From: Clostridia bacterium
GTDB taxonomy: Bacteria > Bacillota > DAOUPZ01
Reading direction: 5' to 3'
Length of the DNA stretch: 64,000 nt
Assembly (NCBI GenBank): GCA_030625885.1
Contig: DAOUPZ010000016.1
Location: forward strand, 1 to 64,000
The translations under genes were made by a program, and so were the position numbers. The notes under the pieces were generated by a model. That model searched no databases. It was given only the letters and a program-made list of their open reading frames with translations, and was not told the origin of the DNA. Shown piece after piece: positions 1-64,000 of the stretch (position 1 is its first letter; every line of letters starts with the position of its first letter).

Positions 1-10
1 TCCTCCTTTT
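1..10 (-). promoter_or_regulatory. ribosome binding site of a gene beyond the left edge
   Basis: The minus strand reads AAAAGGAGGA up to the window edge, a near-perfect Shine-Dalgarno. A minus-strand gene therefore probably starts a few bases outside the window, downstream of buk and possibly in the same transcript. Its identity cannot be seen. Confidence 0.55.
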
Positions 11-401
11 CTTTAATATCATTTGCATATTCTATATCTTTTTGTACATTGTATACTCTTCAGAATATTTAGAATTACCAAAATTTTCACACTACTCGGC
101 ATAGATTTAGGGTTATTTTATATTTAGAATGGCTCTGGCAACATGGGGACACACCACTCGTGCCTCGTGGAATTTCCCCATCTTTCCTTCGCTTTTCCTG
201 CAAACCTGCAATGTAAGTTCTTTATTGCATGACATATACTTTCTGATTTGTCAGAAAGAGATTGAGGATTGGCTAAAGGCTTAAAGCTAAATGCTAAAAC
301 CTGAAAAATAAATAGTTAAAGATCTTTTGCCTTAGGCTTTAGGCCTTGAGCTTTAAGCTAATCTTTTTTCCTTCTTCCTTCTATTTAAAATGATACGGTG
401 T
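11..401. other. intergenic region with word-like inverted repeat and a REP-like hairpin
   Basis: No gene is visible. It holds a 37-bp REP-like hairpin (144-180). At about 271-357 it holds a degenerate block built from words such as GGCTAAAGGCTTAAAGCTAA, with a loosely complementary arm containing GGCTTTAGGCC and GCTTTAAGCTAA. The right arm is followed by AATCTTTTTTCCTTC, a tail similar to those of the other mosaic intergenic elements in this window. Confidence 0.5.
144..180. repeat. REP-like 37-bp hairpin repeat, copy 1
   Basis: It starts TGGGGACACACCA and ends TTTCCCCA, so the ends pair. A second copy at 14799-14835 has the same length and differs at about 4 positions. GGGGACA-type palindromes are often scattered by REP-associated tyrosine (IS200-like) transposases. 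No such transposase is in this window. Confidence 0.5.
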
Positions 402-1523
402 CTATACTACTTTTGAATCATTAATATACTGTGCAGATTCTACATCATTATCATAAATTTTTGCTTTTTCTTCTCCATTCAATACTCTCAATGCACCTTC
501 TGCCAAGGCTCGCAATTCATCCTCTCCAGGGGAAACTGCAACCGGCGCAATAAACCCAACTCGCTCCGTAATCCAATTCACCAACTGATTGGCGTTGGCA
601 ATACCCCCCGTAAGAATAATGGCATCTACTTTACCTTTTAAAACGGTTCCATAACTCCCAATTTCTTTACTGATGCTATACGCCATAGCCTCATAGACCA
701 GCGCTGCATATTCATCACCTTCTTGGATCATGGCCTGCACCTGACGAATATCATTAGTACCTAAATGAGCGATTAAGCCGCCATTACCCACCATTTTCTT
801 TTCCATATCTTCTTTTGTATACTTCCCGGAATAACACAGATTAACAACTGAGCGTACAGGCATACCTCCGGAACGACTGGGCGTAAAAGTGCCTTCCCCT
901 GCTAAAGCATTCTTAACATCAATGACGCGTCCCTTTTCATGAGCACCGATTGTAATCCCATCACCAAGATGAGCAACAATGAAATTGGACATCTCATAAA
1001 CTTTGTTCATTTCCTTCGCTACACGACGTGCAACAGCGCGTTGGTTGAGCGCATGAAACACACAACTGCGCTTCACCTCAGGTAATCCTGTTACGCGGGC
1101 AACATCTGTTAATTCATCCACAACAACCGGATCCACCACAAAAGATGGTATATCTAATTTCTCAGCAATATCATAGGCAATATGCCCACCAAGATTAGAG
1201 GCATGCTTACCGGAAACACCCAAACGTAAATCTTCCAGCATTCTTTGACCCACTACATAAGTGCCTGCTGAAATAGGTTTTATAAGACCGCCCCGAGCCA
1301 CAATCGCATCAAAAGAAAAGAGGGAAATATTTTTGTCTTTCAATATATCTAAGATTAAATTTTCTCGAAATTTATATTGTTCTTCCCATGTTTGCAATTT
1401 TGCAAGTTCCTCTCCGGAATGACGGATTGTCATTTCAAACAGAGGCTTTTCATTATCATAAACAGCAATCTTCGTGGATGTTCCACCAGGATTTATACCC
1501 AACACACGATAAACCTTTTTCAT
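402..1523 (-). CDS. buk: butyrate kinase / branched-chain carboxylate kinase
   Basis: Acyl phosphate:ADP phosphotransferase of the acetate and sugar kinase superfamily. It makes ATP from butyryl-phosphate or a branched or aromatic acyl-phosphate at the end of acyl-CoA fermentation. The 373-aa length fits Buk. The N-terminal phosphate-binding motif GINPGGTSTK is at residues 9-18, and a central AHLGDGITIG motif is typical of the family. The ATG at 1523 is chosen because AAGGAGGAG lies just upstream; an earlier in-frame start has no good ribosome site. No phosphotransbutyrylase gene adjoins it inside the window. It is preceded by a T-box leader, unusual for a fermentation kinase, which suggests that the substrate derives from an amino acid. 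Family call is firm; the natural acyl group is open. Confidence 0.9.
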   Translation of the reverse strand: MKKVYRVLGINPGGTSTKIAVYDNEKPLFEMTIRHSGEELAKLQTWEEQYKFRENLILDILKDKNISLFSFDAIVARGGLIKPISAGTYVVGQRMLEDLRLGVSGKHASNLGGHIAYDIAEKLDIPSFVVDPVVVDELTDVARVTGLPEVKRSCVFHALNQRAVARRVAKEMNKVYEMSNFIVAHLGDGITIGAHEKGRVIDVKNALAGEGTFTPSRSGGMPVRSVVNLCYSGKYTKEDMEKKMVGNGGLIAHLGTNDIRQVQAMIQEGDEYAALVYEAMAYSISKEIGSYGTVLKGKVDAIILTGGIANANQLVNWITERVGFIAPVAVSPGEDELRALAEGALRVLNGEEKAKIYDNDVESAQYINDSKVV

Positions 1524-1563
1524 TCTTTCTCCTCCTTCATCATCATCTATAACAAATAAAAAA

Positions 1564-1605
1564 ACCTCTCGTCCAATATACAATTCATGTATAGGGACGA
1601 GAGGT
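1564..1605 (-). terminator. T-box-controlled intrinsic terminator before buk
   Basis: Stem ACCTCTCGTCC / GGACGAGAGGT with a 20-nt loop, followed on the minus strand by a U-rich tract. It lies directly downstream of the T-box sequence, the usual place for the terminator that competes with the antiterminator. Confidence 0.85.
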
Positions 1606-1845
1606 ATATTTCCTTCGTGTTACCACCCAAATTCATCATCGCTTCGCAGCAATGGTCTCAGTAAGTACGGGACATATCAATCCGATACTCTGACGCTTTA
1701 ACGGGAATCAACGCCCGACATCACCTACTCGAAATCTTTCAGCGAATGCAGTTCCAGGATGACCTTCACCAAAGATATCCGTACCGGCTCTCACTTTTCC
1801 CGGCTTTCTGTAACTTCTTATCTTTAACTACTCTTCCTGTCATAA
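1564..1845 (-). ncRNA. T-box leader RNA upstream of buk
   Basis: On the minus strand it contains a leader beginning near GGAAGAGTAGTTAA, a CCGTTAAAGCG segment, the T-box core TTGGGTGGTAACACG (1616-1630) and then a strong terminator. These match the order of a canonical T-box riboswitch, which senses uncharged tRNA through the specifier codon and the CCA end through the T-box bulge. I could not fold stem I with certainty. Candidate specifiers are TGC (1748-1750, in GAAC-TGC-A) or TTC (1731-1733), so the amino acid is unresolved. The regulated gene is buk, perhaps with genes to the left of the window. Confidence 0.85.
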
Positions 1846-1874
1846 CTTTTCAAATATTTATTTTTATTGATAAT

Positions 1875-1903
1875 ATTATATAAAAAAACAAATGAGGTGT
1901 CAA
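1875..1903 (-). promoter_or_regulatory. consensus sigma-A promoter of the T-box/buk transcript
   Basis: On the minus strand there is a perfect TTGACA (1898-1903) and a perfect TATAAT (1875-1880) separated by 17 nt, about 30-40 nt upstream of the leader. This is as strong as a housekeeping promoter gets, so control must come mainly from the T-box. Confidence 0.85.
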
Positions 1904-2018
1904 GGCTTTTTAACTAAATCACAAACATTTATGAGAAAAACATTATACAACCGTTTTTCTATCTTTCCCAAAAAGATTATTATTTTCTTTCATATGCCTT
2001 ATCTGATTCTCTCGATGA

Positions 2019-3266
2019 TCATTGAGCTATGTGTATTTGTTTAGATGGTTCAGATTCTATTAAGTCAATCGTATTATTCTTGGAATTTTGCACTCGCATA
2101 ATGCTATCTTCACTTGTTAGATGGTAAGCCGCAAGGTTCTCCAGCGCATCACAAACTGGTAATATTTCATATATCGGTTTGTCTTTTTCATAATAACGAT
2201 GAACCCAGGTCGGTACATATGAAACATCTTCAATACGTATTTGATTTAATTCCAAATCTTTTATTATTTTTACATTAACAATGATGCCATCTTCAGTATA
2301 TCTGTTTTTCAATATTTCATATCGTTGGTTGGAAAGAAAGTTCCCCATTGAATAAGCAACCAGTGTCTGATGTTCATCTACTTCCGACTGAATCCAACTA
2401 ATAGGCTGCAAGACATGTGGATGACTACCAAATATAATATCTACCCCATAGTTGCTCAACGCTTGGGCCATTTTGATCTGATTATTATTAGGAGAACGAT
2501 GATATTCATCCCCCCAGTGTATAAAACAAACAACCAGTTCCGCGCCTTGTGATTGCATCATTTTAACCTGATTCTTAATCCGCATTAAATCTTCATCTAA
2601 CGTATCATAATTAAAGGTATTAATAAGCGATTCTACAGCGGGATCAACTTGATTCCCATTTAAGGTTTTTTGTCCTTTCCATGGATCTGTTTCATATGTA
2701 TAGCCTATGACTCCCATCTTGATACCCTTGACCTCTTTTATCAAAAATTCAGGATTCGATTCATCCGTTCTGGTACCAATCACATCCATATTTTGTTCAC
2801 TTAGCACTTCCTGAGTCCTTATCATTCCATCCATACCGGTATCATAAGTATGATTATTGACCGTAGAGACAATATCAAAACCCGTATCCTTCAGTGCAAT
2901 TGCTACAGCATCAGGGCTATTAAAAAGAGGATAACTAGAATAACCTCTAGCAGCACCCGCAAAAGTAGTTTCTAAATTCACTAACGCTATATCGGCTTGC
3001 TCGATATAATTCCTTACAAATTGAAAATTATTCCTAAATTCGTAATTTTTCGCTTCTGGATCATATTGTGCTCTGATTTGTGGTCCATGTACCATAATAT
3101 CACCAACTGCCGCGATATTAATTTCAATGGGTTCTGGAACTTTAAGGCGCTCATGACCATCATGTTTTGAGTTACTATTGAGTGCCTGTTCTGAATGAAC
3201 ACACCCAGTTGCCAGTAAAAATACAATGAGAACCACCCATAGGCTCCTAATGATTTTTTTATGCAT
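2019..3266 (-). CDS. CapA-family lipoprotein (PGA_cap metallophosphatase fold)
   Basis: A 415-aa exported protein of the CapA / poly-gamma-glutamate synthesis family, a calcineurin-like metal-binding fold of uncertain reaction. The signal peptide ends in the lipobox LATGC, with Cys22 as the lipidated residue, so it should sit on the outer face of the membrane. Metal-site motifs appear in order: AAVGDIMVHG near residue 53, NLETTF, NNHTYDTGMDG, HWGDEY and GSHPHVLQP. There is no capBC neighbour, so a capsule role is not supported. CapA-like proteins without CapBC are common in clostridia, often of unknown function. It is followed by the buk transcription unit but has its own gap. Confidence 0.8.
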   Translation of the reverse strand: MHKKIIRSLWVVLIVFLLATGCVHSEQALNSNSKHDGHERLKVPEPIEINIAAVGDIMVHGPQIRAQYDPEAKNYEFRNNFQFVRNYIEQADIALVNLETTFAGAARGYSSYPLFNSPDAVAIALKDTGFDIVSTVNNHTYDTGMDGMIRTQEVLSEQNMDVIGTRTDESNPEFLIKEVKGIKMGVIGYTYETDPWKGQKTLNGNQVDPAVESLINTFNYDTLDEDLMRIKNQVKMMQSQGAELVVCFIHWGDEYHRSPNNNQIKMAQALSNYGVDIIFGSHPHVLQPISWIQSEVDEHQTLVAYSMGNFLSNQRYEILKNRYTEDGIIVNVKIIKDLELNQIRIEDVSYVPTWVHRYYEKDKPIYEILPVCDALENLAAYHLTSEDSIMRVQNSKNNTIDLIESEPSKQIHIAQ

Positions 3267-3288
3267 AAATTATTCCTCTCTCATTCTA

Positions 3289-3648
3289 TTAGCGTTCCTT
3301 GCGTAGTTTAATTCCATTAATAAAGCCGCCAATAAATATTAACAATACAATACTGGTTGTAAATCTGAAAGATGCTAATCCATGTTCCAGATAAAATATT
3401 TTGGCGTTAATGACTTCACAATATAAAGTCAAGAAAAACAAAGTGATATGTCCTGCAATACTCGGTATACCCGTATACTTATAATCATAAGTCACATAAG
3501 CAATGATTAAAAACATTGCAGTTAATAATAAATTGTTTGTTACCGCAAAATACCCCAAAAAAACTAAAATACCCAGTACAAACCCAACTATACAAGATGC
3601 GTTTACCATTTTTTCCGGTAAGCTCAATTCCCTTTTTTCTGTTTTCAA
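3289..3648 (-). CDS. small four-helix membrane protein of unknown function
   Basis: About 119 residues with four hydrophobic segments, a charged N-terminus (KTEKRELSLPEK) and a basic C-terminus (KLRKER). I do not recognise a family. I start it at the TTG at 3648, preceded by AGGGAG at normal spacing. The upstream in-frame start would run through the terminator hairpin at 3671-3695 and so is unlikely. It lies 22 nt before the CapA-like gene on the same strand, so the two may be co-transcribed. Confidence 0.55.
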   Translation of the reverse strand: MKTEKRELSLPEKMVNASCIVGFVLGILVFLGYFAVTNNLLLTAMFLIIAYVTYDYKYTGIPSIAGHITLFFLTLYCEVINAKIFYLEHGLASFRFTTSIVLLIFIGGFINGIKLRKER

Positions 3649-3670
3649 GATGCGACACTCCCTAATAATC

Positions 3671-3695
3671 AAAAATGGGGATTGCCCCCATTTTT
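3671..3695 (-). terminator. intrinsic terminator after the flavin reductase-like gene
   Basis: AAAAATGGGG / CCCCCATTTTT hairpin with a very short loop and a U-rich tail on the minus strand, just after the stop of the flavin reductase-like gene. Confidence 0.7.
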
Positions 3696-3708
3696 GTACC
3701 ATGTTCGT

Positions 3709-4209
3709 TTATCTGAACTTTAACAAATCAATCTTAGAATAATCAATATTCCCATCTGCATCTAAAAGTTCCTCATTGGCATGAACACATTCAATCTTTC
3801 CAATAAACATCTCATGGGAACCCGTTTTAATGGAATCCACAACACTGCATTCAATATTAACGGGGCAATCTAACAATAAAGGCGCATTTACCTTTTCCCC
3901 GTCTCCTATTTTTAATCCTAGTTTTTCCAATTTGTTTTCATCCCGCCCACTATGACTTCCAAGATAGCCATATTGTTCTTTTAAAGCTTGCGGAACCAGA
4001 TTAACTACAAATACACCTGTTTCTTTAACCATAGGATAAGAATAACGGGAAGGGACAATACCCACCATCACCATCGGTGGATCAAAGCTGCAATTCCCCG
4101 CATAAGCAACAGCTAACGCATTATTTTCTCCATTAGTCCCTCTACAGGAAACTAATAAGTCAGGCATAGGCTGTAAACAACTTGTAAAATTTGCTACTTG
4201 TTTTTTCAT
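3709..4209 (-). CDS. flavin reductase-like FMN-binding protein
   Basis: About 166 residues of the flavin reductase-like (split-barrel FMN-binding) family. Characteristic stretches are the start PMPDLLVSCRG, MVGIVPSRYSYPMV, GVFVVNLVP and the NKLEKLGLK-type helix before NAPLLLDCPVNIEC. Such proteins hold FMN and act as NAD(P)H:flavin oxidoreductases or as redox flavoproteins of unknown partner in anaerobes. The ATG at 4209 is chosen for the strong GGAGGAG site just upstream. A terminator follows, so it is probably monocistronic. The physiological substrate cannot be inferred. Confidence 0.75.
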   Translation of the reverse strand: MKKQVANFTSCLQPMPDLLVSCRGTNGENNALAVAYAGNCSFDPPMVMVGIVPSRYSYPMVKETGVFVVNLVPQALKEQYGYLGSHSGRDENKLEKLGLKIGDGEKVNAPLLLDCPVNIECSVVDSIKTGSHEMFIGKIECVHANEELLDADGNIDYSKIDLLKFR

Positions 4210-4386
4210 CTTTACTTCTCCTCCTCTAAACAATATAAAGTAAATTTCATGTGGCTTTTTGGTCACATGCTCATTATATCATATTCAGATAAAACTTCCA
4301 TTTTTTTCTCGTTTTGTGCTTCTCCTTAATACCATTACTTTTCATCACTCACATACCCTCTTCATATATTTTGCTTCTCACCTGTT

Positions 4387-5001
4387 CTACGCCTTATAAT
4401 GGGAAACATCATATTTCTTAATAATCACAAACTCATTCTCAGCCACATCTATAATACTCAGGCTCGTGGGATGAGCAACCGGTGATTCCCATAAGTTTTC
4501 CAAGCTAATATTGTCGATATAGGCAAATATTAATTTCAAAACAATACCATGAGCCACCATTAACACAGTTTGATCCTTGTGATTATTAATAATTTCATGA
4601 AGTGCAGGAATAACCCTTTTTTGCACATCCTCAAATGTTTCTCCTGAAACAGTTTGATATAGATGCGGTGCATTCCAAAATTTTTCTGTTTCATCCCGAT
4701 ACTTTTCATTTAATCCATCAATACACAGCCCTTCCCATTCACCAAACGACATTTCTTTTAGTAACTCTTGCTTTCTAATCTCTAAATTCCTTATACCTCT
4801 AATGATATCTGCAGTATGATAAGCACGGTAAATCGGACTTGAATAAATGGCATCAAATTTTACATCTTTTAATGATTCACTGAGCCATTGCGCTTGCTTA
4901 ACCCCTAAATCCGTAAGAGGTGAATCCTTATGTCCTTGAAATCTTCTTTCTAAATTCCATTGTGTTTGACCATGCCGGGTTATATATAATCGCGTCATCA
5001 T
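4387..5001 (-). CDS. histidine phosphatase family protein
   Basis: A 204-aa phosphoglycerate mutase-like phosphatase. The N-terminal TRHGQT motif carries the phospho-accepting histidine (about His10), and MVAHGIVLKLI near residue 150 has the second catalytic histidine. The family includes alpha-ribazole phosphatase and broad phosphomonoesterases. This copy is unlinked to the cobalamin genes, and a separate cobC-like paralogue sits inside that operon, so I do not call it cobC. Start chosen at the first of two adjacent ATGs after GAAAGGAAG. It follows the SMR exporter gene with a gap of 67 nt, suggesting an operon of two. Confidence 0.75.
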   Translation of the reverse strand: MMTRLYITRHGQTQWNLERRFQGHKDSPLTDLGVKQAQWLSESLKDVKFDAIYSSPIYRAYHTADIIRGIRNLEIRKQELLKEMSFGEWEGLCIDGLNEKYRDETEKFWNAPHLYQTVSGETFEDVQKRVIPALHEIINNHKDQTVLMVAHGIVLKLIFAYIDNISLENLWESPVAHPTSLSIIDVAENEFVIIKKYDVSHYKA

Positions 5002-5068
5002 AATCTTCCTTTCATTAACATTTTTCCAAAACAAGCCGGGAAAGTTCTTGACTTGCATAACCATTGAC

Positions 5069-5383
5069 CTACCCTGTATAGTTTACTCCAATCACACCTA
5101 TTACAATCAACCCGATAGAGGCTAACTTCAAACCACTAATAGGTTCATTAAAATAATAATAGCCGATGAGCACTATGGCTGCTGTACCTACTCCAGACCA
5201 AATCGCATATACAACTGACAAGTCAATTTCTTTCACAGCAAAAGACATAAAGATAAAACTCAACGTATAAAAAACAAATAATAAAACAGAAGGTAACAAA
5301 CGAGTAAACCCATTAGCCAATTTAACACAAACCGTACCCAAAATTTCTAAACCAACTGTCAAAACAAGATAAAGCCAACCCAT
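5069..5383 (-). CDS. small multidrug resistance (SMR) family exporter
   Basis: A 104-aa protein with four predicted membrane helices, the standard SMR length. The essential membrane glutamate is Glu13 in LTVGLEILGT. The third helix has the family signature YAIWSGVGTAA. Such proteins work as dual-topology dimers exporting quaternary ammonium compounds or guanidinium-type cations in exchange for protons. Only one SMR gene is present, so a homodimer is expected. Which subfamily (Qac, Gdx) it belongs to cannot be settled by eye. It precedes the histidine phosphatase gene on the same strand. Confidence 0.85.
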   Translation of the reverse strand: MGWLYLVLTVGLEILGTVCVKLANGFTRLLPSVLLFVFYTLSFIFMSFAVKEIDLSVVYAIWSGVGTAAIVLIGYYYFNEPISGLKLASIGLIVIGVIGVNYTG

Positions 5384-5608
5384 TCTATAATCATCCTTCC
5401 ATCACATTAATAAAAACAAATGCCCTGCCAATTTTCTAATACTAATCCTCCTTTAATATCTACTAAAACCCGTCAAAGTTTCTTTAATATGAACTGCTGA
5501 ATAACCTCATTAATCATCACATAATAGTATTCTAGATAACAATTCTTTTCCCTATCTTTTCATTAGAAAAAGACCAAACAAGCTACATTTATCCTTGTCA
5601 TATCAATG

Positions 5609-5637
5609 TTGACATCAGTTACCACATACTGTAAAAT
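5609..5637 (+). promoter_or_regulatory. promoter of the coiled-coil gene
   Basis: TTGACA (5609-5614), a 17-nt spacer and TAAAAT (5632-5637), about 40 nt upstream of the start codon at 5675. Confidence 0.75.
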
Positions 5638-5674
5638 GGTATTGTTGAGGTACATACAAAGGAGTTGTATAGCA

Positions 5675-6001
5675 ATGAATGAAAATCAACTTGGCGTAAT
5701 TTTGGAAAATATCTTAGACAAGGTGGATACAATTGCTGAAGGGCAGCGAAATCTAGAAGATAAATTCACTCATTTAGATAAAAAAGTAGACAAACTTGCT
5801 GATGGGCAGAAAAAAATTGAAGACCGACTAACTGGTGTGGAATTTAGGCTGGATCGTGTTGAGTCTAGGCTGGATGGTGTTGAGTCTAGACTATATCGTG
5901 TTGAAAAAGAAAATAAGGAAATTAAATCATTTGTCATGGCGATTGAAGATGGTATCAATAACCATGAGATAAGAATTACAAAGTTAGAAGAAACACTTTA
6001 A
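5675..6001 (+). CDS. small coiled-coil protein of unknown function
   Basis: A 108-residue, highly charged protein made almost entirely of heptad-like coiled coil. A repeated unit, roughly LDRVESRLDGVESRL, occupies residues 60-85, with related units LDKKVDKLADGQKKIEDRL before it. There is no signal peptide, cysteine cluster or membrane segment. The start at 5675 follows AAGGAG. It has its own strong promoter and a terminator, and stands alone between two minus-strand operons. Similar short coiled-coil proteins are widespread in Firmicutes without known function; a structural or partner-binding role is only a guess. Confidence 0.65.
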   Translation: MNENQLGVILENILDKVDTIAEGQRNLEDKFTHLDKKVDKLADGQKKIEDRLTGVEFRLDRVESRLDGVESRLYRVEKENKEIKSFVMAIEDGINNHEIRITKLEETL

Positions 6002-6045
6002 AAGATATTAAACACCAACAAGTTGGATAGATTAACAAATAAAAA

Positions 6046-6061
6046 ACCTGGTTTCCCAGGT
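6046..6061. terminator. bidirectional terminator between the coiled-coil gene and argH
   Basis: ACCTGG-TTTC-CCAGGT stem flanked by A-runs on one side and T-runs on the other, so it can stop transcription from both converging genes. Confidence 0.85.
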
Positions 6062-6074
6062 TTTTCTTTTAATA

Positions 6075-7472
6075 CTATTTACTTGACCAAAAAACTTCCG
6101 TTTCTTTCATCATTCCCCGCCCTTTTTCAATTGAAAACAGAACAGCTTCAGGCGCTGCACCACCGCGAGATTTCCGCGCTTTCATGCAATTCCTTACCTT
6201 TATAACCTCGAGAATATCTTCTGCAAATTCCGACGAAATGTCTTTATATTCAGCGAGCGATAAATCGACTAATCGTTTATCATTTTGGATACAATATAGA
6301 ACCGTTTTCCCTACAATCGCATGACATTCTCGGAACGGAATACCCTTTTTCACCAAATAATCTGCCATATCGGTCGCATTGGAAAAATCATTTTCTAATG
6401 CTGCTGCCATATGATCCGCTTTAACATTCATTGTCGCAATCATCCCGCTGTATAACTTCAAACTGATCTTTATCGTATCGATTACGTTAAAAAGCCGTTC
6501 TTTATCTTCCTGCATATCCTTATTATAGGCGAGCGGCAACCCTTTTAATGTCGTTAGCATGGCCATTAAATCACCAAAAACGCCACCCGTTTTACCACGT
6601 ACCAGTTCCGCCACATCTTGGTTTTTCTTCTGAGGCATAATGCTGCTGCCCGTACAATAAGCATCATCTAATTCCACAAACCCAAACTCAGCGGAAGACC
6701 ATAAGATGATTTCTTCACTCAACCGACTCAGATGCATCATGAGTGTGGAAGCCGCAGCCAGAAACTCAACAATATAATCACGATCACTTACCGCATCGAT
6801 GCTATTTTCATACAATGCCGCAAATCCAAGCTCTTTAGCCACCATTTCTCGATCAATCGGAAAAGATGTACCTGCCAGCGCACCTGCCCCCAAAGGCATT
6901 AAATCAGTCCGTTTAAAACAATCTTGAAGCCGTTCACCATCCCGTTGTAACTTATAAAAATAAGCCATCAAATGGTGCCCAAAAGAAATCGGCTGTGCCC
7001 GTTGCAGATGCGTATAACCCGGCATCAGTGTTTCCACATGCATTTCTGCCAGCTCACTTAATTCTTTTTGCAGATCCAGTACCAAAGATGCAACATCTTT
7101 AATTTCTTCTTTCATATACATATGCGTATCTAAAGCAACCTGGTCATTACGGCTGCGACCCGTATGCAATTTACCGCCAACCGGGCCCACTTTCTCAATC
7201 AACCGTTTCTCAATATTCATATGGATATCTTCTGCTTTAATATCAAAAACAAATGTACCTGCTTCAATTTCCGCCAAAATATCTTCTAAACCCTCATCAA
7301 TGACCTGAGCATCTTGTAAATCAATAATACCCTGGGCTGCAATCATTTTAACATGCGCTTGGCTACCCCGAATATCCTGTTTATAAAGTCTCTTGTCAAA
7401 ACCGATGGAGGAATTGAATTTCTCCACTAAAGCATCCGTTTCCTTAGCAAATCTGCCACCCCAAAGCTTCAT
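6075..7472 (-). CDS. argH: argininosuccinate lyase
   Basis: Splits argininosuccinate into arginine and fumarate, the last step of arginine synthesis; a cytoplasmic homotetramer. The 465-aa length is standard. It opens with MKLWGGRF, typical of the family, and carries the fumarase/aspartase superfamily signature GSSIMPQKKNQD with the catalytic serine loop, plus HTGRSRNDQV. The ATG at 7472 follows TAGGAGG at good spacing; longer readings overlap argG. It is last in the arg train, 10 nt after argG, and is followed by a terminator. Confidence 0.95.
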   Translation of the reverse strand: MKLWGGRFAKETDALVEKFNSSIGFDKRLYKQDIRGSQAHVKMIAAQGIIDLQDAQVIDEGLEDILAEIEAGTFVFDIKAEDIHMNIEKRLIEKVGPVGGKLHTGRSRNDQVALDTHMYMKEEIKDVASLVLDLQKELSELAEMHVETLMPGYTHLQRAQPISFGHHLMAYFYKLQRDGERLQDCFKRTDLMPLGAGALAGTSFPIDREMVAKELGFAALYENSIDAVSDRDYIVEFLAAASTLMMHLSRLSEEIILWSSAEFGFVELDDAYCTGSSIMPQKKNQDVAELVRGKTGGVFGDLMAMLTTLKGLPLAYNKDMQEDKERLFNVIDTIKISLKLYSGMIATMNVKADHMAAALENDFSNATDMADYLVKKGIPFRECHAIVGKTVLYCIQNDKRLVDLSLAEYKDISSEFAEDILEVIKVRNCMKARKSRGGAAPEAVLFSIEKGRGMMKETEVFWSSK

Positions 7473-7482
7473 ATTCAACCTC

Positions 7483-8685
7483 CTATTTGTTGTTTTTTTC
7501 CTTAACCATTGCGCGGACAGCCAACGGTAAGCCAAAGAGGTTAATGAATCCTTCAGCATCCTTTTGATCATAAATATCTTCTTCACCAAAAGTTGCCAGT
7601 TCTTCACTATATAATGAATAAGGTGATTTTACACCTGCAACTGTACAATTTCCTTTATAAAGTTTCATACGTACTGTTCCAGTTACCGTTTTTTGCGTTT
7701 CAGTCACGAACGCATCAAAAGATTCTCGCAAGGTACAATACCACATACCATCATATACTAACTCTGCATAACGATTAGCAATCAATTCTTTATAATGTAA
7801 TGTTGCACGATCAAGCGTTAATAATTCCAGTTCACGATGTGCTGCAAATAAGATCGTACCACCCGGTGTTTCATACACACCACGAGATTTCATACCAACT
7901 AATCGATTTTCTACCATATCACAAATACCCACACCGTTGGCACCACCCAATTCATTAAGCTTGGTCACCAATTCCACTGCCTCATAAGCTTTCCCATCAA
8001 TTTTTGTGGGATTACCTTGTTCAAATTCGATTTCAACATAAGTAGGAACATCCGGTGCTTTTTCCGGTGTGACAGTCAGCATATATAACTCATCTTTGGG
8101 TTCATTCCACGGATTTTCTAAATCGCCGCCTTCATGGCTGATATGCCATAAATTGCGATCGCGGCTATAAATTTTTGCCTTGGTTACGGGAACATCAATA
8201 TCATGTGCTTTAGCATAATCAATACAATCTTCACGTGATTTAAGATCCCATTCACGCCAAGGTGAAATAATCTTTAAGTTAGGATTTAAGGCTTTAACGC
8301 CAAGTTCAAAACGCACTTGATCATTTCCTTTACCGGTCGCGCCATGGGCAATGGCCACTGCCCCTTCTTTTTCTGCAATTTCAACTAATTTTTTAGCAAT
8401 AAGCGGACGCGCAAATGATGTACCCAGCAGATATTTTCCTTCATAGAGTGCACCCGCCTTTACGGTTGGGAAAACATAATCTTCAATAAACTCTTTCTTT
8501 AAATCTAAGATATAGAGTTTGCTGGCGCCACTCTCTTTTGCTTTTTGGTCTAAAGGTTCTAATTCCTCACCTTGCCCCAAATCAGCGGTAACAGCAATAA
8601 CCTCATAGCCATACTTTTCCTTTAACCAAGGAATAATAATAGAAGTATCCAAACCACCTGAATAAGCCAATATAACTTTTTCCAT
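7483..8685 (-). CDS. argG: argininosuccinate synthase
   Basis: Joins citrulline and aspartate with ATP to make argininosuccinate. The 400-aa length is normal. The N-terminal PP-loop [10 protein letters not shown] binds ATP, and further motifs include [11 protein letters not shown] and [15 protein letters not shown]. The start at 8685 follows AAGGGGG. That ribosome site lies right beside the palindrome TGCCTGCGGCA shared with the gap upstream of carA, so the mosaic element abuts or supplies the ribosome site. It is closely coupled to argH. Confidence 0.95.
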
Positions 8686-8704
8686 ACTATATAACCCCCT
8701 TGTT

Positions 8705-9132
8705 GCCTGCGGCAAAATTTATAATTTTTAATTATTAATTCATAATTAAAATCTTTCGTCTACTACACAGTATTTTATTAAAAACTGTTCGTGCTGTCTA
8801 AAATTGGTAGTAACTGAAACAAAAAAGAAAACATTATTAAATATAATGCCAAAATAACCTATTTGTCAACATTAGAGTTCAATATTAGCAAAATTTTTAA
8901 CCATCACTTTATAAATATTTAATTTTTCTTCTATCTTTCTACTTTCAACGAAAGTAGAAGGCATTCTTTATTCTTAATCTTTTTCGTTCCTCGTTCAGCA
9001 TCCATAAGCTGCGTTCGTTCCTCATTCCTCGTCTTTTAATCTTTTCCTACCTGCTACCTGCCGTTCGCTACCTGCTATCTTTTATTCTTTATCCCTTAAT
9101 TATGAATTATAAATTATGAATTGTGAATTGAA
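8705..9132. repeat. mosaic intergenic element between argF and argG
   Basis: No gene is visible. The left end has the palindrome TGCCTGCGGCA (8705-8715) and AT-rich words TTATAATTTTTAATTATTAATTC. The right end (9096-9131) has complementary words such as AATTATGAATTATAAATTATG. Between them are TTCGTTCCTCGTTC-type words, CTTTTAATCTTTTCC and CCTACCTGCTACCTGC (9046 onward). The same modules recur in the other arg gaps. Confidence 0.6.
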
Positions 9133-9133
9133 T

Positions 9134-10063
9134 TTACATGGTTAGTGCCATAATGGCTTTTTGGACATGTAAGCGATTCTCCGCTTCATCAAATACAACG
9201 GAATGCGCTCCTTCTAATACTTCTTCCGTTACTTCTTCGCCGCGATGTGCTGGTAAGCAATGTAAGAATATATAGTCATTGTTTGCTTTTTGTAATAGGG
9301 CCTCATTCACTTGATAAGGTGCAAAAATCTTCATTCGCTCCTTTGCTTCTTCTTCTTGACCCATGCTTGCCCAAACATCGGTATAAATCACATCAGCGCC
9401 TGCTACGGCTTCTTCAGGATCTTTGGTAATAACAATTTTAGAACCTGTTTTTTGCGCATCCGCTTGAGCAGCAGCAACAACGGCTTCATCAGGCATATAC
9501 CCTTCGGGAGCTGCAATACTGACATCCATACCCACTTTTGCACAACCATAGAGTAAAGAGTGTGCCATGTTATTACCATCGCCAATATAAGTAAGTTTCA
9601 AGCCTTTTAATGAGCCTTTTTTCTCCTGTACGGTCAATAAATCCGCTAAAACCTGACAAGGATGCACTAAGTCGGTTAATGCATTTATGACAGGTACATC
9701 CGCATACTGTGCCAGTTCTTCTACTTCCTCCTGAGCAAAAGTACGAATCATAATACCATCTACATAACGGGATAAAACACGTGCTGTATCCGCAACCGTT
9801 TCTCCCCGGCCCATTTGAATATTTTGTGGGCTTAGAAATAACGCATGTCCTCCTAACTGCCACATGCCAACTTCAAAAGAAACGCGCGTACGAGTAGAAG
9901 ATTTTTGAAAAATCATTCCCAGCGTTTTTCCTGCCAAAATAGGATGTGCCTGACCCATTTTCTGTTGTGTTTTTAAGTATTCTGCTATCTTTAATATCTG
10001 AAAAACTTCTTCTTGTGTCAAATCGTGGATGGACAATAAATCTCTGCCTTTCATATTGATCAA
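9134..10063 (-). CDS. argF: ornithine carbamoyltransferase
   Basis: Transfers the carbamoyl group from carbamoyl phosphate to ornithine, giving citrulline. At 309 aa it has the carbamoyl phosphate motif SSTRTRVSFEVG near residue 55, HPCQVLADL in the middle and the ornithine-site motif HCLPAHRGEEV. The TTG at 10063 is the likely start because AAAGGAGG is 8 nt upstream; the next ATG is about 17 nt away. It stands between carB and argG, as expected if carbamoyl phosphate made by CarAB is used directly for arginine. Confidence 0.94.
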   Translation of the reverse strand: MINMKGRDLLSIHDLTQEEVFQILKIAEYLKTQQKMGQAHPILAGKTLGMIFQKSSTRTRVSFEVGMWQLGGHALFLSPQNIQMGRGETVADTARVLSRYVDGIMIRTFAQEEVEELAQYADVPVINALTDLVHPCQVLADLLTVQEKKGSLKGLKLTYIGDGNNMAHSLLYGCAKVGMDVSIAAPEGYMPDEAVVAAAQADAQKTGSKIVITKDPEEAVAGADVIYTDVWASMGQEEEAKERMKIFAPYQVNEALLQKANNDYIFLHCLPAHRGEEVTEEVLEGAHSVVFDEAENRLHVQKAIMALTM

Positions 10064-10136
10064 GACCTTCGCCTCCTTTATTTTAGTGTTATTGGAGAAA
10101 ACTTAAAAAGCGTTCTCCGTTCCCAGTTATCAGTTC

Positions 10137-10300
10137 TCAGGGAGAAATCAAAAGACGAAGAACGAGAAACGTTGAACGAATAACGAAAAAGATTAATAAC
10201 TAAACCTTAAAACAACAGATAACTTCAAATATCTTTTATCGTTACTCGTTATTCGTTCTTCGTTATTCGTTCTTCGTCTTTTAATCTTTTTCTTCCCTCT
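10137..10300. repeat. mosaic intergenic inverted repeat between carB and argF
   Basis: Two arms, about 10150-10196 and 10231-10288, built of the words GAAGAACGA and GAATAACGA on one side and their complements (TCGTTATTCG, TCGTTCTTCG) on the other. The right arm ends in CTTTTAATCTTTTTC. The pair can fold into a long imperfect hairpin on either strand, about 140 nt across. No open reading frame of interest is present. Confidence 0.7.
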
Positions 10301-10313
10301 TTATTCTTCTCTC

Positions 10314-13300
10314 TTATTCTCCGCCAATCATATCAAGTGAAATCGGCTCCAAAATCTCATCACTTTCCTGCTTACTTTTCAATATATCACAAACCACTTG
10401 TGCCGTATCAAGTGAAGTAAAGCTAGGCACACTGTACTCTACTGCCGCACGACGGATTTTAAAGCCATCACGGTGCGGCTCTTTTCCACGTGTAAGCGTA
10501 TTAATTACCATATCAATTTCGCCTTTTTGGATCACATCGATAATGTCTTCTCCTGCCACATCATCCTTACCGATTTTATTCACGACTTCTACAGCCAAAC
10601 CCGCTTCTTGCAGCGCTTTTGCAGTCCCTTCAGTCGCCACAATATTAAAACCGACATCAGCAAATTTTTTAAGAAGAGGAATCGCTTCAGCCTTATCTTT
10701 ATCAGCTACTGTTGCCAGCAAAGTACCACCATCTGGAACATTGTAACCTGCTGCCAACATCGCTTTATAAATGGCTTGGGGGAAATCACGATCCACACCC
10801 ATAACTTCACCGGTCGATTTCATTTCTGGTCCCAAGAAAGTATCTACTTCCGTCAATTTCGCGAAGGAGAAAACAGGCACTTTAACAGCAACAACAGGAA
10901 CTTGCGGCCATAACCCACCTGTATAGCCTTGCTCTTTTAGAGAATCACCCATAATTACTTTTGTAGCTACTCGGACCATCGGAATACCCGTTACCTTGCT
11001 CATAAAAGGCACTGTACGGCTGGAACGAGGATTAACTTCAATAACATAAACATTATCATTATAAACAACATACTGTATATTGATTAACCCTTTAACATTG
11101 AGAGCCAATGCTAACCGTTTAGTATAATCAATTACCATATCCTTAGTCTTTTCACTGATCGTTTGCGTGGGATAAACAGCGATACTATCACCAGAGTGTA
11201 CCCCGGCCCGTTCAATATGTTCCATAATACCTGGAATCAATACATCTGTACCATCACAAATTCCATCTACCTCAACTTCTTTACCCATCAAATATTTATC
11301 TACTAAAACAGGATGTTTGGGTGATGCTTTAACGGCTGTTTTCATATAAGTCATTAATTCGTTTTCATCATAAACAATTTCCATTGCCCGACCACCTAAA
11401 ACATAGGAAGGTCGAACTAATACAGGAAAGCCGATTCTTCTGGCAATTTCCAAAGCACCTTCTGCTGAAGTTGCTGTTTTACCTGCGGGCTTAGGAATAT
11501 TTAACTCATTCAATAATGTATCAAAACGCTCCCTATCTTCTGCCCGATCAATATCGTCTAAGGCTGTACCTAGTATTTCAACACCGTGTTTAGCCAAAGG
11601 TTCAGCTAAATTAATAGCTGTTTGCCCGCCAAACTGTACAATCACGCCTTTCGGCTTTTCTTTATTGATAATATTGAGTACATCTTCTACTATTAAAGGT
11701 TCAAAATATAATTTGTCAGATGTGTCAAAATCAGTAGAAACCGTTTCGGGATTATTATTGACAATAATGGATTCCATGCCTTCATCTTTGAGAGCCCAGG
11801 CAGAATGCACAGAGCAATAATCAAATTCTACCCCTTGCCCAATCCGAATCGGACCGGAACCGATAACCAATGCTTTATCTCGCACTTCCAGCTTCACTTC
11901 ATCTTCCTGTTCATAACTGGAATAACAATAAGGCGTAACGGCTTCAAATTCACCTGCACAAGTATCAACTTTTTTAAACACGGGAATGATTCCCATTTCT
12001 TCTCTTTTTTCGCGCATTTCATCTTCCGTAATCTCCAAAAGCTGCGCCAATTCAATATCAGACAGTCCTATCTTTTTAGCCTGACTAAGCATGGATTGTG
12101 TCAATCCCACAATGCCTGCTTTTTTGATATTTTCCGCTATATTAACGATTCCTTTTAGTTTTTCAACAAAGAAAAGATCAATCCCTGTTAAAGCAACCAT
12201 TTCTTCCACTTTAGCACCGCGCCGTAAAGCCTCAGCCAATGCAAAAAGTCTCTGGTCATCTGGAATTTTTATTTTTTCATTTAACACATCATCAGACCAT
12301 TCTGAAAGTTCCGGTAATACCAAACCATAAACACCAATTTCCAAAGAACGAATGGCCTTAAGAAGAGAACTTTCAAAGCTTCTGCCAATAGACATCACTT
12401 CTCCAGTAGCCTTCATTTGTGTTCCTAAACGACGATCTGCTAATGCAAATTTATCGAATGGCCACCGGGGTACTTTTGATACCACATAATCGATATAGGG
12501 TTCTGAGCACGCATAAGTTTGTCCTGTGATCGGATTTTTGATTTCATCTAAAGTCAAACCAATCGCAATCTTTGCCGATACTTTGGCTATAGGATATCCT
12601 GTTGCTTTAGATGCAAGTGCTGACGAACGACTGACCCGCGGGTTAATTTCAATTAAGTAATATTTCAAGCTTTTAGGATCCAGCGCAAATTGAATATTGC
12701 AGCCACCTTCTACCCCAATAGCACGAATGATTTTAATAGATGATGCATGCAGCATATGACATTCCATGGCTGATAAGGTTTGAGTAGGTGCTACAACAAT
12801 ACTATCTCCTGTATGAATACCGATTGGATCAATATTTTCCATATTACAAATAGCAATACTATTATCGTTACTATCTCTCATCACTTCATATTCTATTTCT
12901 TTCCATCCGGCCACACTTCTTTCAATTAAAACTTGATCTGCCATACTGTATTTTATACCACGCAAAACAATCTCTTTAAGATCCTCATCATTGTGGGCAA
13001 TACCACCCCCACTGCCTCCCATGGTATATGCAGGACGAATAATTACTGGATATCCGGTTTCATTAACAAATTGCTGTGCTTCCTCTAACGTATTGGCAAT
13101 TGTACTTTCCGGAACAGGTTCACCAATTTCCAACATCGTGTTTTTAAACATTTCCCGATCTTCCGCTTTTTTAATCGCTTCTAATGAAGTTCCTAAAAGC
13201 TGAACGTTATATTTTTCCAACACACCGGCTTCATCAAGCTTAATAGCCATATTAAGACCTGTTTGCCCACCCAATGTTGGTAATAACCCATCTGGACGTT

Positions 13301-13541
13301 CCTTTTCAATAATTTTCTCAACAAATTCTAACGTAATGGGCTCTATATAAACTTTATCCGCCATATCCATATCGGTCATAATCGTAGCTGGATTACTATT
13401 AACTAAAACAACATAGATACCTTCTTCCCGCAGTGCTTTACATGCTTGCGTCCCTGCATAATCAAATTCTGCAGCTTGTCCTATAACAATCGGTCCGGAA
13501 CCAATTACTAATACTTTCTTAATACCTTCTTTAACTGGCAT
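10314..13541 (-). CDS. carB: carbamoyl-phosphate synthase, large subunit
   Basis: Makes carbamoyl phosphate from ammonia, bicarbonate and two ATP. At 1075 aa it is full length, with two homologous ATP-grasp halves. Each half begins with a KVLVIGSGP-type motif (residue 9, and about 560) and carries LPTLGGQTG or VQFGGQTA and an EINPR or EVNPR metal site. The C-terminal allosteric MGS-like domain starts near residue 930. All the large-subunit motifs I checked look intact, in contrast to its glutaminase partner. The start follows AAGGGGGG. It is coupled to carA with a 16-nt gap and lies inside the arginine train. Confidence 0.95.
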
Positions 13542-13557
13542 ACATTTCCCCCCTTAT

Positions 13558-14673
13558 CTAGTTATTCTGCTTGATTGCTTCTACAAATGCATCGAAAAAT
13601 GGTGCTGCATCCGGTAATAGTGGTATGAGTTCTTCCACTGCCGGCAGGACACCTGGATTGTATTGCAGCGTATAAATCGGCGCTTCTTCATGCATTATCG
13701 CTTCTATACAATGATCTGTAAGACTGCGCTGCGCCACTTTTAATCCCGTACCAGCAATAGATGCTTCATCAACTGCATAACCGTGATTTTGGGCTACAAT
13801 ATGAATTTTGCCTGTCATCAAATCTTTAATGGGCAAATTGGCACCCCGATGACCATATTTTAGTTTTTCAATTTTCCCGCCTAAGGCAAGGGCAATCAAC
13901 TGGTGTCCCAGTCCATTACTGTAGAGCGGTATCTTCTTTTCAATTGACAGATCAATTAATGATTTAATGGTAGAAAGCACATAATCTACATCACGTGGGT
14001 CACCCGGCCCATCGGATAAAAATATCCCCTGAGGTTCATATGATAATATTTCATCTATCCCTGTCCAAAATGGTAGAATGGTTACATCACATCCCTTGCT
14101 ATTTAAGGTATGCACCGTGCTTTTACGATGTCCAAAATCAAGCATAACGACACGGTAATCAGGTCCTGGCATATGAACTGAATAATTGGTACCAACCAAA
14201 CGACATAGATCCTGTCCCGATAAATCGGGTAAACGTTTCGCTTTCTGAACCAATTGATTGGAATCACGGTCGGGAATCGTGGTAATAACACCTTTCATCG
14301 TACCTGAATTACGGAGTCGTCTTGTTAGTGCTCTGGTATCAATACCTTCTATACCAATAATATTGTTATCAATCAGATGTTGTTCTAATTCTTCCATGGC
14401 ACGCCAGTTACTAGATTGACGGCTAATTTCTTTAACAATCAGTCCACGTGCATGTGAATGATGTGATTCAAAGTCTTCTTTGGTAATACCATAATTACCA
14501 ATCAGTGGATACGTCAGCATAATAATTTGTCCATAATATGAAGGGTCCGTTAATATTTCCTGATATCCTGTCATACTGGTATTGAAAATAACCTCTCCAC
14601 CACTCTCACCCGTTGCACCAAAAGCTTCCCCTTCAAATATTGTTCCATCCTCTAATGCCAAAATTGCTTTCAT
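13558..14673 (-). CDS. carA: carbamoyl-phosphate synthase small subunit, glutaminase triad lost
   Basis: A 371-aa homologue of CarA, which normally hydrolyses glutamine and channels ammonia to CarB. The N-terminal CarA domain (residues 1-150) and a class I amidotransferase fold follow the family, with SDGPGDP near 220 and GLGHQLIALALGGK. However, the nucleophile position in the GICLGHQ motif reads SNGLGHQ, so Cys is replaced by Gly254 (codon at 13912-13914). The HPE motif reads NPG, so His is replaced by Asn339 and Glu by Gly341. All three catalytic residues are therefore absent, while length and frame are intact. I infer a structural, non-hydrolysing subunit with CarB fed by free ammonia. 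The amidotransferase domains of CbiA and CobQ in this window keep their Cys. Confidence 0.9.
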   Translation of the reverse strand: MKAILALEDGTIFEGEAFGATGESGGEVIFNTSMTGYQEILTDPSYYGQIIMLTYPLIGNYGITKEDFESHHSHARGLIVKEISRQSSNWRAMEELEQHLIDNNIIGIEGIDTRALTRRLRNSGTMKGVITTIPDRDSNQLVQKAKRLPDLSGQDLCRLVGTNYSVHMPGPDYRVVMLDFGHRKSTVHTLNSKGCDVTILPFWTGIDEILSYEPQGIFLSDGPGDPRDVDYVLSTIKSLIDLSIEKKIPLYSNGLGHQLIALALGGKIEKLKYGHRGANLPIKDLMTGKIHIVAQNHGYAVDEASIAGTGLKVAQRSLTDHCIEAIMHEEAPIYTLQYNPGVLPAVEELIPLLPDAAPFFDAFVEAIKQNN

Positions 14674-14689
14674 CTTAAACCCCCTTTGC

Positions 14690-15045
14690 TGCCTGCGGCA
14701 GAATTCAAAATTAAAAATTTAAAATTTACAATAAAAAGACCTATTAAATTACCTTTTAGTTCAAATTTTAAATTGCGTACAGGGGACATACCTCGCTCTG
14801 GGGACACACCATTCGTACCTCATGGAATGTCCCCAAATGTCCGCTTGCACTGCTCGCTTGTGGTAAGTGGTAAGTAGGAAAAAGCCACTTACTACTTACC
14901 ACTTACATTTTTTGTTTTTTAATCTTTCCCTACTTGCTGCTTTTATTCTTTTAACTGTCAATTGTCAACTGTCAATTGTCAACTAATCTTTTGTCTTTCC
15001 CTACCTGCTACCTGCTTACTCCTACCTGCTGCAGCCTACGGCTGC
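14690..15045. repeat. mosaic intergenic element between argB and carA
   Basis: No gene is visible. From left to right it has the palindrome TGCCTGCGGCA (14690-14700), AT-rich words, a REP-like hairpin (14799-14835), and an inverted pair of GGTAAGTGGTAAGTAGG (14862-14878) with its near-complement (14885-14906). Then come TTTTTAATCTTTCCC, tandem CAATTGTCAACTGT words (about 14952-14982), CTACCTGCTACCTGC words (about 15001-15030) and the palindrome GCAGCCTACGGCTGC (15031-15045), which touches the argB stop codon. Confidence 0.65.
14799..14835. repeat. REP-like 37-bp hairpin repeat, copy 2
   Basis: TGGGGACACACCA to TGTCCCCA, with an 8-bp perfect terminal stem. Same length as the copy at 144-180 with about 33 of 37 positions identical. 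A partial AGGGGACATACCTCG sits just before it. Confidence 0.55.
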
Positions 15046-15046
15046 A

Positions 15047-15898
15047 TTAAGGCATCACCATAGTTCCGATCCCTTTATTTGTGAAGATTTCCAGAAGGAT
15101 GGCATGGGGTATACGCCCGTCAAGAATATGGGTTCTCTTTACACCATGATGCAAAGCATTAATACAGGCTTCAACTTTTGGAATCATGCCTTTATTGATA
15201 CTCCCATCTCTAATCAAACTTTCTGCTTGATTAATCTCTAAAATAGATATTAATGATTTTTCATCTTTCGAATCTGCCATGATCCCTTTTACGTCAGTTA
15301 GCATGATTAGTTTACTGGCTTTAAGTGCTGCCGCTAGTTCACCTGCTACCGAATCTGCGTTAATATTAAAGCTCTCTCCGTTAGATCCAGCACCAATAGG
15401 CGAAATAACAGGTATATATCCTTCGTTAGCTAATTGATGAATTATATCCGGATTAATCTCTTTGATGTCCCCAACAAATCCCAACTGAGGGTCACGCTGC
15501 TGAGCCATCAACATTTTCCCGTCTTTGCCGCTCAATCCCACCGCTTTGCCTCCATGCTGGTTGATCATGGATACAATTTCTTTATTAATCTTCCCCATTA
15601 ATATCATTTCAACCACATCCATCGTTTCCTGATCGGTAACCCGCAGTCCATTGATAAACTGAGATTTAATATCCAATCGTTCTAACATGGCATTGATGCG
15701 AGGCCCGCCACCATGAACAACGACGGGGTTTATACCAACATATTTCATTAAAATTAGATCAAGCATTAATGATTTTTTCAATGTTTCATCAACCATGGCA
15801 TGTCCACCATATTTAATAACAATGGTTTTTCCAGAAAATTTCTGAATATAGGGTAAAGCTTCCATTAAGGTATTGGCTTTTTCGATTAAGTCATTCAT
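15047..15898 (-). CDS. argB: acetylglutamate kinase
   Basis: Phosphorylates N-acetylglutamate, the second committed step to ornithine. At 283 aa it is full length. Motifs of the amino acid kinase fold are visible: [10 protein letters not shown] near residue 25, [13 protein letters not shown], and [14 protein letters not shown] at the nucleotide site. The start at 15898 follows AAGGAG; an earlier in-frame ATG overlaps the end of argJ and lacks a ribosome site. The hairpin GCAGCCTACGGCTGC lies directly after the stop codon. In argJ-type pathways this kinase is often feedback-inhibited by arginine, but I cannot read that here. Confidence 0.95.
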
Positions 15899-15911
15899 GT
15901 TGAACGTCTCC

Positions 15912-17120
15912 TTAAGTATGATATTCACCGTTTATTTTCACATAGTCATAGGAAAGATCACATGTCCACACCGTTGCAGTTGCATCTCCCATGTTCAAAG
16001 CAATAGAAAGAATGATTTCTTTATTTTTCAAATGTTCTTTAAGCCGTTTTTCATCAAAATTAATGCCTATTCCTTTCTTTACAACAGCCTCTCCACCAAT
16101 AAAGATGTCAATCTTTTCTTCTCTAATATCAGCTCCAGAATAGCCTAGCGCTGCCATAATCCTTCCCCAGTTCGGATCTTCGCCGAACATCGCTGTTTTT
16201 ACCAAGTTAGAAGCTGCTACCGCAAAACCTGCTTTTTTAGCATGCTCAAAGGTTCCTGCTCCCACAATTTCTACTGTAACAAGTTTTGTAGCACCTTCCC
16301 CATCTCGCACAATTGCTTTGGCTAGGTAAACACATACCTTTGTCAACGCCTTTTGGAATAATTCCAACTCTGGCCCTTCTACAATAACTTCTTGGTTTTC
16401 TGCCATTCCATTCGCTAAAACAAACACGGTATCGTTTGTACTTGTATCACCATCAACAGTAATCATATTAAAGGAATGATCGACTGATTTTTTTAACGCA
16501 TCATTTAGCAATTTACCATCAATTGCAATATCAGTTGTAATAAAGCCCAGCATAGTTGCCATGTTAGGATGAATCATCCCAGAACCCTTGGACGCCCCGC
16601 CCACAGTTACTTTTTTACCGTTGATTTTAAAAGTCACTGCTATTTGTTTGGTAAACGTATCCGTTGTCATCATGGCTTCCGCAAAATCATCATTGCCGCT
16701 GGGTGAGAGTAATGATGGCAATTGTTGAAATCCTTTTGTAATGAGGTCCATTGGGAGTGGAATCCCAATAATACCTGTTGAAGCGACTAAAATATGATTA
16801 GACGCACAATCTATGCCCTTTGCTGCCAAATCAGCTAATGTCTTAGCATCTTTTAACCCTTGCTGCCCTATACAAGCATTAGCATTGCCGCTATTAACTA
16901 AAATACCCTGAGCAAAACCATCAGCAATGTGTTCTTTACTAACTTGTACCGGTGCAGCCGCCGTTTTGCTTTGCGTAAAAACAGCAGCTGCCTTAGCCAG
17001 CACTTCTGACTTGATCATACCTAAATCATTTCTTTCTGATTTTACACCCGTATAAACCCCACCAGCTACAAATCCTTTAGCAGCTGTAACACCACCGTCG
17101 ATTATTTGTATATTGTTCAT
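15912..17120 (-). CDS. argJ: glutamate N-acetyltransferase / amino-acid acetyltransferase
   Basis: Recycles the acetyl group from N-acetylornithine to glutamate and may also acetylate glutamate from acetyl-CoA. It is 402 aa, an Ntn-type fold made as one chain that cleaves itself before the nucleophilic threonine, here in [10 protein letters not shown]. Other family motifs are [19 protein letters not shown] and the C-terminal [10 protein letters not shown] and [11 protein letters not shown]. The start follows AGGGAGG. It lies 14 nt before argB. Since no argA or argE is seen, a cyclic pathway through ArgJ is implied. Confidence 0.95.
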
Positions 17121-17176
17121 AACTCATTTCCTCCCTTGAAAGTCATGTCTTGAAGCATAGTTACTACGTACCTAAT

Positions 17177-17345
17177 GGCAGGTAGCTCGCTCCCTCCGGT
17201 CACTGTAGCAGGTAGCAGGTAGGCCTTAATTTGATATTTTCTACTCTTTTAATATAGTTATTCATTAAACTTTTTTTATTCTTTTAATCTTCAATTTCTT
17301 TTATCTTTTCCTACCTGATACCTGCTGGTTGCTACCTGCTTATAT
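17177..17345. repeat. mosaic intergenic inverted repeat between argC and argJ
   Basis: Left arm GGCAGGTAGC and TAGCAGGTAGCAGGTAGG (about 17177-17223). Right arm CCTACCTGATACCTGC and TTGCTACCTGCTT (about 17310-17341). The arms are complementary. Between them lie CTTTTAATCTTCAATTTC and ATCTTTTCC words found in the sister elements. No gene is visible. Confidence 0.65.
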
Positions 17346-17387
17346 CTACCTAACATTAAATCTTAAAAGTTCTAATTACAACAACTA

Positions 17388-18425
17388 TTACGGATAAAGT
17401 CCGGGCATCTTCAATCCCATATTCTCTGGCAATCCAAACATTAAATTCATATTCTGTACGGCTTGTCCTGAAGCCCCTTTGACTAAATTGTCTATTGCTG
17501 AAACAACAATCACCCGCTTCGTACGAGAGTCTACGGTCATACCAATATCACAATAATTAGAACCTCTTACGTATTTGGTTTCGGGCATTTTTCCAATCGG
17601 CAATATTCTTACAAATTCTTCTTGTTGATAAAAATCTTGATAATATTGATGAATGCTTTCTAAATTGGCATCTTTATTCAAGTTCGCATATAGAGTGCTT
17701 AAAATCCCGCGATTCATAGGAACCAAATGAGGCGTAAAAGTAATAATGACTTCCTCACTCGCAATATCACTTAGTTGTTCTTCAATTTCTGCCGTATGTC
17801 TATGGGCTGCTACCTTATAAGCTTTGATGCTTTCATTACACGAAATATAATGTGACCCTTCTGAAGGACTGCATCCAGCACCAGATACCCCCGATTTAGA
17901 ATCAGCAATGATACTATTAACATCAATCCATTTGTTTCTAAGTAATGGTGCCAATGCTAAAATAATGCTCGTCGGATAACAACCGGGATTCCCTACAAGA
18001 TTGGATTGCTTAACGGTATCCCGATGGAGCTCAGGTAATCCATATACTGTTTTATCTAACAAATTTGGGCTTTGATGAATATTATACCATTTTTCATAAG
18101 CAGTTAAATTTTTAAAGCGATAATCTGCTCCTAGATCTATCACTTTTATACCTTTTGCTAATAAATCAGGAACAACTTCCATAGATACACCATGAGGTAA
18201 AGCAGTAAAAACAACATCAACTTTTGAAGCCATACCCTCTATATCCAGTTTTTCCACTTTTGATTTTATCATTCCCCTAAAATTAGGATATATTTCTGCT
18301 AATTCTTCATCCAATCGATCTTTAGCACTTAAAGCTACGAGTTGTGCTTCATCGTGACACAATAATATTCGAACCAATTCACATCCTGTATAACCGGTTG
18401 CCCCAATAATCCCAACTTTAATCAT
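17388..18425 (-). CDS. argC: N-acetyl-gamma-glutamyl-phosphate reductase
   Basis: NADPH-dependent reduction of N-acetylglutamyl phosphate to the semialdehyde. At 345 aa, it has an N-terminal Rossmann motif GIIGATGYTGCELVR and the active-site cysteine in VGNPGCYPTS, with GVSGAGCSPSEGSHY and AHRHTAEIEEQL downstream. The start follows GAGGTGATAAT. As first gene of the arg train it sits directly behind the promoter and two ARG-box-like sites. Confidence 0.95.
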   Translation of the reverse strand: MIKVGIIGATGYTGCELVRILLCHDEAQLVALSAKDRLDEELAEIYPNFRGMIKSKVEKLDIEGMASKVDVVFTALPHGVSMEVVPDLLAKGIKVIDLGADYRFKNLTAYEKWYNIHQSPNLLDKTVYGLPELHRDTVKQSNLVGNPGCYPTSIILALAPLLRNKWIDVNSIIADSKSGVSGAGCSPSEGSHYISCNESIKAYKVAAHRHTAEIEEQLSDIASEEVIITFTPHLVPMNRGILSTLYANLNKDANLESIHQYYQDFYQQEEFVRILPIGKMPETKYVRGSNYCDIGMTVDSRTKRVIVVSAIDNLVKGASGQAVQNMNLMFGLPENMGLKMPGLYP

Positions 18426-18469
18426 ATTATCACCTCTTCTTAGTTAATTGAAATATTTATTCTATTTTA

Positions 18470-18526
18470 ATGAATATTTATGCACTAATTTGCAAAAAAA
18501 TAGGATTAATATGCATAAATATTCTA
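18470..18526 (-). promoter_or_regulatory. two ARG-box-like operators before argC
   Basis: TGAATATTTATGCA (18471-18484) and its inverted near-copy TGCATAAATATTC (18512-18524) share the 13-mer GAATATTTATGCA, about 41 bp apart centre to centre, i.e. four helical turns. They resemble the ArgR/AhrC consensus TGAATAAAAATNCA. They lie downstream of the promoter, where a bound repressor hexamer would block transcription. No argR gene is in the window. Confidence 0.75.
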
Positions 18527-18544
18527 ATAAAAACGCTTTGTAAT

Positions 18545-18573
18545 AGTATAACATACACAGTAAAATTTGACAA
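18545..18573 (-). promoter_or_regulatory. promoter of the arginine operon
   Basis: On the minus strand TTGTCA (18568-18573), a 17-nt spacer and TATACT (18545-18550), upstream of argC and of the two ARG-box-like sites. Confidence 0.8.
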
Positions 18574-18645
18574 TAAAATTAACAATAAAAATTGACAATG
18601 CTACTATCAATTGACAGTCAAAACCCTATGCTTTCTACCTCCATA

Positions 18646-18669
18646 AAAAAACAGCTCCAGGCTGTTTTT
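18646..18669 (-). terminator. terminator of the diguanylate cyclase gene
   Basis: AAAAACAGC / GCTGTTTTT hairpin with a U-run on the minus strand, 6 nt after the stop codon. Confidence 0.85.
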
Positions 18670-18674
18670 AATGG

Positions 18675-19613
18675 CTAAATATTATTCAATTCATTAAAAC
18701 AAACAACGCTGTTGCGACCACTTTTCTTGGCAATATAAAAAGCCGTATCTGCCTGATCAATCAGCAACCCATCATCTATAACATTCCCATCCTCAAAACC
18801 AGCAACCCCTACGCTAACTGTAATCTTAATATTATTTGTAGTAAAACATTGCATTTCAACTTCTTCTCTTATTTTTTCTGCCACATAATACGCACCTTGC
18901 CAATCTGTCTGGGGTAAAACAATGATAAACTCTTCGCCCCCATAGCGGGAGACAACATCTGTAGCACGCACCACATTCTGCAATAAATCAGCTAGTTCTC
19001 GTAACACCATATCGCCCGCTAAGTGTCCAAACTTATCATTAACCTCTTTAAAATAATCAACATCCAGCATAAGGCACGATAAAGACATGCTATGCCGTTT
19101 GGAGCGTGCGATCTCTTCACGCAACCGTTGAATTACATAACGTCTATTATATAATTGTGTAAGCTCATCTGTTATAGCCAATTCCGATAGTTTTTTGTTT
19201 TTTTCCTGTAATAATTCTGTCTGTCTCTTATGAGCCATTACAACATGAATCCGCGCAATTAATTCTTCACCATAAACTGGCTTAGTAATATAGTCTACCG
19301 CTCCAAGTTTCAACTCTTTCATACAATCCTGTAGTTCATTCCCCAATATCATAAAAATGACAGGAATCATACATGTATTAATATCTTTTTTTAACTGCTT
19401 GAAAAAAAGAATTCCATCTAAATCACACATACTCACATCCATTAAAATGATATCTATTGTTTGGGAAGAAAGGAGTTCATAAGCATCAGCCTCTGTGTGA
19501 GCAATCAGTATTTGACATCGAGATTTACGAAGGCAAGAAGTAATAAATTGAGTGCTGCGCAAATCATGATCAACAACTAATATCCGAACGCCTTCAAAAT
19601 ATGAAAAGTTCAT
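18675..19613 (-). CDS. response regulator with GGDEF diguanylate cyclase output
   Basis: A 312-aa protein with a receiver domain (residues 1-125, phospho-acceptor Asp59 in ILMDVSM, conserved Lys in YITKPVYGEE) and a GGDEF domain (about 145-308) with the active motif RYGGEEF. It should make cyclic di-GMP when phosphorylated; the domain order is that of PleD-like or WspR-like regulators. The GGEEF signature is intact, so it is probably catalytic. I see no clear RxxD inhibitory site. Start at 19613 chosen for AAGGAAC just upstream. No sensor kinase is adjacent. The TPR/HTH gene lies upstream on the same strand with its own gap. Confidence 0.88.
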   Translation of the reverse strand: MNFSYFEGVRILVVDHDLRSTQFITSCLRKSRCQILIAHTEADAYELLSSQTIDIILMDVSMCDLDGILFFKQLKKDINTCMIPVIFMILGNELQDCMKELKLGAVDYITKPVYGEELIARIHVVMAHKRQTELLQEKNKKLSELAITDELTQLYNRRYVIQRLREEIARSKRHSMSLSCLMLDVDYFKEVNDKFGHLAGDMVLRELADLLQNVVRATDVVSRYGGEEFIIVLPQTDWQGAYYVAEKIREEVEMQCFTTNNIKITVSVGVAGFEDGNVIDDGLLIDQADTAFYIAKKSGRNSVVCFNELNNI

Positions 19614-19773
19614 AAGCCTGTTCCTTCTTTCTTCCATTTTAATTGTTTTTTTAATCGATATTCATCTTTACTTATTTTGAATTATTAATTGGCACTTATC
19701 TATTATTTATTCTTGTTACATACTTATTATATCGACCGTATTTTAACTTTCTTTATTTTTAGTTAATAATTAG

Positions 19774-21507
19774 TTATTCTTTATTATCATTAATCCCTGC
19801 ATCCATCATGCGCATATCAAGAATGTGATTCATATCTTGAAAGCGCTGGCTAATCGTAGCCGGTGAGACACTATAAATTTCACTCAATTGTTTTTGCGTT
19901 ATCTCTAATCTATGCAATCGGCAAAAACAATATTCTAATGCCGCTGCCCAACTTTCAATTTTTTTTATCCGCGGAACTCGAGGTTCTAATTGTTCCAGAA
20001 AACTTGTCCAAATTAACCCTATATCACTCTTAAATCCTTCTTCATACCGAAAGGTCATTTTTTCTAATGTCAAATTTAAAACCTGTTCAAAAGTAGGGTT
20101 TAAAGTTTCAGTATGATATTTTTTAGTGGAAAAAGCTTCAATCTTACTAAAATGCCCATTTAAATAGGCTAGATAAGGTTCTGATGCCTGTATTTTATTT
20201 AAAAATGTAACGGTGCTATTTTTGGTTTTATCATCTATATCCATGCGTAGAATAAAACGTCGTATCTCTTTTTCAAATAATGGAATTGGGTAACGGTAAA
20301 TAATATCCAAAGCTTTTTCTCTAATAACAGGCTTTTTATTTAAAAGCCCCCATTCTAGAACTCTTTTAAGATGCTCATTTCGCTCAATTGCTCTATTAAA
20401 TTCTTCACAAGATAAAAGTGTCATCTTTTCTAAAATTTTTAGACGAACACCTTTTTCTTCTTCAGGAATTTCATAATCATAAGGATATACTTTAAGTTGT
20501 ATTTCACCACGTTTAATACGTTGTACTTCTTCAATATAATAATCACACAACGGGTTTCCTGGTTCAATTTTCTCTAAACGACGCCAAGCAGCTAAGGCAT
20601 CATCATAACGTTGACAATGCAACGCCGCAATCCCCAAAAAGTGTAAGGGCTTTGAAAGATAAGGCGCTGTTTTTTTTACACTTCTCATTAAATGATAGGC
20701 CTTTTCATGATCACCTAATTTTCCAAAAGCCCACCCCAGCATAAAACGGGATTCCATCGTTATAGGGTTTAGGCGAAAAATTTCATCTTTCAATCTTGCC
20801 ACTATCGCTTTTTTTCCTAAAGCTTGTGCACTTAAAATCTTAAAGCACTTGGCATCTAGATTATCTTGATCTCGCTTTAAAACATCACTTGAAATATTAT
20901 GACACGCTTCATATTCGCCTACATGATAATAGGCAAAGCACAAGTCATTTTTGATGGCAATTAATTCAGGAATTTTTTCTGATACTTCTCTTAAAAAAGG
21001 AATGGCTTTTTCATAATTGCTAAGCAGTAATTGATATCGCCCCTGGTCAATCAAATGGTGAAAATATTTAATATCTTCTGTTTTATAGTTAGGATATTCT
21101 TCATGAAAATAATCTTCCTGCATCTCTAATACATGCATCACTTCCAAGGTTTCATCCCGATAACCAATATTATTATCGCTTTTCAAATAAATATCCAATG
21201 ATTTTTGTGCTTTAGCAAATAATTGCAATGCAAAATAATTACACCCCATAGCAAAATAGCATTCTACTAATGTAGGGTCAACCACCTCAACATTATATTG
21301 AAGCATTTCATTGGACTCCTGAAACCGCCCTACTTCTGTTAGGACTTCTGCTAAATAAAATCGGTAACTAGCATTTTGAGGATCCATTTCGACCATACGC
21401 CGAAAATAACGTAATGTTTTTAGATAATCTCCTTTTTTAAAAGACAAATGCCCACGATTAAAGAAAAACTCGGCATCTTTATTAAAATTTACAATATTAT
21501 TATTCAT
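19774..21507 (-). CDS. TPR-repeat protein with C-terminal helix-turn-helix
   Basis: 577 residues. The first 320 are tetratricopeptide repeats, beginning with AEFFFNRGHLSFKKGDYLKTLRYFRRMVEMDP and continuing with several about 34-residue units. The C-terminal 100 residues hold an alpha-helical part with WAAALEYCFCRL, then ITQKQLSEIYSVSPATISQR, a clear helix-turn-helix of the kind found in cyclin-fold/TFIIB-like or Xre-like proteins. There is no signal peptide. It may be a regulator or scaffold that reads a protein partner through the TPRs and DNA through the HTH. I do not recognise a named family. Start follows AGGAG. Confidence 0.65.
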   Translation of the reverse strand: MNNNIVNFNKDAEFFFNRGHLSFKKGDYLKTLRYFRRMVEMDPQNASYRFYLAEVLTEVGRFQESNEMLQYNVEVVDPTLVECYFAMGCNYFALQLFAKAQKSLDIYLKSDNNIGYRDETLEVMHVLEMQEDYFHEEYPNYKTEDIKYFHHLIDQGRYQLLLSNYEKAIPFLREVSEKIPELIAIKNDLCFAYYHVGEYEACHNISSDVLKRDQDNLDAKCFKILSAQALGKKAIVARLKDEIFRLNPITMESRFMLGWAFGKLGDHEKAYHLMRSVKKTAPYLSKPLHFLGIAALHCQRYDDALAAWRRLEKIEPGNPLCDYYIEEVQRIKRGEIQLKVYPYDYEIPEEEKGVRLKILEKMTLLSCEEFNRAIERNEHLKRVLEWGLLNKKPVIREKALDIIYRYPIPLFEKEIRRFILRMDIDDKTKNSTVTFLNKIQASEPYLAYLNGHFSKIEAFSTKKYHTETLNPTFEQVLNLTLEKMTFRYEEGFKSDIGLIWTSFLEQLEPRVPRIKKIESWAAALEYCFCRLHRLEITQKQLSEIYSVSPATISQRFQDMNHILDMRMMDAGINDNKE

Positions 21508-21682
21508 ATCATCTGCTCCTATTTGTTGAATGTTAAGTAAAATGCTCCCTTCGTGGGAAAATACAACTTTGCCGCAACAACGTACTTTTTTCAGTATAAA
21601 CTACCATGGTTATACGATTAAATTATCACCTATATTCTAATCCATTTAAGGAAAAAACACAAATTATTAATGAGGCTCATAC

Positions 21683-21722
21683 AAAAAAGCATTCCCTTGA
21701 TTTATATCAAGAGAATGCTTTA
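21683..21722 (-). terminator. terminator of the two-helix membrane protein gene
   Basis: AAGCATTC-CTTGAT / ATCAAG-GAATGCTT long stem with a TTATAT-type loop and a T-run on the minus strand, directly after the stop at 21725. Confidence 0.85.
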
Positions 21723-21724
21723 TA

Positions 21725-22108
21725 TTATACCTTTTCAATTTCTTCATGATCTTCCATATCTTCAATACGCCGTACATGACGCCAATGATACAAATACACA
21801 GGCCCGGCAACTAACAATAAAGCAAAGCTTTCTGCTAACTGGCGGATTTCCCGATTCCGTTGATTATTTTTCTCCCTTTCTTGCTCTTCTTCAATGGCTT
21901 TTTCAATCTCTCTAGCGTCCATTTCTTTATTGTCCCTGCTATACCGTTGTTGCAATTCAATTTTATTCGGGTAATAGTAATTAGGATAAAAAACATCAAT
22001 GGCATTACGAATCACACCAACAGCACCAATAATGAGCATAATTAAAGTGGCAAAACTGACTAGATAATAATAAATTTTACGAAGCGTTAATTTTCTTCTT
22101 CCAGACAC
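21725..22108 (-). CDS. small two-helix membrane protein of unknown function
   Basis: 127 residues: a basic N-terminus, a first membrane helix (about 13-35), an extracytoplasmic or loop part with NYYYPNKIELQQRY and a strongly charged helix rich in E, R and Q (60-85), then a second membrane helix (about 88-108) and an acidic tail. The GTG start at 22108 follows AAAGGAGG. I do not recognise a family; it has the look of small DUF membrane proteins common in sporulating Firmicutes. It has its own terminator and diverges from the cotJ operon. Confidence 0.5.
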   Translation of the reverse strand: MSGRRKLTLRKIYYYLVSFATLIMLIIGAVGVIRNAIDVFYPNYYYPNKIELQQRYSRDNKEMDAREIEKAIEEEQEREKNNQRNREIRQLAESFALLLVAGPVYLYHWRHVRRIEDMEDHEEIEKV

Positions 22109-22448
22109 TTTATTTCTACCTCCTTTTAGAAAATATTAATCGTTGTCAAAAATATCTTTAGTGTAATTTTACACTATTTTATACTTAAACACAATATTTA
22201 TTTAACTTTAAACTCGCATCACTATAAATCTTCCTTCCACTAATTATATAAACTAACATATTTATTATACCCTTCGTTACCATCCTTTTTCTACTAAACC
22301 ATGGTAATTATTTCTCATTTCGTCTGATCGTAACAATACTGGATAATAAGAATAAAATAAAAATGTAGTTTACATAAAGTCTCTCATCATTTCATGGTGA
22401 GAATTAAAGTAAATGACAACTTCTATGACTAAAAAAGGAGGTTATGCT
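22109..22448. other. divergent intergenic region before cotJA
   Basis: No gene. It holds an imperfect inverted repeat TCTCATC / GGTGAGA (22382-22402) about 45 nt before cotJA. A mother-cell sigma (SigE or SigK) promoter is expected here, but I could not point to one with confidence. Confidence 0.35.
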
Positions 22449-22709
22449 ATGAAGTGTGACAATGAACGCTATGATCATTGCATGGAAGAAGAAAATGCCA
22501 CTCGTTCTAAGATGTACAAAGAAACACCCGTTCCTGTGCTCCCAAAGGATTGGCAGCTGGCTACCGCTTATGTTGCCTACCAAATCTATGGCCCATTGTA
22601 CAAATTAAAAGAAGGATTTCATAAAGGAACACTTTTTCCAGAATTGTACCGCCCCTATCCGGGTACCTATGAATTTTCAGCAGACATTCCTGATCCATCG
22701 AAGAAATAA
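22449..22709 (+). CDS. cotJA: spore coat protein CotJA
   Basis: An 86-aa CotJA-type spore coat polypeptide. The family signature region PKDWQLATAYVAYQIYG followed by KLKEGFHKGTLFPELYRPY is present. The start at 22449 is set by AAAGGAGG. It is the first of three cotJ genes, made in the mother cell and put into the spore coat. Between this gene and cotJB is about 109 nt of mosaic intergenic DNA with the palindrome GCAGCCTACGGCTGC. Confidence 0.88.
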   Translation: MKCDNERYDHCMEEENATRSKMYKETPVPVLPKDWQLATAYVAYQIYGPLYKLKEGFHKGTLFPELYRPYPGTYEFSADIPDPSKK

Positions 22710-22800
22710 ATCTTTTGAGGAAAGAGGAACGAACGCAGCCTACGGCTGCTGAACGAAGAACGAAAAATACTATCGATATTCTCAAGCGGAAAACCAAAAA
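22710..22800. repeat. mosaic intergenic element inside the cotJ operon
   Basis: Contains ATCTTTTGAGGAAAG, the words GGAACGAACG and GAACGAAGAACG, and the exact 15-bp palindrome GCAGCCTACGGCTGC (22735-22749) also present after argB. It separates cotJA from cotJB. Confidence 0.6.
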
Positions 22801-22818
22801 AGAAAAGGAGGTTAAAAA

Positions 22819-23073
22819 ATGGATAAAGATCAATATAATCTATTAACTAAACTGCAAGTTTATCAGTTTGCAGCAGAAGATTTGGGTATGTTTTTAAATA
22901 CACATCCAGAGAATGAAAAAGCCATACATGATTTTAATTATGTCATTAAAAAACAACAAATGATTAAAGAAGAGTATGAGAAACGCTATGGTCCCTTAAC
23001 GCCCGATCGCTCCGTAGAAGAAGGAGACAGATGGCGATGGATTGATGACCCGTGGCCTTGGGAAATTGAATAA
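22819..23073 (+). CDS. cotJB: spore coat protein CotJB
   Basis: An 84-aa CotJB-type coat protein. Features are LLTKLQVYQFAAEDLGMFLNTHP near the start and the WRWIDDPWPWEIE C-terminus, typical of this short family. The ribosome site AAAAGGAGG lies 8 nt upstream. It forms a set with CotJA and CotJC, deposited together on the forespore. The conserved aromatic tail suggests protein-protein contacts, but the biochemical role is not known. Confidence 0.9.
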   Translation: MDKDQYNLLTKLQVYQFAAEDLGMFLNTHPENEKAIHDFNYVIKKQQMIKEEYEKRYGPLTPDRSVEEGDRWRWIDDPWPWEIE

Positions 23074-23106
23074 AAACATTAACCATAAAAAATAGGAGGG
23101 GTATTA

Positions 23107-23688
23107 ATGTGGATTTATGAAAAGAAATTAGAATATCCGGTTCGCGTCAGTCAACCTGATGTTAGAATGGCAAAATACCTCATTACCCAATTTGGGGGTC
23201 CGGATGGAGAACTGGGCGCTGCCGTAAGATATTTAAGCCAAAGATATACGATGCCCATTAATCAGGCTAAGGGCACACTTACGGATATTGGCAGCGAAGA
23301 ATTCGGTCACTGGGAAATGATTGGTACCATGGTTTATAAATTGTTAAAAGATGCTTCAGTGGATGAAATTAAGAAAGCAGGTCTAGGCGGTTACTATGCA
23401 GAACATGCACGGGGTGTCTATCCCCAAAGTGCGGGAGACGTCCCTTTCTCAGCTGCTGCATTTGCTGTAAAAGGAGATGCTGTCGCAGATTTAACAGAGA
23501 ATATGGCTGCAGAAGAAAAAGCCCGTGCAACTTATGAAACACTCCTGCAATTAACTGATGATGCCTGCTTAAAAGATAGTATTAAATTCTTGAGGGAAAG
23601 AGAAGTCGTCCACTTCCAACGGTTTGGTGAATGTCTGCGTCTTGTCCAAGAGTACAACAATTCTAAAAAGTGTTTTGCAACAAGTTAG
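23107..23688 (+). CDS. cotJC: spore coat protein CotJC, manganese-catalase family
   Basis: 193 aa, homologous to manganese catalases. It opens with MWIYEKKLEYPV and has helix motifs TDIGSEEFGHWEMIGTMV and NMAAEEKARATYETLL. The metal ligands are the Glu/His pairs GSEEFGHWE and REREVVHFQRF. It probably gives the spore coat peroxide-handling capacity or merely a structural role. The start follows GGAGGGG. A strong terminator follows 8 nt later, so cotJABC is a closed transcription unit, and sporulation is implied for the host. Confidence 0.93.
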   Translation: MWIYEKKLEYPVRVSQPDVRMAKYLITQFGGPDGELGAAVRYLSQRYTMPINQAKGTLTDIGSEEFGHWEMIGTMVYKLLKDASVDEIKKAGLGGYYAEHARGVYPQSAGDVPFSAAAFAVKGDAVADLTENMAAEEKARATYETLLQLTDDACLKDSIKFLREREVVHFQRFGECLRLVQEYNNSKKCFATS

Positions 23689-23690
23689 AA

Positions 23691-23728
23691 AAAAAGCAGG
23701 AAGAGAAAAATCTCTTCCTGCTTTTTTT
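23691..23728 (+). terminator. terminator of cotJABC
   Basis: GCAGGAAGAG / CTCTTCCTGC perfect 10-bp stem with a 6-nt loop and a T7 run. Confidence 0.95.
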
Positions 23729-23845
23729 CTAACTTAGAGGAAACTCTTAACGTATATTTGTGTAAAAATTAATAATAACTAAATAAAGGATTTTTTTAGT
23801 AATTATAGAAAAATATATAAAATACATATTAAGGAGGTTTAATGA

Positions 23846-25336
23846 ATGAATAAAAGTACAAAACACTTGGATCATCATTCTTGTTTTCTTTGTTTTATGA
23901 TCATGATGTTAATGTTGTTTACCGTATCATTTTCTCTGAATGATGCGGCACTCGCAGCACCTGCAAATTATGACTTTGACAATAGTGGATTTATCGATAA
24001 TGGTGACATCTCAATCCTTGCTTCAATGTATGGAACGGTTAATACTGACCACGATACCAATAGTGATGGAATTATCGATATTTTTGACTTGGTCAAGGTA
24101 GGAAAATTATTTGGCTCTTCAGTAATTCCTAATATCGACATAAACGTAGGCTATCGTCCTACAGCGGAAGGCTATCAATTTTATTTTGAAGAAACTGATG
24201 TTAGTTCTTATACCTCATCATCCACCTTGTATGGACAACTACTATACTATAATGAAGCAAGCAGTTCTTATGATGATTATTGGTCACCACAAACTCCAAT
24301 TGAGTTTGTTTTAGACGATAATAATCAATATCAGGCAAATCTAAATGAAATAATCCCTTTGGATAATTATAAACTTAAATTATATGAAAACAATAATTTA
24401 ATTGATGACTATGTAATAGATGGCGCATTTTCCATGTATCCACTGGTACATGTCGAAAAACCGTTCCTACACGGAGCCGCAACAACGAGAGAAATAGAGA
24501 TAGCAGGATATATCAGTAACTATGATGCATCTGGTACAAATACACTTTCACTTGAACTCAACGGTACGGAAGTCAACGGAGCGGTTACAATTGCAGCAGA
24601 CGGCAGTTACACAGATACAGTCACACTAGGAGACGGTGATAATAATTTTCAAGTAACATTAGATTATAATTACGATGGTATTAACAGTATGACTTCGACG
24701 TGGGGCCAAGTAGAATACATAACATCAAGTTTTACAGCTACATATCACCCCACAATTACAGGGTATGAATTCTTTATTGACGAAGATGATATCATCAGTG
24801 ACACAACAGCCACCACACTATACGGCAGTTTGATGAAATACGAAAGTGATCGGGAAACTTATGACAATTTTACTTGCGGAGCGTCGTATTTGGAATTCAC
24901 AAAAGAAGATGCAGGCGATGGAACATTTCAATTTAAGGCTTCATTAAACGAAATAATACCGCTTGGAAATTACATTATCAGGTTGTATGAAAACAGTAAT
25001 TTAGCCGATGACCATGTAGCTGACGGCATTTTCACCATGCTGCCTTTAGTTCATGTAGAAACACCTTATCTTAGCAGCGTTTCAGCAACCGAAGAAATCA
25101 CAATAACGGGATATATCAGCAACTATGATTCGACCCAAACAAATCATCTATCTCTTAAAGTAAATGAGACCATTCAGAATAACGCCGTAGTAATAGATGC
25201 AGACGGCAATTATTCTACTTCCGCAACTTTATCCGAGGGAGATAACCGGTTTTATCTTATATTAGATTATGACTATGATACTGTTTCAGGTAGTACCACG
25301 ACCTGGGGAGAAATTGAATATACTGTTTCTCCATAG
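23846..25336 (+). CDS. secreted dockerin-like protein with two tandem repeats
   Basis: 496 residues. A signal peptide (about 1-38) is followed at once by a dockerin type I-like module (42-91) with two Ca-binding loops, DFDNSGFID and DTNSDGIID. The rest is two about 200-residue copies of one beta-rich unit. Copy 1 (about 101-290) and copy 2 (about 296-494) share GY.F.., TLYG.L..Y, LNEIIPL.NY, LYEN and GYISNYD.. motifs. No catalytic motif is seen. Dockerins normally bind cohesins, but none is in the window, and a lone N-terminal dockerin in a non-cellulolytic setting more likely serves as a generic Ca-stabilised surface module. Start at 23846 after AAGGAGG. Confidence 0.7.
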   Translation: MNKSTKHLDHHSCFLCFMIMMLMLFTVSFSLNDAALAAPANYDFDNSGFIDNGDISILASMYGTVNTDHDTNSDGIIDIFDLVKVGKLFGSSVIPNIDINVGYRPTAEGYQFYFEETDVSSYTSSSTLYGQLLYYNEASSSYDDYWSPQTPIEFVLDDNNQYQANLNEIIPLDNYKLKLYENNNLIDDYVIDGAFSMYPLVHVEKPFLHGAATTREIEIAGYISNYDASGTNTLSLELNGTEVNGAVTIAADGSYTDTVTLGDGDNNFQVTLDYNYDGINSMTSTWGQVEYITSSFTATYHPTITGYEFFIDEDDIISDTTATTLYGSLMKYESDRETYDNFTCGASYLEFTKEDAGDGTFQFKASLNEIIPLGNYIIRLYENSNLADDHVADGIFTMLPLVHVETPYLSSVSATEEITITGYISNYDSTQTNHLSLKVNETIQNNAVVIDADGNYSTSATLSEGDNRFYLILDYDYDTVSGSTTTWGEIEYTVSP

Positions 25337-25347
25337 TAATTGCCAAT

Positions 25348-25392
25348 AAAAAAGAACAATAACCACCGTTCAGGTTGTTATTGTTCTTTTTT
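25348..25392 (+). terminator. terminator after the dockerin-like gene
   Basis: AAGAACAATAAC / GTTATTGTTCTT stem followed by a T6 run. Confidence 0.9.
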
Positions 25393-25507
25393 ATAACTAG
25401 AATCAATTCAATAAAAGATAATCTATTGCTATGAATTCTTTTCTAGCAACATTTAAAATGATACACAATTAAATATTACAGTTGTTGTCAATAACCCGCC
25501 TTGATAC

Positions 25508-26011
25508 CTATAGGGGTTTTTTCATTAATACGGTGTATTTTAGTTCTCTATACGGGGGAATTTCAACAAAACCTCGTTTTTTGTGAAACTCAATGGTTTT
25601 GGGATACTTTAAAGATTCTATATATATTTCCTTTTGCCCGATCGTTCTAAGAAATTCCTCACGTAGATCACATATTTGCTGTGCATAACCTAATCCTCTA
25701 TAATCTGGCCTGATATGGAGGGTTTTTGCAAAATAGCGATTATCTTGTCTAACCACCATACCACATCCTACTAATTCATCTTGTTCATTCGTTAAATAGA
25801 TTAAATATGACCTATTTATTAAATCTAACATTGATTCAGTTGTTTTATTACGGTTTAACCCCTCCATTTCATCTTTTGAGTATGTATTACTATTTGAGTA
25901 TGTCATACTCTCACTGACTAATCGAGCTATTTCTAAAGCAAGTTCTTCATTCTCCTTAGATCCATCTTTTCCATTAGCATTTAAATTATTTATTGCATGA
26001 ATTTTAATCAT
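25508..26011 (-). CDS. GNAT-family acetyltransferase
   Basis: A 167-aa GCN5-type N-acetyltransferase. The acetyl-CoA loop is visible as RPDYRGLGYAQQ in motif A, preceded by AKTLHI and followed by KEIYIESLKYPKTIEFHKKRGF. It transfers acetyl from acetyl-CoA to an amine of unknown identity. The start at 26011 is the ATG after GAAGGTGG; an in-frame GTG 9 nt earlier overlaps that site. It follows the ATP-grasp ligase gene with a 43-nt gap on the same strand, so a two-gene operon is likely. The pair suggests modification of an amino acid or peptide. Confidence 0.75.
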   Translation of the reverse strand: MIKIHAINNLNANGKDGSKENEELALEIARLVSESMTYSNSNTYSKDEMEGLNRNKTTESMLDLINRSYLIYLTNEQDELVGCGMVVRQDNRYFAKTLHIRPDYRGLGYAQQICDLREEFLRTIGQKEIYIESLKYPKTIEFHKKRGFVEIPPYRELKYTVLMKKPL

Positions 26012-26054
26012 TATAACCACCTTCTTTTGTTGAACAAAAATTTTATATATTCAT

Positions 26055-26963
26055 TTATTCAAAAATACCGAATCTTATCTTCAAGTATCTAAAAATTTCT
26101 TTTACTACATTTATATCACAACATGATTCAATTCCTGTAAAACCCGGGGATGAATTGATTTCGCATACTTTATAATGATTACCGTCAAACAACAAATCTA
26201 CCCCCGCTATCTCTAGACCAGTTATTTTACAAGCTTCCGTTGCCAGCCACTCAATTTCAGATGTTAATTCATATTTTCTTACAGAGCCACCATCAGAAAA
26301 GTTAGCTTTAAATCCATCTCCGGGCGCTATTCGTTCCATACAAGCAACGGCACGACTTCCAATTATTAATACCCTTAAATCCCTACCGTAACTATCTTTT
26401 ATAAATTCCTGAATAATAATATTAACCTTAGAATTGGTTGTTTCTACTAGTTGCATTAGATCTTTAAAGGATTTTTTGGTATCTGACAGAAATACACCTT
26501 TCCCCTGTGTTCCAGACAAAGTTTTTATTACTGCCGGAAATCCAATATTACTTTCTATTAAATCAATATTTACTGGGAATTTTGCTAACATGGTTTTAGG
26601 TACAGGAAAGTTGTTTTCCGCTAATATTTGGTGCGTATACAGTTTATCCTTTACAATCTCTATCGAATGTGATGAATTAATACACGGTACACCTAGACGC
26701 TCTAAATGTCTAATAACTGCCAAAGCAAAATAAGTTGTTCCTGCTCCCATACGTGGAAGCACAAAATCGGGTAATGTCGTTATTTCCCCATCAACTAGTA
26801 CGCTTTTTCTATTTTGGCTTGTAACAAACAAATCTATTTGTTCCGGTTTCAATACATTTAGCTGTATTCCTTCCTCTTCGGCTTCTTCTACAAATCTATT
26901 GACTTCATTTCTTTCAGAAATTATTTCAGTTTCATTTTCGCTATAAATAATCCAGCCTATCAT
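26055..26963 (-). CDS. ATP-grasp amino acid ligase, RimK family
   Basis: 302 residues of the RimK/LysX-type ATP-grasp family, which joins an amino acid (often glutamate) to a carboxylate with ATP. Seen are the N-terminal preATP-grasp part, the glycine-rich loop KTLSGTQGKGVFL, QEFIKDSYGRDLRVLIIGSRAVA, and the metal-binding EINSSPGFTGIE at the C-terminus. The start follows GGAGGAAACGA. Family members make mycosporine-like, peptide-tailed or ribosomal protein modifications. The adjacent acetyltransferase suggests a protected or capped amino-acid conjugate, but the substrate cannot be read. Confidence 0.8.
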   Translation of the reverse strand: MIGWIIYSENETEIISERNEVNRFVEEAEEEGIQLNVLKPEQIDLFVTSQNRKSVLVDGEITTLPDFVLPRMGAGTTYFALAVIRHLERLGVPCINSSHSIEIVKDKLYTHQILAENNFPVPKTMLAKFPVNIDLIESNIGFPAVIKTLSGTQGKGVFLSDTKKSFKDLMQLVETTNSKVNIIIQEFIKDSYGRDLRVLIIGSRAVACMERIAPGDGFKANFSDGGSVRKYELTSEIEWLATEACKITGLEIAGVDLLFDGNHYKVCEINSSPGFTGIESCCDINVVKEIFRYLKIRFGIFE

Positions 26964-27220
26964 TCGTTTCCTCCTCTAAATAACAGTATAATTGAATCAC
27001 AGAAATCTAACACTCTATTTCACTTTACTATATACAGTATATATCACATATTTTCAACTCTATATTTGCCACATTGCATCTACAAACTACATTTTTTAGC
27101 TTAACCACATTATAATACGTTCATTCAAGATACGCATTAATAATTTTAACAACACGCTTAAATAATTACTATATCTAGTATGGACAATAACCAACGCCAG
27201 GACGGTTAAAGGTGATTGAT

Positions 27221-27586
27221 TTATTTTTCATATAACACAGTAAATCCGCCTTCATTCAGTTTTTCGATCCATATCATTTTCATGATCTCCAACTCTTCAC
27301 TGTAATCTGTTTTTTCTTCTTTCTCATCATACTTAAGATATTGAAGTACTTCAAAAGCAAATGAATCTTCACCATATTTATTCCAATCTTTTTGCATTTC
27401 TTTTATGGCATGACAACCCATTTTAAGTTGAAAGCGATAACGATTAAAAATGCTTTTTAAATCTTTACTAACATCCATAAACACTTTTCCATTTATCGTA
27501 TTTCTGATAACATACACGCCCATTTGGGGCTTCATTTCCTTATATATTTGTTTCAAATCCTCACGTGTTTGTTGACTATTTCCCAT
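27221..27586 (-). CDS. GIY-YIG nuclease-like protein with degenerate active site
   Basis: 121 residues with the GIY-YIG fold pattern: GVYVIRNTINGKVFMDVS in place of the GIY and YIG strands, an arginine-rich helix FNRYRFQLKMG, then GEDSFAFEVLQYL with the candidate metal glutamate. The second YIG signature reads FMD, so nuclease activity is doubtful, although small GIY-YIG proteins of this class are common in clostridia. The start follows AGGGGTGATATGA. It lies 12 nt after the zinc-finger gene on the same strand, so the two are likely co-translated. Confidence 0.55.
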   Translation of the reverse strand: MGNSQQTREDLKQIYKEMKPQMGVYVIRNTINGKVFMDVSKDLKSIFNRYRFQLKMGCHAIKEMQKDWNKYGEDSFAFEVLQYLKYDEKEEKTDYSEELEIMKMIWIEKLNEGGFTVLYEK

Positions 27587-27598
27587 TCATATCACCCC

Positions 27599-28513
27599 TT
27601 ATTGATTCAATTTTCTTTCTCGGCTTTTCTGAACATTAGCACAATTCCTGCATGATGCACTACAATATTTAGCTCTCGTATTATTAGCAATAAAAACACA
27701 ATTACAATGTTTACATCTATTCATCAGTGTTGTTTCATCCGTCACTGCAAATGCATATATTGTCTCCACTGCTGTTTTAAGCGAATCAAACTGCCAGGCA
27801 ATCGTGGTTTTATCGAGTTGATTGATTGTAAAACCAATTTTTTGGGGATGAAATTTACCCGCCATAATTGTAACGTCTTCAGTCAGATGTCTGGCTGTAT
27901 TTTTATAGATTAAAAGGTGATTAAAATGGGATGATATCATCTTTGCAAAATCTATGATCCAGTTAATTTGTTCACCATAAAATTTCGAAAATACAAGATC
28001 CAAAACGACGGGGCGTTTTCCATAAAACTTAGGTGAATCTTCTCTTTTGACCACATACGCTTCGTTTTTATATTTTTTAATTTCGATATCCTCGTCTTTT
28101 GCAAAAGGAATGAATCGGCTGATGTACTGGCTTTCATCCATCATTTTCTCTTTGGTAATCGGATTATTCTCAATCAGTAAAACTTTTTCGTCTCCTACAA
28201 TATTGTGATTATAAACACTACTACTCACTAACCCCAGTAATCCATATTTTTTAACAAATATTAAAATATCATGGTTCAATTTTTCTTTGTTTTTTTGATT
28301 ATTGTTTTTTTCTAATTCTGAAGCTTGATCGCCGATACTTATTAAGTTTATGAGCAAATCTTCTGCTACATCAAACGGATTGTACATACTAAAACCAGCA
28401 CCTTCAGACGGAATGATATAGACTTCTCCTGACGAAATTGCTTTAATGTCATAATCCGTATATTTAATCCAATCCGTTGCAAAATTTCCGATTAAAGCGA
28501 TTTTCCCATCCAT
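27599..28513 (-). CDS. CGNR-like zinc-finger protein
   Basis: 304 residues. The last about 40 form a zinc-binding module CKHCNCVFIANN...KYCSASCRN, two CxxC/CxxxC pairs in the manner of CGNR zinc fingers. The preceding 260 residues are an unnamed alpha/beta region resembling the DUF6076 or ABATE type, with a YNPFDVAEDLL start. CGNR proteins are often stress-linked or transcriptional. A DNA-binding role is plausible from the basic end RERKLNQ. The start follows TAGGAGGGCG. It heads a two-gene unit with the GIY-YIG-like gene. Confidence 0.6.
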   Translation of the reverse strand: MDGKIALIGNFATDWIKYTDYDIKAISSGEVYIIPSEGAGFSMYNPFDVAEDLLINLISIGDQASELEKNNNQKNKEKLNHDILIFVKKYGLLGLVSSSVYNHNIVGDEKVLLIENNPITKEKMMDESQYISRFIPFAKDEDIEIKKYKNEAYVVKREDSPKFYGKRPVVLDLVFSKFYGEQINWIIDFAKMISSHFNHLLIYKNTARHLTEDVTIMAGKFHPQKIGFTINQLDKTTIAWQFDSLKTAVETIYAFAVTDETTLMNRCKHCNCVFIANNTRAKYCSASCRNCANVQKSRERKLNQ

Positions 28514-28706
28514 TATAACGCCCTCCTATTTCCATTAATTTCACGTTGTGTAATACTTATAATTATTATATATATTACAATTATTAATTGTATTGTATTC
28601 TATTTTCATTTTTCTGTCAATTACTTTTCAAAATTGTTTAGATAAAAATATAAAAATGATACAATATAAAAAGAGATCCTCAATATATCTAGAAAGGAAC
28701 CTTCAG

Positions 28707-29231
28707 ATGAAAAACAATTCTCACGATCATGTATATTATGATCTATTTGATACATCGTATGGAAGCATGTTGATTGCTTCAACAGATAAGGGTGTATGCC
28801 TTGCTAACTTTATTGAAGAAAACTACGAAAAGCAGCAATCATGGTTAGAAAAACACTTTTATAAGGATCATATTTTCAAACATAAAGAGAGAAATATTGA
28901 AGCTTATCTTCAACTAGAAGCCTATTTTAAGGGTGAGAGAAAATATTTTGATTTAAACTTACATTTGTTAGGGACGCCATTTCAAAAACAAGTTTGGCAT
29001 CAATTACAAAAAATTCAATACGGTGAATGCCATACATATAAAGATGTGGCCGTTCAATTAGGTGACGCAAAAAAATGTCGTGCTGTTGGGGGCGCTGTTG
29101 GCAAGAATCCACTCATCATCATCGTGCCCTGTCATAGAGTTATAGGCAGTAATGGTAAAATGACTGGATTTTCTTCTTTAGGAGGCATAGAATTAAAAAA
29201 AAAGCTTCTTAAACTAGAGAAAAGGTTTTAA
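28707..29231 (+). CDS. ogt: methylated-DNA--protein-cysteine methyltransferase
   Basis: A 174-aa O6-alkylguanine-DNA alkyltransferase that repairs O6-methylguanine by a one-time transfer to its own cysteine. The active-site motif is IVPCHRVIGSNG with acceptor Cys142. FQKQVWHQLQKIQYGE and the helix with RAVGGAVGKNP are typical. There is no Ada regulatory domain, so this is the Ogt/MGMT type. Start set at 28707 by AAAGGAACC upstream; an in-frame ATG 114 nt earlier lacks a ribosome site. It converges on the cobalamin train and shares a terminator with it. Confidence 0.9.
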   Translation: MKNNSHDHVYYDLFDTSYGSMLIASTDKGVCLANFIEENYEKQQSWLEKHFYKDHIFKHKERNIEAYLQLEAYFKGERKYFDLNLHLLGTPFQKQVWHQLQKIQYGECHTYKDVAVQLGDAKKCRAVGGAVGKNPLIIIVPCHRVIGSNGKMTGFSSLGGIELKKKLLKLEKRF

Positions 29232-29271
29232 AAACGGCACCAATAAATCCATGCCATTTTTAAAACCTTTT
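29221..29271. terminator. bidirectional terminator between ogt and the cob train
   Basis: AAAGGTTTTAAAA..GGCA / TGCC..TTTTAAAACCTTT, a long near-perfect inverted repeat flanked by A and T runs. Its left arm covers the last codons of ogt. Confidence 0.75.
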
Positions 29272-29272
29272 C

Positions 29273-30592
29273 CTAATACTCAATCCCTTTTCGCGCCTTC
29301 ACACCGCGATGCATGGGATGTTTATGCTCTCTCATTTCCGTTACATAATCCGCCATCTTTTCAACCTCATTCGGCAATTCCCGTCCCGTTAGAACGACTT
29401 CCGTATCCGGATGCTTGTTCTGCAAAGCAGCCGTTACTTGCTCCACAGAAATCAGCCCATTGGTTAGCGAGCCCAATACTTCATCCAAAATCACTAAATC
29501 CCATTCCCCTGATTTCAACTGGTCTTGTGCATAATCAAACCCTTGCTGCGTTTTTTTCTTGAGCTCTTCACGCTCCTGTTCATTCATATTAAAATAAAAG
29601 CCTTTGGGCTTATCAAATTGAACGATGTTTAAGTAGGGCGCTAATCGCTTTGCGGAGAAAAGCTCTCCCGTATCGCCGCTTTTTAAGAATTGAATGATGC
29701 AAACCTTTTTATCATACCCGGCTGCACGTACACCTAATCCCAGTGCAGCTGTTGTTTTACCTTTACCATGTCCATAATAAACGTGCATCAAGCCTAGATT
29801 GTTTGGCATCTTCTTTTTAACCTCCCATTCAATCCCCAGCTGTTTACACACATATTGTTTCAATTCTTGTTTATCTTGGCAGGCAACGGGGTAGTCAATA
29901 TCCGGACGTCGAAGCAAAATCAACTGCATATCTTCTTGACAAGCTGCTCTAATCTTTTCAGCTTCGCCCCCACAACTGCCACTTTGTTTAGACACTAATA
30001 TTTTTGCATGTGTCTGCTTGAACATTTCTCGATTGAGCGCTTCTGTAAACGGCCCTTTCATGGCAATAATCTGCTCCGCATTCAATCCCAGTGCTTGCAG
30101 CTTTTCAAAAACATGTGATTGCGGCAGCACCCTTACCCTTACCCGTTCACGATGCTGAATATGCTGCAAAAACATTTCAATATGCTTGCTCCCTGTCGCC
30201 AAAAAAATGTTTCCCTCTAGCTTATCAGCAATTTGCGCTGCTTGCACGTAGTCCTCACAATATGTCACATTGCTTTCTGCTATATTCTCCATCGGTCTCT
30301 CATAACGCACATAAGGAATTTCTAAGGTTTTGGCTGCCTCAATCGCATTTTGTGAAACTTCTGCTGCATAAGGATGGGTTGCATCCACAATCAAAGTAAT
30401 TCCTTCCTCCTGGCAATACTTTTGTAATGCTGCTCTATCTTTTATCCCACAAATCACCTTCCCTTTAAATGATTTGTGCGCTTGCTTTTCACCATAATCT
30501 GTAGCCACACTTAACACAATCTCAGGATATTCCAACCACAATGACTGAGCAATCTCTAAGCTGTCTTTAGTCCCTCCAAGCACCAAAATCAT
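29273..30592 (-). CDS. cbiJ-cobO: fused precorrin-6A reductase CbiJ and cobalamin adenosyltransferase CobO
   Basis: A 439-residue fusion. The N-terminal about 250 residues are CbiJ (precorrin-6A reductase; start MILVLGGTKDSLEI, ATGSKHIEMF mid-chain). After a linker near residue 258, the C-terminal domain is ATP:corrinoid adenosyltransferase of the CobA/BtuR type, P-loop GHGKGKTT at about 274-281 and DEVLGSLTNGL. It joins a mid-pathway reduction with Co adenosylation in one chain, which is uncommon. The ATG at 30592 overlaps the cbiH stop by 4 nt, so translation is coupled. It is the last gene of the train and is followed by a shared terminator. Confidence 0.9.
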   Translation of the reverse strand: MILVLGGTKDSLEIAQSLWLEYPEIVLSVATDYGEKQAHKSFKGKVICGIKDRAALQKYCQEEGITLIVDATHPYAAEVSQNAIEAAKTLEIPYVRYERPMENIAESNVTYCEDYVQAAQIADKLEGNIFLATGSKHIEMFLQHIQHRERVRVRVLPQSHVFEKLQALGLNAEQIIAMKGPFTEALNREMFKQTHAKILVSKQSGSCGGEAEKIRAACQEDMQLILLRRPDIDYPVACQDKQELKQYVCKQLGIEWEVKKKMPNNLGLMHVYYGHGKGKTTAALGLGVRAAGYDKKVCIIQFLKSGDTGELFSAKRLAPYLNIVQFDKPKGFYFNMNEQEREELKKKTQQGFDYAQDQLKSGEWDLVILDEVLGSLTNGLISVEQVTAALQNKHPDTEVVLTGRELPNEVEKMADYVTEMREHKHPMHRGVKARKGIEY

Positions 30593-31326
30593 AAAGCGTA
30601 CCCCCGATCGGTTACCATCCACTTGTCAATCATAGACGTTCTACTATTACCAATAATGACGGTGGAAAACATATCGACCTGCTCAACAACCAATTCACCC
30701 AGTGTCGTACAAATCACTTGCTGATCTTTGCGATAAGCATTTCGTACAATACCCACCGGTGTATTCACGGAACGATGCTGCATGACAATATCCAACGCTT
30801 CCTGTAAATAGTGTGGTCTTGCCTTACTGCGGGGGTTATACAGGGCGATTACAAAATCGCCAAGGCAAGCATAGGATAACCTTTTTTTTATTTTTTCCCA
30901 AGCGTTCATATAATCACTGAGACTAATCGTACAAAAGTCTTCTACAATGGGCGCGCCTAATAAAGAAGAAGCTGCCATTGCCGCAGTAACACCTGGAATA
31001 ACCTCAACCGTCACTTCTGGCTGTTTTCTTTGCTGCGTAAGCAAGGTCAACAATAACCCTGCCATGCCATAAAGCCCTCCGTCACCACTGCACACCAGTG
31101 CTACTGTTTTCCCTTGCAGCGCTTTTTCTATGGACAATTTACAGCGCTCCACTTCTTGTCCCATCCCCCGGCTAATGACTTCTTTACCTTCCACCAATTC
31201 TTCAATCAAATCTATATACGCTTTATATCCTAATACAACCTCACAATCTTGCAGCACATCGTACGCTTTTCGCGTCATATAATCTGAATCTCCGGGACCA
31301 ATCCCGATCACGTATATTTTACCCAT
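30589..31326 (-). CDS. cbiH: precorrin-3B/cobalt-factor III C17-methyltransferase
   Basis: SAM-dependent methyltransferase making the ring-contraction product of the anaerobic route, usually with CbiG. 245 aa; class III methylase motifs MGKIYVIGIGPGDSDYMT and VALVCSGDGGLYGMAG, with IALYNPRSKARP. The next gene upstream is cbiG, as expected. It overlaps cbiJ-cobO by 4 nt. The start follows AGGTGAATGAAAG. Confidence 0.93.
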   Translation of the reverse strand: MGKIYVIGIGPGDSDYMTRKAYDVLQDCEVVLGYKAYIDLIEELVEGKEVISRGMGQEVERCKLSIEKALQGKTVALVCSGDGGLYGMAGLLLTLLTQQRKQPEVTVEVIPGVTAAMAASSLLGAPIVEDFCTISLSDYMNAWEKIKKRLSYACLGDFVIALYNPRSKARPHYLQEALDIVMQHRSVNTPVGIVRNAYRKDQQVICTTLGELVVEQVDMFSTVIIGNSRTSMIDKWMVTDRGYAL

Positions 31327-31329
31327 CTT

Positions 31330-32382
31330 TCATTCACCTGCTCTCGATACTTCTGTTGCTTCATATAAACTTAATGTCATATGTTTCCGTATTGTTTTAG
31401 AAACCATTTGTTTTCCGCTTCCGGATGATAAATAAGCGGCCGGCTCACAAACACAACCCACGCCAATCGTCTTGCGGACAAAATCAGAACCCGTAAATTG
31501 ATGTTCAACGGATGCAATTTGTTGTCTGGTTACAATTTGCAAAGGAATTTTCCACTTCTCTGCCAACTGTACAATAGCCGGCTCTTCTTTTTTGATGTCT
31601 ACGGTCGCAATTGCACCCAAACTATAAAAGGAATATTGATGTTCCTGCAAAAACTCACTGATTGCATGTTCTAAATACTTAAAATCGATTCCTTTGCGGC
31701 ATCCAATCCCTAAAACCATATTTCTGATCCATAGCTGAGTTGAAGGAAGATTGCATTCTTTTAATTCAGTACTATATTGATTACCAATATATAATAAAGC
31801 ATCCGATTTTAAACTTTCTTTCTCCCAAAGCAATTGATAGCCTTTTCCCAGATTCAAATCTTTCATTAATGGAGAAATAACCCCTACCGTCCCGCCATTC
31901 ACCAGTACAGCGGTTACTGCTTTTACTTTTTCCCAATCTGCTATCCCCAAATGCAAACGACCGGCCAGCATATCGACCGCCTCAATGCCTTGAACATCTG
32001 AAGCAGTCGTAATGACAGCTTCTCCATTCGTCATACCAGCAATTCGACCTGCTAAACGGTTAGCGCCCCCTATATGACCGGATAAAAGAGAAATAACATG
32101 TCTGCCCGCTTCATCCATAACCACAACTGCCGGATCGTTTTTTTTACTCTTCAGATAAGGAGCAATCATTCGGACGGCAATCCCACAGGACATGATTAAA
32201 ATAATTTCCTGATATTCATTAAACAAAACACCTATAAACGATTTTAAGGATGTTGGCATAGATAATACTTGAGGCGAACAGCTGTATTTTTCCAACGTGT
32301 AAATGGGACAATCAAAATCATTTTGTAATTTCCTGGCTGTTTGAACGCCTCCAAGCGTCAGCGCTACAATCACTTTCTTCAT
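31330..32382 (-). CDS. cbiG: cobalt-precorrin 5A hydrolase CbiG
   Basis: Opens the delta-lactone ring of cobalt-precorrin 5A and releases acetaldehyde. 350 aa with the CbiG order: N-terminal part (MSCGIAVRMIAPYL, DEAGRHVISLLSGHIGGAN), a middle part, and a C-terminal part with LGIGCRKGIDF and GVGCVCEPAAYL. It starts with ATG inside TAATG, overlapping the cbiF stop by one base. Full length. Confidence 0.92.
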   Translation of the reverse strand: MKKVIVALTLGGVQTARKLQNDFDCPIYTLEKYSCSPQVLSMPTSLKSFIGVLFNEYQEIILIMSCGIAVRMIAPYLKSKKNDPAVVVMDEAGRHVISLLSGHIGGANRLAGRIAGMTNGEAVITTASDVQGIEAVDMLAGRLHLGIADWEKVKAVTAVLVNGGTVGVISPLMKDLNLGKGYQLLWEKESLKSDALLYIGNQYSTELKECNLPSTQLWIRNMVLGIGCRKGIDFKYLEHAISEFLQEHQYSFYSLGAIATVDIKKEEPAIVQLAEKWKIPLQIVTRQQIASVEHQFTGSDFVRKTIGVGCVCEPAAYLSSGSGKQMVSKTIRKHMTLSLYEATEVSRAGE

Positions 32383-33131
32383 TATGATTTATCCCGATAC
32401 ATATGGGTAAAATGACGATCATACAATTTAGATAATTCATAATCATCACCCATAAAGTCTCCAACCAGCACAAGCGCATGACGGTTGACTTCTTCTTTAG
32501 CCACTTTACTGCTAATATCAGCCAGCGTCCCACGGATAATTTTTTCATCGGGCCATGTTGCTTTATATACAACAGCGACAGGCGTCCGATCTGCATATCC
32601 TGTTTTTAATCGGATAACCACTTCATCTATGGCTTGAATGGAAAGAAAGATAGCCATTGAAGCATGATGCTGCGCTAACTCCTCCAGCTTTCCGCCTTCA
32701 CAATCCCCTGTCCGTCCTTTTAAACGGGTAATAATCACGGTCTGAGAAACACCCGGCAGAGTAAATTCCTGTTGAATCCGCGAAGCAGCTGCTACAAAGG
32801 AACTCACCCCGGGAATAATCTCGAAAGCAATCTCTTTTTTCTTTAAACGATCCATCTGCTCCCGAATCGCACCATAAATAGACGGATCACCGGTATGAAG
32901 CCTTACCACTGTTTTTCCTATCTTTACGGCAGCTTCCATCACAGCAATCACTTCATCTAAATGCATGGAAGCACTATTATGAATAACAACATCTTCTTTA
33001 CAATATTTGAGTAAATCTGCATTAACTAATGAACCTGCGTAAATAACCACATCTGCTTCCTGCAGCTTTTTCATCCCTTTAACGGTAATCAATTCCGCAT
33101 CTCCCGGGCCTGCACCCACAAAAATAACCAT
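32382..33131 (-). CDS. cbiF: cobalt-precorrin-4 C11-methyltransferase
   Basis: SAM-dependent methylation of C11 before deacylation. 249 aa, class III methylase: MVIFVGAGPGDAELITVKG at the start, RLHTGDPSIYGAIREQ at the SAM site, and PGVSSFVAAAS and DRTPVAVVYKATWPDE later. Translationally coupled to cbiG by the overlapping TAATG. Full length and typical. Confidence 0.93.
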   Translation of the reverse strand: MVIFVGAGPGDAELITVKGMKKLQEADVVIYAGSLVNADLLKYCKEDVVIHNSASMHLDEVIAVMEAAVKIGKTVVRLHTGDPSIYGAIREQMDRLKKKEIAFEIIPGVSSFVAAASRIQQEFTLPGVSQTVIITRLKGRTGDCEGGKLEELAQHHASMAIFLSIQAIDEVVIRLKTGYADRTPVAVVYKATWPDEKIIRGTLADISSKVAKEEVNRHALVLVGDFMGDDYELSKLYDRHFTHMYRDKS

Positions 33132-33134
33132 ATA

Positions 33135-33740
33135 TTATGACTCCTCCCCTGGCACCATTGCTGAAATAATATAGATAGGGTTCATGGCTTTCATCATCCA
33201 GCCGCCGCCTGTTTTTTGCCCTCGGGCAACGTTAACACAGGTACATTCCACCTTTTCAAACCCCTGCTTCTCCAAAGCTTGCAATATACGATAAGTACTA
33301 TCCAATAAAATGGTATTGGCTGCGATGATTCCAGTCGCCTTCAAATGCTTGCGCGCATAAGCGATTATCTCATCGCTTTTACGACTGCCGCCGCCCATAA
33401 AAATGCGGTCAAACTGTTGTTCCGGCAAATCCTCAGGCGCTTCCCCTTGGAGAATCGTTACATTTTCCACACTAAAATGAACGGCATTTTTTTGCGTTAA
33501 TTCTAACGCTTCCGGATTCTTATCAAATGCAATAACTTGTCCTTTCACACACTGCAAAGCTGCTTCTATGGTTACACTCCCTGTTCCACAACCAATATCC
33601 AGCAAACGGTGCGTCTCCTTCAATTGCAGCCTGGATAATGTTACGACTCGCACTTCGGATTTGGTCATGGGAATGTTTCCCCGGTAAAATAAATCATCCG
33701 GAATCCCCGCTGTTCTATAATCCCATATCATTTTTTTCAA
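33135..33740 (-). CDS. cbiT: cobalt-precorrin-6B C15-methyltransferase (decarboxylating)
   Basis: Methylates C15 and removes the acetate carboxyl of ring C. 201 aa, class I methylase with DIGCGTGSVTIEAA and IFMGGGSRKSDE. In other organisms it is the C-terminal half of CobL; here CbiT and CbiE are separate but overlap by about 26 nt. The start could also be the inner ATG at 33731. Confidence 0.9.
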   Translation of the reverse strand: MKKMIWDYRTAGIPDDLFYRGNIPMTKSEVRVVTLSRLQLKETHRLLDIGCGTGSVTIEAALQCVKGQVIAFDKNPEALELTQKNAVHFSVENVTILQGEAPEDLPEQQFDRIFMGGGSRKSDEIIAYARKHLKATGIIAANTILLDSTYRILQALEKQGFEKVECTCVNVARGQKTGGGWMMKAMNPIYIISAMVPGEES

Positions 33741-34350
33741 TCACCACCACTGTCAAGGAATTAAATTCCTGATTTATAATCTCCCCCGGCGTTCCTATTA
33801 CAATTCGTTCCTCCGGATAGGAAAGATTTTCTCCTACTGTCATCCGTACGTCTTGCCATCCTGCTTGCAAAAGTATTTCTGCCAATCGTGCCGGTGTCTG
33901 TTTGTGATCGGTCAGCATAAAAATGCCTTCTTGCTGTCCAAGCACCCCAGTCAAATCCACCGAACGTCCGTGCGCACTGTATAAACCATAATCTTTCCAT
34001 ACCTTTCCAATCTTACAAAACAGGTACTGAAAAGAACTGATTCCCGGAATAACTTCCAATTCTTCTTTATGAATTCGCCGTGAAAAAAAGTCCAATAAAC
34101 TATAAAATCCAGGATCACCGGAAACCAGAACGCAAAGATTTTTATTTTGCCTCTTTTGCTCAACGAATTTATAAAGTTCTTCTAAATTAGAACGGAAGAT
34201 ATATTCTTCCTTTTCTAAGTATTTAAAAGCTGCCAGGTTCCGCGCTCCACCCACTAAAATATCGGCTTCTTCTATCGCCCGAACAGCAACCGGCAAAATG
34301 TAATCAGGATGTCCCGGTCCCATCCCTACAATTTTTACTTTATACATCAT
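33715..34350 (-). CDS. cbiE: cobalt-precorrin-7 C5-methyltransferase
   Basis: SAM-dependent methylation at C5. 211 aa, class III methylase starting KVKIVGMGPGHPDYILPV, with VSGDPGFYSLLDF and IPGISSFQYLFCKI. The start at 34350 follows GGAGG; it overlaps the cbiD stop by 11 nt. Works with CbiT, whose gene overlaps its 3' end. Confidence 0.9.
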   Translation of the reverse strand: MMYKVKIVGMGPGHPDYILPVAVRAIEEADILVGGARNLAAFKYLEKEEYIFRSNLEELYKFVEQKRQNKNLCVLVSGDPGFYSLLDFFSRRIHKEELEVIPGISSFQYLFCKIGKVWKDYGLYSAHGRSVDLTGVLGQQEGIFMLTDHKQTPARLAEILLQAGWQDVRMTVGENLSYPEERIVIGTPGEIINQEFNSLTVVVIEKNDMGL

Positions 34351-35458
34351 TTGATTCCTCCAAAAACCCTTTCGCATTCTCACTGATAGCAAGCACATCC
34401 TTCATAGAAAAAAACACCGCCCCAATTTGGATCTGATCATAAATATACGCTTCACAATTCTGTTCACAACGGTTTACCAATAGATCATAAACCGCTTCAA
34501 ATCCTGTTTCTTTGATGATAGGCAGCGCTTCCTCCGTTGTCTTGCAATCCATAACCCGTATTAAATCCGCCTGCTTCATCCCTAACACACCTAAATAAGC
34601 CGTTATAATCTCCAGCCGTGTTTTGCTCACCCTGCTATGGGTATAAAATATTCCACCCGCAGGTTTTATCATCTTCCCGATATGTCCGGCTAAAAGCACC
34701 TTGCGAAATCCCAGCTCAGCACATTTTTCAAGCGCAAATCCTAAATAATTACTGATTTTAATGATGCGATCCTTTAAAATCCCAAAATGCTCTCTGCAGA
34801 ACTGTTCCCCATAATTACCTGGAACCAGCACGACAAAGTCTTTCTCTTTTTCCCGGTAACACTGTAATTCCAGAGCGATCGTATCCTTGATCGCCTCTTG
34901 GGACATGGGTTCGACAATCCCAGTGGTTCCTAAAATAGATAACCCCTCTACAATTCCCAGTTTCGGATTAAATGTTTTTCGAGCCAATTCTTCTCCTTTA
35001 GGTAGCCAGAGTTTAATTTGAACACCGCTTCCCCCGGGTAAAACCTGATCTACTTCCTCATGTATCATTTTCATAGGTATGGGGTTAATCGCTGGTTTGC
35101 CAACCGATACCGATAATCCCGGAATGGTTACCATCCCTATCCCTTCTCCTGCGATAACCTCCATACCTTCTGACAAAGATTTTTCCGCTGCACCATATAC
35201 CGGCATACCATCCGTAATATCCGGATCATCACCACTATCTTTAATCACACAACACTGCGCATATTCGGCAGTCACTTTGACATCCTGCAGGTCCAGTTCC
35301 AATTTCCACCCTTTCGGCGTGTCTATTTCAATCTTTGCCAGCGGTTCTTGATGAAACAACATCCATGTCGCTGCTTTGGCAACAGCGGCCGCACAGGAGC
35401 CGGTGGTATACCCCGTTCGAAGATGCTTGCCATTCTTATAAACATATCTAGGATCCAA
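34340..35458 (-). CDS. cbiD: cobalt-precorrin-5B C1-methyltransferase
   Basis: Methylates C1, an enzyme specific to the anaerobic route, so it marks the pathway type. 372 aa with LRTGYTTGSCAAAVAKAA at the N-terminus, KDSGDDPDITDGM, and GHIGKMIKPAGGIFYTHS. It overlaps both neighbours (cbiC by 11 nt, cbiE by 11 nt). Confidence 0.95.
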   Translation of the reverse strand: MDPRYVYKNGKHLRTGYTTGSCAAAVAKAATWMLFHQEPLAKIEIDTPKGWKLELDLQDVKVTAEYAQCCVIKDSGDDPDITDGMPVYGAAEKSLSEGMEVIAGEGIGMVTIPGLSVSVGKPAINPIPMKMIHEEVDQVLPGGSGVQIKLWLPKGEELARKTFNPKLGIVEGLSILGTTGIVEPMSQEAIKDTIALELQCYREKEKDFVVLVPGNYGEQFCREHFGILKDRIIKISNYLGFALEKCAELGFRKVLLAGHIGKMIKPAGGIFYTHSRVSKTRLEIITAYLGVLGMKQADLIRVMDCKTTEEALPIIKETGFEAVYDLLVNRCEQNCEAYIYDQIQIGAVFFSMKDVLAISENAKGFLEESNDV

Positions 35459-36086
35459 TCTGTTTTACGGCCTCCTTCATAACGGCATTGATAATCGCTA
35501 CGGCAATCGTACTGCCGCCTTTTCGTCCCCGTGTCATAATAGATGGGATATCCGTTTTCCAAAGTGTTTCTTTGGATTCGGCAGCTCCTACAAAGCCTAC
35601 CGGAACCCCGACAATAGCTTCAACTTCCAACCCACCTGTTTCCTGTAATTCAATCATGCGATATAAAGCAGTGGGTGCATTACCAACAACAAAAATCTTC
35701 TTCCCAGGTAGCTGAGCAGCTTTATTAACAGCTGCCATAGAGCGTGTCATGTTCTGTTTTTTAGCACATTGAGCCACGTCCTCATCGCTTACAAAACAGC
35801 ATATTTTTATTCCCAGCTTCTCTGCCAGCTTTTTATTAATGCCGGATTTAATCATATTGGTGTCACTAATCAGCGTACACCCCGCTTTTACAGCTTCTAA
35901 TAATTTGTTTTCAACCCCTTCTTTGAAGCAAAGTAAATCCTGAAACTCAAAATCAGCCGTGGTATGAATCACGCGTTTTATAATCTGTAAGCGTAATCCC
36001 GTTACATCTGTCGGCTTTAGCATGCTTTGAATGATTTCAAAACTTTTTGTTTCAATATCGTGGGGATTATGTATATAACTAGACAT
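35448..36086 (-). CDS. cbiC: cobalt-precorrin-8 methylmutase
   Basis: Moves the C11 methyl to C12, giving cobyrinate. 212 aa; the catalytic histidine lies in KRVIHTTADFEF, and ALYRMIELQE and GVPVGFVGAAESK are conserved. Follows cbiA by 15 nt and overlaps cbiD. Confidence 0.94.
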   Translation of the reverse strand: MSSYIHNPHDIETKSFEIIQSMLKPTDVTGLRLQIIKRVIHTTADFEFQDLLCFKEGVENKLLEAVKAGCTLISDTNMIKSGINKKLAEKLGIKICCFVSDEDVAQCAKKQNMTRSMAAVNKAAQLPGKKIFVVGNAPTALYRMIELQETGGLEVEAIVGVPVGFVGAAESKETLWKTDIPSIMTRGRKGGSTIAVAIINAVMKEAVKQIGS

Positions 36087-36101
36087 AAAAATATCTCCTT
36101 T

Positions 36102-37493
36102 TTATTTAGAGTGTGTCTTATATGCAATAGCAGCTTGAATAAAATGCGCTGCCGCTTTCTCATTGCCGGCAAAATACAAATGAGGATACATTCCAAACGT
36201 TTGTTTATATACCTTACCACATTCCCAGGTTTCTTTTTTTCCGTTATATGTTTTAGATACTTTAACAACAGGCTCCTCATTATCGTTATTAATCACAGAA
36301 CGATGAAACTCATGGGCACGAATCTCATCTCCCGGTTGAAATAAACAGCTTGATGTACAAGCCGTAATGGTATTATAGCCAAAATGCTGCAGCCGCTTTG
36401 TCATCACGGCTTCTCCTTTAAAAACACCACACATTTCATAGGTCTTATTCTCCAAAGTTTTAAAGCGTTCATGAAGAAACATATACCCCCCGCACTCACC
36501 ATAGATCGGCAACCCTTTTTCAGCCTGGACTCGAATGTCACGACGCATGGTTTCGTTATTTTCCAGTTGCTGGGCAAATACTTCAGGATACCCTCCCCCT
36601 ATATAGAGTGCATCACAGTTTCCGGGTAGCATTCTATCTTGCAAAGGACTGAAAAAAACAAGCTCAGCACCTAACCTTTGCAAAATATGTAAATTCTCCG
36701 GATAATAAAATTGGAAAGCTTGATCTTGAGCAACTGCAATGGTGACCTGTTTATGTGGAGGTGTTTTTTCGGCTATTGGTTTTTCCAGCGGCTCCGTTTC
36801 CTTGGACACTTGAATCAGGGTTTCTAAATCGACACAACGCCCAATAGTCTCTCCTAATAACTTGATTTTTTGCTCCCAATCGTCAATTTCGCACTGCTGA
36901 ATTAAACCCAAATGACGGCTTGGAAATTGAACTTCCGGTAATACGGGAACAAAGCCCAAAACCGGTGTATGCGTATGCGTTTCAATACACGCTTTCAATA
37001 GTTGATAATATTTATCCGATGATGGGCGGTTGATAATCACCCCCGCTATCTGAACCGGGCGAAAGGTTTTCAATCCATGGACAACAGCAGCAATGCTGGC
37101 CGACATCCCTTTGGCATCCAAAACCAGTATGACAGGCGTTTTCAAATCAATCGATAGGCCTGCCGTACTGCCCTCCAGCGGATCAAGTCCCCTTCCATCA
37201 TAAAGACCCATAACACCCTCAATAATAGATAAATCTGCATCAACACTATATTGTGCTGTTAAATCCTGTATGACCTTTTGCTTAAGAAGCCATCCATCCA
37301 GATTGATACTCTCCCGCCCTGTTACGGCCGCATGAAAAGCAGGATCAATATAATCAGGCCCGACTTTATAAGGTTGTACTTTTAGCCCTCTTTGGCGAAA
37401 AGCTGCCATCAAACCAATGGTCACTGTTGTTTTTCCTGTCCCACTGGAAGGTGCCGCAATCATAAACCGTGGAATATGAATAGTTTGTTTCAA
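36102..37493 (-). CDS. cbiA: cobyrinate a,c-diamide synthase
   Basis: Glutamine- and ATP-dependent amidation of the a and c acetates. 463 aa: N-terminal P-loop domain SSGTGKTTVTIGLM and IEGVMGLYDGRG; C-terminal class I amidotransferase domain with the nucleophile in YGECGGYMFL, intact. The start at the TTG 37493 is chosen because CAGGAG lies 8 nt upstream. A gap of about 200 nt separates it from cobD, so a new promoter could start here; only word-like GTTGGAAAGTTGG sequence is seen there. Confidence 0.92.
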   Translation of the reverse strand: MKQTIHIPRFMIAAPSSGTGKTTVTIGLMAAFRQRGLKVQPYKVGPDYIDPAFHAAVTGRESINLDGWLLKQKVIQDLTAQYSVDADLSIIEGVMGLYDGRGLDPLEGSTAGLSIDLKTPVILVLDAKGMSASIAAVVHGLKTFRPVQIAGVIINRPSSDKYYQLLKACIETHTHTPVLGFVPVLPEVQFPSRHLGLIQQCEIDDWEQKIKLLGETIGRCVDLETLIQVSKETEPLEKPIAEKTPPHKQVTIAVAQDQAFQFYYPENLHILQRLGAELVFFSPLQDRMLPGNCDALYIGGGYPEVFAQQLENNETMRRDIRVQAEKGLPIYGECGGYMFLHERFKTLENKTYEMCGVFKGEAVMTKRLQHFGYNTITACTSSCLFQPGDEIRAHEFHRSVINNDNEEPVVKVSKTYNGKKETWECGKVYKQTFGMYPHLYFAGNEKAAAHFIQAAIAYKTHSK

Positions 37494-37695
37494 AAATATC
37501 AACTCCTGAGTTATTATAGATATCCAATGTCAAAAATAAAATTATTATAGTGAACGCATTAAATATTTTTCTTAGAGTTTAATTTCATAGGGTAGTTGGA
37601 AAGTTGGTTAGTTGGAAATAAAAGATAAAAAATTAATAATTTAAGTCATCAGCTTGGAAATCTATAATACACTTTTATAGAAAAATACAAGTATC

Positions 37696-38757
37696 TTATT
37701 TAATAAGCACTTCATTTAATACAGCAATCAATTTGACATTTGCGTCTCGATCCTTCACAGCCAAACGAAAATGCTGTGGCGTTAAGGAATTAAACCCATC
37801 CGGCGTACGAATCAGAATTCCTTTTTTGACCATCTCATCTCTTAAACGCCATGCATCCCATTCTGGTAATGTCAATCGCGCCAGGAAAAAATTAGTCTGG
37901 GACGAATATACCTCCAGTCCCTTAACAGCCTTTAAGCCTTCATATAAAAATGATCTTTCCGCCTGAATCCATTGTCTGGAACGCTCGATATAGTTTTCAT
38001 CTGCAAAGATGGTCTCTGCTGCCAAAACAGCTAACGTATTAATATGCCAGGATAACTGCTGCGATTCAATCTTTTGTAACAAATCCCTATTACCACTGAC
38101 ACCATATCCCAGTCGAATACCCGGCATACCAAAAAATTTTGTTGCTGCCCGAATAACAAACAGGTTAGGTAACTGATCAATAAAACGAACCATTGAGTTA
38201 TGAGGATATGCATCCGTAAATTCTATAAAAGCTTCATCTACCAGCAACATACTCTGTTTTTGCGCCAGCTCCCGAGCAAAATCAAATAACTGATCCCTGG
38301 GAATAAGTGTCCCCGTTGGATTATTGGGATTACAGATCACCACCATTGAATAAGGTTTAACTTTTTTGAGCAGTCCCTCTAAATCAACTTTTTGGTATCC
38401 CGCTTCAAAAGCATCACACTCTTCCCATGCTAAAGCTGCCTGACTTGCCGCTTCCCGGTACTCGGAAAATGTAGGTCCGAGAATCAAAGCCTGTTTACAG
38501 CCTGCCATCGCAATACTTAAGAAAATGATTTCTACGGCACCGTTTCCCACCACAACCTGCTTCGGTAAAACATGCAAATATTCAGCAATTTTATTTTTTA
38601 CACTAGCATAGGCGATATCCGGGTATTGTGTGAGCTTATCAAGATGTTTTGGAATCATCATACGAAAAGAAGGGGGTATCCCAAAGGGATTAATATTAGA
38701 ACTAAAATCCAGTAACTCATTATTATAATCATATATATTACCACCATGAAATGCCAT
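37696..38757 (-). CDS. cobD: L-threonine-O-3-phosphate decarboxylase
   Basis: PLP enzyme of aminotransferase fold that makes (R)-1-aminopropan-2-ol phosphate, the nucleotide-loop linker. 353 aa; MAFHGGNIYDYNNELLDFSSNINPFG at the start is typical of CobD, and the PLP lysine is in ATKFFGMPGIRLGY. Start at 38757 follows AAGGAG. Next to cbiB, which uses the product. Confidence 0.9.
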   Translation of the reverse strand: MAFHGGNIYDYNNELLDFSSNINPFGIPPSFRMMIPKHLDKLTQYPDIAYASVKNKIAEYLHVLPKQVVVGNGAVEIIFLSIAMAGCKQALILGPTFSEYREAASQAALAWEECDAFEAGYQKVDLEGLLKKVKPYSMVVICNPNNPTGTLIPRDQLFDFARELAQKQSMLLVDEAFIEFTDAYPHNSMVRFIDQLPNLFVIRAATKFFGMPGIRLGYGVSGNRDLLQKIESQQLSWHINTLAVLAAETIFADENYIERSRQWIQAERSFLYEGLKAVKGLEVYSSQTNFFLARLTLPEWDAWRLRDEMVKKGILIRTPDGFNSLTPQHFRLAVKDRDANVKLIAVLNEVLIK

Positions 38758-38778
38758 CTCCCAAACTCCTTCCAAATA

Positions 38779-39720
38779 CTAAAGCATATAACGAATGATG
38801 GTGAAAAACAGCAACGCCATACAAGATGCGGCAACCATCAAACGTATAGAAACTAACATATCTTCTAAAACCAAACCTCGTCTCGCTTCTCCGATTGTTG
38901 GTTTATAAACTATTTTTCCAAAATAATAATTGGATCCGCCCAGCTGTATACCCAATGCACCGGCAGCGGCTGCCTCAGGATATCCGGCATTCGGACTGCT
39001 ATGTTTTCTCCCATCTCGCATCATGACCTGCCATCCAGACACGACATCTAATCCTAATACCGCCCCGGCTAAAGCAATACAAGCACCTGTTAAACGAGCC
39101 GGAATGAAATTAACCACATCATCCAGCTTTGCTGCTGCCCACCCAAAATCATAGTATTTTTCATTTTTATATCCTACCATGGAATCCATTGTATTAATAG
39201 CTTTATAGGTAAGCGCCAAGGGTGCCCCGCCAATAAACATATACATAAGAGGTGCTATAATCCCATCCGATGTATTTTCTACCACGGTTTCCACAATAGC
39301 ACGCGCTATTTCGTTCTGATTCAATGCTTCCGTATCTCGCCCAACTAAATATGAAAGTAATTGTCGGGCTTTAGGTATATCCTGTGTCTTTAATACCTGA
39401 TAAACTTTTAGAGCTTCTTTTCCCAAACATTTCATCGCCAGACACGTCCATAAGAGAACGATATTAACAACCCAAAATAAGCCGGGATGAATCTGTTGGC
39501 ATAACCACAATAGTCCATAAGAACTACCATATGTCATTAAAACAGTAGAAACAACCAATAAAACACCACCATATTTCAATCTTCTCGAAGAAGAACCATA
39601 TTTTCTGATGCGCTTTTCAAACCATTGAATATACTTACCGATAAACCGTACAGGATGCGGAAACCAGTACGGATCACCAAGCAGCCCGTCCATTATAAAT
39701 GCAGCATAAATGCTAACCAT
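38779..39720 (-). CDS. cbiB: adenosylcobinamide-phosphate synthase
   Basis: Membrane-bound enzyme that attaches aminopropanol phosphate to adenosylcobyric acid. 313 aa with several membrane helices. DGLLGDPYWFPHPVRFIG near the start and ARAIVETVVENTSDGIIAPL in the middle are family signatures, and FIPARLTG follows. Overlaps the cobQ 3' end by 8 nt. Confidence 0.94.
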   Translation of the reverse strand: MVSIYAAFIMDGLLGDPYWFPHPVRFIGKYIQWFEKRIRKYGSSSRRLKYGGVLLVVSTVLMTYGSSYGLLWLCQQIHPGLFWVVNIVLLWTCLAMKCLGKEALKVYQVLKTQDIPKARQLLSYLVGRDTEALNQNEIARAIVETVVENTSDGIIAPLMYMFIGGAPLALTYKAINTMDSMVGYKNEKYYDFGWAAAKLDDVVNFIPARLTGACIALAGAVLGLDVVSGWQVMMRDGRKHSSPNAGYPEAAAAGALGIQLGGSNYYFGKIVYKPTIGEARRGLVLEDMLVSIRLMVAASCMALLFFTIIRYML

Positions 39721-41221
39721 CTAACCTGTCCTCCATAATTTCATAGATTTTCTTCATATCCAGATGTTCTCGAACAATATCCGCTAATTGGTCATATTGT
39801 TCTTCTTTATACTGCCAATAATCTACACCTGTTCGTTTAATCGGTTCCTTTTTTCTAATTTCACGTACATTATCTAGATAATTTCCTGTAAAGAAAGCGT
39901 TATCAAAAATACCATGAAAATACGTCCCCGCTGCGGTCTTGTTCAGATTCATGGCGCCATCCATACCCTGCAAAGCACCATTGTCTTTGGGTATGACTTT
40001 AATGAATGGCATACTATTTTTACCCAACGCTGTATCCCCCATATGTATTTCGTATCCCTGTACCTTTTTACCAAACCAATCTTCAATACCTTCTGACAAA
40101 GTGGTTGTCTTTTCATGACTGAAAGTCGTTACCACATCTAAGAGACCCAAACCATCTAAAACTTCTTGTGATGCTTCCACCTGCATCGGATCAAGAATTC
40201 TCTTTCCTAACATTTGATAACCGCCGCATATCCCAAACACACAACTGTTGTTTTGATGGGCAGAGAGAATTTGCTCCGCCATTCCAGTCTGATAAAGCTT
40301 TAGGCAATCATCCATGGTGCTTTTCGTCCCGGGTAGAATAATTAGATCGGGCTCACCCAAAGGATCTGTCAATTCCACAAACCGCAAGCGCACATCTCTT
40401 TGCAAAGATAGGGCATTAAAATCTGTAAAGTTTGAAATATGGGGCAATTTAATGACCGCAACATCCAAATCTCCCTGCTCATTCCGAGTATACTTCTCCC
40501 AATCCGTTACACTATCTTCATCTTCTAAATCCAAATTAAAATGCGGAATAACCCCGAGCACAGGCACATGGATTAATTCTTCCAACATTTGAAGACCCGG
40601 TTTTAAAATTTCCAAACTGCCGCGGAACTTATTGATAATAACACCTTTAACCCGACAACGCTCTTCTTCTGTCAGCAGCATCATGGTACCCACCAAAGAG
40701 GCAAAAACACCCCCTCTATCAATATCTCCTATCAGGATTACCGGAGAATCAGCCATTTCCGCCATGCCCATATTGACAATGTCATCCTCTTTCAAATTGA
40801 TTTCTGCTGGACTGCCTGCGCCTTCAATCACCACAATATCACTTTCATCTGCAAGCGAACGATAGATTGCTTTAATCTTTTCCCGCAGCTGAGGCTTAAA
40901 CTTAAAATATTCTACCGCATCCATGTCAGCATAAACGATTCCATTAAAAATCACCTGTGATTGATGGTCCGTCGTTGGCTTTAACAAGATGGGATTCATA
41001 CGAGAAGAAGGAACTTGATGAGCCGCTTCCGCCTGCATGACCTGTGCCCTTCCCATTTCATGCCCTTCGGGGGTAATGGCAGAATTCAGTGACATATTTT
41101 GTGATTTAAAGGGATTAACATGATAGCCATCCTGCGTAAAAATACGACACAATGCTGTTGCTAAAATGCTTTTCCCTACCGATGATGAAGTTCCCTGCAG
41201 CATCACGCTTTTTCCTTTCAT
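39713..41221 (-). CDS. cobQ: cobyric acid synthase
   Basis: Amidates b, d, e and g positions with glutamine. 502 aa. N-terminal P-loop GTSSSVGKSILATAL, IEGAGSPAEINLK, GDIDRGGVFASL; C-terminal amidotransferase with the nucleophile in GICGGYQMLG, intact. Start at 41221 after AGGAGG. Confidence 0.95.
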   Translation of the reverse strand: MKGKSVMLQGTSSSVGKSILATALCRIFTQDGYHVNPFKSQNMSLNSAITPEGHEMGRAQVMQAEAAHQVPSSRMNPILLKPTTDHQSQVIFNGIVYADMDAVEYFKFKPQLREKIKAIYRSLADESDIVVIEGAGSPAEINLKEDDIVNMGMAEMADSPVILIGDIDRGGVFASLVGTMMLLTEEERCRVKGVIINKFRGSLEILKPGLQMLEELIHVPVLGVIPHFNLDLEDEDSVTDWEKYTRNEQGDLDVAVIKLPHISNFTDFNALSLQRDVRLRFVELTDPLGEPDLIILPGTKSTMDDCLKLYQTGMAEQILSAHQNNSCVFGICGGYQMLGKRILDPMQVEASQEVLDGLGLLDVVTTFSHEKTTTLSEGIEDWFGKKVQGYEIHMGDTALGKNSMPFIKVIPKDNGALQGMDGAMNLNKTAAGTYFHGIFDNAFFTGNYLDNVREIRKKEPIKRTGVDYWQYKEEQYDQLADIVREHLDMKKIYEIMEDRLDG

Positions 41222-41231
41222 GATCGTCCTC

Positions 41232-41828
41232 CTACTCTGTTGCATTAATTTTTTTTATCGTACAATGTCCGTCCACAAGCTCCAACAGGCTATAAGTGCC
41301 CTGTTCAAAACAAAAATTCCAATAACCCTCTTCCTTCATCCCCATCAGTTCAGCAGCAATCACCCTTAACGTTCCCTGATGAGCAACAATCAAAATCGTT
41401 TCGTCCAATCCACCAGCAAAAATCTGCGCCAGACTGCTTTTGACACGGTTGTAAAAAATCATAAATGAGTCGCCATCGGGTACTTGAGCATACTTCCAAT
41501 CATTAATCCATGATTGCCAATTTTCCGGATCATCAGCTTCAATTTCCTGATAATGTTTTCCTTCCCAAGCACCAAAATCAAACTCTGCGAAACCCTCTAT
41601 TTGCTGAATTTGCAGTTGTTTTTCACCAATAATACGCTTTGCTGTCTGCATACTCCGCTGCAAAGGACTGGAAATAACACGATCGAATTGAACAGGAAAC
41701 AATATGTTTTTCAGTTTCTCTGCTTGCCATACGCCGTAGTCACTCAACAAGCAATCCGTTCGTCCATAATAAACACCTTTCCTATTATATTCCGTTTCAC
41801 CATGACGTACCAGATACAATCTGATCAT
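41232..41828 (-). CDS. cobC: alpha-ribazole phosphatase-like histidine phosphatase
   Basis: Removes the phosphate from alpha-ribazole phosphate or the cobalamin phosphate. 198 aa; LVRHGETEYNRKGVYYGRTD has the phospho-histidine (His9), and IVAHQGTLRVIA the second. Operon position between cobS and cobQ favours this role over a general phosphatase. Overlaps the cobS stop by 4 nt. Confidence 0.87.
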   Translation of the reverse strand: MIRLYLVRHGETEYNRKGVYYGRTDCLLSDYGVWQAEKLKNILFPVQFDRVISSPLQRSMQTAKRIIGEKQLQIQQIEGFAEFDFGAWEGKHYQEIEADDPENWQSWINDWKYAQVPDGDSFMIFYNRVKSSLAQIFAGGLDETILIVAHQGTLRVIAAELMGMKEEGYWNFCFEQGTYSLLELVDGHCTIKKINATE

Positions 41829-42577
41829 AGAATACCAATCCTTCCAAGCAGAGCCATAACCAGCAAACAGACAATTTCCACCACTTCACTTCCTGCTCCC
41901 AGCGTATCACCCGTCATCCCCTGTATTTTAGACTGAATGTAGTATCGATAAAATATCCCGCAAAGCAAACAAATACCAAACAAATAGATACTGACCATTC
42001 CAAGAAAACCGAACAAAATAATTTTCCCTAAAAATAACGTTACAAATAAACTGACTATTGAAATTTTACCAATATAAAAATTTCCCAAACCGCTGCCCTT
42101 TCTGGCATATTGCGCTCGATACATCAATACACTCTGCATCGTTTTAGCAGCAACCGGCGCCAGTAAAATCGCCAATACAATTTTCTCTGAGGGAATAGCT
42201 GCAAGCAGTATCATCCGAAACAAAAGATCAAAGACAATGGCCAGTACACCATTGGTACCAACCCGGCTGTCCCGCATAATTTCCAGCATCTGCTCTAGCG
42301 GACGCGCTGAATATATACCGTCACAGGTATCCGCAAGCCCGTCCAAATGAAAACCGCCTGTCACTAATACATTTGCCAAAATGGCACAAAGAATAGGGAA
42401 ATAACCGTTCAGTAAATAATCTGCCCCTAAATACACCAGCGAACAAAAACTGCCTATAACCAGACCCGCAATCGGAAAATATATAATTCCTTTAGCAAAA
42501 TCATTTTCTTTAATGTCAATTTGAACGGGAATAGGAATACGCGTTAAAAACTGTAATGTTAAAATTAATCGTCTCAT
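41825..42577 (-). CDS. cobS: cobalamin 5'-phosphate synthase
   Basis: Integral membrane enzyme joining alpha-ribazole (phosphate) to GDP-cobinamide. 250 aa with about six helices. The start RRLILTLQFLTRIPIP and the acidic motif HLDGLADTCDGIYS are the family marks, with RDSRVGTNGVLA. Start at 42577 after GAGGGG. Confidence 0.93.
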   Translation of the reverse strand: MRRLILTLQFLTRIPIPVQIDIKENDFAKGIIYFPIAGLVIGSFCSLVYLGADYLLNGYFPILCAILANVLVTGGFHLDGLADTCDGIYSARPLEQMLEIMRDSRVGTNGVLAIVFDLLFRMILLAAIPSEKIVLAILLAPVAAKTMQSVLMYRAQYARKGSGLGNFYIGKISIVSLFVTLFLGKIILFGFLGMVSIYLFGICLLCGIFYRYYIQSKIQGMTGDTLGAGSEVVEIVCLLVMALLGRIGIL

Positions 42578-42588
42578 ACAATCCCCTC

Positions 42589-43143
42589 TTATTTGATCTT
42601 CATAGGCATACCGCAAACCGTCAAATAAACTTCATCCGCACAGGATGCTAAATACTGATTCACTCTTCCTGCAATATCTCGAAAAACCCTTCCCAGCTTG
42701 CTTTCCGGAACAATACTGCTTCCCAATTCATTGGTGACCAGAATGACTGTCGCTTCCACATCCTGAATCCCGTTAATCAGTTGATGCATTTCAGTAAGAA
42801 TTTTGTTTTCCACCGCCTCAAAATCGATCTCTTCCAGTGGATGGTTATGACAAAATTCCAGCATCAGATTAGAAGTCATTATGGTTACACAATCCAGTAA
42901 AATACCGTTAAAAAACTTCCCTTTTTCTCGAATTACATTTCCCAATCCTTTATAGCCTTCATACGTTTCCCATTTCTGCGGTCTTGAATTTTGATGCTTT
43001 CTAATTCGCATCTTCATTTCATCATCATACGCCATAGCGGTAGCAATATAAAGAATATTGCCGCCTAATTTTTTGGCATGTTGTTCAGCATATTGACTCT
43101 TCCCACTTCTTGCGCCGCCTGTAATTAACATGATTTTTCCCAT
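42589..43143 (-). CDS. cobU: adenosylcobinamide kinase/guanylyltransferase
   Basis: Phosphorylates adenosylcobinamide and forms the GDP intermediate. 184 aa; P-loop TGGARSGKSQYAE, the guanylylated histidine region RKHQNSRPQKWETYEG, and VTNELGSSIVPE. Start at 43143 fits AAGGTGG 6 nt upstream; a start 6 nt earlier would abut that site. Confidence 0.93.
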   Translation of the reverse strand: MGKIMLITGGARSGKSQYAEQHAKKLGGNILYIATAMAYDDEMKMRIRKHQNSRPQKWETYEGYKGLGNVIREKGKFFNGILLDCVTIMTSNLMLEFCHNHPLEEIDFEAVENKILTEMHQLINGIQDVEATVILVTNELGSSIVPESKLGRVFRDIAGRVNQYLASCADEVYLTVCGMPMKIK

Positions 43144-43154
43144 ATCCATCCACC

Positions 43155-44222
43155 TTATCTGATATCTACATAATCACTGTCATCTATATTTCCTTCTGTA
43201 AACGTACCCATATCACAAATGATTTTTGCTGCCGCTTCAATGAGCTGAAATGCCAAAGGACAGCCGGAACCTTCCCCCAGCCGCATATTTAAATTGAGCA
43301 TGGGCTCTATGCCTAACAAATCAACTGCAATTTGAAACCCCGGCTCTGCAGAACAATGGGAAGGAATCATATACCCTTTTACCAAGGGATTGATTTTATA
43401 TGCCGTTAATGCAGCCGCCATCGAAATGAAACCATCTATGACGATGGGCACACGATAATAGGCTGAGCCTAAAAAACAACCCACCATACCGGCAATGTCA
43501 AATCCACCCACTTTTGCAAGAACATCCAGCGGATCGTCTGGAGTGGGTTGGTTGATTTCCAGCACCTGCTTAATGACCCCTTTTTTATGTGCATATTGCG
43601 CTTCAGTTAATCCTGCTCCCTTTCCTACGCTTTCATCTACCGAGCAGCCTGTAAATGCTGAGATAATGGCACTGCTACTACTGGTATTGCCGATCCCCAT
43701 TTCTCCGGTTCCCAACAACTCGTAACCTTCATTAACTAACTGTTCCACCATTTCAATACCAACTTCAATCCCCTCTATGGCCTCTTCCCGCGTCATAGCA
43801 GGCCCTTTGACCATATTAGAAGTTCCCTGACGGATTTTTCGTTGTATGAGCTGAGGATGATTGACTTGCCCCTTTATCCCAATATCCACCACGCGAATAT
43901 CTGCTCCCGCATGTTTTGACAAGACATTAATCCCGGTAATGCCTTTGAAAAAATTACCTGTTTGCAAAACCGTTACTTCTTGCGGCGCTGGACTTACTTG
44001 TTCTTCATAGATACCATTATCTGCTGCCATCACAATCGTCACTTTTTTATGAATTTCATTGTACAGCTTACCTGTAATTCCTGCCAGCTGCGCCGCAATG
44101 TCTTCCAGTCTCCCCAGGCTGCCGATCGGTTTAACCAGCCCGTCCAATCGTTGCTGTGCTTTTTTCTTTGATACGTCATCCAACGGTTGAATGCCATTGA
44201 CGACTTGCTCAAACATTTTCAT
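43155..44222 (-). CDS. cobT: nicotinate-nucleotide:dimethylbenzimidazole phosphoribosyltransferase
   Basis: Activates the lower-ligand base by phosphoribosylation. 355 aa; LDGLVKPIGSLGRLEDIAAQL near the start, AADNGIYEEQVSPAPQEVT, and the catalytic glutamate in RLGEGSGCPLAF. The start at 44222 follows AAGGGG inside the end of the nitrilase gene; longer readings have no ribosome site and lie within that gene. No base-synthesis genes (bza, bluB) are visible. Confidence 0.93.
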   Translation of the reverse strand: MKMFEQVVNGIQPLDDVSKKKAQQRLDGLVKPIGSLGRLEDIAAQLAGITGKLYNEIHKKVTIVMAADNGIYEEQVSPAPQEVTVLQTGNFFKGITGINVLSKHAGADIRVVDIGIKGQVNHPQLIQRKIRQGTSNMVKGPAMTREEAIEGIEVGIEMVEQLVNEGYELLGTGEMGIGNTSSSSAIISAFTGCSVDESVGKGAGLTEAQYAHKKGVIKQVLEINQPTPDDPLDVLAKVGGFDIAGMVGCFLGSAYYRVPIVIDGFISMAAALTAYKINPLVKGYMIPSHCSAEPGFQIAVDLLGIEPMLNLNMRLGEGSGCPLAFQLIEAAAKIICDMGTFTEGNIDDSDYVDIR

Positions 44223-44223
44223 T

Positions 44224-45072
44224 CTATTCGCCCCTTCTTTCTTCACTTTTCCATAATTTTTTATATAATTGTGGTTTCCTATAATATAAGAAAAAAGAAT
44301 CCCCCATTGATATTCTCTCATGTTGTCGTGGCAAATTGACCTGATCTGCCGCAAGGAAAACTGTGACCATGCTTTCCTTCTCTGTAAAATCTTGTGCAAT
44401 AATATTTCCCTTAGGATCAACTACCAGAATTCCCCCACCAAATTGCTTGTCTTTCCCATTAGTTCCTACCAAATTACAACAAGCTACAAAAACCGTATTA
44501 TCATAGGCACGAGCAGGAATATATTTCAACCATAATTCTCTGCGTCTTAATGATGAAAGCGGCGAGGCATGAGGAACAAAAATAATCTCAGCACCTTGTA
44601 ATGATAGAACTGTTGAAACCTCAGGGAAGTGACTATCCCAGCAAATTTCTATTCCAAAAGTTGCTTTTGGTTCATGGAAAACAGGTAAAACATCTCCTGA
44701 AACAAATCGTTTTTTTTCTCTTTCTCCTAAATGTGTTTTTCGATACCGCTGGACCCGTCCATCAGGAAAACAAACGACCTGGGTAATATAAAACAAATCT
44801 CTATCTTCTTTTTCACAAAATCCTGTCAGAATAGTCATCTCATTTACCTGAGATAATTTACTTAAAAATTGTATGCTTTTCTCCCTAACACCTTCTTCCC
44901 ATAATACACACTCATCAAGAGCATAACCATGTACCGCCATCTCCGGAAAACAAATTATATCCGTCTCTTGTACTTTGGCAGCTTCCACAAAGTGTTTGAT
45001 CTTTTTTAGATTTTCTTCTGTTTCTCCCACTCGCGATTCCATTTGTACCAAAGATATCTTACAGTTTTCCAT
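44224..45072 (-). CDS. nitrilase superfamily amidohydrolase in the cob operon
   Basis: 282 aa, a carbon-nitrogen hydrolase with complete Glu-Lys-Cys triad: Glu44 in CFPEMAVHGY, Lys112 in YRKTHLGE and Cys144 in GIEICWDSHFPE. It hydrolyses an amide or nitrile, or acts as an amidase/beta-ureidopropionase-type enzyme; the substrate is unknown. It sits between the B12-binding lipoprotein and cobT, overlapping the region around the cobT ribosome site, so co-translation is likely. No signal peptide. A role in corrin side-chain amide hydrolysis, lower-ligand precursor handling or amide salvage is speculation. Confidence 0.85.
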   Translation of the reverse strand: MENCKISLVQMESRVGETEENLKKIKHFVEAAKVQETDIICFPEMAVHGYALDECVLWEEGVREKSIQFLSKLSQVNEMTILTGFCEKEDRDLFYITQVVCFPDGRVQRYRKTHLGEREKKRFVSGDVLPVFHEPKATFGIEICWDSHFPEVSTVLSLQGAEIIFVPHASPLSSLRRRELWLKYIPARAYDNTVFVACCNLVGTNGKDKQFGGGILVVDPKGNIIAQDFTEKESMVTVFLAADQVNLPRQHERISMGDSFFLYYRKPQLYKKLWKSEERRGE

Positions 45073-45090
45073 TTCTATCCTCCTGAAAGT

Positions 45091-46548
45091 TTAATTTAAT
45101 ACTTTCAATTGATTTAAAGCTTCTACAACTTCTTTTCCAGTCACAAGCTGCTGAGGATTAAATTGCCCATTATCACACTGCATCAAATGATTATTAACAA
45201 CAATTTGCACAATTCTTGAATTGGAAACCTCATTAATATCTTTAATATTCACCTTTTTTTGTGTATCTTTTAAATCATGTAACATAAATAAAATACCAGC
45301 CAATTCTCCTCTTGTTATTTTTTGCTCAGGATAAAACATTTCTGAGCCATTTTCTTTATAGCTTTCCATATATCCCGAAAGAACGGCTGTCTCAATGAAA
45401 TCAAAATTTGGGTGATCTACAGCAACATCTTTAAACATTCCATACGTATGCCCTTTATATTGTTTCTTGTAATATTTTGAAGTAGGTACGAAAATTTCTT
45501 TATGCTTATAACGTACAGCTATTTCAGCCATCTGATTCCTAGTAACAACATCCTCCGCAGCAAATCTAGTAATATCATCAACAATTTCCGGATAAAACAT
45601 TCTTGTTAGTTCTTTTATCCCTTTAATATAACGAAAATTAGGACTGGATATAATCTTTTCATTAATGACGTAGACCCTATTATTTTTGACAGCCTTAATC
45701 GCAGAAAATCCGGGTCTAATAGAAATGGCATGTTGATTACCCCCTGCATTCATTGCCCCCCTTTGGGAAACAAAAACATCAATATCATTACCATTTTCAA
45801 GTATTCTTTCTGCTCCAAAAGCAGCAATGGAACTCCCTTTTGTAACGGCTTGAGCATTTTTGGCAACATTGATTCCTCCGGCATTTTCAATCGCTTTAGC
45901 TGCCATTGAATCAGGCGTAATCGTTTTATAACCATTTTCTGAAGATTCAAAGTATACTTGTACTTTAGAAGTCATATTTTGTGTCAATTCACTGATATGA
46001 TCAATCCCTGCATGAAAATCCTGCAAAAGATTTGCAGCTTGTTCTTCTTTTCCTGTAAGAAGCGCCAATTTCTGAATATAGGTATCAAACTCAGCAAATT
46101 TTTCCGGATAAAGTGTCACAACATTAATGCCCGCTTTTTCAAGTACTGCTACAAAGTCAGGTACCTTTCTCTGAATAAAAGGTCTGATTAAAACCACATC
46201 CGGCTTTGCCGCAATGACTTTTTCAGGATCAGACCGATAATCGAATACGGGTTTTTCAAGTGATTGAGGCGGATAAATATCTTGACGCCCAACCCCAATT
46301 ATTTCTTCATCCAAACCAATTGCAAATAAATTCTCTGTATGAGCTGAATATAAAGATATGATTCTTTGTGCCGGTTCCTTCATACGAATTTCTTTTCCTA
46401 AATCATCTGTAAAAGCTATTTTATATGACCCATCATCTTCCCCTTGAGCTTTGTTAATTTCGGTATTGGAACAAGAAGAAAAAATTAAAGCTACCATTAA
46501 ACATAACAGGATCAGGATATTCCGTTTACTTTTATGATAAATATTCAT
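45091..46548 (-). CDS. cobalamin-type ABC binding lipoprotein fused to SLH domains
   Basis: 485 aa. The leader ends in FSSC with a lipidation-type cysteine. Residues about 45-290 are a periplasmic binding domain of the BtuF/FhuD class (IISLYSAHTENLFAIG, GVGRQD, KPDVVLI). The rest, about 320-485, has three S-layer-homology (SLH)-like repeats, including FKDVAVDHPNFDFIETAVLSG and VTRNQMAEIAVRY. So one protein carries a lipid anchor and wall-binding domains. Located downstream of btuC-btuD-cbiK in the riboswitch operon, it most likely captures a corrinoid for BtuCD. Start at 46548 after GGGAGG. Confidence 0.8.
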   Translation of the reverse strand: MNIYHKSKRNILILLCLMVALIFSSCSNTEINKAQGEDDGSYKIAFTDDLGKEIRMKEPAQRIISLYSAHTENLFAIGLDEEIIGVGRQDIYPPQSLEKPVFDYRSDPEKVIAAKPDVVLIRPFIQRKVPDFVAVLEKAGINVVTLYPEKFAEFDTYIQKLALLTGKEEQAANLLQDFHAGIDHISELTQNMTSKVQVYFESSENGYKTITPDSMAAKAIENAGGINVAKNAQAVTKGSSIAAFGAERILENGNDIDVFVSQRGAMNAGGNQHAISIRPGFSAIKAVKNNRVYVINEKIISSPNFRYIKGIKELTRMFYPEIVDDITRFAAEDVVTRNQMAEIAVRYKHKEIFVPTSKYYKKQYKGHTYGMFKDVAVDHPNFDFIETAVLSGYMESYKENGSEMFYPEQKITRGELAGILFMLHDLKDTQKKVNIKDINEVSNSRIVQIVVNNHLMQCDNGQFNPQQLVTGKEVVEALNQLKVLN

Positions 46549-46628
46549 CTCAATCATCCTCCCATATAAACATACTACAATCATGAATTAGCATAAACCT
46601 TATAGTGATATTTTATGAAATATTAATA

Positions 46629-46659
46629 AATCACCAGCAAGTAACGCCTGCTGGTGATT
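46629..46659 (-). terminator. attenuating hairpin between cbiK and the SLH binding protein
   Basis: AATCACCAGCA / TGCTGGTGATT perfect 11-bp stem with a TTTATT tail on the minus strand. The tail is weak, so it may be a partial terminator or 3' end protector inside the operon. Confidence 0.65.
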
Positions 46660-46664
46660 TTGTA

Positions 46665-47567
46665 CTATTCTTCTTCTCCGTTATCCTCTATCGCTGCTTT
46701 TGTATGCGCTACATAAAGTTCTTGAATAGCCTTATTTTCACCTAAACCATGGATATAGGTGTTTACAACAAATCCATTTTTCTTGAGAATACTTTTCCAT
46801 GCATCCTCTTCATCACCGGCCATATCGTTATTAGCATGATCTCCTGCTACCAGCATGAATGGCATTAAAGTAACCGTTTCAATATGATTATCATTTAATT
46901 TTTCAATGACATTATCCAAATCAGGATACCCTTCTACGGTCCCCATAAATACGTTTTTTACGTCCATATCTTCTAAAGCATATTGGAAACATGCATAAGC
47001 TGAGTTAGCAGGATGATGCGTTCCATGTCCCATAAATGCCACGGCTTCATTGTCTTTAAGCTCTGGAAGCTGTGTTTTTAAGGCATTAACAACCGCTTTA
47101 TAATCCTCAACACTTGTAAGTAATGGAGAACCAATGTTGAATTTATCAAAAGAAGATTTAAATTCTGACGCAATTTGAACAACATCCGTGTATTCTGCCC
47201 CATTAATCACATGTAATGGTTGAACAATAACCTCTGAAAATCCGTCGTCTTTCATTTTTTGCAACCCTTGTTTTACAGTGTCAATTTCGATACCATCTCT
47301 GTCTTTTAACTTTTTGATGATAATATCGGATGTAAACGCACGTCTTGTTTCATAATCTTTAAATGCATCTTTAATCTCATTTTCTACTGCTTCAATCGTT
47401 ACTTCGCGGGTATCCGCATAACTCGTCCCAAAACTAACCACAAGAATTCCCTTTTGGTTTGGATCTTTAGCAACCTCTCCGGAAGTTTCCTGTGTGCAAC
47501 CCACTAAAGAAACAACCATTAACATTAAAGATAGAACCAGTGATAATAAAGTAATCTTACTTTTCAT
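46665..47567 (-). CDS. cbiK: CbiK-type cobalt chelatase with lipoprotein signal
   Basis: 300 aa, the CbiK class of anaerobic cobaltochelatase. It inserts Co(II) into sirohydrochlorin or, in other bacteria, Fe into sirohydrochlorin. After the leader come GILVVSFGTSYADTR, PLHVINGAEYTDVV with the metal-site His, GHGTHHPANSAYACFQ, and the third site GDHANNDMAGDEEDAW. The N-terminus is a signal peptide ending in LVGC (Cys24), so the enzyme is predicted on the outer face of the membrane. It is unlike Salmonella CbiK, and like periplasmic CbiK-P of Desulfovibrio. Start at 47567 (ATG) after AAAGGAGAG. It lies between the transporter ATPase and the binding protein. Confidence 0.85.
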   Translation of the reverse strand: MKSKITLLSLVLSLMLMVVSLVGCTQETSGEVAKDPNQKGILVVSFGTSYADTREVTIEAVENEIKDAFKDYETRRAFTSDIIIKKLKDRDGIEIDTVKQGLQKMKDDGFSEVIVQPLHVINGAEYTDVVQIASEFKSSFDKFNIGSPLLTSVEDYKAVVNALKTQLPELKDNEAVAFMGHGTHHPANSAYACFQYALEDMDVKNVFMGTVEGYPDLDNVIEKLNDNHIETVTLMPFMLVAGDHANNDMAGDEEDAWKSILKKNGFVVNTYIHGLGENKAIQELYVAHTKAAIEDNGEEE

Positions 47568-47629
47568 TGTCAACTCTCCTTTGATATTTATAAATATGAT
47601 TCATTTCCCGGCCGGAAAAACTTTAAAAA

Positions 47630-48385
47630 CTAAGGCATAACGATTAAACCTTTTCCTTTAACATGATAAACATCAATATCAAATATTTCTTTTATAAAGG
47701 AAGCGGTCATCAAGTTTTGGGGACAATCTGTCCCACGTATTTTACCTTCTTTCAAAACAATCACTTCATCACTAAATGCATAAGCCATATTTAAATCATG
47801 CATGATAGAAATAACCGTTACATTCTTTTCTTTTACCAATTGACTGATTAATTTTAATGATCTTAGCCGATAAGCAATATCCATAGCAGAAAAAGCTTCG
47901 TCTAAAAATAAAACCTGCGGCTCCTGTGCTAAAGCACGCGCTAAAATGACGCGCTGCATTTCACCACCGCTTATTTCTGTTATAAGCGAATCTGTAAACT
48001 TTAAAGTATCTGTTACTTCCATTGCTTCATATACAATTTCCATATCTTTTTCACTTAAAGGTTTCATTCTTTGCTTAAAAGGATTTCTCCCCATCATGAC
48101 AATTTCAAGACAAGTAAATGGGAATTGTATATTTGCCTTTTGATAGATGACGGTAATAACTTGAGCTAATGTTTCAATAGAATAAGCATGAAGCAGTTTG
48201 TCTAGAAAAAAGATTTCTCCTGTATCCTTTTTTAAGTTTCCGGTTAATAAATTCATTAACGTTGTTTTCCCAGAACCATTTGGCCCTATTATAGAAATGA
48301 AACTACCCTTTTTAATTGTAAGATTAATACTTTTCAATATATATTTTGAGTCATATCGAAACCATAGATCATTAATTTTAAACAC
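47630..48385 (-). CDS. btuD: iron-siderophore/cobalamin-type ABC ATPase
   Basis: 251 aa, one nucleotide-binding domain. Walker A GPNGSGKTT, signature ISGGEMQRVILARAL, Walker B VLFLDEAFSAMD. It powers the BtuC-like permease encoded upstream. Fold family is the FecCDE/BtuCD importers. The cobalamin riboswitch and neighbours argue for corrinoid import rather than iron. Confidence 0.9.
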   Translation of the reverse strand: MFKINDLWFRYDSKYILKSINLTIKKGSFISIIGPNGSGKTTLMNLLTGNLKKDTGEIFFLDKLLHAYSIETLAQVITVIYQKANIQFPFTCLEIVMMGRNPFKQRMKPLSEKDMEIVYEAMEVTDTLKFTDSLITEISGGEMQRVILARALAQEPQVLFLDEAFSAMDIAYRLRSLKLISQLVKEKNVTVISIMHDLNMAYAFSDEVIVLKEGKIRGTDCPQNLMTASFIKEIFDIDVYHVKGKGLIVMP

Positions 48386-48441
48386 TATTTTCCATCCTTA
48401 GATATTATTTAGGTAACAATAAACCTTTTCAATTTTTCGGT

Positions 48442-49506
48442 CTAGTGAATATTATTATTGTTTTTAATAAATATATATATAAAAAATGGTCCCCCAAAAA
48501 GCGTCGTCATCACACCAACAGGAATCTCAACATTTAATAATACTCTTGAGAAAGTATCTGCCAAAAGCAACAATAAACCACCCAACAACGCTGCAATAGG
48601 AATTAAAACTCGATTGTCAGTCGTTAAAGAAAATCGCAGCATATGGGGAACAACAAGGCCAACAAACCCAATAATCCCGCTAATTGATACACAAACTGCC
48701 GTGATCATTGATGCGATTACAAAAAATAGTTTACGGATCTTATCAGAATTAACGCCAAGAAATCTGGACTCTCTTTCCCCTAAACATAATATGTTTAAAT
48801 CTTCAGAGAAATAGATACAAATAAGAATTCCAATGATAATAAATATACTTCCTAGCAATACATGATGCCATGTTCTGGCAGACAAACTTCCCATCAACCA
48901 ATATACAATGGCTGACACTTGTTCACCTGATGCACTTTTTAGTAAACTAATACCCGAAGAAAGAATAGAACTGACAATAATTCCGGCAATAATCAGATTA
49001 GAAGAGGATAAATATCCATTCCTATTTGCAATTTTACTGACTAAAACCAAAGTCAATATGGCACCCACAAAAGCACACGGAATAATAGGAAGGGTATATT
49101 CTATAACAAACAAATTAAAGTATATTGCCAAAACAGCACCAAAAGCAGCACCTGTAGATACCCCAATGGTATATGAATCGGCAAGCGGGTTCATAAGCAG
49201 CGCCTGGAACACAACACCGGATACCGCCAACCCACCTCCCACTAAAATAGCCGTTATGATTCGGGGAAGCCTGATATCCCACACAATAGCAACACTTGCC
49301 TCATCTATATTTTCCAGAATAAAAGGTTTAAAAGCTAATTTTCCATAAACAATTTTTAAAATATCCAAAACCTTAATATCTGCTCTCCCCATATTGACAA
49401 CCGTTAAAATAAATATAATTAAAAGAACTGACAGCATAACACCAATATACAGTGATTTTTTTTGACGTCTTTTTAGTTTATTTGATATTTCAAGTCTACT
49501 TTGCAT
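48442..49506 (-). CDS. btuC: FecCD/BtuC-family ABC permease
   Basis: 354 aa with about ten membrane helices. LAVSGVVFQALLMNPLADSYTIGVSTGAAFGAV and GFVGLVVPHMLRF are the FecCD family signatures. First gene after the cobalamin riboswitch, followed by its ATPase, so a corrinoid importer (BtuCD with the SLH lipoprotein) is inferred. Family members also move iron chelates; context decides. Confidence 0.88.
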   Translation of the reverse strand: MQSRLEISNKLKRRQKKSLYIGVMLSVLLIIFILTVVNMGRADIKVLDILKIVYGKLAFKPFILENIDEASVAIVWDIRLPRIITAILVGGGLAVSGVVFQALLMNPLADSYTIGVSTGAAFGAVLAIYFNLFVIEYTLPIIPCAFVGAILTLVLVSKIANRNGYLSSSNLIIAGIIVSSILSSGISLLKSASGEQVSAIVYWLMGSLSARTWHHVLLGSIFIIIGILICIYFSEDLNILCLGERESRFLGVNSDKIRKLFFVIASMITAVCVSISGIIGFVGLVVPHMLRFSLTTDNRVLIPIAALLGGLLLLLADTFSRVLLNVEIPVGVMTTLFGGPFFIYIFIKNNNNIH

Positions 49507-49611
49507 TAAAACCCTCTATCCAATCATTTAATATTCAAAAACGACTTTTTCCGTTATTATACATACAGCAACCAAAAGGAAACAAATAAGAAAATGACTA
49601 AAGCTTAACCT

Positions 49612-49756
49612 TGGAATGGATATACTGGAAGACAGTTTTTCGCGTCAGTGGAATCATAACCTTTCTCGTCTATTGTTAATAATCTGCAGAAAAGAGATTG
49701 ACTCATTCGTACAAGCTTCTTTAGCTTAAAAAATGACTGGAAGTATATCCATTCCA
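49612..49756. repeat. 145-bp element with 15-bp perfect terminal inverted repeats
   Basis: Ends TGGAATGGATATACT (49612-49626) and AGTATATCCATTCCA (49742-49756), separated by 115 bp. It lies in the leader between the riboswitch terminator and btuC. It could be a small MITE-like insertion or a structured part of the mRNA leader. No open frame in it. Confidence 0.6.
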
Positions 49757-49783
49757 TTGTAATAGTCTACCCTTTTCTTCCAA

Positions 49784-49809
49784 CAAAAAAAGACCTCTCT
49801 CGAAGTCTT
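49784..49809 (-). terminator. terminator of the cobalamin riboswitch
   Basis: AAGACTTCGAGAGAGGTCTT hairpin followed by a U7 tract on the minus strand, 130 nt past the aptamer. Confidence 0.8.
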
Positions 49810-49937
49810 AGCGTCAATCCCAAAAATAATTCTTATGCAACACCCACATAGCTTGTCCTAACATGATAGGCACAACCGTTTTGTGTTGCAACGATTTTAT
49901 GGATAACGTTTCTCTTTCCCTCCGAAAGTCCCACATA

Positions 49938-50106
49938 AAGTATCAGACAGGTCTCCTGGCTTAGAATCATCTTACTCCCTATTCCTTCCCGAAGCAAAAA
50001 CTTCAGTGGATGTATAGGTTTCATCCTCTTCACAGTAGCGGGGGCTGCAATGGATTTTAACCATTTTCCCTTTTCACTCCAAATGTCAATTCAATTGAAG
50101 TACCTG
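49938..50106 (-). ncRNA. cobalamin riboswitch aptamer
   Basis: On the minus strand it has AGGTACTTC at the 5' side, GAAAAGGGAAAATGG, then GCAGCCCCCGCTACTGTGAAG (B12-box family core) and ends with AGCCAGGAGACCTGTCTGATAC, the conserved 3' element. Upstream of the terminator at 49784-49809 and of btuC. Cobalamin binding should reduce expression of the import and synthesis train. Boundaries are approximate. Confidence 0.93.
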
Positions 50107-50155
50107 AACTTTTTATATTAAGTTTTATGTATAAACCAACTCAAGTGTATTATAT

Positions 50156-50164
50156 ATTATAACA
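50156..50164 (-). promoter_or_regulatory. candidate extended -10 promoter of the riboswitch transcript
   Basis: TGTTATAAT on the minus strand (extended -10), about 50 nt before the aptamer. No good -35 is visible. Confidence 0.4.
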
Positions 50165-50182
50165 TTTAGTCAATCAATCCTT

Positions 50183-50863
50183 TTAAATCAAATTGTGATG
50201 ATTCATTAATTTTTTTCTCGCAAATATCAGCGACATATAGTCATCATCCAGTAGTATTTGATTTTTATCATAGATAATCTCCTGTTCTTCCTGCATACAC
50301 CTTTTGATATATACATAACTGAAATGATGCTTCTCCAACTTATTGATGATATCCCGTTTATTCTGATTGACTTTTAAAATACAAATGCTGTCAACTGCTT
50401 GTAATATTTTCTCATCTACATTTCGATCACACAAATAAAAACTTTCATCTTTTATTGTAATCGGTATATTCAAACAGCATGCCGCTGCATTAAAAGATGC
50501 AATTCCCGGTACTGTTTCAACTTGGATATTGAATTTTTGAAGTTCATACATAAGGTATATATAAGTGCTGTAAACCATCGGGTCACCAATAGTTAAATAA
50601 ACAGCAATCTGTTGGTCTTTAACAATACTGTTTATTTTTTGAGCAGCATCTTCATACTTTGCTGTATTGTCCTCGCCCATTGAAAAATCAAGTTCAATGA
50701 TATTTTTTTCAGACGTATATTTACTAACAATACTTTTGGCTAAACTTTTTCCCTTGCTCTTAGGTACAAATATATAATCACACGCTTTAATAAGATTGTA
50801 AGCCTTCATGGTTATTAATTCTTCATCTCCAGGTCCTAACCCTATTCCATAAATTTTCTTCAT
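50183..50863 (-). CDS. cbiL: cobalt-factor II C20-methyltransferase
   Basis: SAM-dependent methylation of C20, early in the corrin ring route. 226 aa, class III methylase: MKKIYGIGLGPGDEELITMKA, LTIGDPMVYSTY and VETVPGIASFNAAAC. Start at 50863 follows AGGAGG. It is on the other side of the riboswitch from the rest of the cob train, so it is not under that riboswitch but probably in or near the methyltransferase unit upstream. Confidence 0.9.
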   Translation of the reverse strand: MKKIYGIGLGPGDEELITMKAYNLIKACDYIFVPKSKGKSLAKSIVSKYTSEKNIIELDFSMGEDNTAKYEDAAQKINSIVKDQQIAVYLTIGDPMVYSTYIYLMYELQKFNIQVETVPGIASFNAAACCLNIPITIKDESFYLCDRNVDEKILQAVDSICILKVNQNKRDIINKLEKHHFSYVYIKRCMQEEQEIIYDKNQILLDDDYMSLIFARKKLMNHHNLI

Positions 50864-51030
50864 ATACTTTCCTCCTGGACTTTTATCTCCTTCTAAAAAG
50901 ATATTAAACAACTTATCACCAAAATAACATACCATTAAAAATCTTAAGGCCCTGGAAAATGGTACTACCTTCAGTTATAAATGTAAGCAACCCTTTTAGA
51001 TTATTCCATTTCCATCATCCTATTATACAT

Positions 51031-51177
51031 GATTATCTATCATTTTTCTATTTTAGCATTTAAATCCATTAATTTGATAATTTTTTTTAAAATTGTAATT
51101 TCTACGTCTTTTGCTAAAGAAACGCCATTAGCAACTCGCATAGCCGCCTTTGACCAATTTTCCTGCTTCGATTAAAT
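51031..51177 (-). pseudogene. possible coding remnant between cbiL and the second MtaA-like gene
   Basis: In the minus frame just after the stop of the upstream gene, one stretch reads INLIEAGKLVKGGYASC before a stop, and a shifted frame continues MRVANGVSLAKDVEITILKK to a stop near 51040. Codon usage looks coding, yet no single frame holds. It could be the decayed 3' end of a gene, or a short 33-residue open frame starting at the inner ATG. I do not recognise the family. The remaining 160 nt towards cbiL is AT-rich without features. Confidence 0.3.
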
Positions 51178-52068
51178 TTATCCCTCGAAACCATTCTCTA
51201 ATTCTATACGCCATATAACTGAGTCTTTAATTTTCAAAGGCGTTCTTTTAATACAGCTGTGTCCTATAATTTTTACGTCTTCATTCTTTTCTAATAAATC
51301 ACCTATAACTTCACCATATGTAAGTTTTTCATCATATTCAATAGGCTCTGATTTACTAAAGCCTAATTGTTCAAAAGCGGTGGAAGTTTTGCCACAAAGA
51401 TGTATTATAGAATTTTCTAAATTATCTCCCACTCTTTTTAAAATATTATAAGTAATCCTCCCACTTATTTCTTTATATACCCTTGGCCCAACTATATCCA
51501 GGGCACCTACAGGATCACCGTATGATATGATTCTTGCCCCTCTTTTAACACCCTCTAAAGCATACTTAACAATGTTATCTTCAATAACTTGCATAAACTG
51601 ATCAACTATTTCTCTGCTTTTTCTTATACCGCTGTAAAAAGTTCTGGGCTCTATTAATGAAGATATTATGGTAAAAGGTCCTGCCACATTTAAACTCACT
51701 ATTTCATTTTGATTACTTAAATTTTCAACAGCACCTAATACCTGTTTGATTCTTCCCCTACTTAAATTAATCTCTTCAATATTCACTAATTCATCTATAC
51801 TATTAAATACGTAATCACTAACCCTGGGACCCATTTTTTCATCTCCAAGGTTTATATCCGCACCCATTGCTTCAGCTTCTACCGTCACACAAAAAGGAAG
51901 TTTACAAATGGTATCTTCTTGGTATTTTCTTAATGCTTTAGATAAACTAACCATATCATTCATATTTGTGTGAGTCTCTGGAAACTTTAATCTGGTATGA
52001 TTAATGACGTCTTGTGGTATTTCCTCTAAATTATCACTCGTACATTTAAAATTTATTTTTACTTCCAC
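51178..52068 (-). CDS. MtaA/UroD-like methyltransferase, N-terminally short
   Basis: 296 aa of the uroporphyrinogen decarboxylase/methyl-cobamide:CoM-type fold. It keeps the zinc-site pattern HLC (His223, Cys225) and a later Cys272. PFCVTVEAEAMGADI and ARIISYGDPVGAL match the MtaA-like paralogue in the same operon. The first 55 residues differ: the usual N-terminal LTPKERL...REAVDRPP region is absent and replaced. The GTG at 52068 is chosen for AGGAG upstream; an ATG 36 nt earlier lacks a site. It may transfer methyl groups to or from the corrinoid protein with an unknown acceptor. Confidence 0.7.
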   Translation of the reverse strand: MEVKINFKCTSDNLEEIPQDVINHTRLKFPETHTNMNDMVSLSKALRKYQEDTICKLPFCVTVEAEAMGADINLGDEKMGPRVSDYVFNSIDELVNIEEINLSRGRIKQVLGAVENLSNQNEIVSLNVAGPFTIISSLIEPRTFYSGIRKSREIVDQFMQVIEDNIVKYALEGVKRGARIISYGDPVGALDIVGPRVYKEISGRITYNILKRVGDNLENSIIHLCGKTSTAFEQLGFSKSEPIEYDEKLTYGEVIGDLLEKNEDVKIIGHSCIKRTPLKIKDSVIWRIELENGFEG

Positions 52069-52158
52069 AATATCAACTCCTGATAAAATAGCTTTACGGC
52101 TCATATTCTTTCTGCTTTGTTTCTAATAGATGCTAATGTTAAGTTTGTTCTCCATTAT

Positions 52159-53976
52159 TTAATTGAAATTCAAACATCTCGTAAATAGTCTTTCATACCC
52201 TTCCATTGTAGACAGTTCATAATAACGAATATCTTTGGCAATCCGCTCCATCTCTTCTCTTACTTCTCCAGAAAGCAAACACATCAGCGCCCCTGTTTTA
52301 GAAGAATTACCAATATAACGTATCTTGTCCCTTAGTTCTCCCGGGATAATACCTGTGCCCACTAAGCTGTCCACACTTAAATGCTTGCCAAACTGACCGG
52401 CAATAATGACTTCATCTAAGTCTTCCATCGTGATCTCCATTAAATCTAAAAGTGCATAAAAACCCGATAAAATAGCACCTTTAGCAAGTTGCACCTGCCG
52501 AATATCGCCCTGTGTAATGGCAATCGTTTTAGAATTTGAATCAATAATAACTTTTCTTTTACCATCTTCTTCTATCAAAAATTGCGCTAAGCCTTGTAAT
52601 TTTTCATCAGATTGTAGCTCGGCTTTCTTTTTTAAACGACCTGTTTTCCCTATCATACCAACTCTTGATATTTCAGATATTGCTTCTAAAATGCCGCTCC
52701 CACAAACACCTACCTGATCAGCCTCTCCAATAACTTTTAAATTGATTTCATTGTCATTAATCTTAACACCTTCGATTGCGCCTTCTGATGCTCGCATACC
52801 ACAGCTGATATTCATACCTTCTAAAGCAGGCCCTGCTGCACATGAACAGGAAGATAACTGGCCAGCTTTTGATAACACAATCTCACCATTGGTACCCATA
52901 TCAATGAATAAAATATTTTTATGGGTTTCTGTTAGTTGTGATACCACAACGCCTGCTACAATATCTGCACCAATATAACTGGACACACCCGGCAAACAAT
53001 AAAGCCTTGCAAAGGGAGATAGGTTTAAACCCAATGCGTCCGCTGCAAAATTTTGGTGTTTTGAAAAAACAGTAGCAAATGGCGCCTTACCAATAGAAGC
53101 GGTGTCAACACCTAACAGCAAATGCATCATCGTCGCATTCGCCGCGATTGTTATCTCATAAACCCTTTCCGGTAACACATTGTTTTTACGACATAATTCC
53201 GCCATTAATTGATTTAAACAATCAATAACGGCACTTTGCAACACCTTCAGACCATTTTCCTTACGCCGAACAAAATCAATCCGTGACAACACATCTAAAC
53301 CATATTCTTTTTGCGGGTTAATTGCCGTTTCCGAAGCAATTTCCCTGCCCTCGCTTAAATCAACCAGGGATAAAACAACGGTTGTTGTACCGATGTCTAC
53401 GGCAATTCCATACATTTCAGCACAGGTATCTCCAGGTTCTAACCCAATCAGCTCATTTCCTGCATAAATGGCCGTTACTTGCTCCTCTTTAAGTATTTCC
53501 GGCAAACTTCTCAAGAGCGAAGGATCACCGGATAAGATAGGTGCGTCCAAAAATGCTTCTAATAAATCCTGATATGATAAATTATTTTCTAAAGTAGGCT
53601 TAGTAAGATCATATACCTTCTTGGAAATAACAGGATTTATTTCTAATTCAGGCATATAGCCATCCGTTAAAATTTTATGTTTTACCTCTTTTTTATCTAA
53701 TAACTTGACGGTCAAATCACCTAAAGGGATGACTAAACAGCTTAAACGAATCCCTTGATCTATTTCTTCATCCGTTAAGTATTTTAATTCCTCAGCGGTT
53801 AGTGCATTGACTAAACCCTGTATAATTTGCACTTTACATTTCCCGCATATCCCTTTGCCACCGCAGGGACTCTCTACCATCATCCCCTGGCTTTGCAGGA
53901 TATCTAAAAGATGGTTTCGTTCTGTAACTGCAAACAAATACTTTTCTTCTTGCCCATAAACAGTTAATTGATACAT
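52159..53976 (-). CDS. ferredoxin/ASKHA corrinoid activation protein (RACo-like)
   Basis: 605 aa. The N-terminal domain is a 2Fe-2S ferredoxin with Cys38, Cys44, Cys47 and Cys80 (CGGKGICGKC). The long C-terminal domain has ASKHA-type ATP-binding signatures: VDIGTTTVVLSLVDL, FIDMGTNGEIV, and AGQFGKHL. This layout is that of RACo and related activators, which re-reduce inactive Co(II) corrinoid proteins using ATP. The target is surely the corrinoid protein encoded two genes upstream. Start ATG at 53976 after GCGAGG. Confidence 0.88.
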   Translation of the reverse strand: MYQLTVYGQEEKYLFAVTERNHLLDILQSQGMMVESPCGGKGICGKCKVQIIQGLVNALTAEELKYLTDEEIDQGIRLSCLVIPLGDLTVKLLDKKEVKHKILTDGYMPELEINPVISKKVYDLTKPTLENNLSYQDLLEAFLDAPILSGDPSLLRSLPEILKEEQVTAIYAGNELIGLEPGDTCAEMYGIAVDIGTTTVVLSLVDLSEGREIASETAINPQKEYGLDVLSRIDFVRRKENGLKVLQSAVIDCLNQLMAELCRKNNVLPERVYEITIAANATMMHLLLGVDTASIGKAPFATVFSKHQNFAADALGLNLSPFARLYCLPGVSSYIGADIVAGVVVSQLTETHKNILFIDMGTNGEIVLSKAGQLSSCSCAAGPALEGMNISCGMRASEGAIEGVKINDNEINLKVIGEADQVGVCGSGILEAISEISRVGMIGKTGRLKKKAELQSDEKLQGLAQFLIEEDGKRKVIIDSNSKTIAITQGDIRQVQLAKGAILSGFYALLDLMEITMEDLDEVIIAGQFGKHLSVDSLVGTGIIPGELRDKIRYIGNSSKTGALMCLLSGEVREEMERIAKDIRYYELSTMEGYERLFTRCLNFN

Positions 53977-54037
53977 GATGTTTTACCTCGCATATAAATA
54001 TTTAGAAAGACAGCCTGCCGCTGTCTTTATGGTTCCT

Positions 54038-55057
54038 TTACTCATATTCTTTAACGGCTTTAACCATTGCCCGAATATTTGCCATACGGGTTCGAGGACC
54101 AATACCACATGCCGGGGATAAAATATTTACCCCACTATCTATGCAGTTTTTAGAAATGCTTTTTATTTTTTCCGGCGTATTGTTTTCTAAAGCAAACGTA
54201 CTCACGTTCCCCATAATAGCCTTGCCGGATACATTCTCTGCTACTTGTTTTACACTGGTGATGGAATCAAAACTAATCGCATCACTGGTTAAAGCATTTA
54301 ATTCGTGATAGATACTTTTTAACCGCCCGCAAATATGAATGATGGTACCCACATCAGCCAAATCTTTGAGTGAATCAATAATTTGATTTAAATAGGGAAC
54401 CGCAAATTCCCGAAACATTTTCGGCCCTAATATTTCTCCGGTACCGCTGGGATCAGATAGGGTTAAAACATTTGCTCCCGCTTCCAATTGCGCCCTGCCA
54501 AAAGTAATCAGGTTTTCAGTGACAAACGACATCATCTGATGAGCTGTCTGAGAATTCTTGCGCAATTCTTTATAATAAACAGTGGGTTCCATTAAGGAAG
54601 ACGCTAAACTGACAGGCCCCGTTAGATTAGCGATAAGCGGAACATCCGGGTTTTTATCTTTAAGAATCTTTATGGCATTGATAACAACTTTCGCTCGACC
54701 TTCCTCAACATGAATCTTTCTTAGCTGTTGCCATTCTGTTACAGAATTTATGGGATAAGTCGTCACACGGGGTTCGTTAATTTTCGTTCCCATAAACACT
54801 GAGGCGCCCATAGCTTCCGCCTCTACCGTCATACAAAAAGGAACACCAAAATTCTCAAACCCACCCTGTTCATAAATACCGGCAGCAAGATCAGCCATTA
54901 AGTTTGGGTCACTATGCGCCTCAGGCCATTGACTTCCCGTCATATCCATGACTTCTTCCACAATCATATTCATCATTCCACCTGGACAAATACAGGGGGG
55001 CCGATCAACTGCTTCTCTTTGTAAAGCCAACTTTAATCTTTCTTTAGGAGTTAGCAA
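54038..55057 (-). CDS. mtaA: MtaA-like corrinoid:acceptor methyltransferase
   Basis: 339 aa of the MtaA/MtbA/CmuA family. The zinc ligands in HIC and SPAC are His241, Cys243 and Cys317. LTPKERLKLALQREAVDRPPC starts the chain, and FCMTVEAEAMGA and SDPSGTGEILGPKMF follow. It should move the methyl group from the methyl-corrinoid protein to coenzyme M in methanogens, but in a clostridium more likely to tetrahydrofolate or another thiol/acceptor. The TTG at 55057 fits GAGGTG; the ATG 18 nt before does not. Downstream is the corrinoid activator. Confidence 0.8.
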   Translation of the reverse strand: MLTPKERLKLALQREAVDRPPCICPGGMMNMIVEEVMDMTGSQWPEAHSDPNLMADLAAGIYEQGGFENFGVPFCMTVEAEAMGASVFMGTKINEPRVTTYPINSVTEWQQLRKIHVEEGRAKVVINAIKILKDKNPDVPLIANLTGPVSLASSLMEPTVYYKELRKNSQTAHQMMSFVTENLITFGRAQLEAGANVLTLSDPSGTGEILGPKMFREFAVPYLNQIIDSLKDLADVGTIIHICGRLKSIYHELNALTSDAISFDSITSVKQVAENVSGKAIMGNVSTFALENNTPEKIKSISKNCIDSGVNILSPACGIGPRTRMANIRAMVKAVKEYE

Positions 55058-55113
55058 TATGAACACCTCTAACATTTGTTATTTTCCTATTTTAATGCGT
55101 GTTATTCCATCCA

Positions 55114-55773
55114 TTAACATACTTTTGCTTCCCGTACTAAAGATTTTGCCAGCTTAACCGCCTTAGAGGCATCATCGGAATAATGCGCACCGATTTTGTT
55201 TGCAAAACTTGGTGAAATCGGCCCGCCACCTACCATCACTTTAATTCTTTCATATAAGTTTTCTTCTTTTAAGATTTGTACAACTCTTTCCATATTTTCC
55301 ATTGTCGTTGTCATCAGTGTAGATAGCGCAATAATATCCGCCTCAATCTCTTTTGCTTTTTCAACAAAATCCATTGGAGGTACATCTCTACCTAAGTCCA
55401 TCACTTCAAACCCGGATGTCTCCAGCATGATTTTAACTAAATTCTTACCGATATCATGTGTATCACCTTCCACAACACCAATAACCACTTTATGCTTATC
55501 ATCATTTTCGTCGTTTTTCAAATGCGGTCTTAAAACATCTAGACCCGCATACATGGCATCAGAACACATCAATAGCTCGGGAATATAATATTCTTCTTCT
55601 TCATACAGCTTACCCGCCCTTTCCATGCCCTCTGCTAATCCTTGATCAATCGCTTCATACACATCAAAGTTATTGTCAACATATCGTTGTGCCAATTCCA
55701 CTACTTGGTCCTCATCCATATCCACTACACAATCAGATAAATCTTTTAATAAACTTTGTTTTAAATCAGACAT
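55114..55773 (-). CDS. corrinoid protein (MtaC/MtbC family)
   Basis: 219 aa: N-terminal helical cap domain (1-90) and a Rossmann B12-binding domain (94-215). The His lower-ligand motif is D104-T-H106-D-I-G109 within VVEGDTHDIGKNLV, and LSTLMTTTMENME and VMVGGGP are the further B12 motifs. Start at 55773 follows GAGGGG; the longer frame begins in AT-rich sequence. First gene of the methyl-transfer cassette, so the substrate of the cassette is set by a partner MtaB- or MttB-type enzyme that is not in the window. Confidence 0.93.
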   Translation of the reverse strand: MSDLKQSLLKDLSDCVVDMDEDQVVELAQRYVDNNFDVYEAIDQGLAEGMERAGKLYEEEEYYIPELLMCSDAMYAGLDVLRPHLKNDENDDKHKVVIGVVEGDTHDIGKNLVKIMLETSGFEVMDLGRDVPPMDFVEKAKEIEADIIALSTLMTTTMENMERVVQILKEENLYERIKVMVGGGPISPSFANKIGAHYSDDASKAVKLAKSLVREAKVC

Positions 55774-55884
55774 GTCTATCCCCCTCTTGATATGCTTGCG
55801 GGCACTCATCCCCGGAAATATGAATGACCTTAACCTGCAAAATGTTTCTTTCAATATAATTTTTCAATATACCTTATTAAAAAA

Positions 55885-55915
55885 ATAGGACTGTATCCCT
55901 ACAGTCCTATCTTTA
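55885..55915 (-). terminator. terminator downstream of the QueG-like gene
   Basis: ATAGGACTGTA / TACAGTCCTAT perfect stem with a U-run on the minus strand. It separates the QueG-like gene from the methyl-transfer cassette. Confidence 0.9.
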
Positions 55916-56060
55916 AGAGAGTAAAATGAAAATGGTTTTGTCTTCCCGAATCCCCAGCGCAGTATATGATGGATCAGGGTGTTCTGTTGCATCACTATAA
56001 GTCATTATAATATGTTTTATAACCTTTATCCAATTGTTTATTCTTATACAATATTTATTA

Positions 56061-56792
56061 TTATAAATTATCTTTATCTAAAATCTTCTTCCCAAAAGGA
56101 CAAACTGCTACACACATGCCACAAACACATCTTTCAATCGAAATACCCCATTCCTTTTTTCGGTCTTCTATAAATTGTTTGCATTTAAAGGGATCTAAAC
56201 GCAATTCATCTGGTTCTTTTTCATCAAAAACCCGCCCATGGAGCGCATGAGCCGGGCAAGCATCAATACAAAGATGACAGTTCCCACATTGTGATTCCAT
56301 AGGTTGGCCCGTTTCCAATGGAGCATCTGTCAAAATAGTTGCTAAGCGAACCCGCGGGCCGCCTTCAGGCGTTATCAGCAACCCGCTTTTACCAATCCAG
56401 CCAATCCCTGCAGCACGTGCTACCAGTTTGTGAGAAATCAATCCAGCCAGACGAGAACGATATACGCCATAGGATGCTGGTACGGGAAAAGCTTTCCACC
56501 CCTGTTTTTCAATCAATGACGCTAATTTTACCGTACCCGTGTTCTGCAAATAATCCACGGCATAATAACAGTAATTATGAAAGGATAAAATTTTATCCTG
56601 TTCCTGAAATTCCACCGGATCCACGACACCATCAGCTAAACGAATGGCAAGCGAAACCGCGTGCGGATATTGTCGAATAAAATCACCATAAAACGAGGCT
56701 AAATAGTCATGATATTTAGTAATATCTGCAACACCAAAATAATCCCAACCATGATTCATAGCAGCTTCCTTAAGTTCTTTTTGAAGTTCCAC
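56061..56792 (-). CDS. short QueG-like double 4Fe-4S protein
   Basis: 243 aa related to epoxyqueuosine reductase QueG, but without its C-terminal HEAT part. N-terminal region with YAVDYLQNTG and IGWIGKSGLLITPEGGPRVRLATILTD; then two 4Fe-4S cluster motifs, CGNCHLCIDACP and CVCGMCVAVCP. QueG-like proteins bind cobalamin and transfer electrons, so a role in corrinoid reduction beside the methyl-transfer cassette is attractive but unproven. The GTG at 56792 fits AAGGAG. A terminator follows, so it is a separate unit. Confidence 0.75.
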   Translation of the reverse strand: MELQKELKEAAMNHGWDYFGVADITKYHDYLASFYGDFIRQYPHAVSLAIRLADGVVDPVEFQEQDKILSFHNYCYYAVDYLQNTGTVKLASLIEKQGWKAFPVPASYGVYRSRLAGLISHKLVARAAGIGWIGKSGLLITPEGGPRVRLATILTDAPLETGQPMESQCGNCHLCIDACPAHALHGRVFDEKEPDELRLDPFKCKQFIEDRKKEWGISIERCVCGMCVAVCPFGKKILDKDNL

Positions 56793-56846
56793 TATTTTCA
56801 CTCCTTATTAAGGTTTAAATATACATCTAAAATACATCATTTACTT

Positions 56847-56896
56847 AAAAGAAATAATCTGCCATCTTAAACACCTATGGCAGATTTATTTCTTTT
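56847..56896 (-). terminator. terminator of the first binding-protein gene
   Basis: AAATAATCTGCCAT / ATGGCAGATTTATTT stem with an 11-nt loop and a T-run on the minus strand. Confidence 0.88.
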
Positions 56897-56930
56897 AATC
56901 TTAATATCTTTATCAATAATTATTATATTT

Positions 56931-58004
56931 TTATTTCCATCCTTCAAAGCTATCAACATTATCACTATGAACGATTTCCAAAGGTGTCCAGTATATTTTT
57001 TGGTCGATTTCGTGTCCTTCAAGAATTTTCAATAATAGGATTAACCCGCCCTTGGAATAAAGATAGGGTGACATGGCAACTGAGGCATCTAATTGTCCAT
57101 CCTTAATCGATTGTCTTGCTTCATCAATGAAATCTACACCCACAACAACGACATCTTGTTTTTTATTTGCTGCTTTCAAAGCATCAACAGCACCTAAAGC
57201 CATCATATCATTGGCACAAAAAATTCCTTTTAAGTCCGGATTAGCTTGAATGATATTAGTTGTCATATCATAAGCTTTTTTCCGGTCCCAATCCGCTGCC
57301 TGGATAGATATAATCTCTATACCTTCTAGGGATTCAAAATATTTTTTGGCACCATTTTTTCTGCCTTCTCCCTGTGCTGAGCCACTGATTCCTTCAATAA
57401 TGGCAACTTTACCATTTTTGATCTTATCAACCATAAATTTTGCCCCTATCTCTCCTTGCATTTCAGGGTTGATGGTAATATGGCCCCCTATTTTGGCACC
57501 TGCTTCTTTGTTTTTTTCTTCACTAACATTTGTTCCTGCGGCAACCACAGGAATCCCTTTTTTATTTGCTTCCACGATTCCTGGAATGAGGTTAAAAGGT
57601 GTTATGGCTGAAAAAACAACCCCGTCATAGTCTTTTCCAAGAATGGATTTAAAGATATCCAACTGCCCATTGACATCATTTTCTTGTGTTGCTGCTAATA
57701 CATCAATTTCCACACCGTATTCTTCAGCTGCTGCTTGGTATCCTTCTTTAAACGTAACCCAAAACGGATTCGAAAGTGTCGGTTCTATCCCTGCAATTTT
57801 ATATTCTTTACTTAGTTCTGGAATAGGTGCTAATGAATCTAACAGTTTTTTCTCTGCATTTTTAAATGCATCATTCTCATTTGTTGCTTGTTGTTCAACC
57901 TGAGCATGATCAGGTTGTTGATCATTTTTCGCTTCTTGCCCGGAACACCCTACCAATCCAATTAATAACGCAAATACCATGAATAGTGAAATGATTCTTC
58001 TCAT
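56931..58004 (-). CDS. sugar-type ABC substrate-binding lipoprotein, copy 1
   Basis: 357 aa, periplasmic-binding protein-like I (RbsB/XylF class). Lipobox GLVGC with Cys20. Pattern NPFWVTFKEGYQAAAEEYGVEIDVL, SAITPFNLIPGI, IFCANDMMALGAVDALK and VVVVGVDF are typical. It is strikingly similar over its length to the second binding protein at 61327-62403, so the two are paralogues. Ligand not inferable. It is last in the importer set, with its own regulatory gap and terminator. Start after GAGGAGG. Confidence 0.88.
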   Translation of the reverse strand: MRRIISLFMVFALLIGLVGCSGQEAKNDQQPDHAQVEQQATNENDAFKNAEKKLLDSLAPIPELSKEYKIAGIEPTLSNPFWVTFKEGYQAAAEEYGVEIDVLAATQENDVNGQLDIFKSILGKDYDGVVFSAITPFNLIPGIVEANKKGIPVVAAGTNVSEEKNKEAGAKIGGHITINPEMQGEIGAKFMVDKIKNGKVAIIEGISGSAQGEGRKNGAKKYFESLEGIEIISIQAADWDRKKAYDMTTNIIQANPDLKGIFCANDMMALGAVDALKAANKKQDVVVVGVDFIDEARQSIKDGQLDASVAMSPYLYSKGGLILLLKILEGHEIDQKIYWTPLEIVHSDNVDSFEGWK

Positions 58005-58062
58005 AAACCTTCCTCCTCATTTTCTAATTATTAATTTTTAATAAATGATATGATCAATCATA

Positions 58063-58132
58063 CTATTGTTAACAATAGATAGCCGGCAAATTGAACACAA
58101 CATTTTAATTTAGGTTTTGATAACGTTATCAA
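58063..58132 (-). promoter_or_regulatory. two 16-bp palindromes, likely operators
   Basis: CTATTGTTAACAATAG (58063-58078) and TTGATAACGTTATCAA (58117-58132), both perfect palindromes. The second has the central CG and shape of LacI/GalR-type operators. They precede the binding protein gene at 56931-58004 in a 147-nt gap after the permease gene. No LacI-type gene is in the window. Confidence 0.6.
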
Positions 58133-58151
58133 TATATTTTATAAGGCCTTG

Positions 58152-59126
58152 TTAACTTCCCTTACATAACTTATCTCTTTCGGACAAAATAACGGCAAAT
58201 ATAAGAATCAAACCCACTAATAACTGTTGATAGTAAGAAGCTATACCATTCATAATTAATCCATTTCGCAGCATACCCATCAAAAGGCCTGCAATCAAAG
58301 TCCCTACTATACTTGCTCTACCGCCTTTTATACTTGTTCCACCTAATATGACGATGGAGATCACTTCCATTTCGAGCATATACCCTGCTAATGGATCGGC
58401 ACAATTAAGCTTAGATGTTAAAATAATGCCTGTTACAGCAGCCAAAATCCCACTAAACACATATACGCTGATTTTATATAAGTTGACTGAAACCCCTACT
58501 CTTTTGAGTGACGCTTCAGCACAGCCAAAAGCAATCATATACTTCCCATACTTTGTCTTATGAAATAAAACAGTGCCAAAGATAACCACCCCAAGCGTTA
58601 TAATAAAAGATATCGGGAGACCCATAAAAGATCCTGACCCAATAACAGAAAATTCATTGGGGAAACCGTATATTGGAGAGGAGTTAGTTAAAACCAATGT
58701 CAGCGCGCGATAAATCCACAGTGTTGATATGGTAACAATAAATGGATTAATATTTATACATGAAATGATATAGCCATTTATCAATCCACAAATGGTACCA
58801 ACCAGAATACATATAAAAATAGATATCTCTAAAGAAAACCCACTATGAATGGCTAATGCCATAACAACACTACTTAATGCCGCTATTGAACCTACAGAAA
58901 GATCTAACCCACCAGAGCATATGACCAAAGTCATACTAACACCCAACAATATATTGATAGCACTTTGGTCCAATATATTTTTTATGTTATACCATTTTAA
59001 AAAATAAGGTGATGTAAACGATATAACCACTAAGGAAATGATCAATAATACAAACAAAATGATCTGTGGTAAATATTTTTTCTTGAAATGGTTATTGACT
59101 GCTTTTATTTGTAAATCACACTTCAT
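58152..59126 (-). CDS. RbsC-type ABC permease
   Basis: 324 aa with about ten membrane helices; RbsC/XylH family, with GGLDLSVGSIAAL near residue 70 and GGTSIKGGRASIVGTLIAGLLMG. Part of a pentose or polyol-type importer with the ATPase upstream and either binding protein. Start ATG 59126; the ribosome site AAAGGAAG has a long spacer, and the ATPase gene lies 19 nt before. Confidence 0.88.
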   Translation of the reverse strand: MKCDLQIKAVNNHFKKKYLPQIILFVLLIISLVVISFTSPYFLKWYNIKNILDQSAINILLGVSMTLVICSGGLDLSVGSIAALSSVVMALAIHSGFSLEISIFICILVGTICGLINGYIISCININPFIVTISTLWIYRALTLVLTNSSPIYGFPNEFSVIGSGSFMGLPISFIITLGVVIFGTVLFHKTKYGKYMIAFGCAEASLKRVGVSVNLYKISVYVFSGILAAVTGIILTSKLNCADPLAGYMLEMEVISIVILGGTSIKGGRASIVGTLIAGLLMGMLRNGLIMNGIASYYQQLLVGLILIFAVILSERDKLCKGS

Positions 59127-59145
59127 TTAGAAACAACACTTCCTT

Positions 59146-59889
59146 TTAACAGGCTGCATACTCACCCAATATAATGTCAGCGATTTCATTATAATTGGTA
59201 TCATGCGTTTTGAATTGATTGACAATATTTCCGCGCTTCATAATATAGACTTTGTCCGCAACATCAAACACTTGTTGGATGTTATGACTCACAATTAAGA
59301 CAGTAATCTCTTCTTTTGATAAGCTTTTTATTAATTTATAGACTTCTCTGGATTCCTTAATCCCCATAGCAGCCGTTGGTTCATCCAAAATGAGAATTCT
59401 CCCCCCCTGATGAATGGCTCTCGCGATCGCAACGCCTTGCCTTTGCCCACCTGATAATTCACCCACTTCTGATTCTAATGAGGGGATATTGATGTTTAAA
59501 TTTTTAAGAAGTTTTTCAGCGGTCATTTTCATTTCGCGATGCTGGAGAAAAAACATAAATTTTCTTTTTTCATAGCCTAAAAAAATATTAGAAACAATAT
59601 CTAAATTATCGACAAGGGCTAAATTTTGATAAACGGTTGTAATGCCTTTTTTTATTAAACTTTTCGGATTAAATTTTACTACTTTTTCACCAAAAATCTC
59701 TATTTCACCACTTGATGGCCTATATTCGCCTGATAATATTTTCATTAACGTTGACTTCCCAGCACCGTTATCCCCCACAAACGCGACGATCTCACCCTTA
59801 AATATTTCTAAATTGATATTCTCTATCGCTTTTATATTACCAAAATATTTACTTAGATGAGATATTTTTAAAACAACTTCGTCACTCAT
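59146..59889 (-). CDS. half-size sugar ABC ATPase
   Basis: 247 aa with a single nucleotide-binding domain: Walker A VGDNGAGKST, signature LSGGQRQGVAIARAI, Walker B ILILDEPTAAMG. RbsA-type sugar ATPases usually carry two fused domains of about 500 aa; this one is half that, like FrcA. It must therefore work as a homodimer. Start at 59889 after GAGGAGG. Placed between the alcohol dehydrogenase and the permease genes. Confidence 0.9.
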   Translation of the reverse strand: MSDEVVLKISHLSKYFGNIKAIENINLEIFKGEIVAFVGDNGAGKSTLMKILSGEYRPSSGEIEIFGEKVVKFNPKSLIKKGITTVYQNLALVDNLDIVSNIFLGYEKRKFMFFLQHREMKMTAEKLLKNLNINIPSLESEVGELSGGQRQGVAIARAIHQGGRILILDEPTAAMGIKESREVYKLIKSLSKEEITVLIVSHNIQQVFDVADKVYIMKRGNIVNQFKTHDTNYNEIADIILGEYAAC

Positions 59890-59985
59890 CTTGTACCTCC
59901 TCATACCAAATTAATATAAAATTTAGTATTACATATTCATCTATGCTTCACACCGTCTCTAAAAAAATACCCCCTATCACTTGTC

Positions 59986-61152
59986 TTAAAGCTCCAATAG
60001 TTTAAGTGATTGTTGTAAAATATCCTGAATTTCCTGATAAGATTCAATGATTCTTGGATTTGAGCACATACTACTGCTTTCCATCGCCTGCTTTGCAATC
60101 GATTTTTTAGGAATTTCCATCCCTTTAAAGTGCTTATGAATGTGGTCACAAATTGTTGACTTGATGAGGATATCTTCAATCCATTGTGCTACCCCATCTG
60201 GTCCTGTATAAGGAACGCCTAATAATGATGCTGCTTCATCCAGCAACGCCCTGCAAGCTGGCGCATTAAAGCGCAGTGCAGCAGGCATCACCAAACCAAC
60301 TAACATCCCATGATGTAGATCTGTATAAGCGCCCAACGGATGAGAAAGTCCATGTGCTATAGACAGTCCGGTTCGCGGATAAAGCAAACGTGTGGTAAAA
60401 GCTATGTCCTGTAATACTTCCAACGCTTCAGGTTCTTTTTGATAAATCCCCTTTTCAAGGTACTTTCCCAGAAAAACCAGAGCACTACAAGTAGAAAGGC
60501 GCACCAATGGGGTTGATTGACGTGAAATATGAACTTCAATAGCATGTGAAGTCGTATCAAGTCCTGTTGCTGCGATCATTTCCTGACTTAATGACTGTAA
60601 AGCATCTGGATCTAAAATAACATACTTTGGAATAAATGATTTACTTTCAATAGCTAACTTTTTAACCATGGAACAATCTTTAATAATCGCATAAGGGCTG
60701 CATTCTGCCCCGGTTCCGCAAGTTGTTGGAACCGCCACAAAAGGCAAAAAATTGTCATGAATCGTTTCATTCGTATGATCAATACTGAGAGAATCATGAT
60801 TGACGACAAATAGTCCAATGATTTTAGCCACATCAATCGCACTACCGCCCCCAATTGCGATCAACACATCTCCCTGAAACGCTCGCAGCCTCTCTGTCCC
60901 TTTTTTCGCCTGTTCAATGGTTGGGTTTGTTGTAAATTCACTCCAATAAAATGTCTGCATCCCTTCCAGACTATTTTTTATGTCCTTACCAAATTGCGTT
61001 TGGGCAACTTTTGGGTCAATGATGATAAAAAGCCGTTCAAGTGATTCTTTTTGTAAAATATGTTTTAAATTGTGTATGGATTTTGGGCCGTTGTAAACAA
61101 ATTGCGGCGTACAGATCTCCCAACACGCATGAGTCAATTCTTTCTTTCTCAT
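59986..61152 (-). CDS. iron-containing alcohol dehydrogenase
   Basis: 388 aa, group III Fe-dependent ADH. The NAD(P) motif GGGSAIDVAKIIG is about residue 85. The metal ligands are in GLDTTSHAIEVH (Asp, His) and SHPLGAYTDLHHGMLVGLVMP (His, His). Substrates may be a polyol, aldehyde or hydroxy acid; related enzymes act on butanol, 1,3-propanediol or lactaldehyde. Start at 61152 follows AAGGAGAAGG; the longer frame from 61185 would begin with a run of arginines in a spacer. It is in the importer operon between binding protein 2 and the ATPase. Confidence 0.88.
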   Translation of the reverse strand: MRKKELTHACWEICTPQFVYNGPKSIHNLKHILQKESLERLFIIIDPKVAQTQFGKDIKNSLEGMQTFYWSEFTTNPTIEQAKKGTERLRAFQGDVLIAIGGGSAIDVAKIIGLFVVNHDSLSIDHTNETIHDNFLPFVAVPTTCGTGAECSPYAIIKDCSMVKKLAIESKSFIPKYVILDPDALQSLSQEMIAATGLDTTSHAIEVHISRQSTPLVRLSTCSALVFLGKYLEKGIYQKEPEALEVLQDIAFTTRLLYPRTGLSIAHGLSHPLGAYTDLHHGMLVGLVMPAALRFNAPACRALLDEAASLLGVPYTGPDGVAQWIEDILIKSTICDHIHKHFKGMEIPKKSIAKQAMESSSMCSNPRIIESYQEIQDILQQSLKLLEL

Positions 61153-61197
61153 AATCCTTCTCCTTGTCTTTCGACGACGCATCACATACCTATGAAT

Positions 61198-61310
61198 AAA
61201 ACCTGCTATCCTTACCTCTATAGACCTTGTCGAAAAGTTCCTTTAGGTTTGAACAACCTATTCTGTAAGATGGAGCTAAAAAAGGTAGTTGGAGATAAAT
61301 AGCAGGTTTT
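61198..61310 (-). other. 113-bp structured element between the binding protein 2 and dehydrogenase genes
   Basis: Ends AAAACCTGCTAT and ATAGCAGGTTTT form a 12-bp perfect pairing that can extend inward with TTATCTC / GAGGTAA, and an inner hairpin TAGGTTGTTCAAACCTA. On the minus strand, the 3' side is followed by TTTTATT, so it may act as a leaky terminator or a processed RNA that sets lower expression of the genes downstream. It could also be a small MITE-like insertion. Confidence 0.5.
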
Positions 61311-61326
61311 GCTCTTTAGTTATTCA

Positions 61327-62403
61327 TTATTTCCAGCCTTTAAATGTGTCTACATTATCTTTTGTCACTAATCCCAATGGTGTCCAGAACACATCTTGAG
61401 TCATTTCATGACCTTCTAATACTTTTAAAGCTAGAATTAAACCACCCTTACCAAATAAGTAGGGTGACATAGCAACGGTTGCATCCAATTCACCATTAGC
61501 AATCGATGCTTTTGCTTCCTCAATGGAATCCACACCTACAACCGCTACTTGATCTTTTTTACCTACCGCTTTTAATGCTTCTACAGCACCTAGCGCCATT
61601 ACATCGTTCGCACAGAAAATACCTTTTAAATCTGGATTAGCCTGAATTAAAGTAGTTGCAATATCGTATGCTTTCTGACGATCCCAATTACCCGGTTGAA
61701 TAGAAACTAGCTCGATACTTTCATTGGCTTCAAATGCTTTCTTAGCTCCGTTTTTACGTGCTTCACCCTGTGCAGCACCCGGCAACCCCTCAATAATGGC
61801 TACTTTACCCGATTTGATTTTATCAATAATAAATTCACCACCTAATTTACCCTGGTCTTCAAAATTAGAAGTAATAAAAGCGTTGACAACTGCACCGGCT
61901 TTCTTGGCTTCATCTGAGTCAATACTTGTTCCAACTGCGATAACAGGAATATCCTTTTTCGTCGCCTCGACAACACCAGGTACTAAATTGAAAGGTGTAA
62001 TTGCAGAAATGGCCACCGCTTCATAATCTTTCCCTAATAAGGTTTTTAACATATCCAATTGTCCGTTGACATCATCTTCTTTTGGTGCAGCCATAACATC
62101 TACGGCAACATTATATTCTTTAGCTGCTGCTTCATAACCATCTTTCATTGTCACCCAGAACGGGTTAGCCAAAGTGATTTCCACTGCTGCAATCTTGACA
62201 TCATTCCCCCCTTTAGGTAAAGGTGCTAAAGCATCTTCCAATTGCTTTTCAGCATCTAGGAAAGCCGCATTGGCTTTTGTTTCTTCATTTGCCACTTGGC
62301 TAGATTGTGCAGACTCTTCGGTTGGCTGGCTGCCACATCCAACTAAACTAAATACAAGCATGGTCATTAATAAAATAGCTAATCCTTTTCTTACGTTCAT
62401 CAT
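61327..62403 (-). CDS. sugar-type ABC substrate-binding lipoprotein, copy 2
   Basis: 358 aa, close paralogue of the protein at 56931-58004. Lipobox SLVGC with Cys23; NPFWVTMKDGYEAAAKEYNVAVDV, SAITPFNLVPGV, IFCANDVMALGAVEALK, VVGVD. First binding protein of the importer operon after the kinase. Start at 62403 follows GGAGGG. Ligand unknown; likely the same chemical class as copy 1. Confidence 0.88.
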   Translation of the reverse strand: MMNVRKGLAILLMTMLVFSLVGCGSQPTEESAQSSQVANEETKANAAFLDAEKQLEDALAPLPKGGNDVKIAAVEITLANPFWVTMKDGYEAAAKEYNVAVDVMAAPKEDDVNGQLDMLKTLLGKDYEAVAISAITPFNLVPGVVEATKKDIPVIAVGTSIDSDEAKKAGAVVNAFITSNFEDQGKLGGEFIIDKIKSGKVAIIEGLPGAAQGEARKNGAKKAFEANESIELVSIQPGNWDRQKAYDIATTLIQANPDLKGIFCANDVMALGAVEALKAVGKKDQVAVVGVDSIEEAKASIANGELDATVAMSPYLFGKGGLILALKVLEGHEMTQDVFWTPLGLVTKDNVDTFKGWK

Positions 62404-62449
62404 ATTTTTCCCTCCAATATTATTTTTGTGATATGTTATAACTCGCTCT

Positions 62450-63379
62450 TTATGCATTAAGTATAAAATCATGAACTTGTTCTACCGTTGTCTTTAAACG
62501 CGGTCCCAACTGTGTACATTTAATGGCTGCACATGCACTGGCAAATCTTAATGATTTTCCTAAAGACATTTTCTTAATTAAATAACTATAAATAAAGCCA
62601 CCATTAAAAGCATCCCCAGCACCTGTCGTGTCAATCGCTTTTACGGAAAAAGCGGGAACCGTTATCTGACCTTCTGGGCCATACCATAAAACACCCGCTT
62701 CTCCCTGTGTGGCAATAATGCCGCCTTGGGGTGTAAATTTTTGCATCATCCTTTCACAAGCTTTTGCGGGATCCATATGATCCCCTAGTTGTATCAAAGC
62801 ATCTTGGCATATAAAAAATACATCTGACAATTGAATCATTTCTGCAATTTCTGCCATAGAAATATGACATAAATTCATGAAATCGGGTGCACATTCTAGG
62901 TTAAAGACAACCGGAATGCTTTTTTTCTGACACAATCTTGCGAGTTTTAAAGCCGGCTTTCCCGGAAACATGTCTGTATAAAAAATATTAACATCATCTA
63001 CCATAGACACATCCACTTCATCTTCAGATAAGTCTAACAAACTGTTACCAAGATTCGAATAAATGGCTTTTCTTCCCTTACGATCAACCGTAATAAAAGT
63101 ATGTAAACTAACCCCGCCTTTTTTAACGTATAAATGCTCGGTATCTACACCAGATTGTATCAACTCTTCTTCAAAGACTTTACCATAATGATCATCACCG
63201 GTTTTGGCCACCATACTTGTCTTTTGCCCCAAACAGGACAAAGCTACTAATGTATTTGCACAACTACCACCTGACATGAGGTTTTCTCGATGAACAAATG
63301 CAAACCCATCTTCACGCGGTAAACTTTCACATTGCAAAACCACATCCATTGCTGCCGTGCCTAACCCTAAAACACTCAT
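62450..63379 (-). CDS. PfkB-family sugar kinase
   Basis: 309 aa ribokinase-family kinase. Substrate motif GGSCANTLVALSCLGQK near residue 37 and the catalytic DTTGAGDAFNGGF near residue 249 with the base Asp. It would phosphorylate a sugar, polyol or nucleoside brought in by the adjacent importer. The ribosome site AAAGGAGGG is about 15 nt before the ATG, longer than usual. It comes between the dehydratase-like gene and the binding protein 2 gene. Confidence 0.88.
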   Translation of the reverse strand: MSVLGLGTAAMDVVLQCESLPREDGFAFVHRENLMSGGSCANTLVALSCLGQKTSMVAKTGDDHYGKVFEEELIQSGVDTEHLYVKKGGVSLHTFITVDRKGRKAIYSNLGNSLLDLSEDEVDVSMVDDVNIFYTDMFPGKPALKLARLCQKKSIPVVFNLECAPDFMNLCHISMAEIAEMIQLSDVFFICQDALIQLGDHMDPAKACERMMQKFTPQGGIIATQGEAGVLWYGPEGQITVPAFSVKAIDTTGAGDAFNGGFIYSYLIKKMSLGKSLRFASACAAIKCTQLGPRLKTTVEQVHDFILNA

Positions 63380-63437
63380 AATATAAGATTACGCCCTCCT
63401 TTCATTGTAAACTTAAAAAAGCTATACTTTTTAGTAT

Positions 63438-64000
63438 TTAAAGCATCTCTAAAAAGGCTTGAATTCTTACTCGTAAAGTTTCAATATCCGATTCTGAATA
63501 ATCGGTTTCGATTTGCAAAAAGGGTACTTCCCAATCATTTTTTGCTTTCTCCCTAATCGTATACGACTCAACATTGTAAGTGTGGCAACACTGCCATGTG
63601 AGATCAATGATGCCATCCACTTTAAAATCTTTAACCATCTGCTCTAAAAGCTCAACGCGGCGATGATTAGGTGACATCACAGAACAAGAGATATTTAAAT
63701 ACTTTTCTGCTATTAACAGTAAAGGATCCCGTTTATCTGATTCATCAATCTGAATACCAAGGGTTTTATAACCCCCACAATTTTCTAAAGCAATCCCTAT
63801 AGCACCGCATTCTTCAACCAATGCTAAAACCTTTTCACACCCTGACCCAATCGGCGTTCCAGTAATTAAAATTCGTGGCGTATTTTCATCGCAAACAGGC
63901 TCATAATGTTGAATAATATCACCCACAAGGGCATCTAACATCTTGATTCTTTCCAATCGATCCGTATGAAAACCAAGTTGCCAAGAAACGCTTAATAAAT
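63438..64000 (-). CDS. 2-hydroxyacyl-CoA dehydratase D-component family, partial
   Basis: The 3' part of a gene that stays open to the right edge, reading on without a stop from the last visible in-frame start (TTG 63956). About 187 residues seen. Family marks: RILITGTPIGSGCEKVLALVEE, LENCGGYKTLG, and DGIIDLTWQCCHTYNVES with the Cys-Cys pair, and PFLQIETDYSESDIETLR near the end. These are subunits of iron-sulfur dehydratases (HgdB/BcrB-like) or double-cubane proteins. Which one needs the missing 5' part. Placed at the head of the sugar-import gene row on the same strand. Confidence 0.8.
   Translation of the reverse strand, partial: LLSVSWQLGFHTDRLERIKMLDALVGDIIQHYEPVCDENTPRILITGTPIGSGCEKVLALVEECGAIGIALENCGGYKTLGIQIDESDKRDPLLLIAEKYLNISCSVMSPNHRRVELLEQMVKDFKVDGIIDLTWQCCHTYNVESYTIREKAKNDWEVPFLQIETDYSESDIETLRVRIQAFLEML

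Follow-up and report, generated by a model that had tools for sequence, protein, structure and literature searches.

Salmonella CbiK (PDB 1qgo/2xwp) is a cytosolic sirohydrochlorin cobaltochelatase, whose catalytic glutamate and two catalytic histidines we take to be E89, H145, and H207. An exported form, CbiK-P, is found in Desulfovibrio vulgaris (PDB 2xvx/2xvy/2xvz); it resides in the periplasm without a lipid anchor, the organism has another CbiK in the cytosol, and the His that follows its GEEF motif is a heme ligand at the tetramer interface. We also take the gene for this exported protein to be the Desulfovibrio cbiK that lies under riboswitch control. The B12 riboswitch of Desulfovibrio controls cbiK-cbiL and btuCDF together (PMC545781), the same grouping as the one described below; the parallel was noted in 2004 without the present reading (PMC545781). 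Purified Salmonella CbiK requires neither ATP nor a partner and is active at sub-nanomolar Co2+ (PMC10206600), and thus such an enzyme could act outside a cell.

Another exported CbiK relative is FetB/IhtB of Porphyromonas gingivalis (PDB 9b86), whose role has been reported with heme and Mn-protoporphyrin at a Gram-negative cell surface. PMC6461909, citing Roper 2000, reports that P. gingivalis lacks the steps to precorrin-2, and the title of Roper 2000 refers to a functional corrin pathway. The tetrapyrrole precursor salvagers described by Shelton et al. (2018; PMC6461909) keep the corrin-ring and loop genes and miss early tetrapyrrole steps; the cases examined by experiment took ALA.

The window analyzed here is a stretch of 64,000 nucleotides from a Clostridia bacterium (contig DAOUPZ010000016.1), in which cbiK (46665–47567, minus strand) encodes a predicted lipoprotein class II chelatase of 300 amino acids. 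Its open reading frame runs from an ATG at 47567 to a stop codon at 46665–46667, and a Shine-Dalgarno sequence, AAAGGAG (47576–47582), lies 8 nt upstream of the ATG. The N-terminus, MKSK...SLVGC, has a predicted lipoprotein signal peptide (residues 1–23; 47499–47567) with the lipobox LVGC (residues 21–24; 47496–47507) and C24 as the lipidated residue by pattern. The segment MKSKITLLSLVLSLMLMVVSLVGC fits two lipoprotein patterns, the PS51257-type and the Gram-positive one, which occurred in 0.05% of shuffled CbiK N-termini and in 0.007% of random sequences with CbiK composition. A start downstream of the signal was ruled out: codons 15, 17, and 22 are inside the signal peptide and codon 43 is within the VVSFGTS strand, and none of these in-frame starts before the conserved core has a Shine-Dalgarno sequence. 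The clear lipoprotein signal described in an earlier, sequence-only reading of this DNA is hence upheld, and we predict CbiK to be an extracytoplasmic lipoprotein.

The complete PF06180 domain was recognized in CbiK (positions 1–262, 339 bits, gathering cut-off 26.2). The equivalog model for sirohydrochlorin cobaltochelatase CbiK (NF047852) gave 318 bits against a curated cut-off of 400, indicating homology under the same-function threshold. The catalytic domain aligns entirely with that of Salmonella CbiK (45% identity) and retains the same three catalytic residues as E125, H181, and H244; the Glu and both His are invariant across all 38 exported CbiK domains. Unlike Salmonella CbiK, the window protein has a lipoprotein signal, is paired with BtuFCD, and belongs to a genome in which sirohydrochlorin synthesis was not found. 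Its closest sequences are lipoprotein CbiKs of Tepidibacter (68%). CbiK-P, which the sequence-only reading had named as the nearest known case, is a fitting pointer to an exported CbiK, though the type of signal differs, but by sequence it is not the nearest (39%): the two proteins are far apart in the tree, where the long branch of CbiK-P calls for caution, and the position of the His after GEEF is occupied by T in the window CbiK. FetB is likewise remote (38%).

The cbiK gene is located between the gene for a btuD-like ABC ATPase (47630–48385) and that for a BtuF-like binding protein (45091–46584), in agreement with the position given for it before; all features of this cluster are on the minus strand. 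The ATPase matches ABC_tran, and its best NCBIfam models, heme/corrinoid ABC ATPases, scored below cut-off. A btuC-like permease (48442–49506; PF01032, 295 bits) precedes it, and a cobalamin riboswitch (49929–50122; RF00174, 120 bits) lies upstream of btuC. The NCBIfam equivalog cut-offs were reached by none of the three importer proteins (BtuC 262 of 461 bits; BtuD and BtuF far under). The binding protein is a predicted lipoprotein in which a Peripla_BP_2 domain (PF01497) is fused to a C-terminal SLH-like domain (PF00395); this fusion is conserved in Bacillota and Chloroflexota loci of the same type, and the protein may be attached to the cell wall besides the membrane.

Next to the importer genes lies cbiL (50183–50935; TIGR01467 above cut-off), whose product is the C20-methyltransferase of cobalt-factor II, that is, Co-sirohydrochlorin (PMC7242693). 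The other corrin-ring genes (29273–37502; cbiJ-cobO fusion, cbiH, G, F, T, E, D, C, A) are all intact by NCBIfam, and cobD, cbiB, cbiP/cobQ, cobC, cobS, cobU, and cobT follow at 37696–44420 (NCBIfam and Pfam). Every step from CbiL to a finished cobamide is therefore encoded within the window, and in this complete later corrin and loop pathway the genome resembles the tetrapyrrole precursor salvagers. In the fused open reading frame (29273–30622), cobalt-precorrin-6A reductase CbiJ is joined to the corrinoid adenosyltransferase CobA/CobO. A carbon-nitrogen hydrolase gene (44224–45072; PF00795) that received no NCBIfam name lies between btuF and cobT, and similar genes adjoin some of the related loci described below (L020, L021). 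Directly upstream of the cob cluster (51178–55854) are genes for two URO-D family methyltransferases, a RACo/AcsV-type reactivase, and a corrinoid protein, a corrinoid methyl-transfer system that is likely a consumer of the cobamide.

To the sequence-only reading, a second chelatase of the CbiX or CysG type would serve the pathway, and a genome search for cbiX or another cbiK was its suggested check. Genome-wide searches of the 3.10-Mb draft assembly (39 contigs, 98.07% completeness) found a single CbiK and no second CbiK, CbiX, CysG/Met8/SirC, or CobN, which leaves that proposal without a candidate. Two PF13241 matches were rejected as CysG/Met8/SirC, since their sequences and neighbors identify them as a TrkA-type protein and dipicolinate synthase A. 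HemB was also absent from the assembly by genome-wide search. The only tetrapyrrole methylases are CbiL, CbiH, CbiF, and CbiE, so there is no SUMT. The upstream genes covered by these searches (HemB, SUMT, SirC) are all missing, and no hem gene was observed among the open reading frames of at least 150 amino acids in the rest of contig C6, which contains ribosomal-protein and other genes. Thus, the cobamide pathway of this assembly has a complete end without a known beginning, and its sole chelatase bears an export signal. Because HemB and SUMT are absent, the genome lacks its own CbiK substrate; with SirC/CysG absent as well, none of the known routes would yield sirohydrochlorin, which is probably taken up from outside. 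This case differs from the salvagers that took ALA in the predicted position of the chelatase outside the cell and in the absence of SUMT and SirC, which would place the entry point at sirohydrochlorin or a later compound. Earlier, CbiK had been suggested to act on imported tetrapyrroles or on metal; the tetrapyrrole part of that suggestion is supported.

We then compared 80 CbiK loci, labeling each as exported or cytosolic from the presence of an N-terminal hydrophobic signal. The N-termini are sharply bimodal, with a signal in 28 and none in 52 and no borderline cases, and the strict lipoprotein pattern is found in 8, all of them within the exported set. The btuD gene is immediately upstream of cbiK in 12 of 28 exported loci and in 0 of 52 cytosolic ones (Fisher p ~5e-7, uncorrected for relatedness), and btuF is immediately downstream in 11 of 28 versus 0 of 52 (p ~2e-6, likewise uncorrected). 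Besides the window, the btuC-btuD-cbiK-btuF block with an exported CbiK occurs in 11–12 other loci, including those of Tepidibacter, Marinisporobacter, Desulforamulus, clostridia, and a Chloroflexota MAG. The permeases of this module form a distinct group (51–66% identity to the window BtuC, whereas no other FecCD permease of these loci exceeds 40%), and most module loci have the SLH-like domain at the C-terminus of the binding protein. In each module locus scanned, the module is preceded by a cobalamin riboswitch. The distance is short in all but L021, whose riboswitch is 4.4 kb upstream of btuC; this locus also has a second, more distant btuFCD set besides the module importer. Tepidanaerobacter sp. 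GT38 and a related MAG have this importer at the start of a single gene run, riboswitch-btuC-btuD-btuF-cbiA...cbiJ-cbiK, in which CbiK is exported. In nine relatives whose genomes combine the upper pathway with an exported CbiK, the main cbi cluster, as retrieved, lacks cbiL, and this gene is found close to the exported cbiK. Rather than being a stray gene, the window cbiK forms part of a conserved module, riboswitch-btuC-btuD-cbiK-btuF, next to cbiL. CbiK (before import), the importer, and CbiL (after import) are thus linked.

Exported CbiKs do not form a single clade; export is scattered on the tree, with 11 label changes, at least 4 of which are forced by well-supported branches. In two Marinisporobacter sp. 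loci (L013, ~9041–10780; L015, ~10001–11750), a 584-codon frame within the module encodes two CbiK domains behind one N-terminal lipoprotein-type signal. Sporomusa ovata (G015; L026/L073) has PF06180 matches at five places along with several CobN fragments in one region (C4:504488–508720), which suggests multiplication and decay of chelatase genes.

To relate export to ring synthesis, HemB, SUMT, SirC, and CbiK export were surveyed in 49 genomes; a genome search at class level had returned the window genome alone. The three upstream proteins are jointly missing from eight genomes, the window genome among them, which include members of Bacillota and, in one case each, Chloroflexota and Actinomycetota. 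Seven of these eight have an exported CbiK, and six of the seven have the module's importer subfamily; the exception (L014) has a cytosolic CbiK. One of the eight, a Propionibacteriaceae MAG (L064, G037), encodes an exported CbiK of 447 amino acids with a C-terminal extension and has a separate PF01903 match (46.7 bits, contig C27). An exported CbiK is also present in 22 of the 41 remaining genomes, often alongside a cytosolic CbiK or CbiX, so export cannot be read simply as a mark of auxotrophy; as a general marker of a lost upper pathway it was rejected (7/8 vs. 22/41, p = 0.12, uncorrected for relatedness).

Ring-making genes were undetected and the only chelatase is predicted to lie outside, beside an importer; cobalt is therefore probably loaded onto rings scavenged from other cells, which are then taken up. 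We propose that sirohydrochlorin outside the cell receives its Co2+ from the exported CbiK and that the BtuFCD subfamily of the module imports the Co-sirohydrochlorin for CbiL, a reading to which we give about an even chance. CbiK, lipid-anchored on the outer face of the membrane, would insert Co2+ into sirohydrochlorin of outside origin and would be the first enzyme of a tetrapyrrole-salvage route; BtuF, BtuC, and BtuD would bind and import the product, cobalt-factor II, and CbiL would begin its conversion to a cobamide inside the cell. What the DNA itself offers for this proposal is the signal peptide, the catalytic residues, the absence of another chelatase and of HemB, SUMT, and SirC, the later genes, and the riboswitch-controlled module; the location, substrate, and metal of CbiK are deduced from these, and the cargo of the importer from gene context. 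Among the open-access papers found, none describes a sirohydrochlorin importer, and none proposes both extracytoplasmic cobalt insertion and subsequent import of Co-sirohydrochlorin.

Several other explanations have to be weighed. The three absences could be one gap, because hem genes usually lie together and a hem operon could be unassembled in a draft of 39 contigs; sirohydrochlorin would then be made and the exported CbiK be an accessory. We consider this improbable, given the estimated completeness, the need for a cytosolic chelatase to be missing too, and the loss of all three genes in seven other genomes, six with an exported CbiK and one of the seven, that of Tepidanaerobacter sp. GT38, not labeled as a MAG. 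It is very unlikely that export is simply incomplete, such that a cytosolic remainder of CbiK suffices for cobalt insertion into imported, metal-free sirohydrochlorin. Although CbiK is the only chelatase found and L014 combines a missing upper pathway with a cytosolic CbiK, the signal is strong in many separate lineages, and the export label, in switching at least four times on well-supported branches, tracks the importer gene order. Alternatively, the exported CbiK might help to supply iron or porphyrin by binding heme-type porphyrins or by remodeling them, with their metal removed or exchanged; a function of this kind has been proposed for FetB/IhtB. For FetB, itself an exported relative, formation of Mn-protoporphyrin has been reported (PMC13402209), as has a link to the acquisition of iron from heme (PMC13227078). 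Such a role seems about as improbable as an assembly gap, since cbiK lies in a cobalamin-riboswitch module within the cob cluster and adjoins cbiL, and the window protein is nearer to Salmonella CbiK than to FetB.

A further explanation concerns cobalt supply: external sirohydrochlorin, the cell's own or foreign, would carry cobalt like a siderophore, with CbiK loading it and BtuFCD importing it, so that makers would secrete and re-import it. In several genomes with a full upper pathway (Tepidibacter G001 and G002, MAG G012), the exported CbiK is the only CbiK/CbiX-type chelatase and CobN is absent; MAG.313 is a case of such a sole chelatase. The cbiL found in these genomes adjoins the exported cbiK instead of being in the main cluster. 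CbiM was encoded in 0 of 28 exported loci and in 9 of 52 cytosolic loci, and delta-proteobacteria with cbiK, including Desulfovibrio, have been described without known cobalt transporters (Rodionov et al. 2004, PMC545781). On the other hand, the search for cobalt transporters covered the loci only, no sirohydrochlorin exporter was identified, and intracellular cobalt insertion could fall to a bifunctional SirC in these genomes. In upper-pathway genomes without another chelatase, either SirC inserts cobalt or self-made sirohydrochlorin is loaded outside, and the exported CbiK of sirohydrochlorin makers may have a role in cobalt capture. As an explanation for the window locus, we regard cobalt capture as rather unlikely, if less so than a heme-related role. 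A broader version is marginally less doubtful: sirohydrochlorin might be a shared extracellular cobalt carrier, loaded by secreted CbiK and imported by the BtuFCD subfamily, which some members make, while others, such as the window bacterium, have lost its synthesis and use what others release.

If the proposed loading of external sirohydrochlorin and import of its cobalt form are correct, cobalt insertion, which is held to be cytosolic in anaerobic B12 synthesis, would occur outside the cell in a recurring module, and sirohydrochlorin would be a traded intermediate of cobamide cross-feeding. Tetrapyrrole salvagers would gain a concrete uptake route, and a role would be offered for CbiK-P and possibly for FetB-type proteins. 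One BtuFCD subfamily, whose present annotation would be that of a B12 or heme importer, would receive a substrate prediction. In addition, automatic pathway calls may score synthesis as complete on the strength of CbiK genes of this kind.
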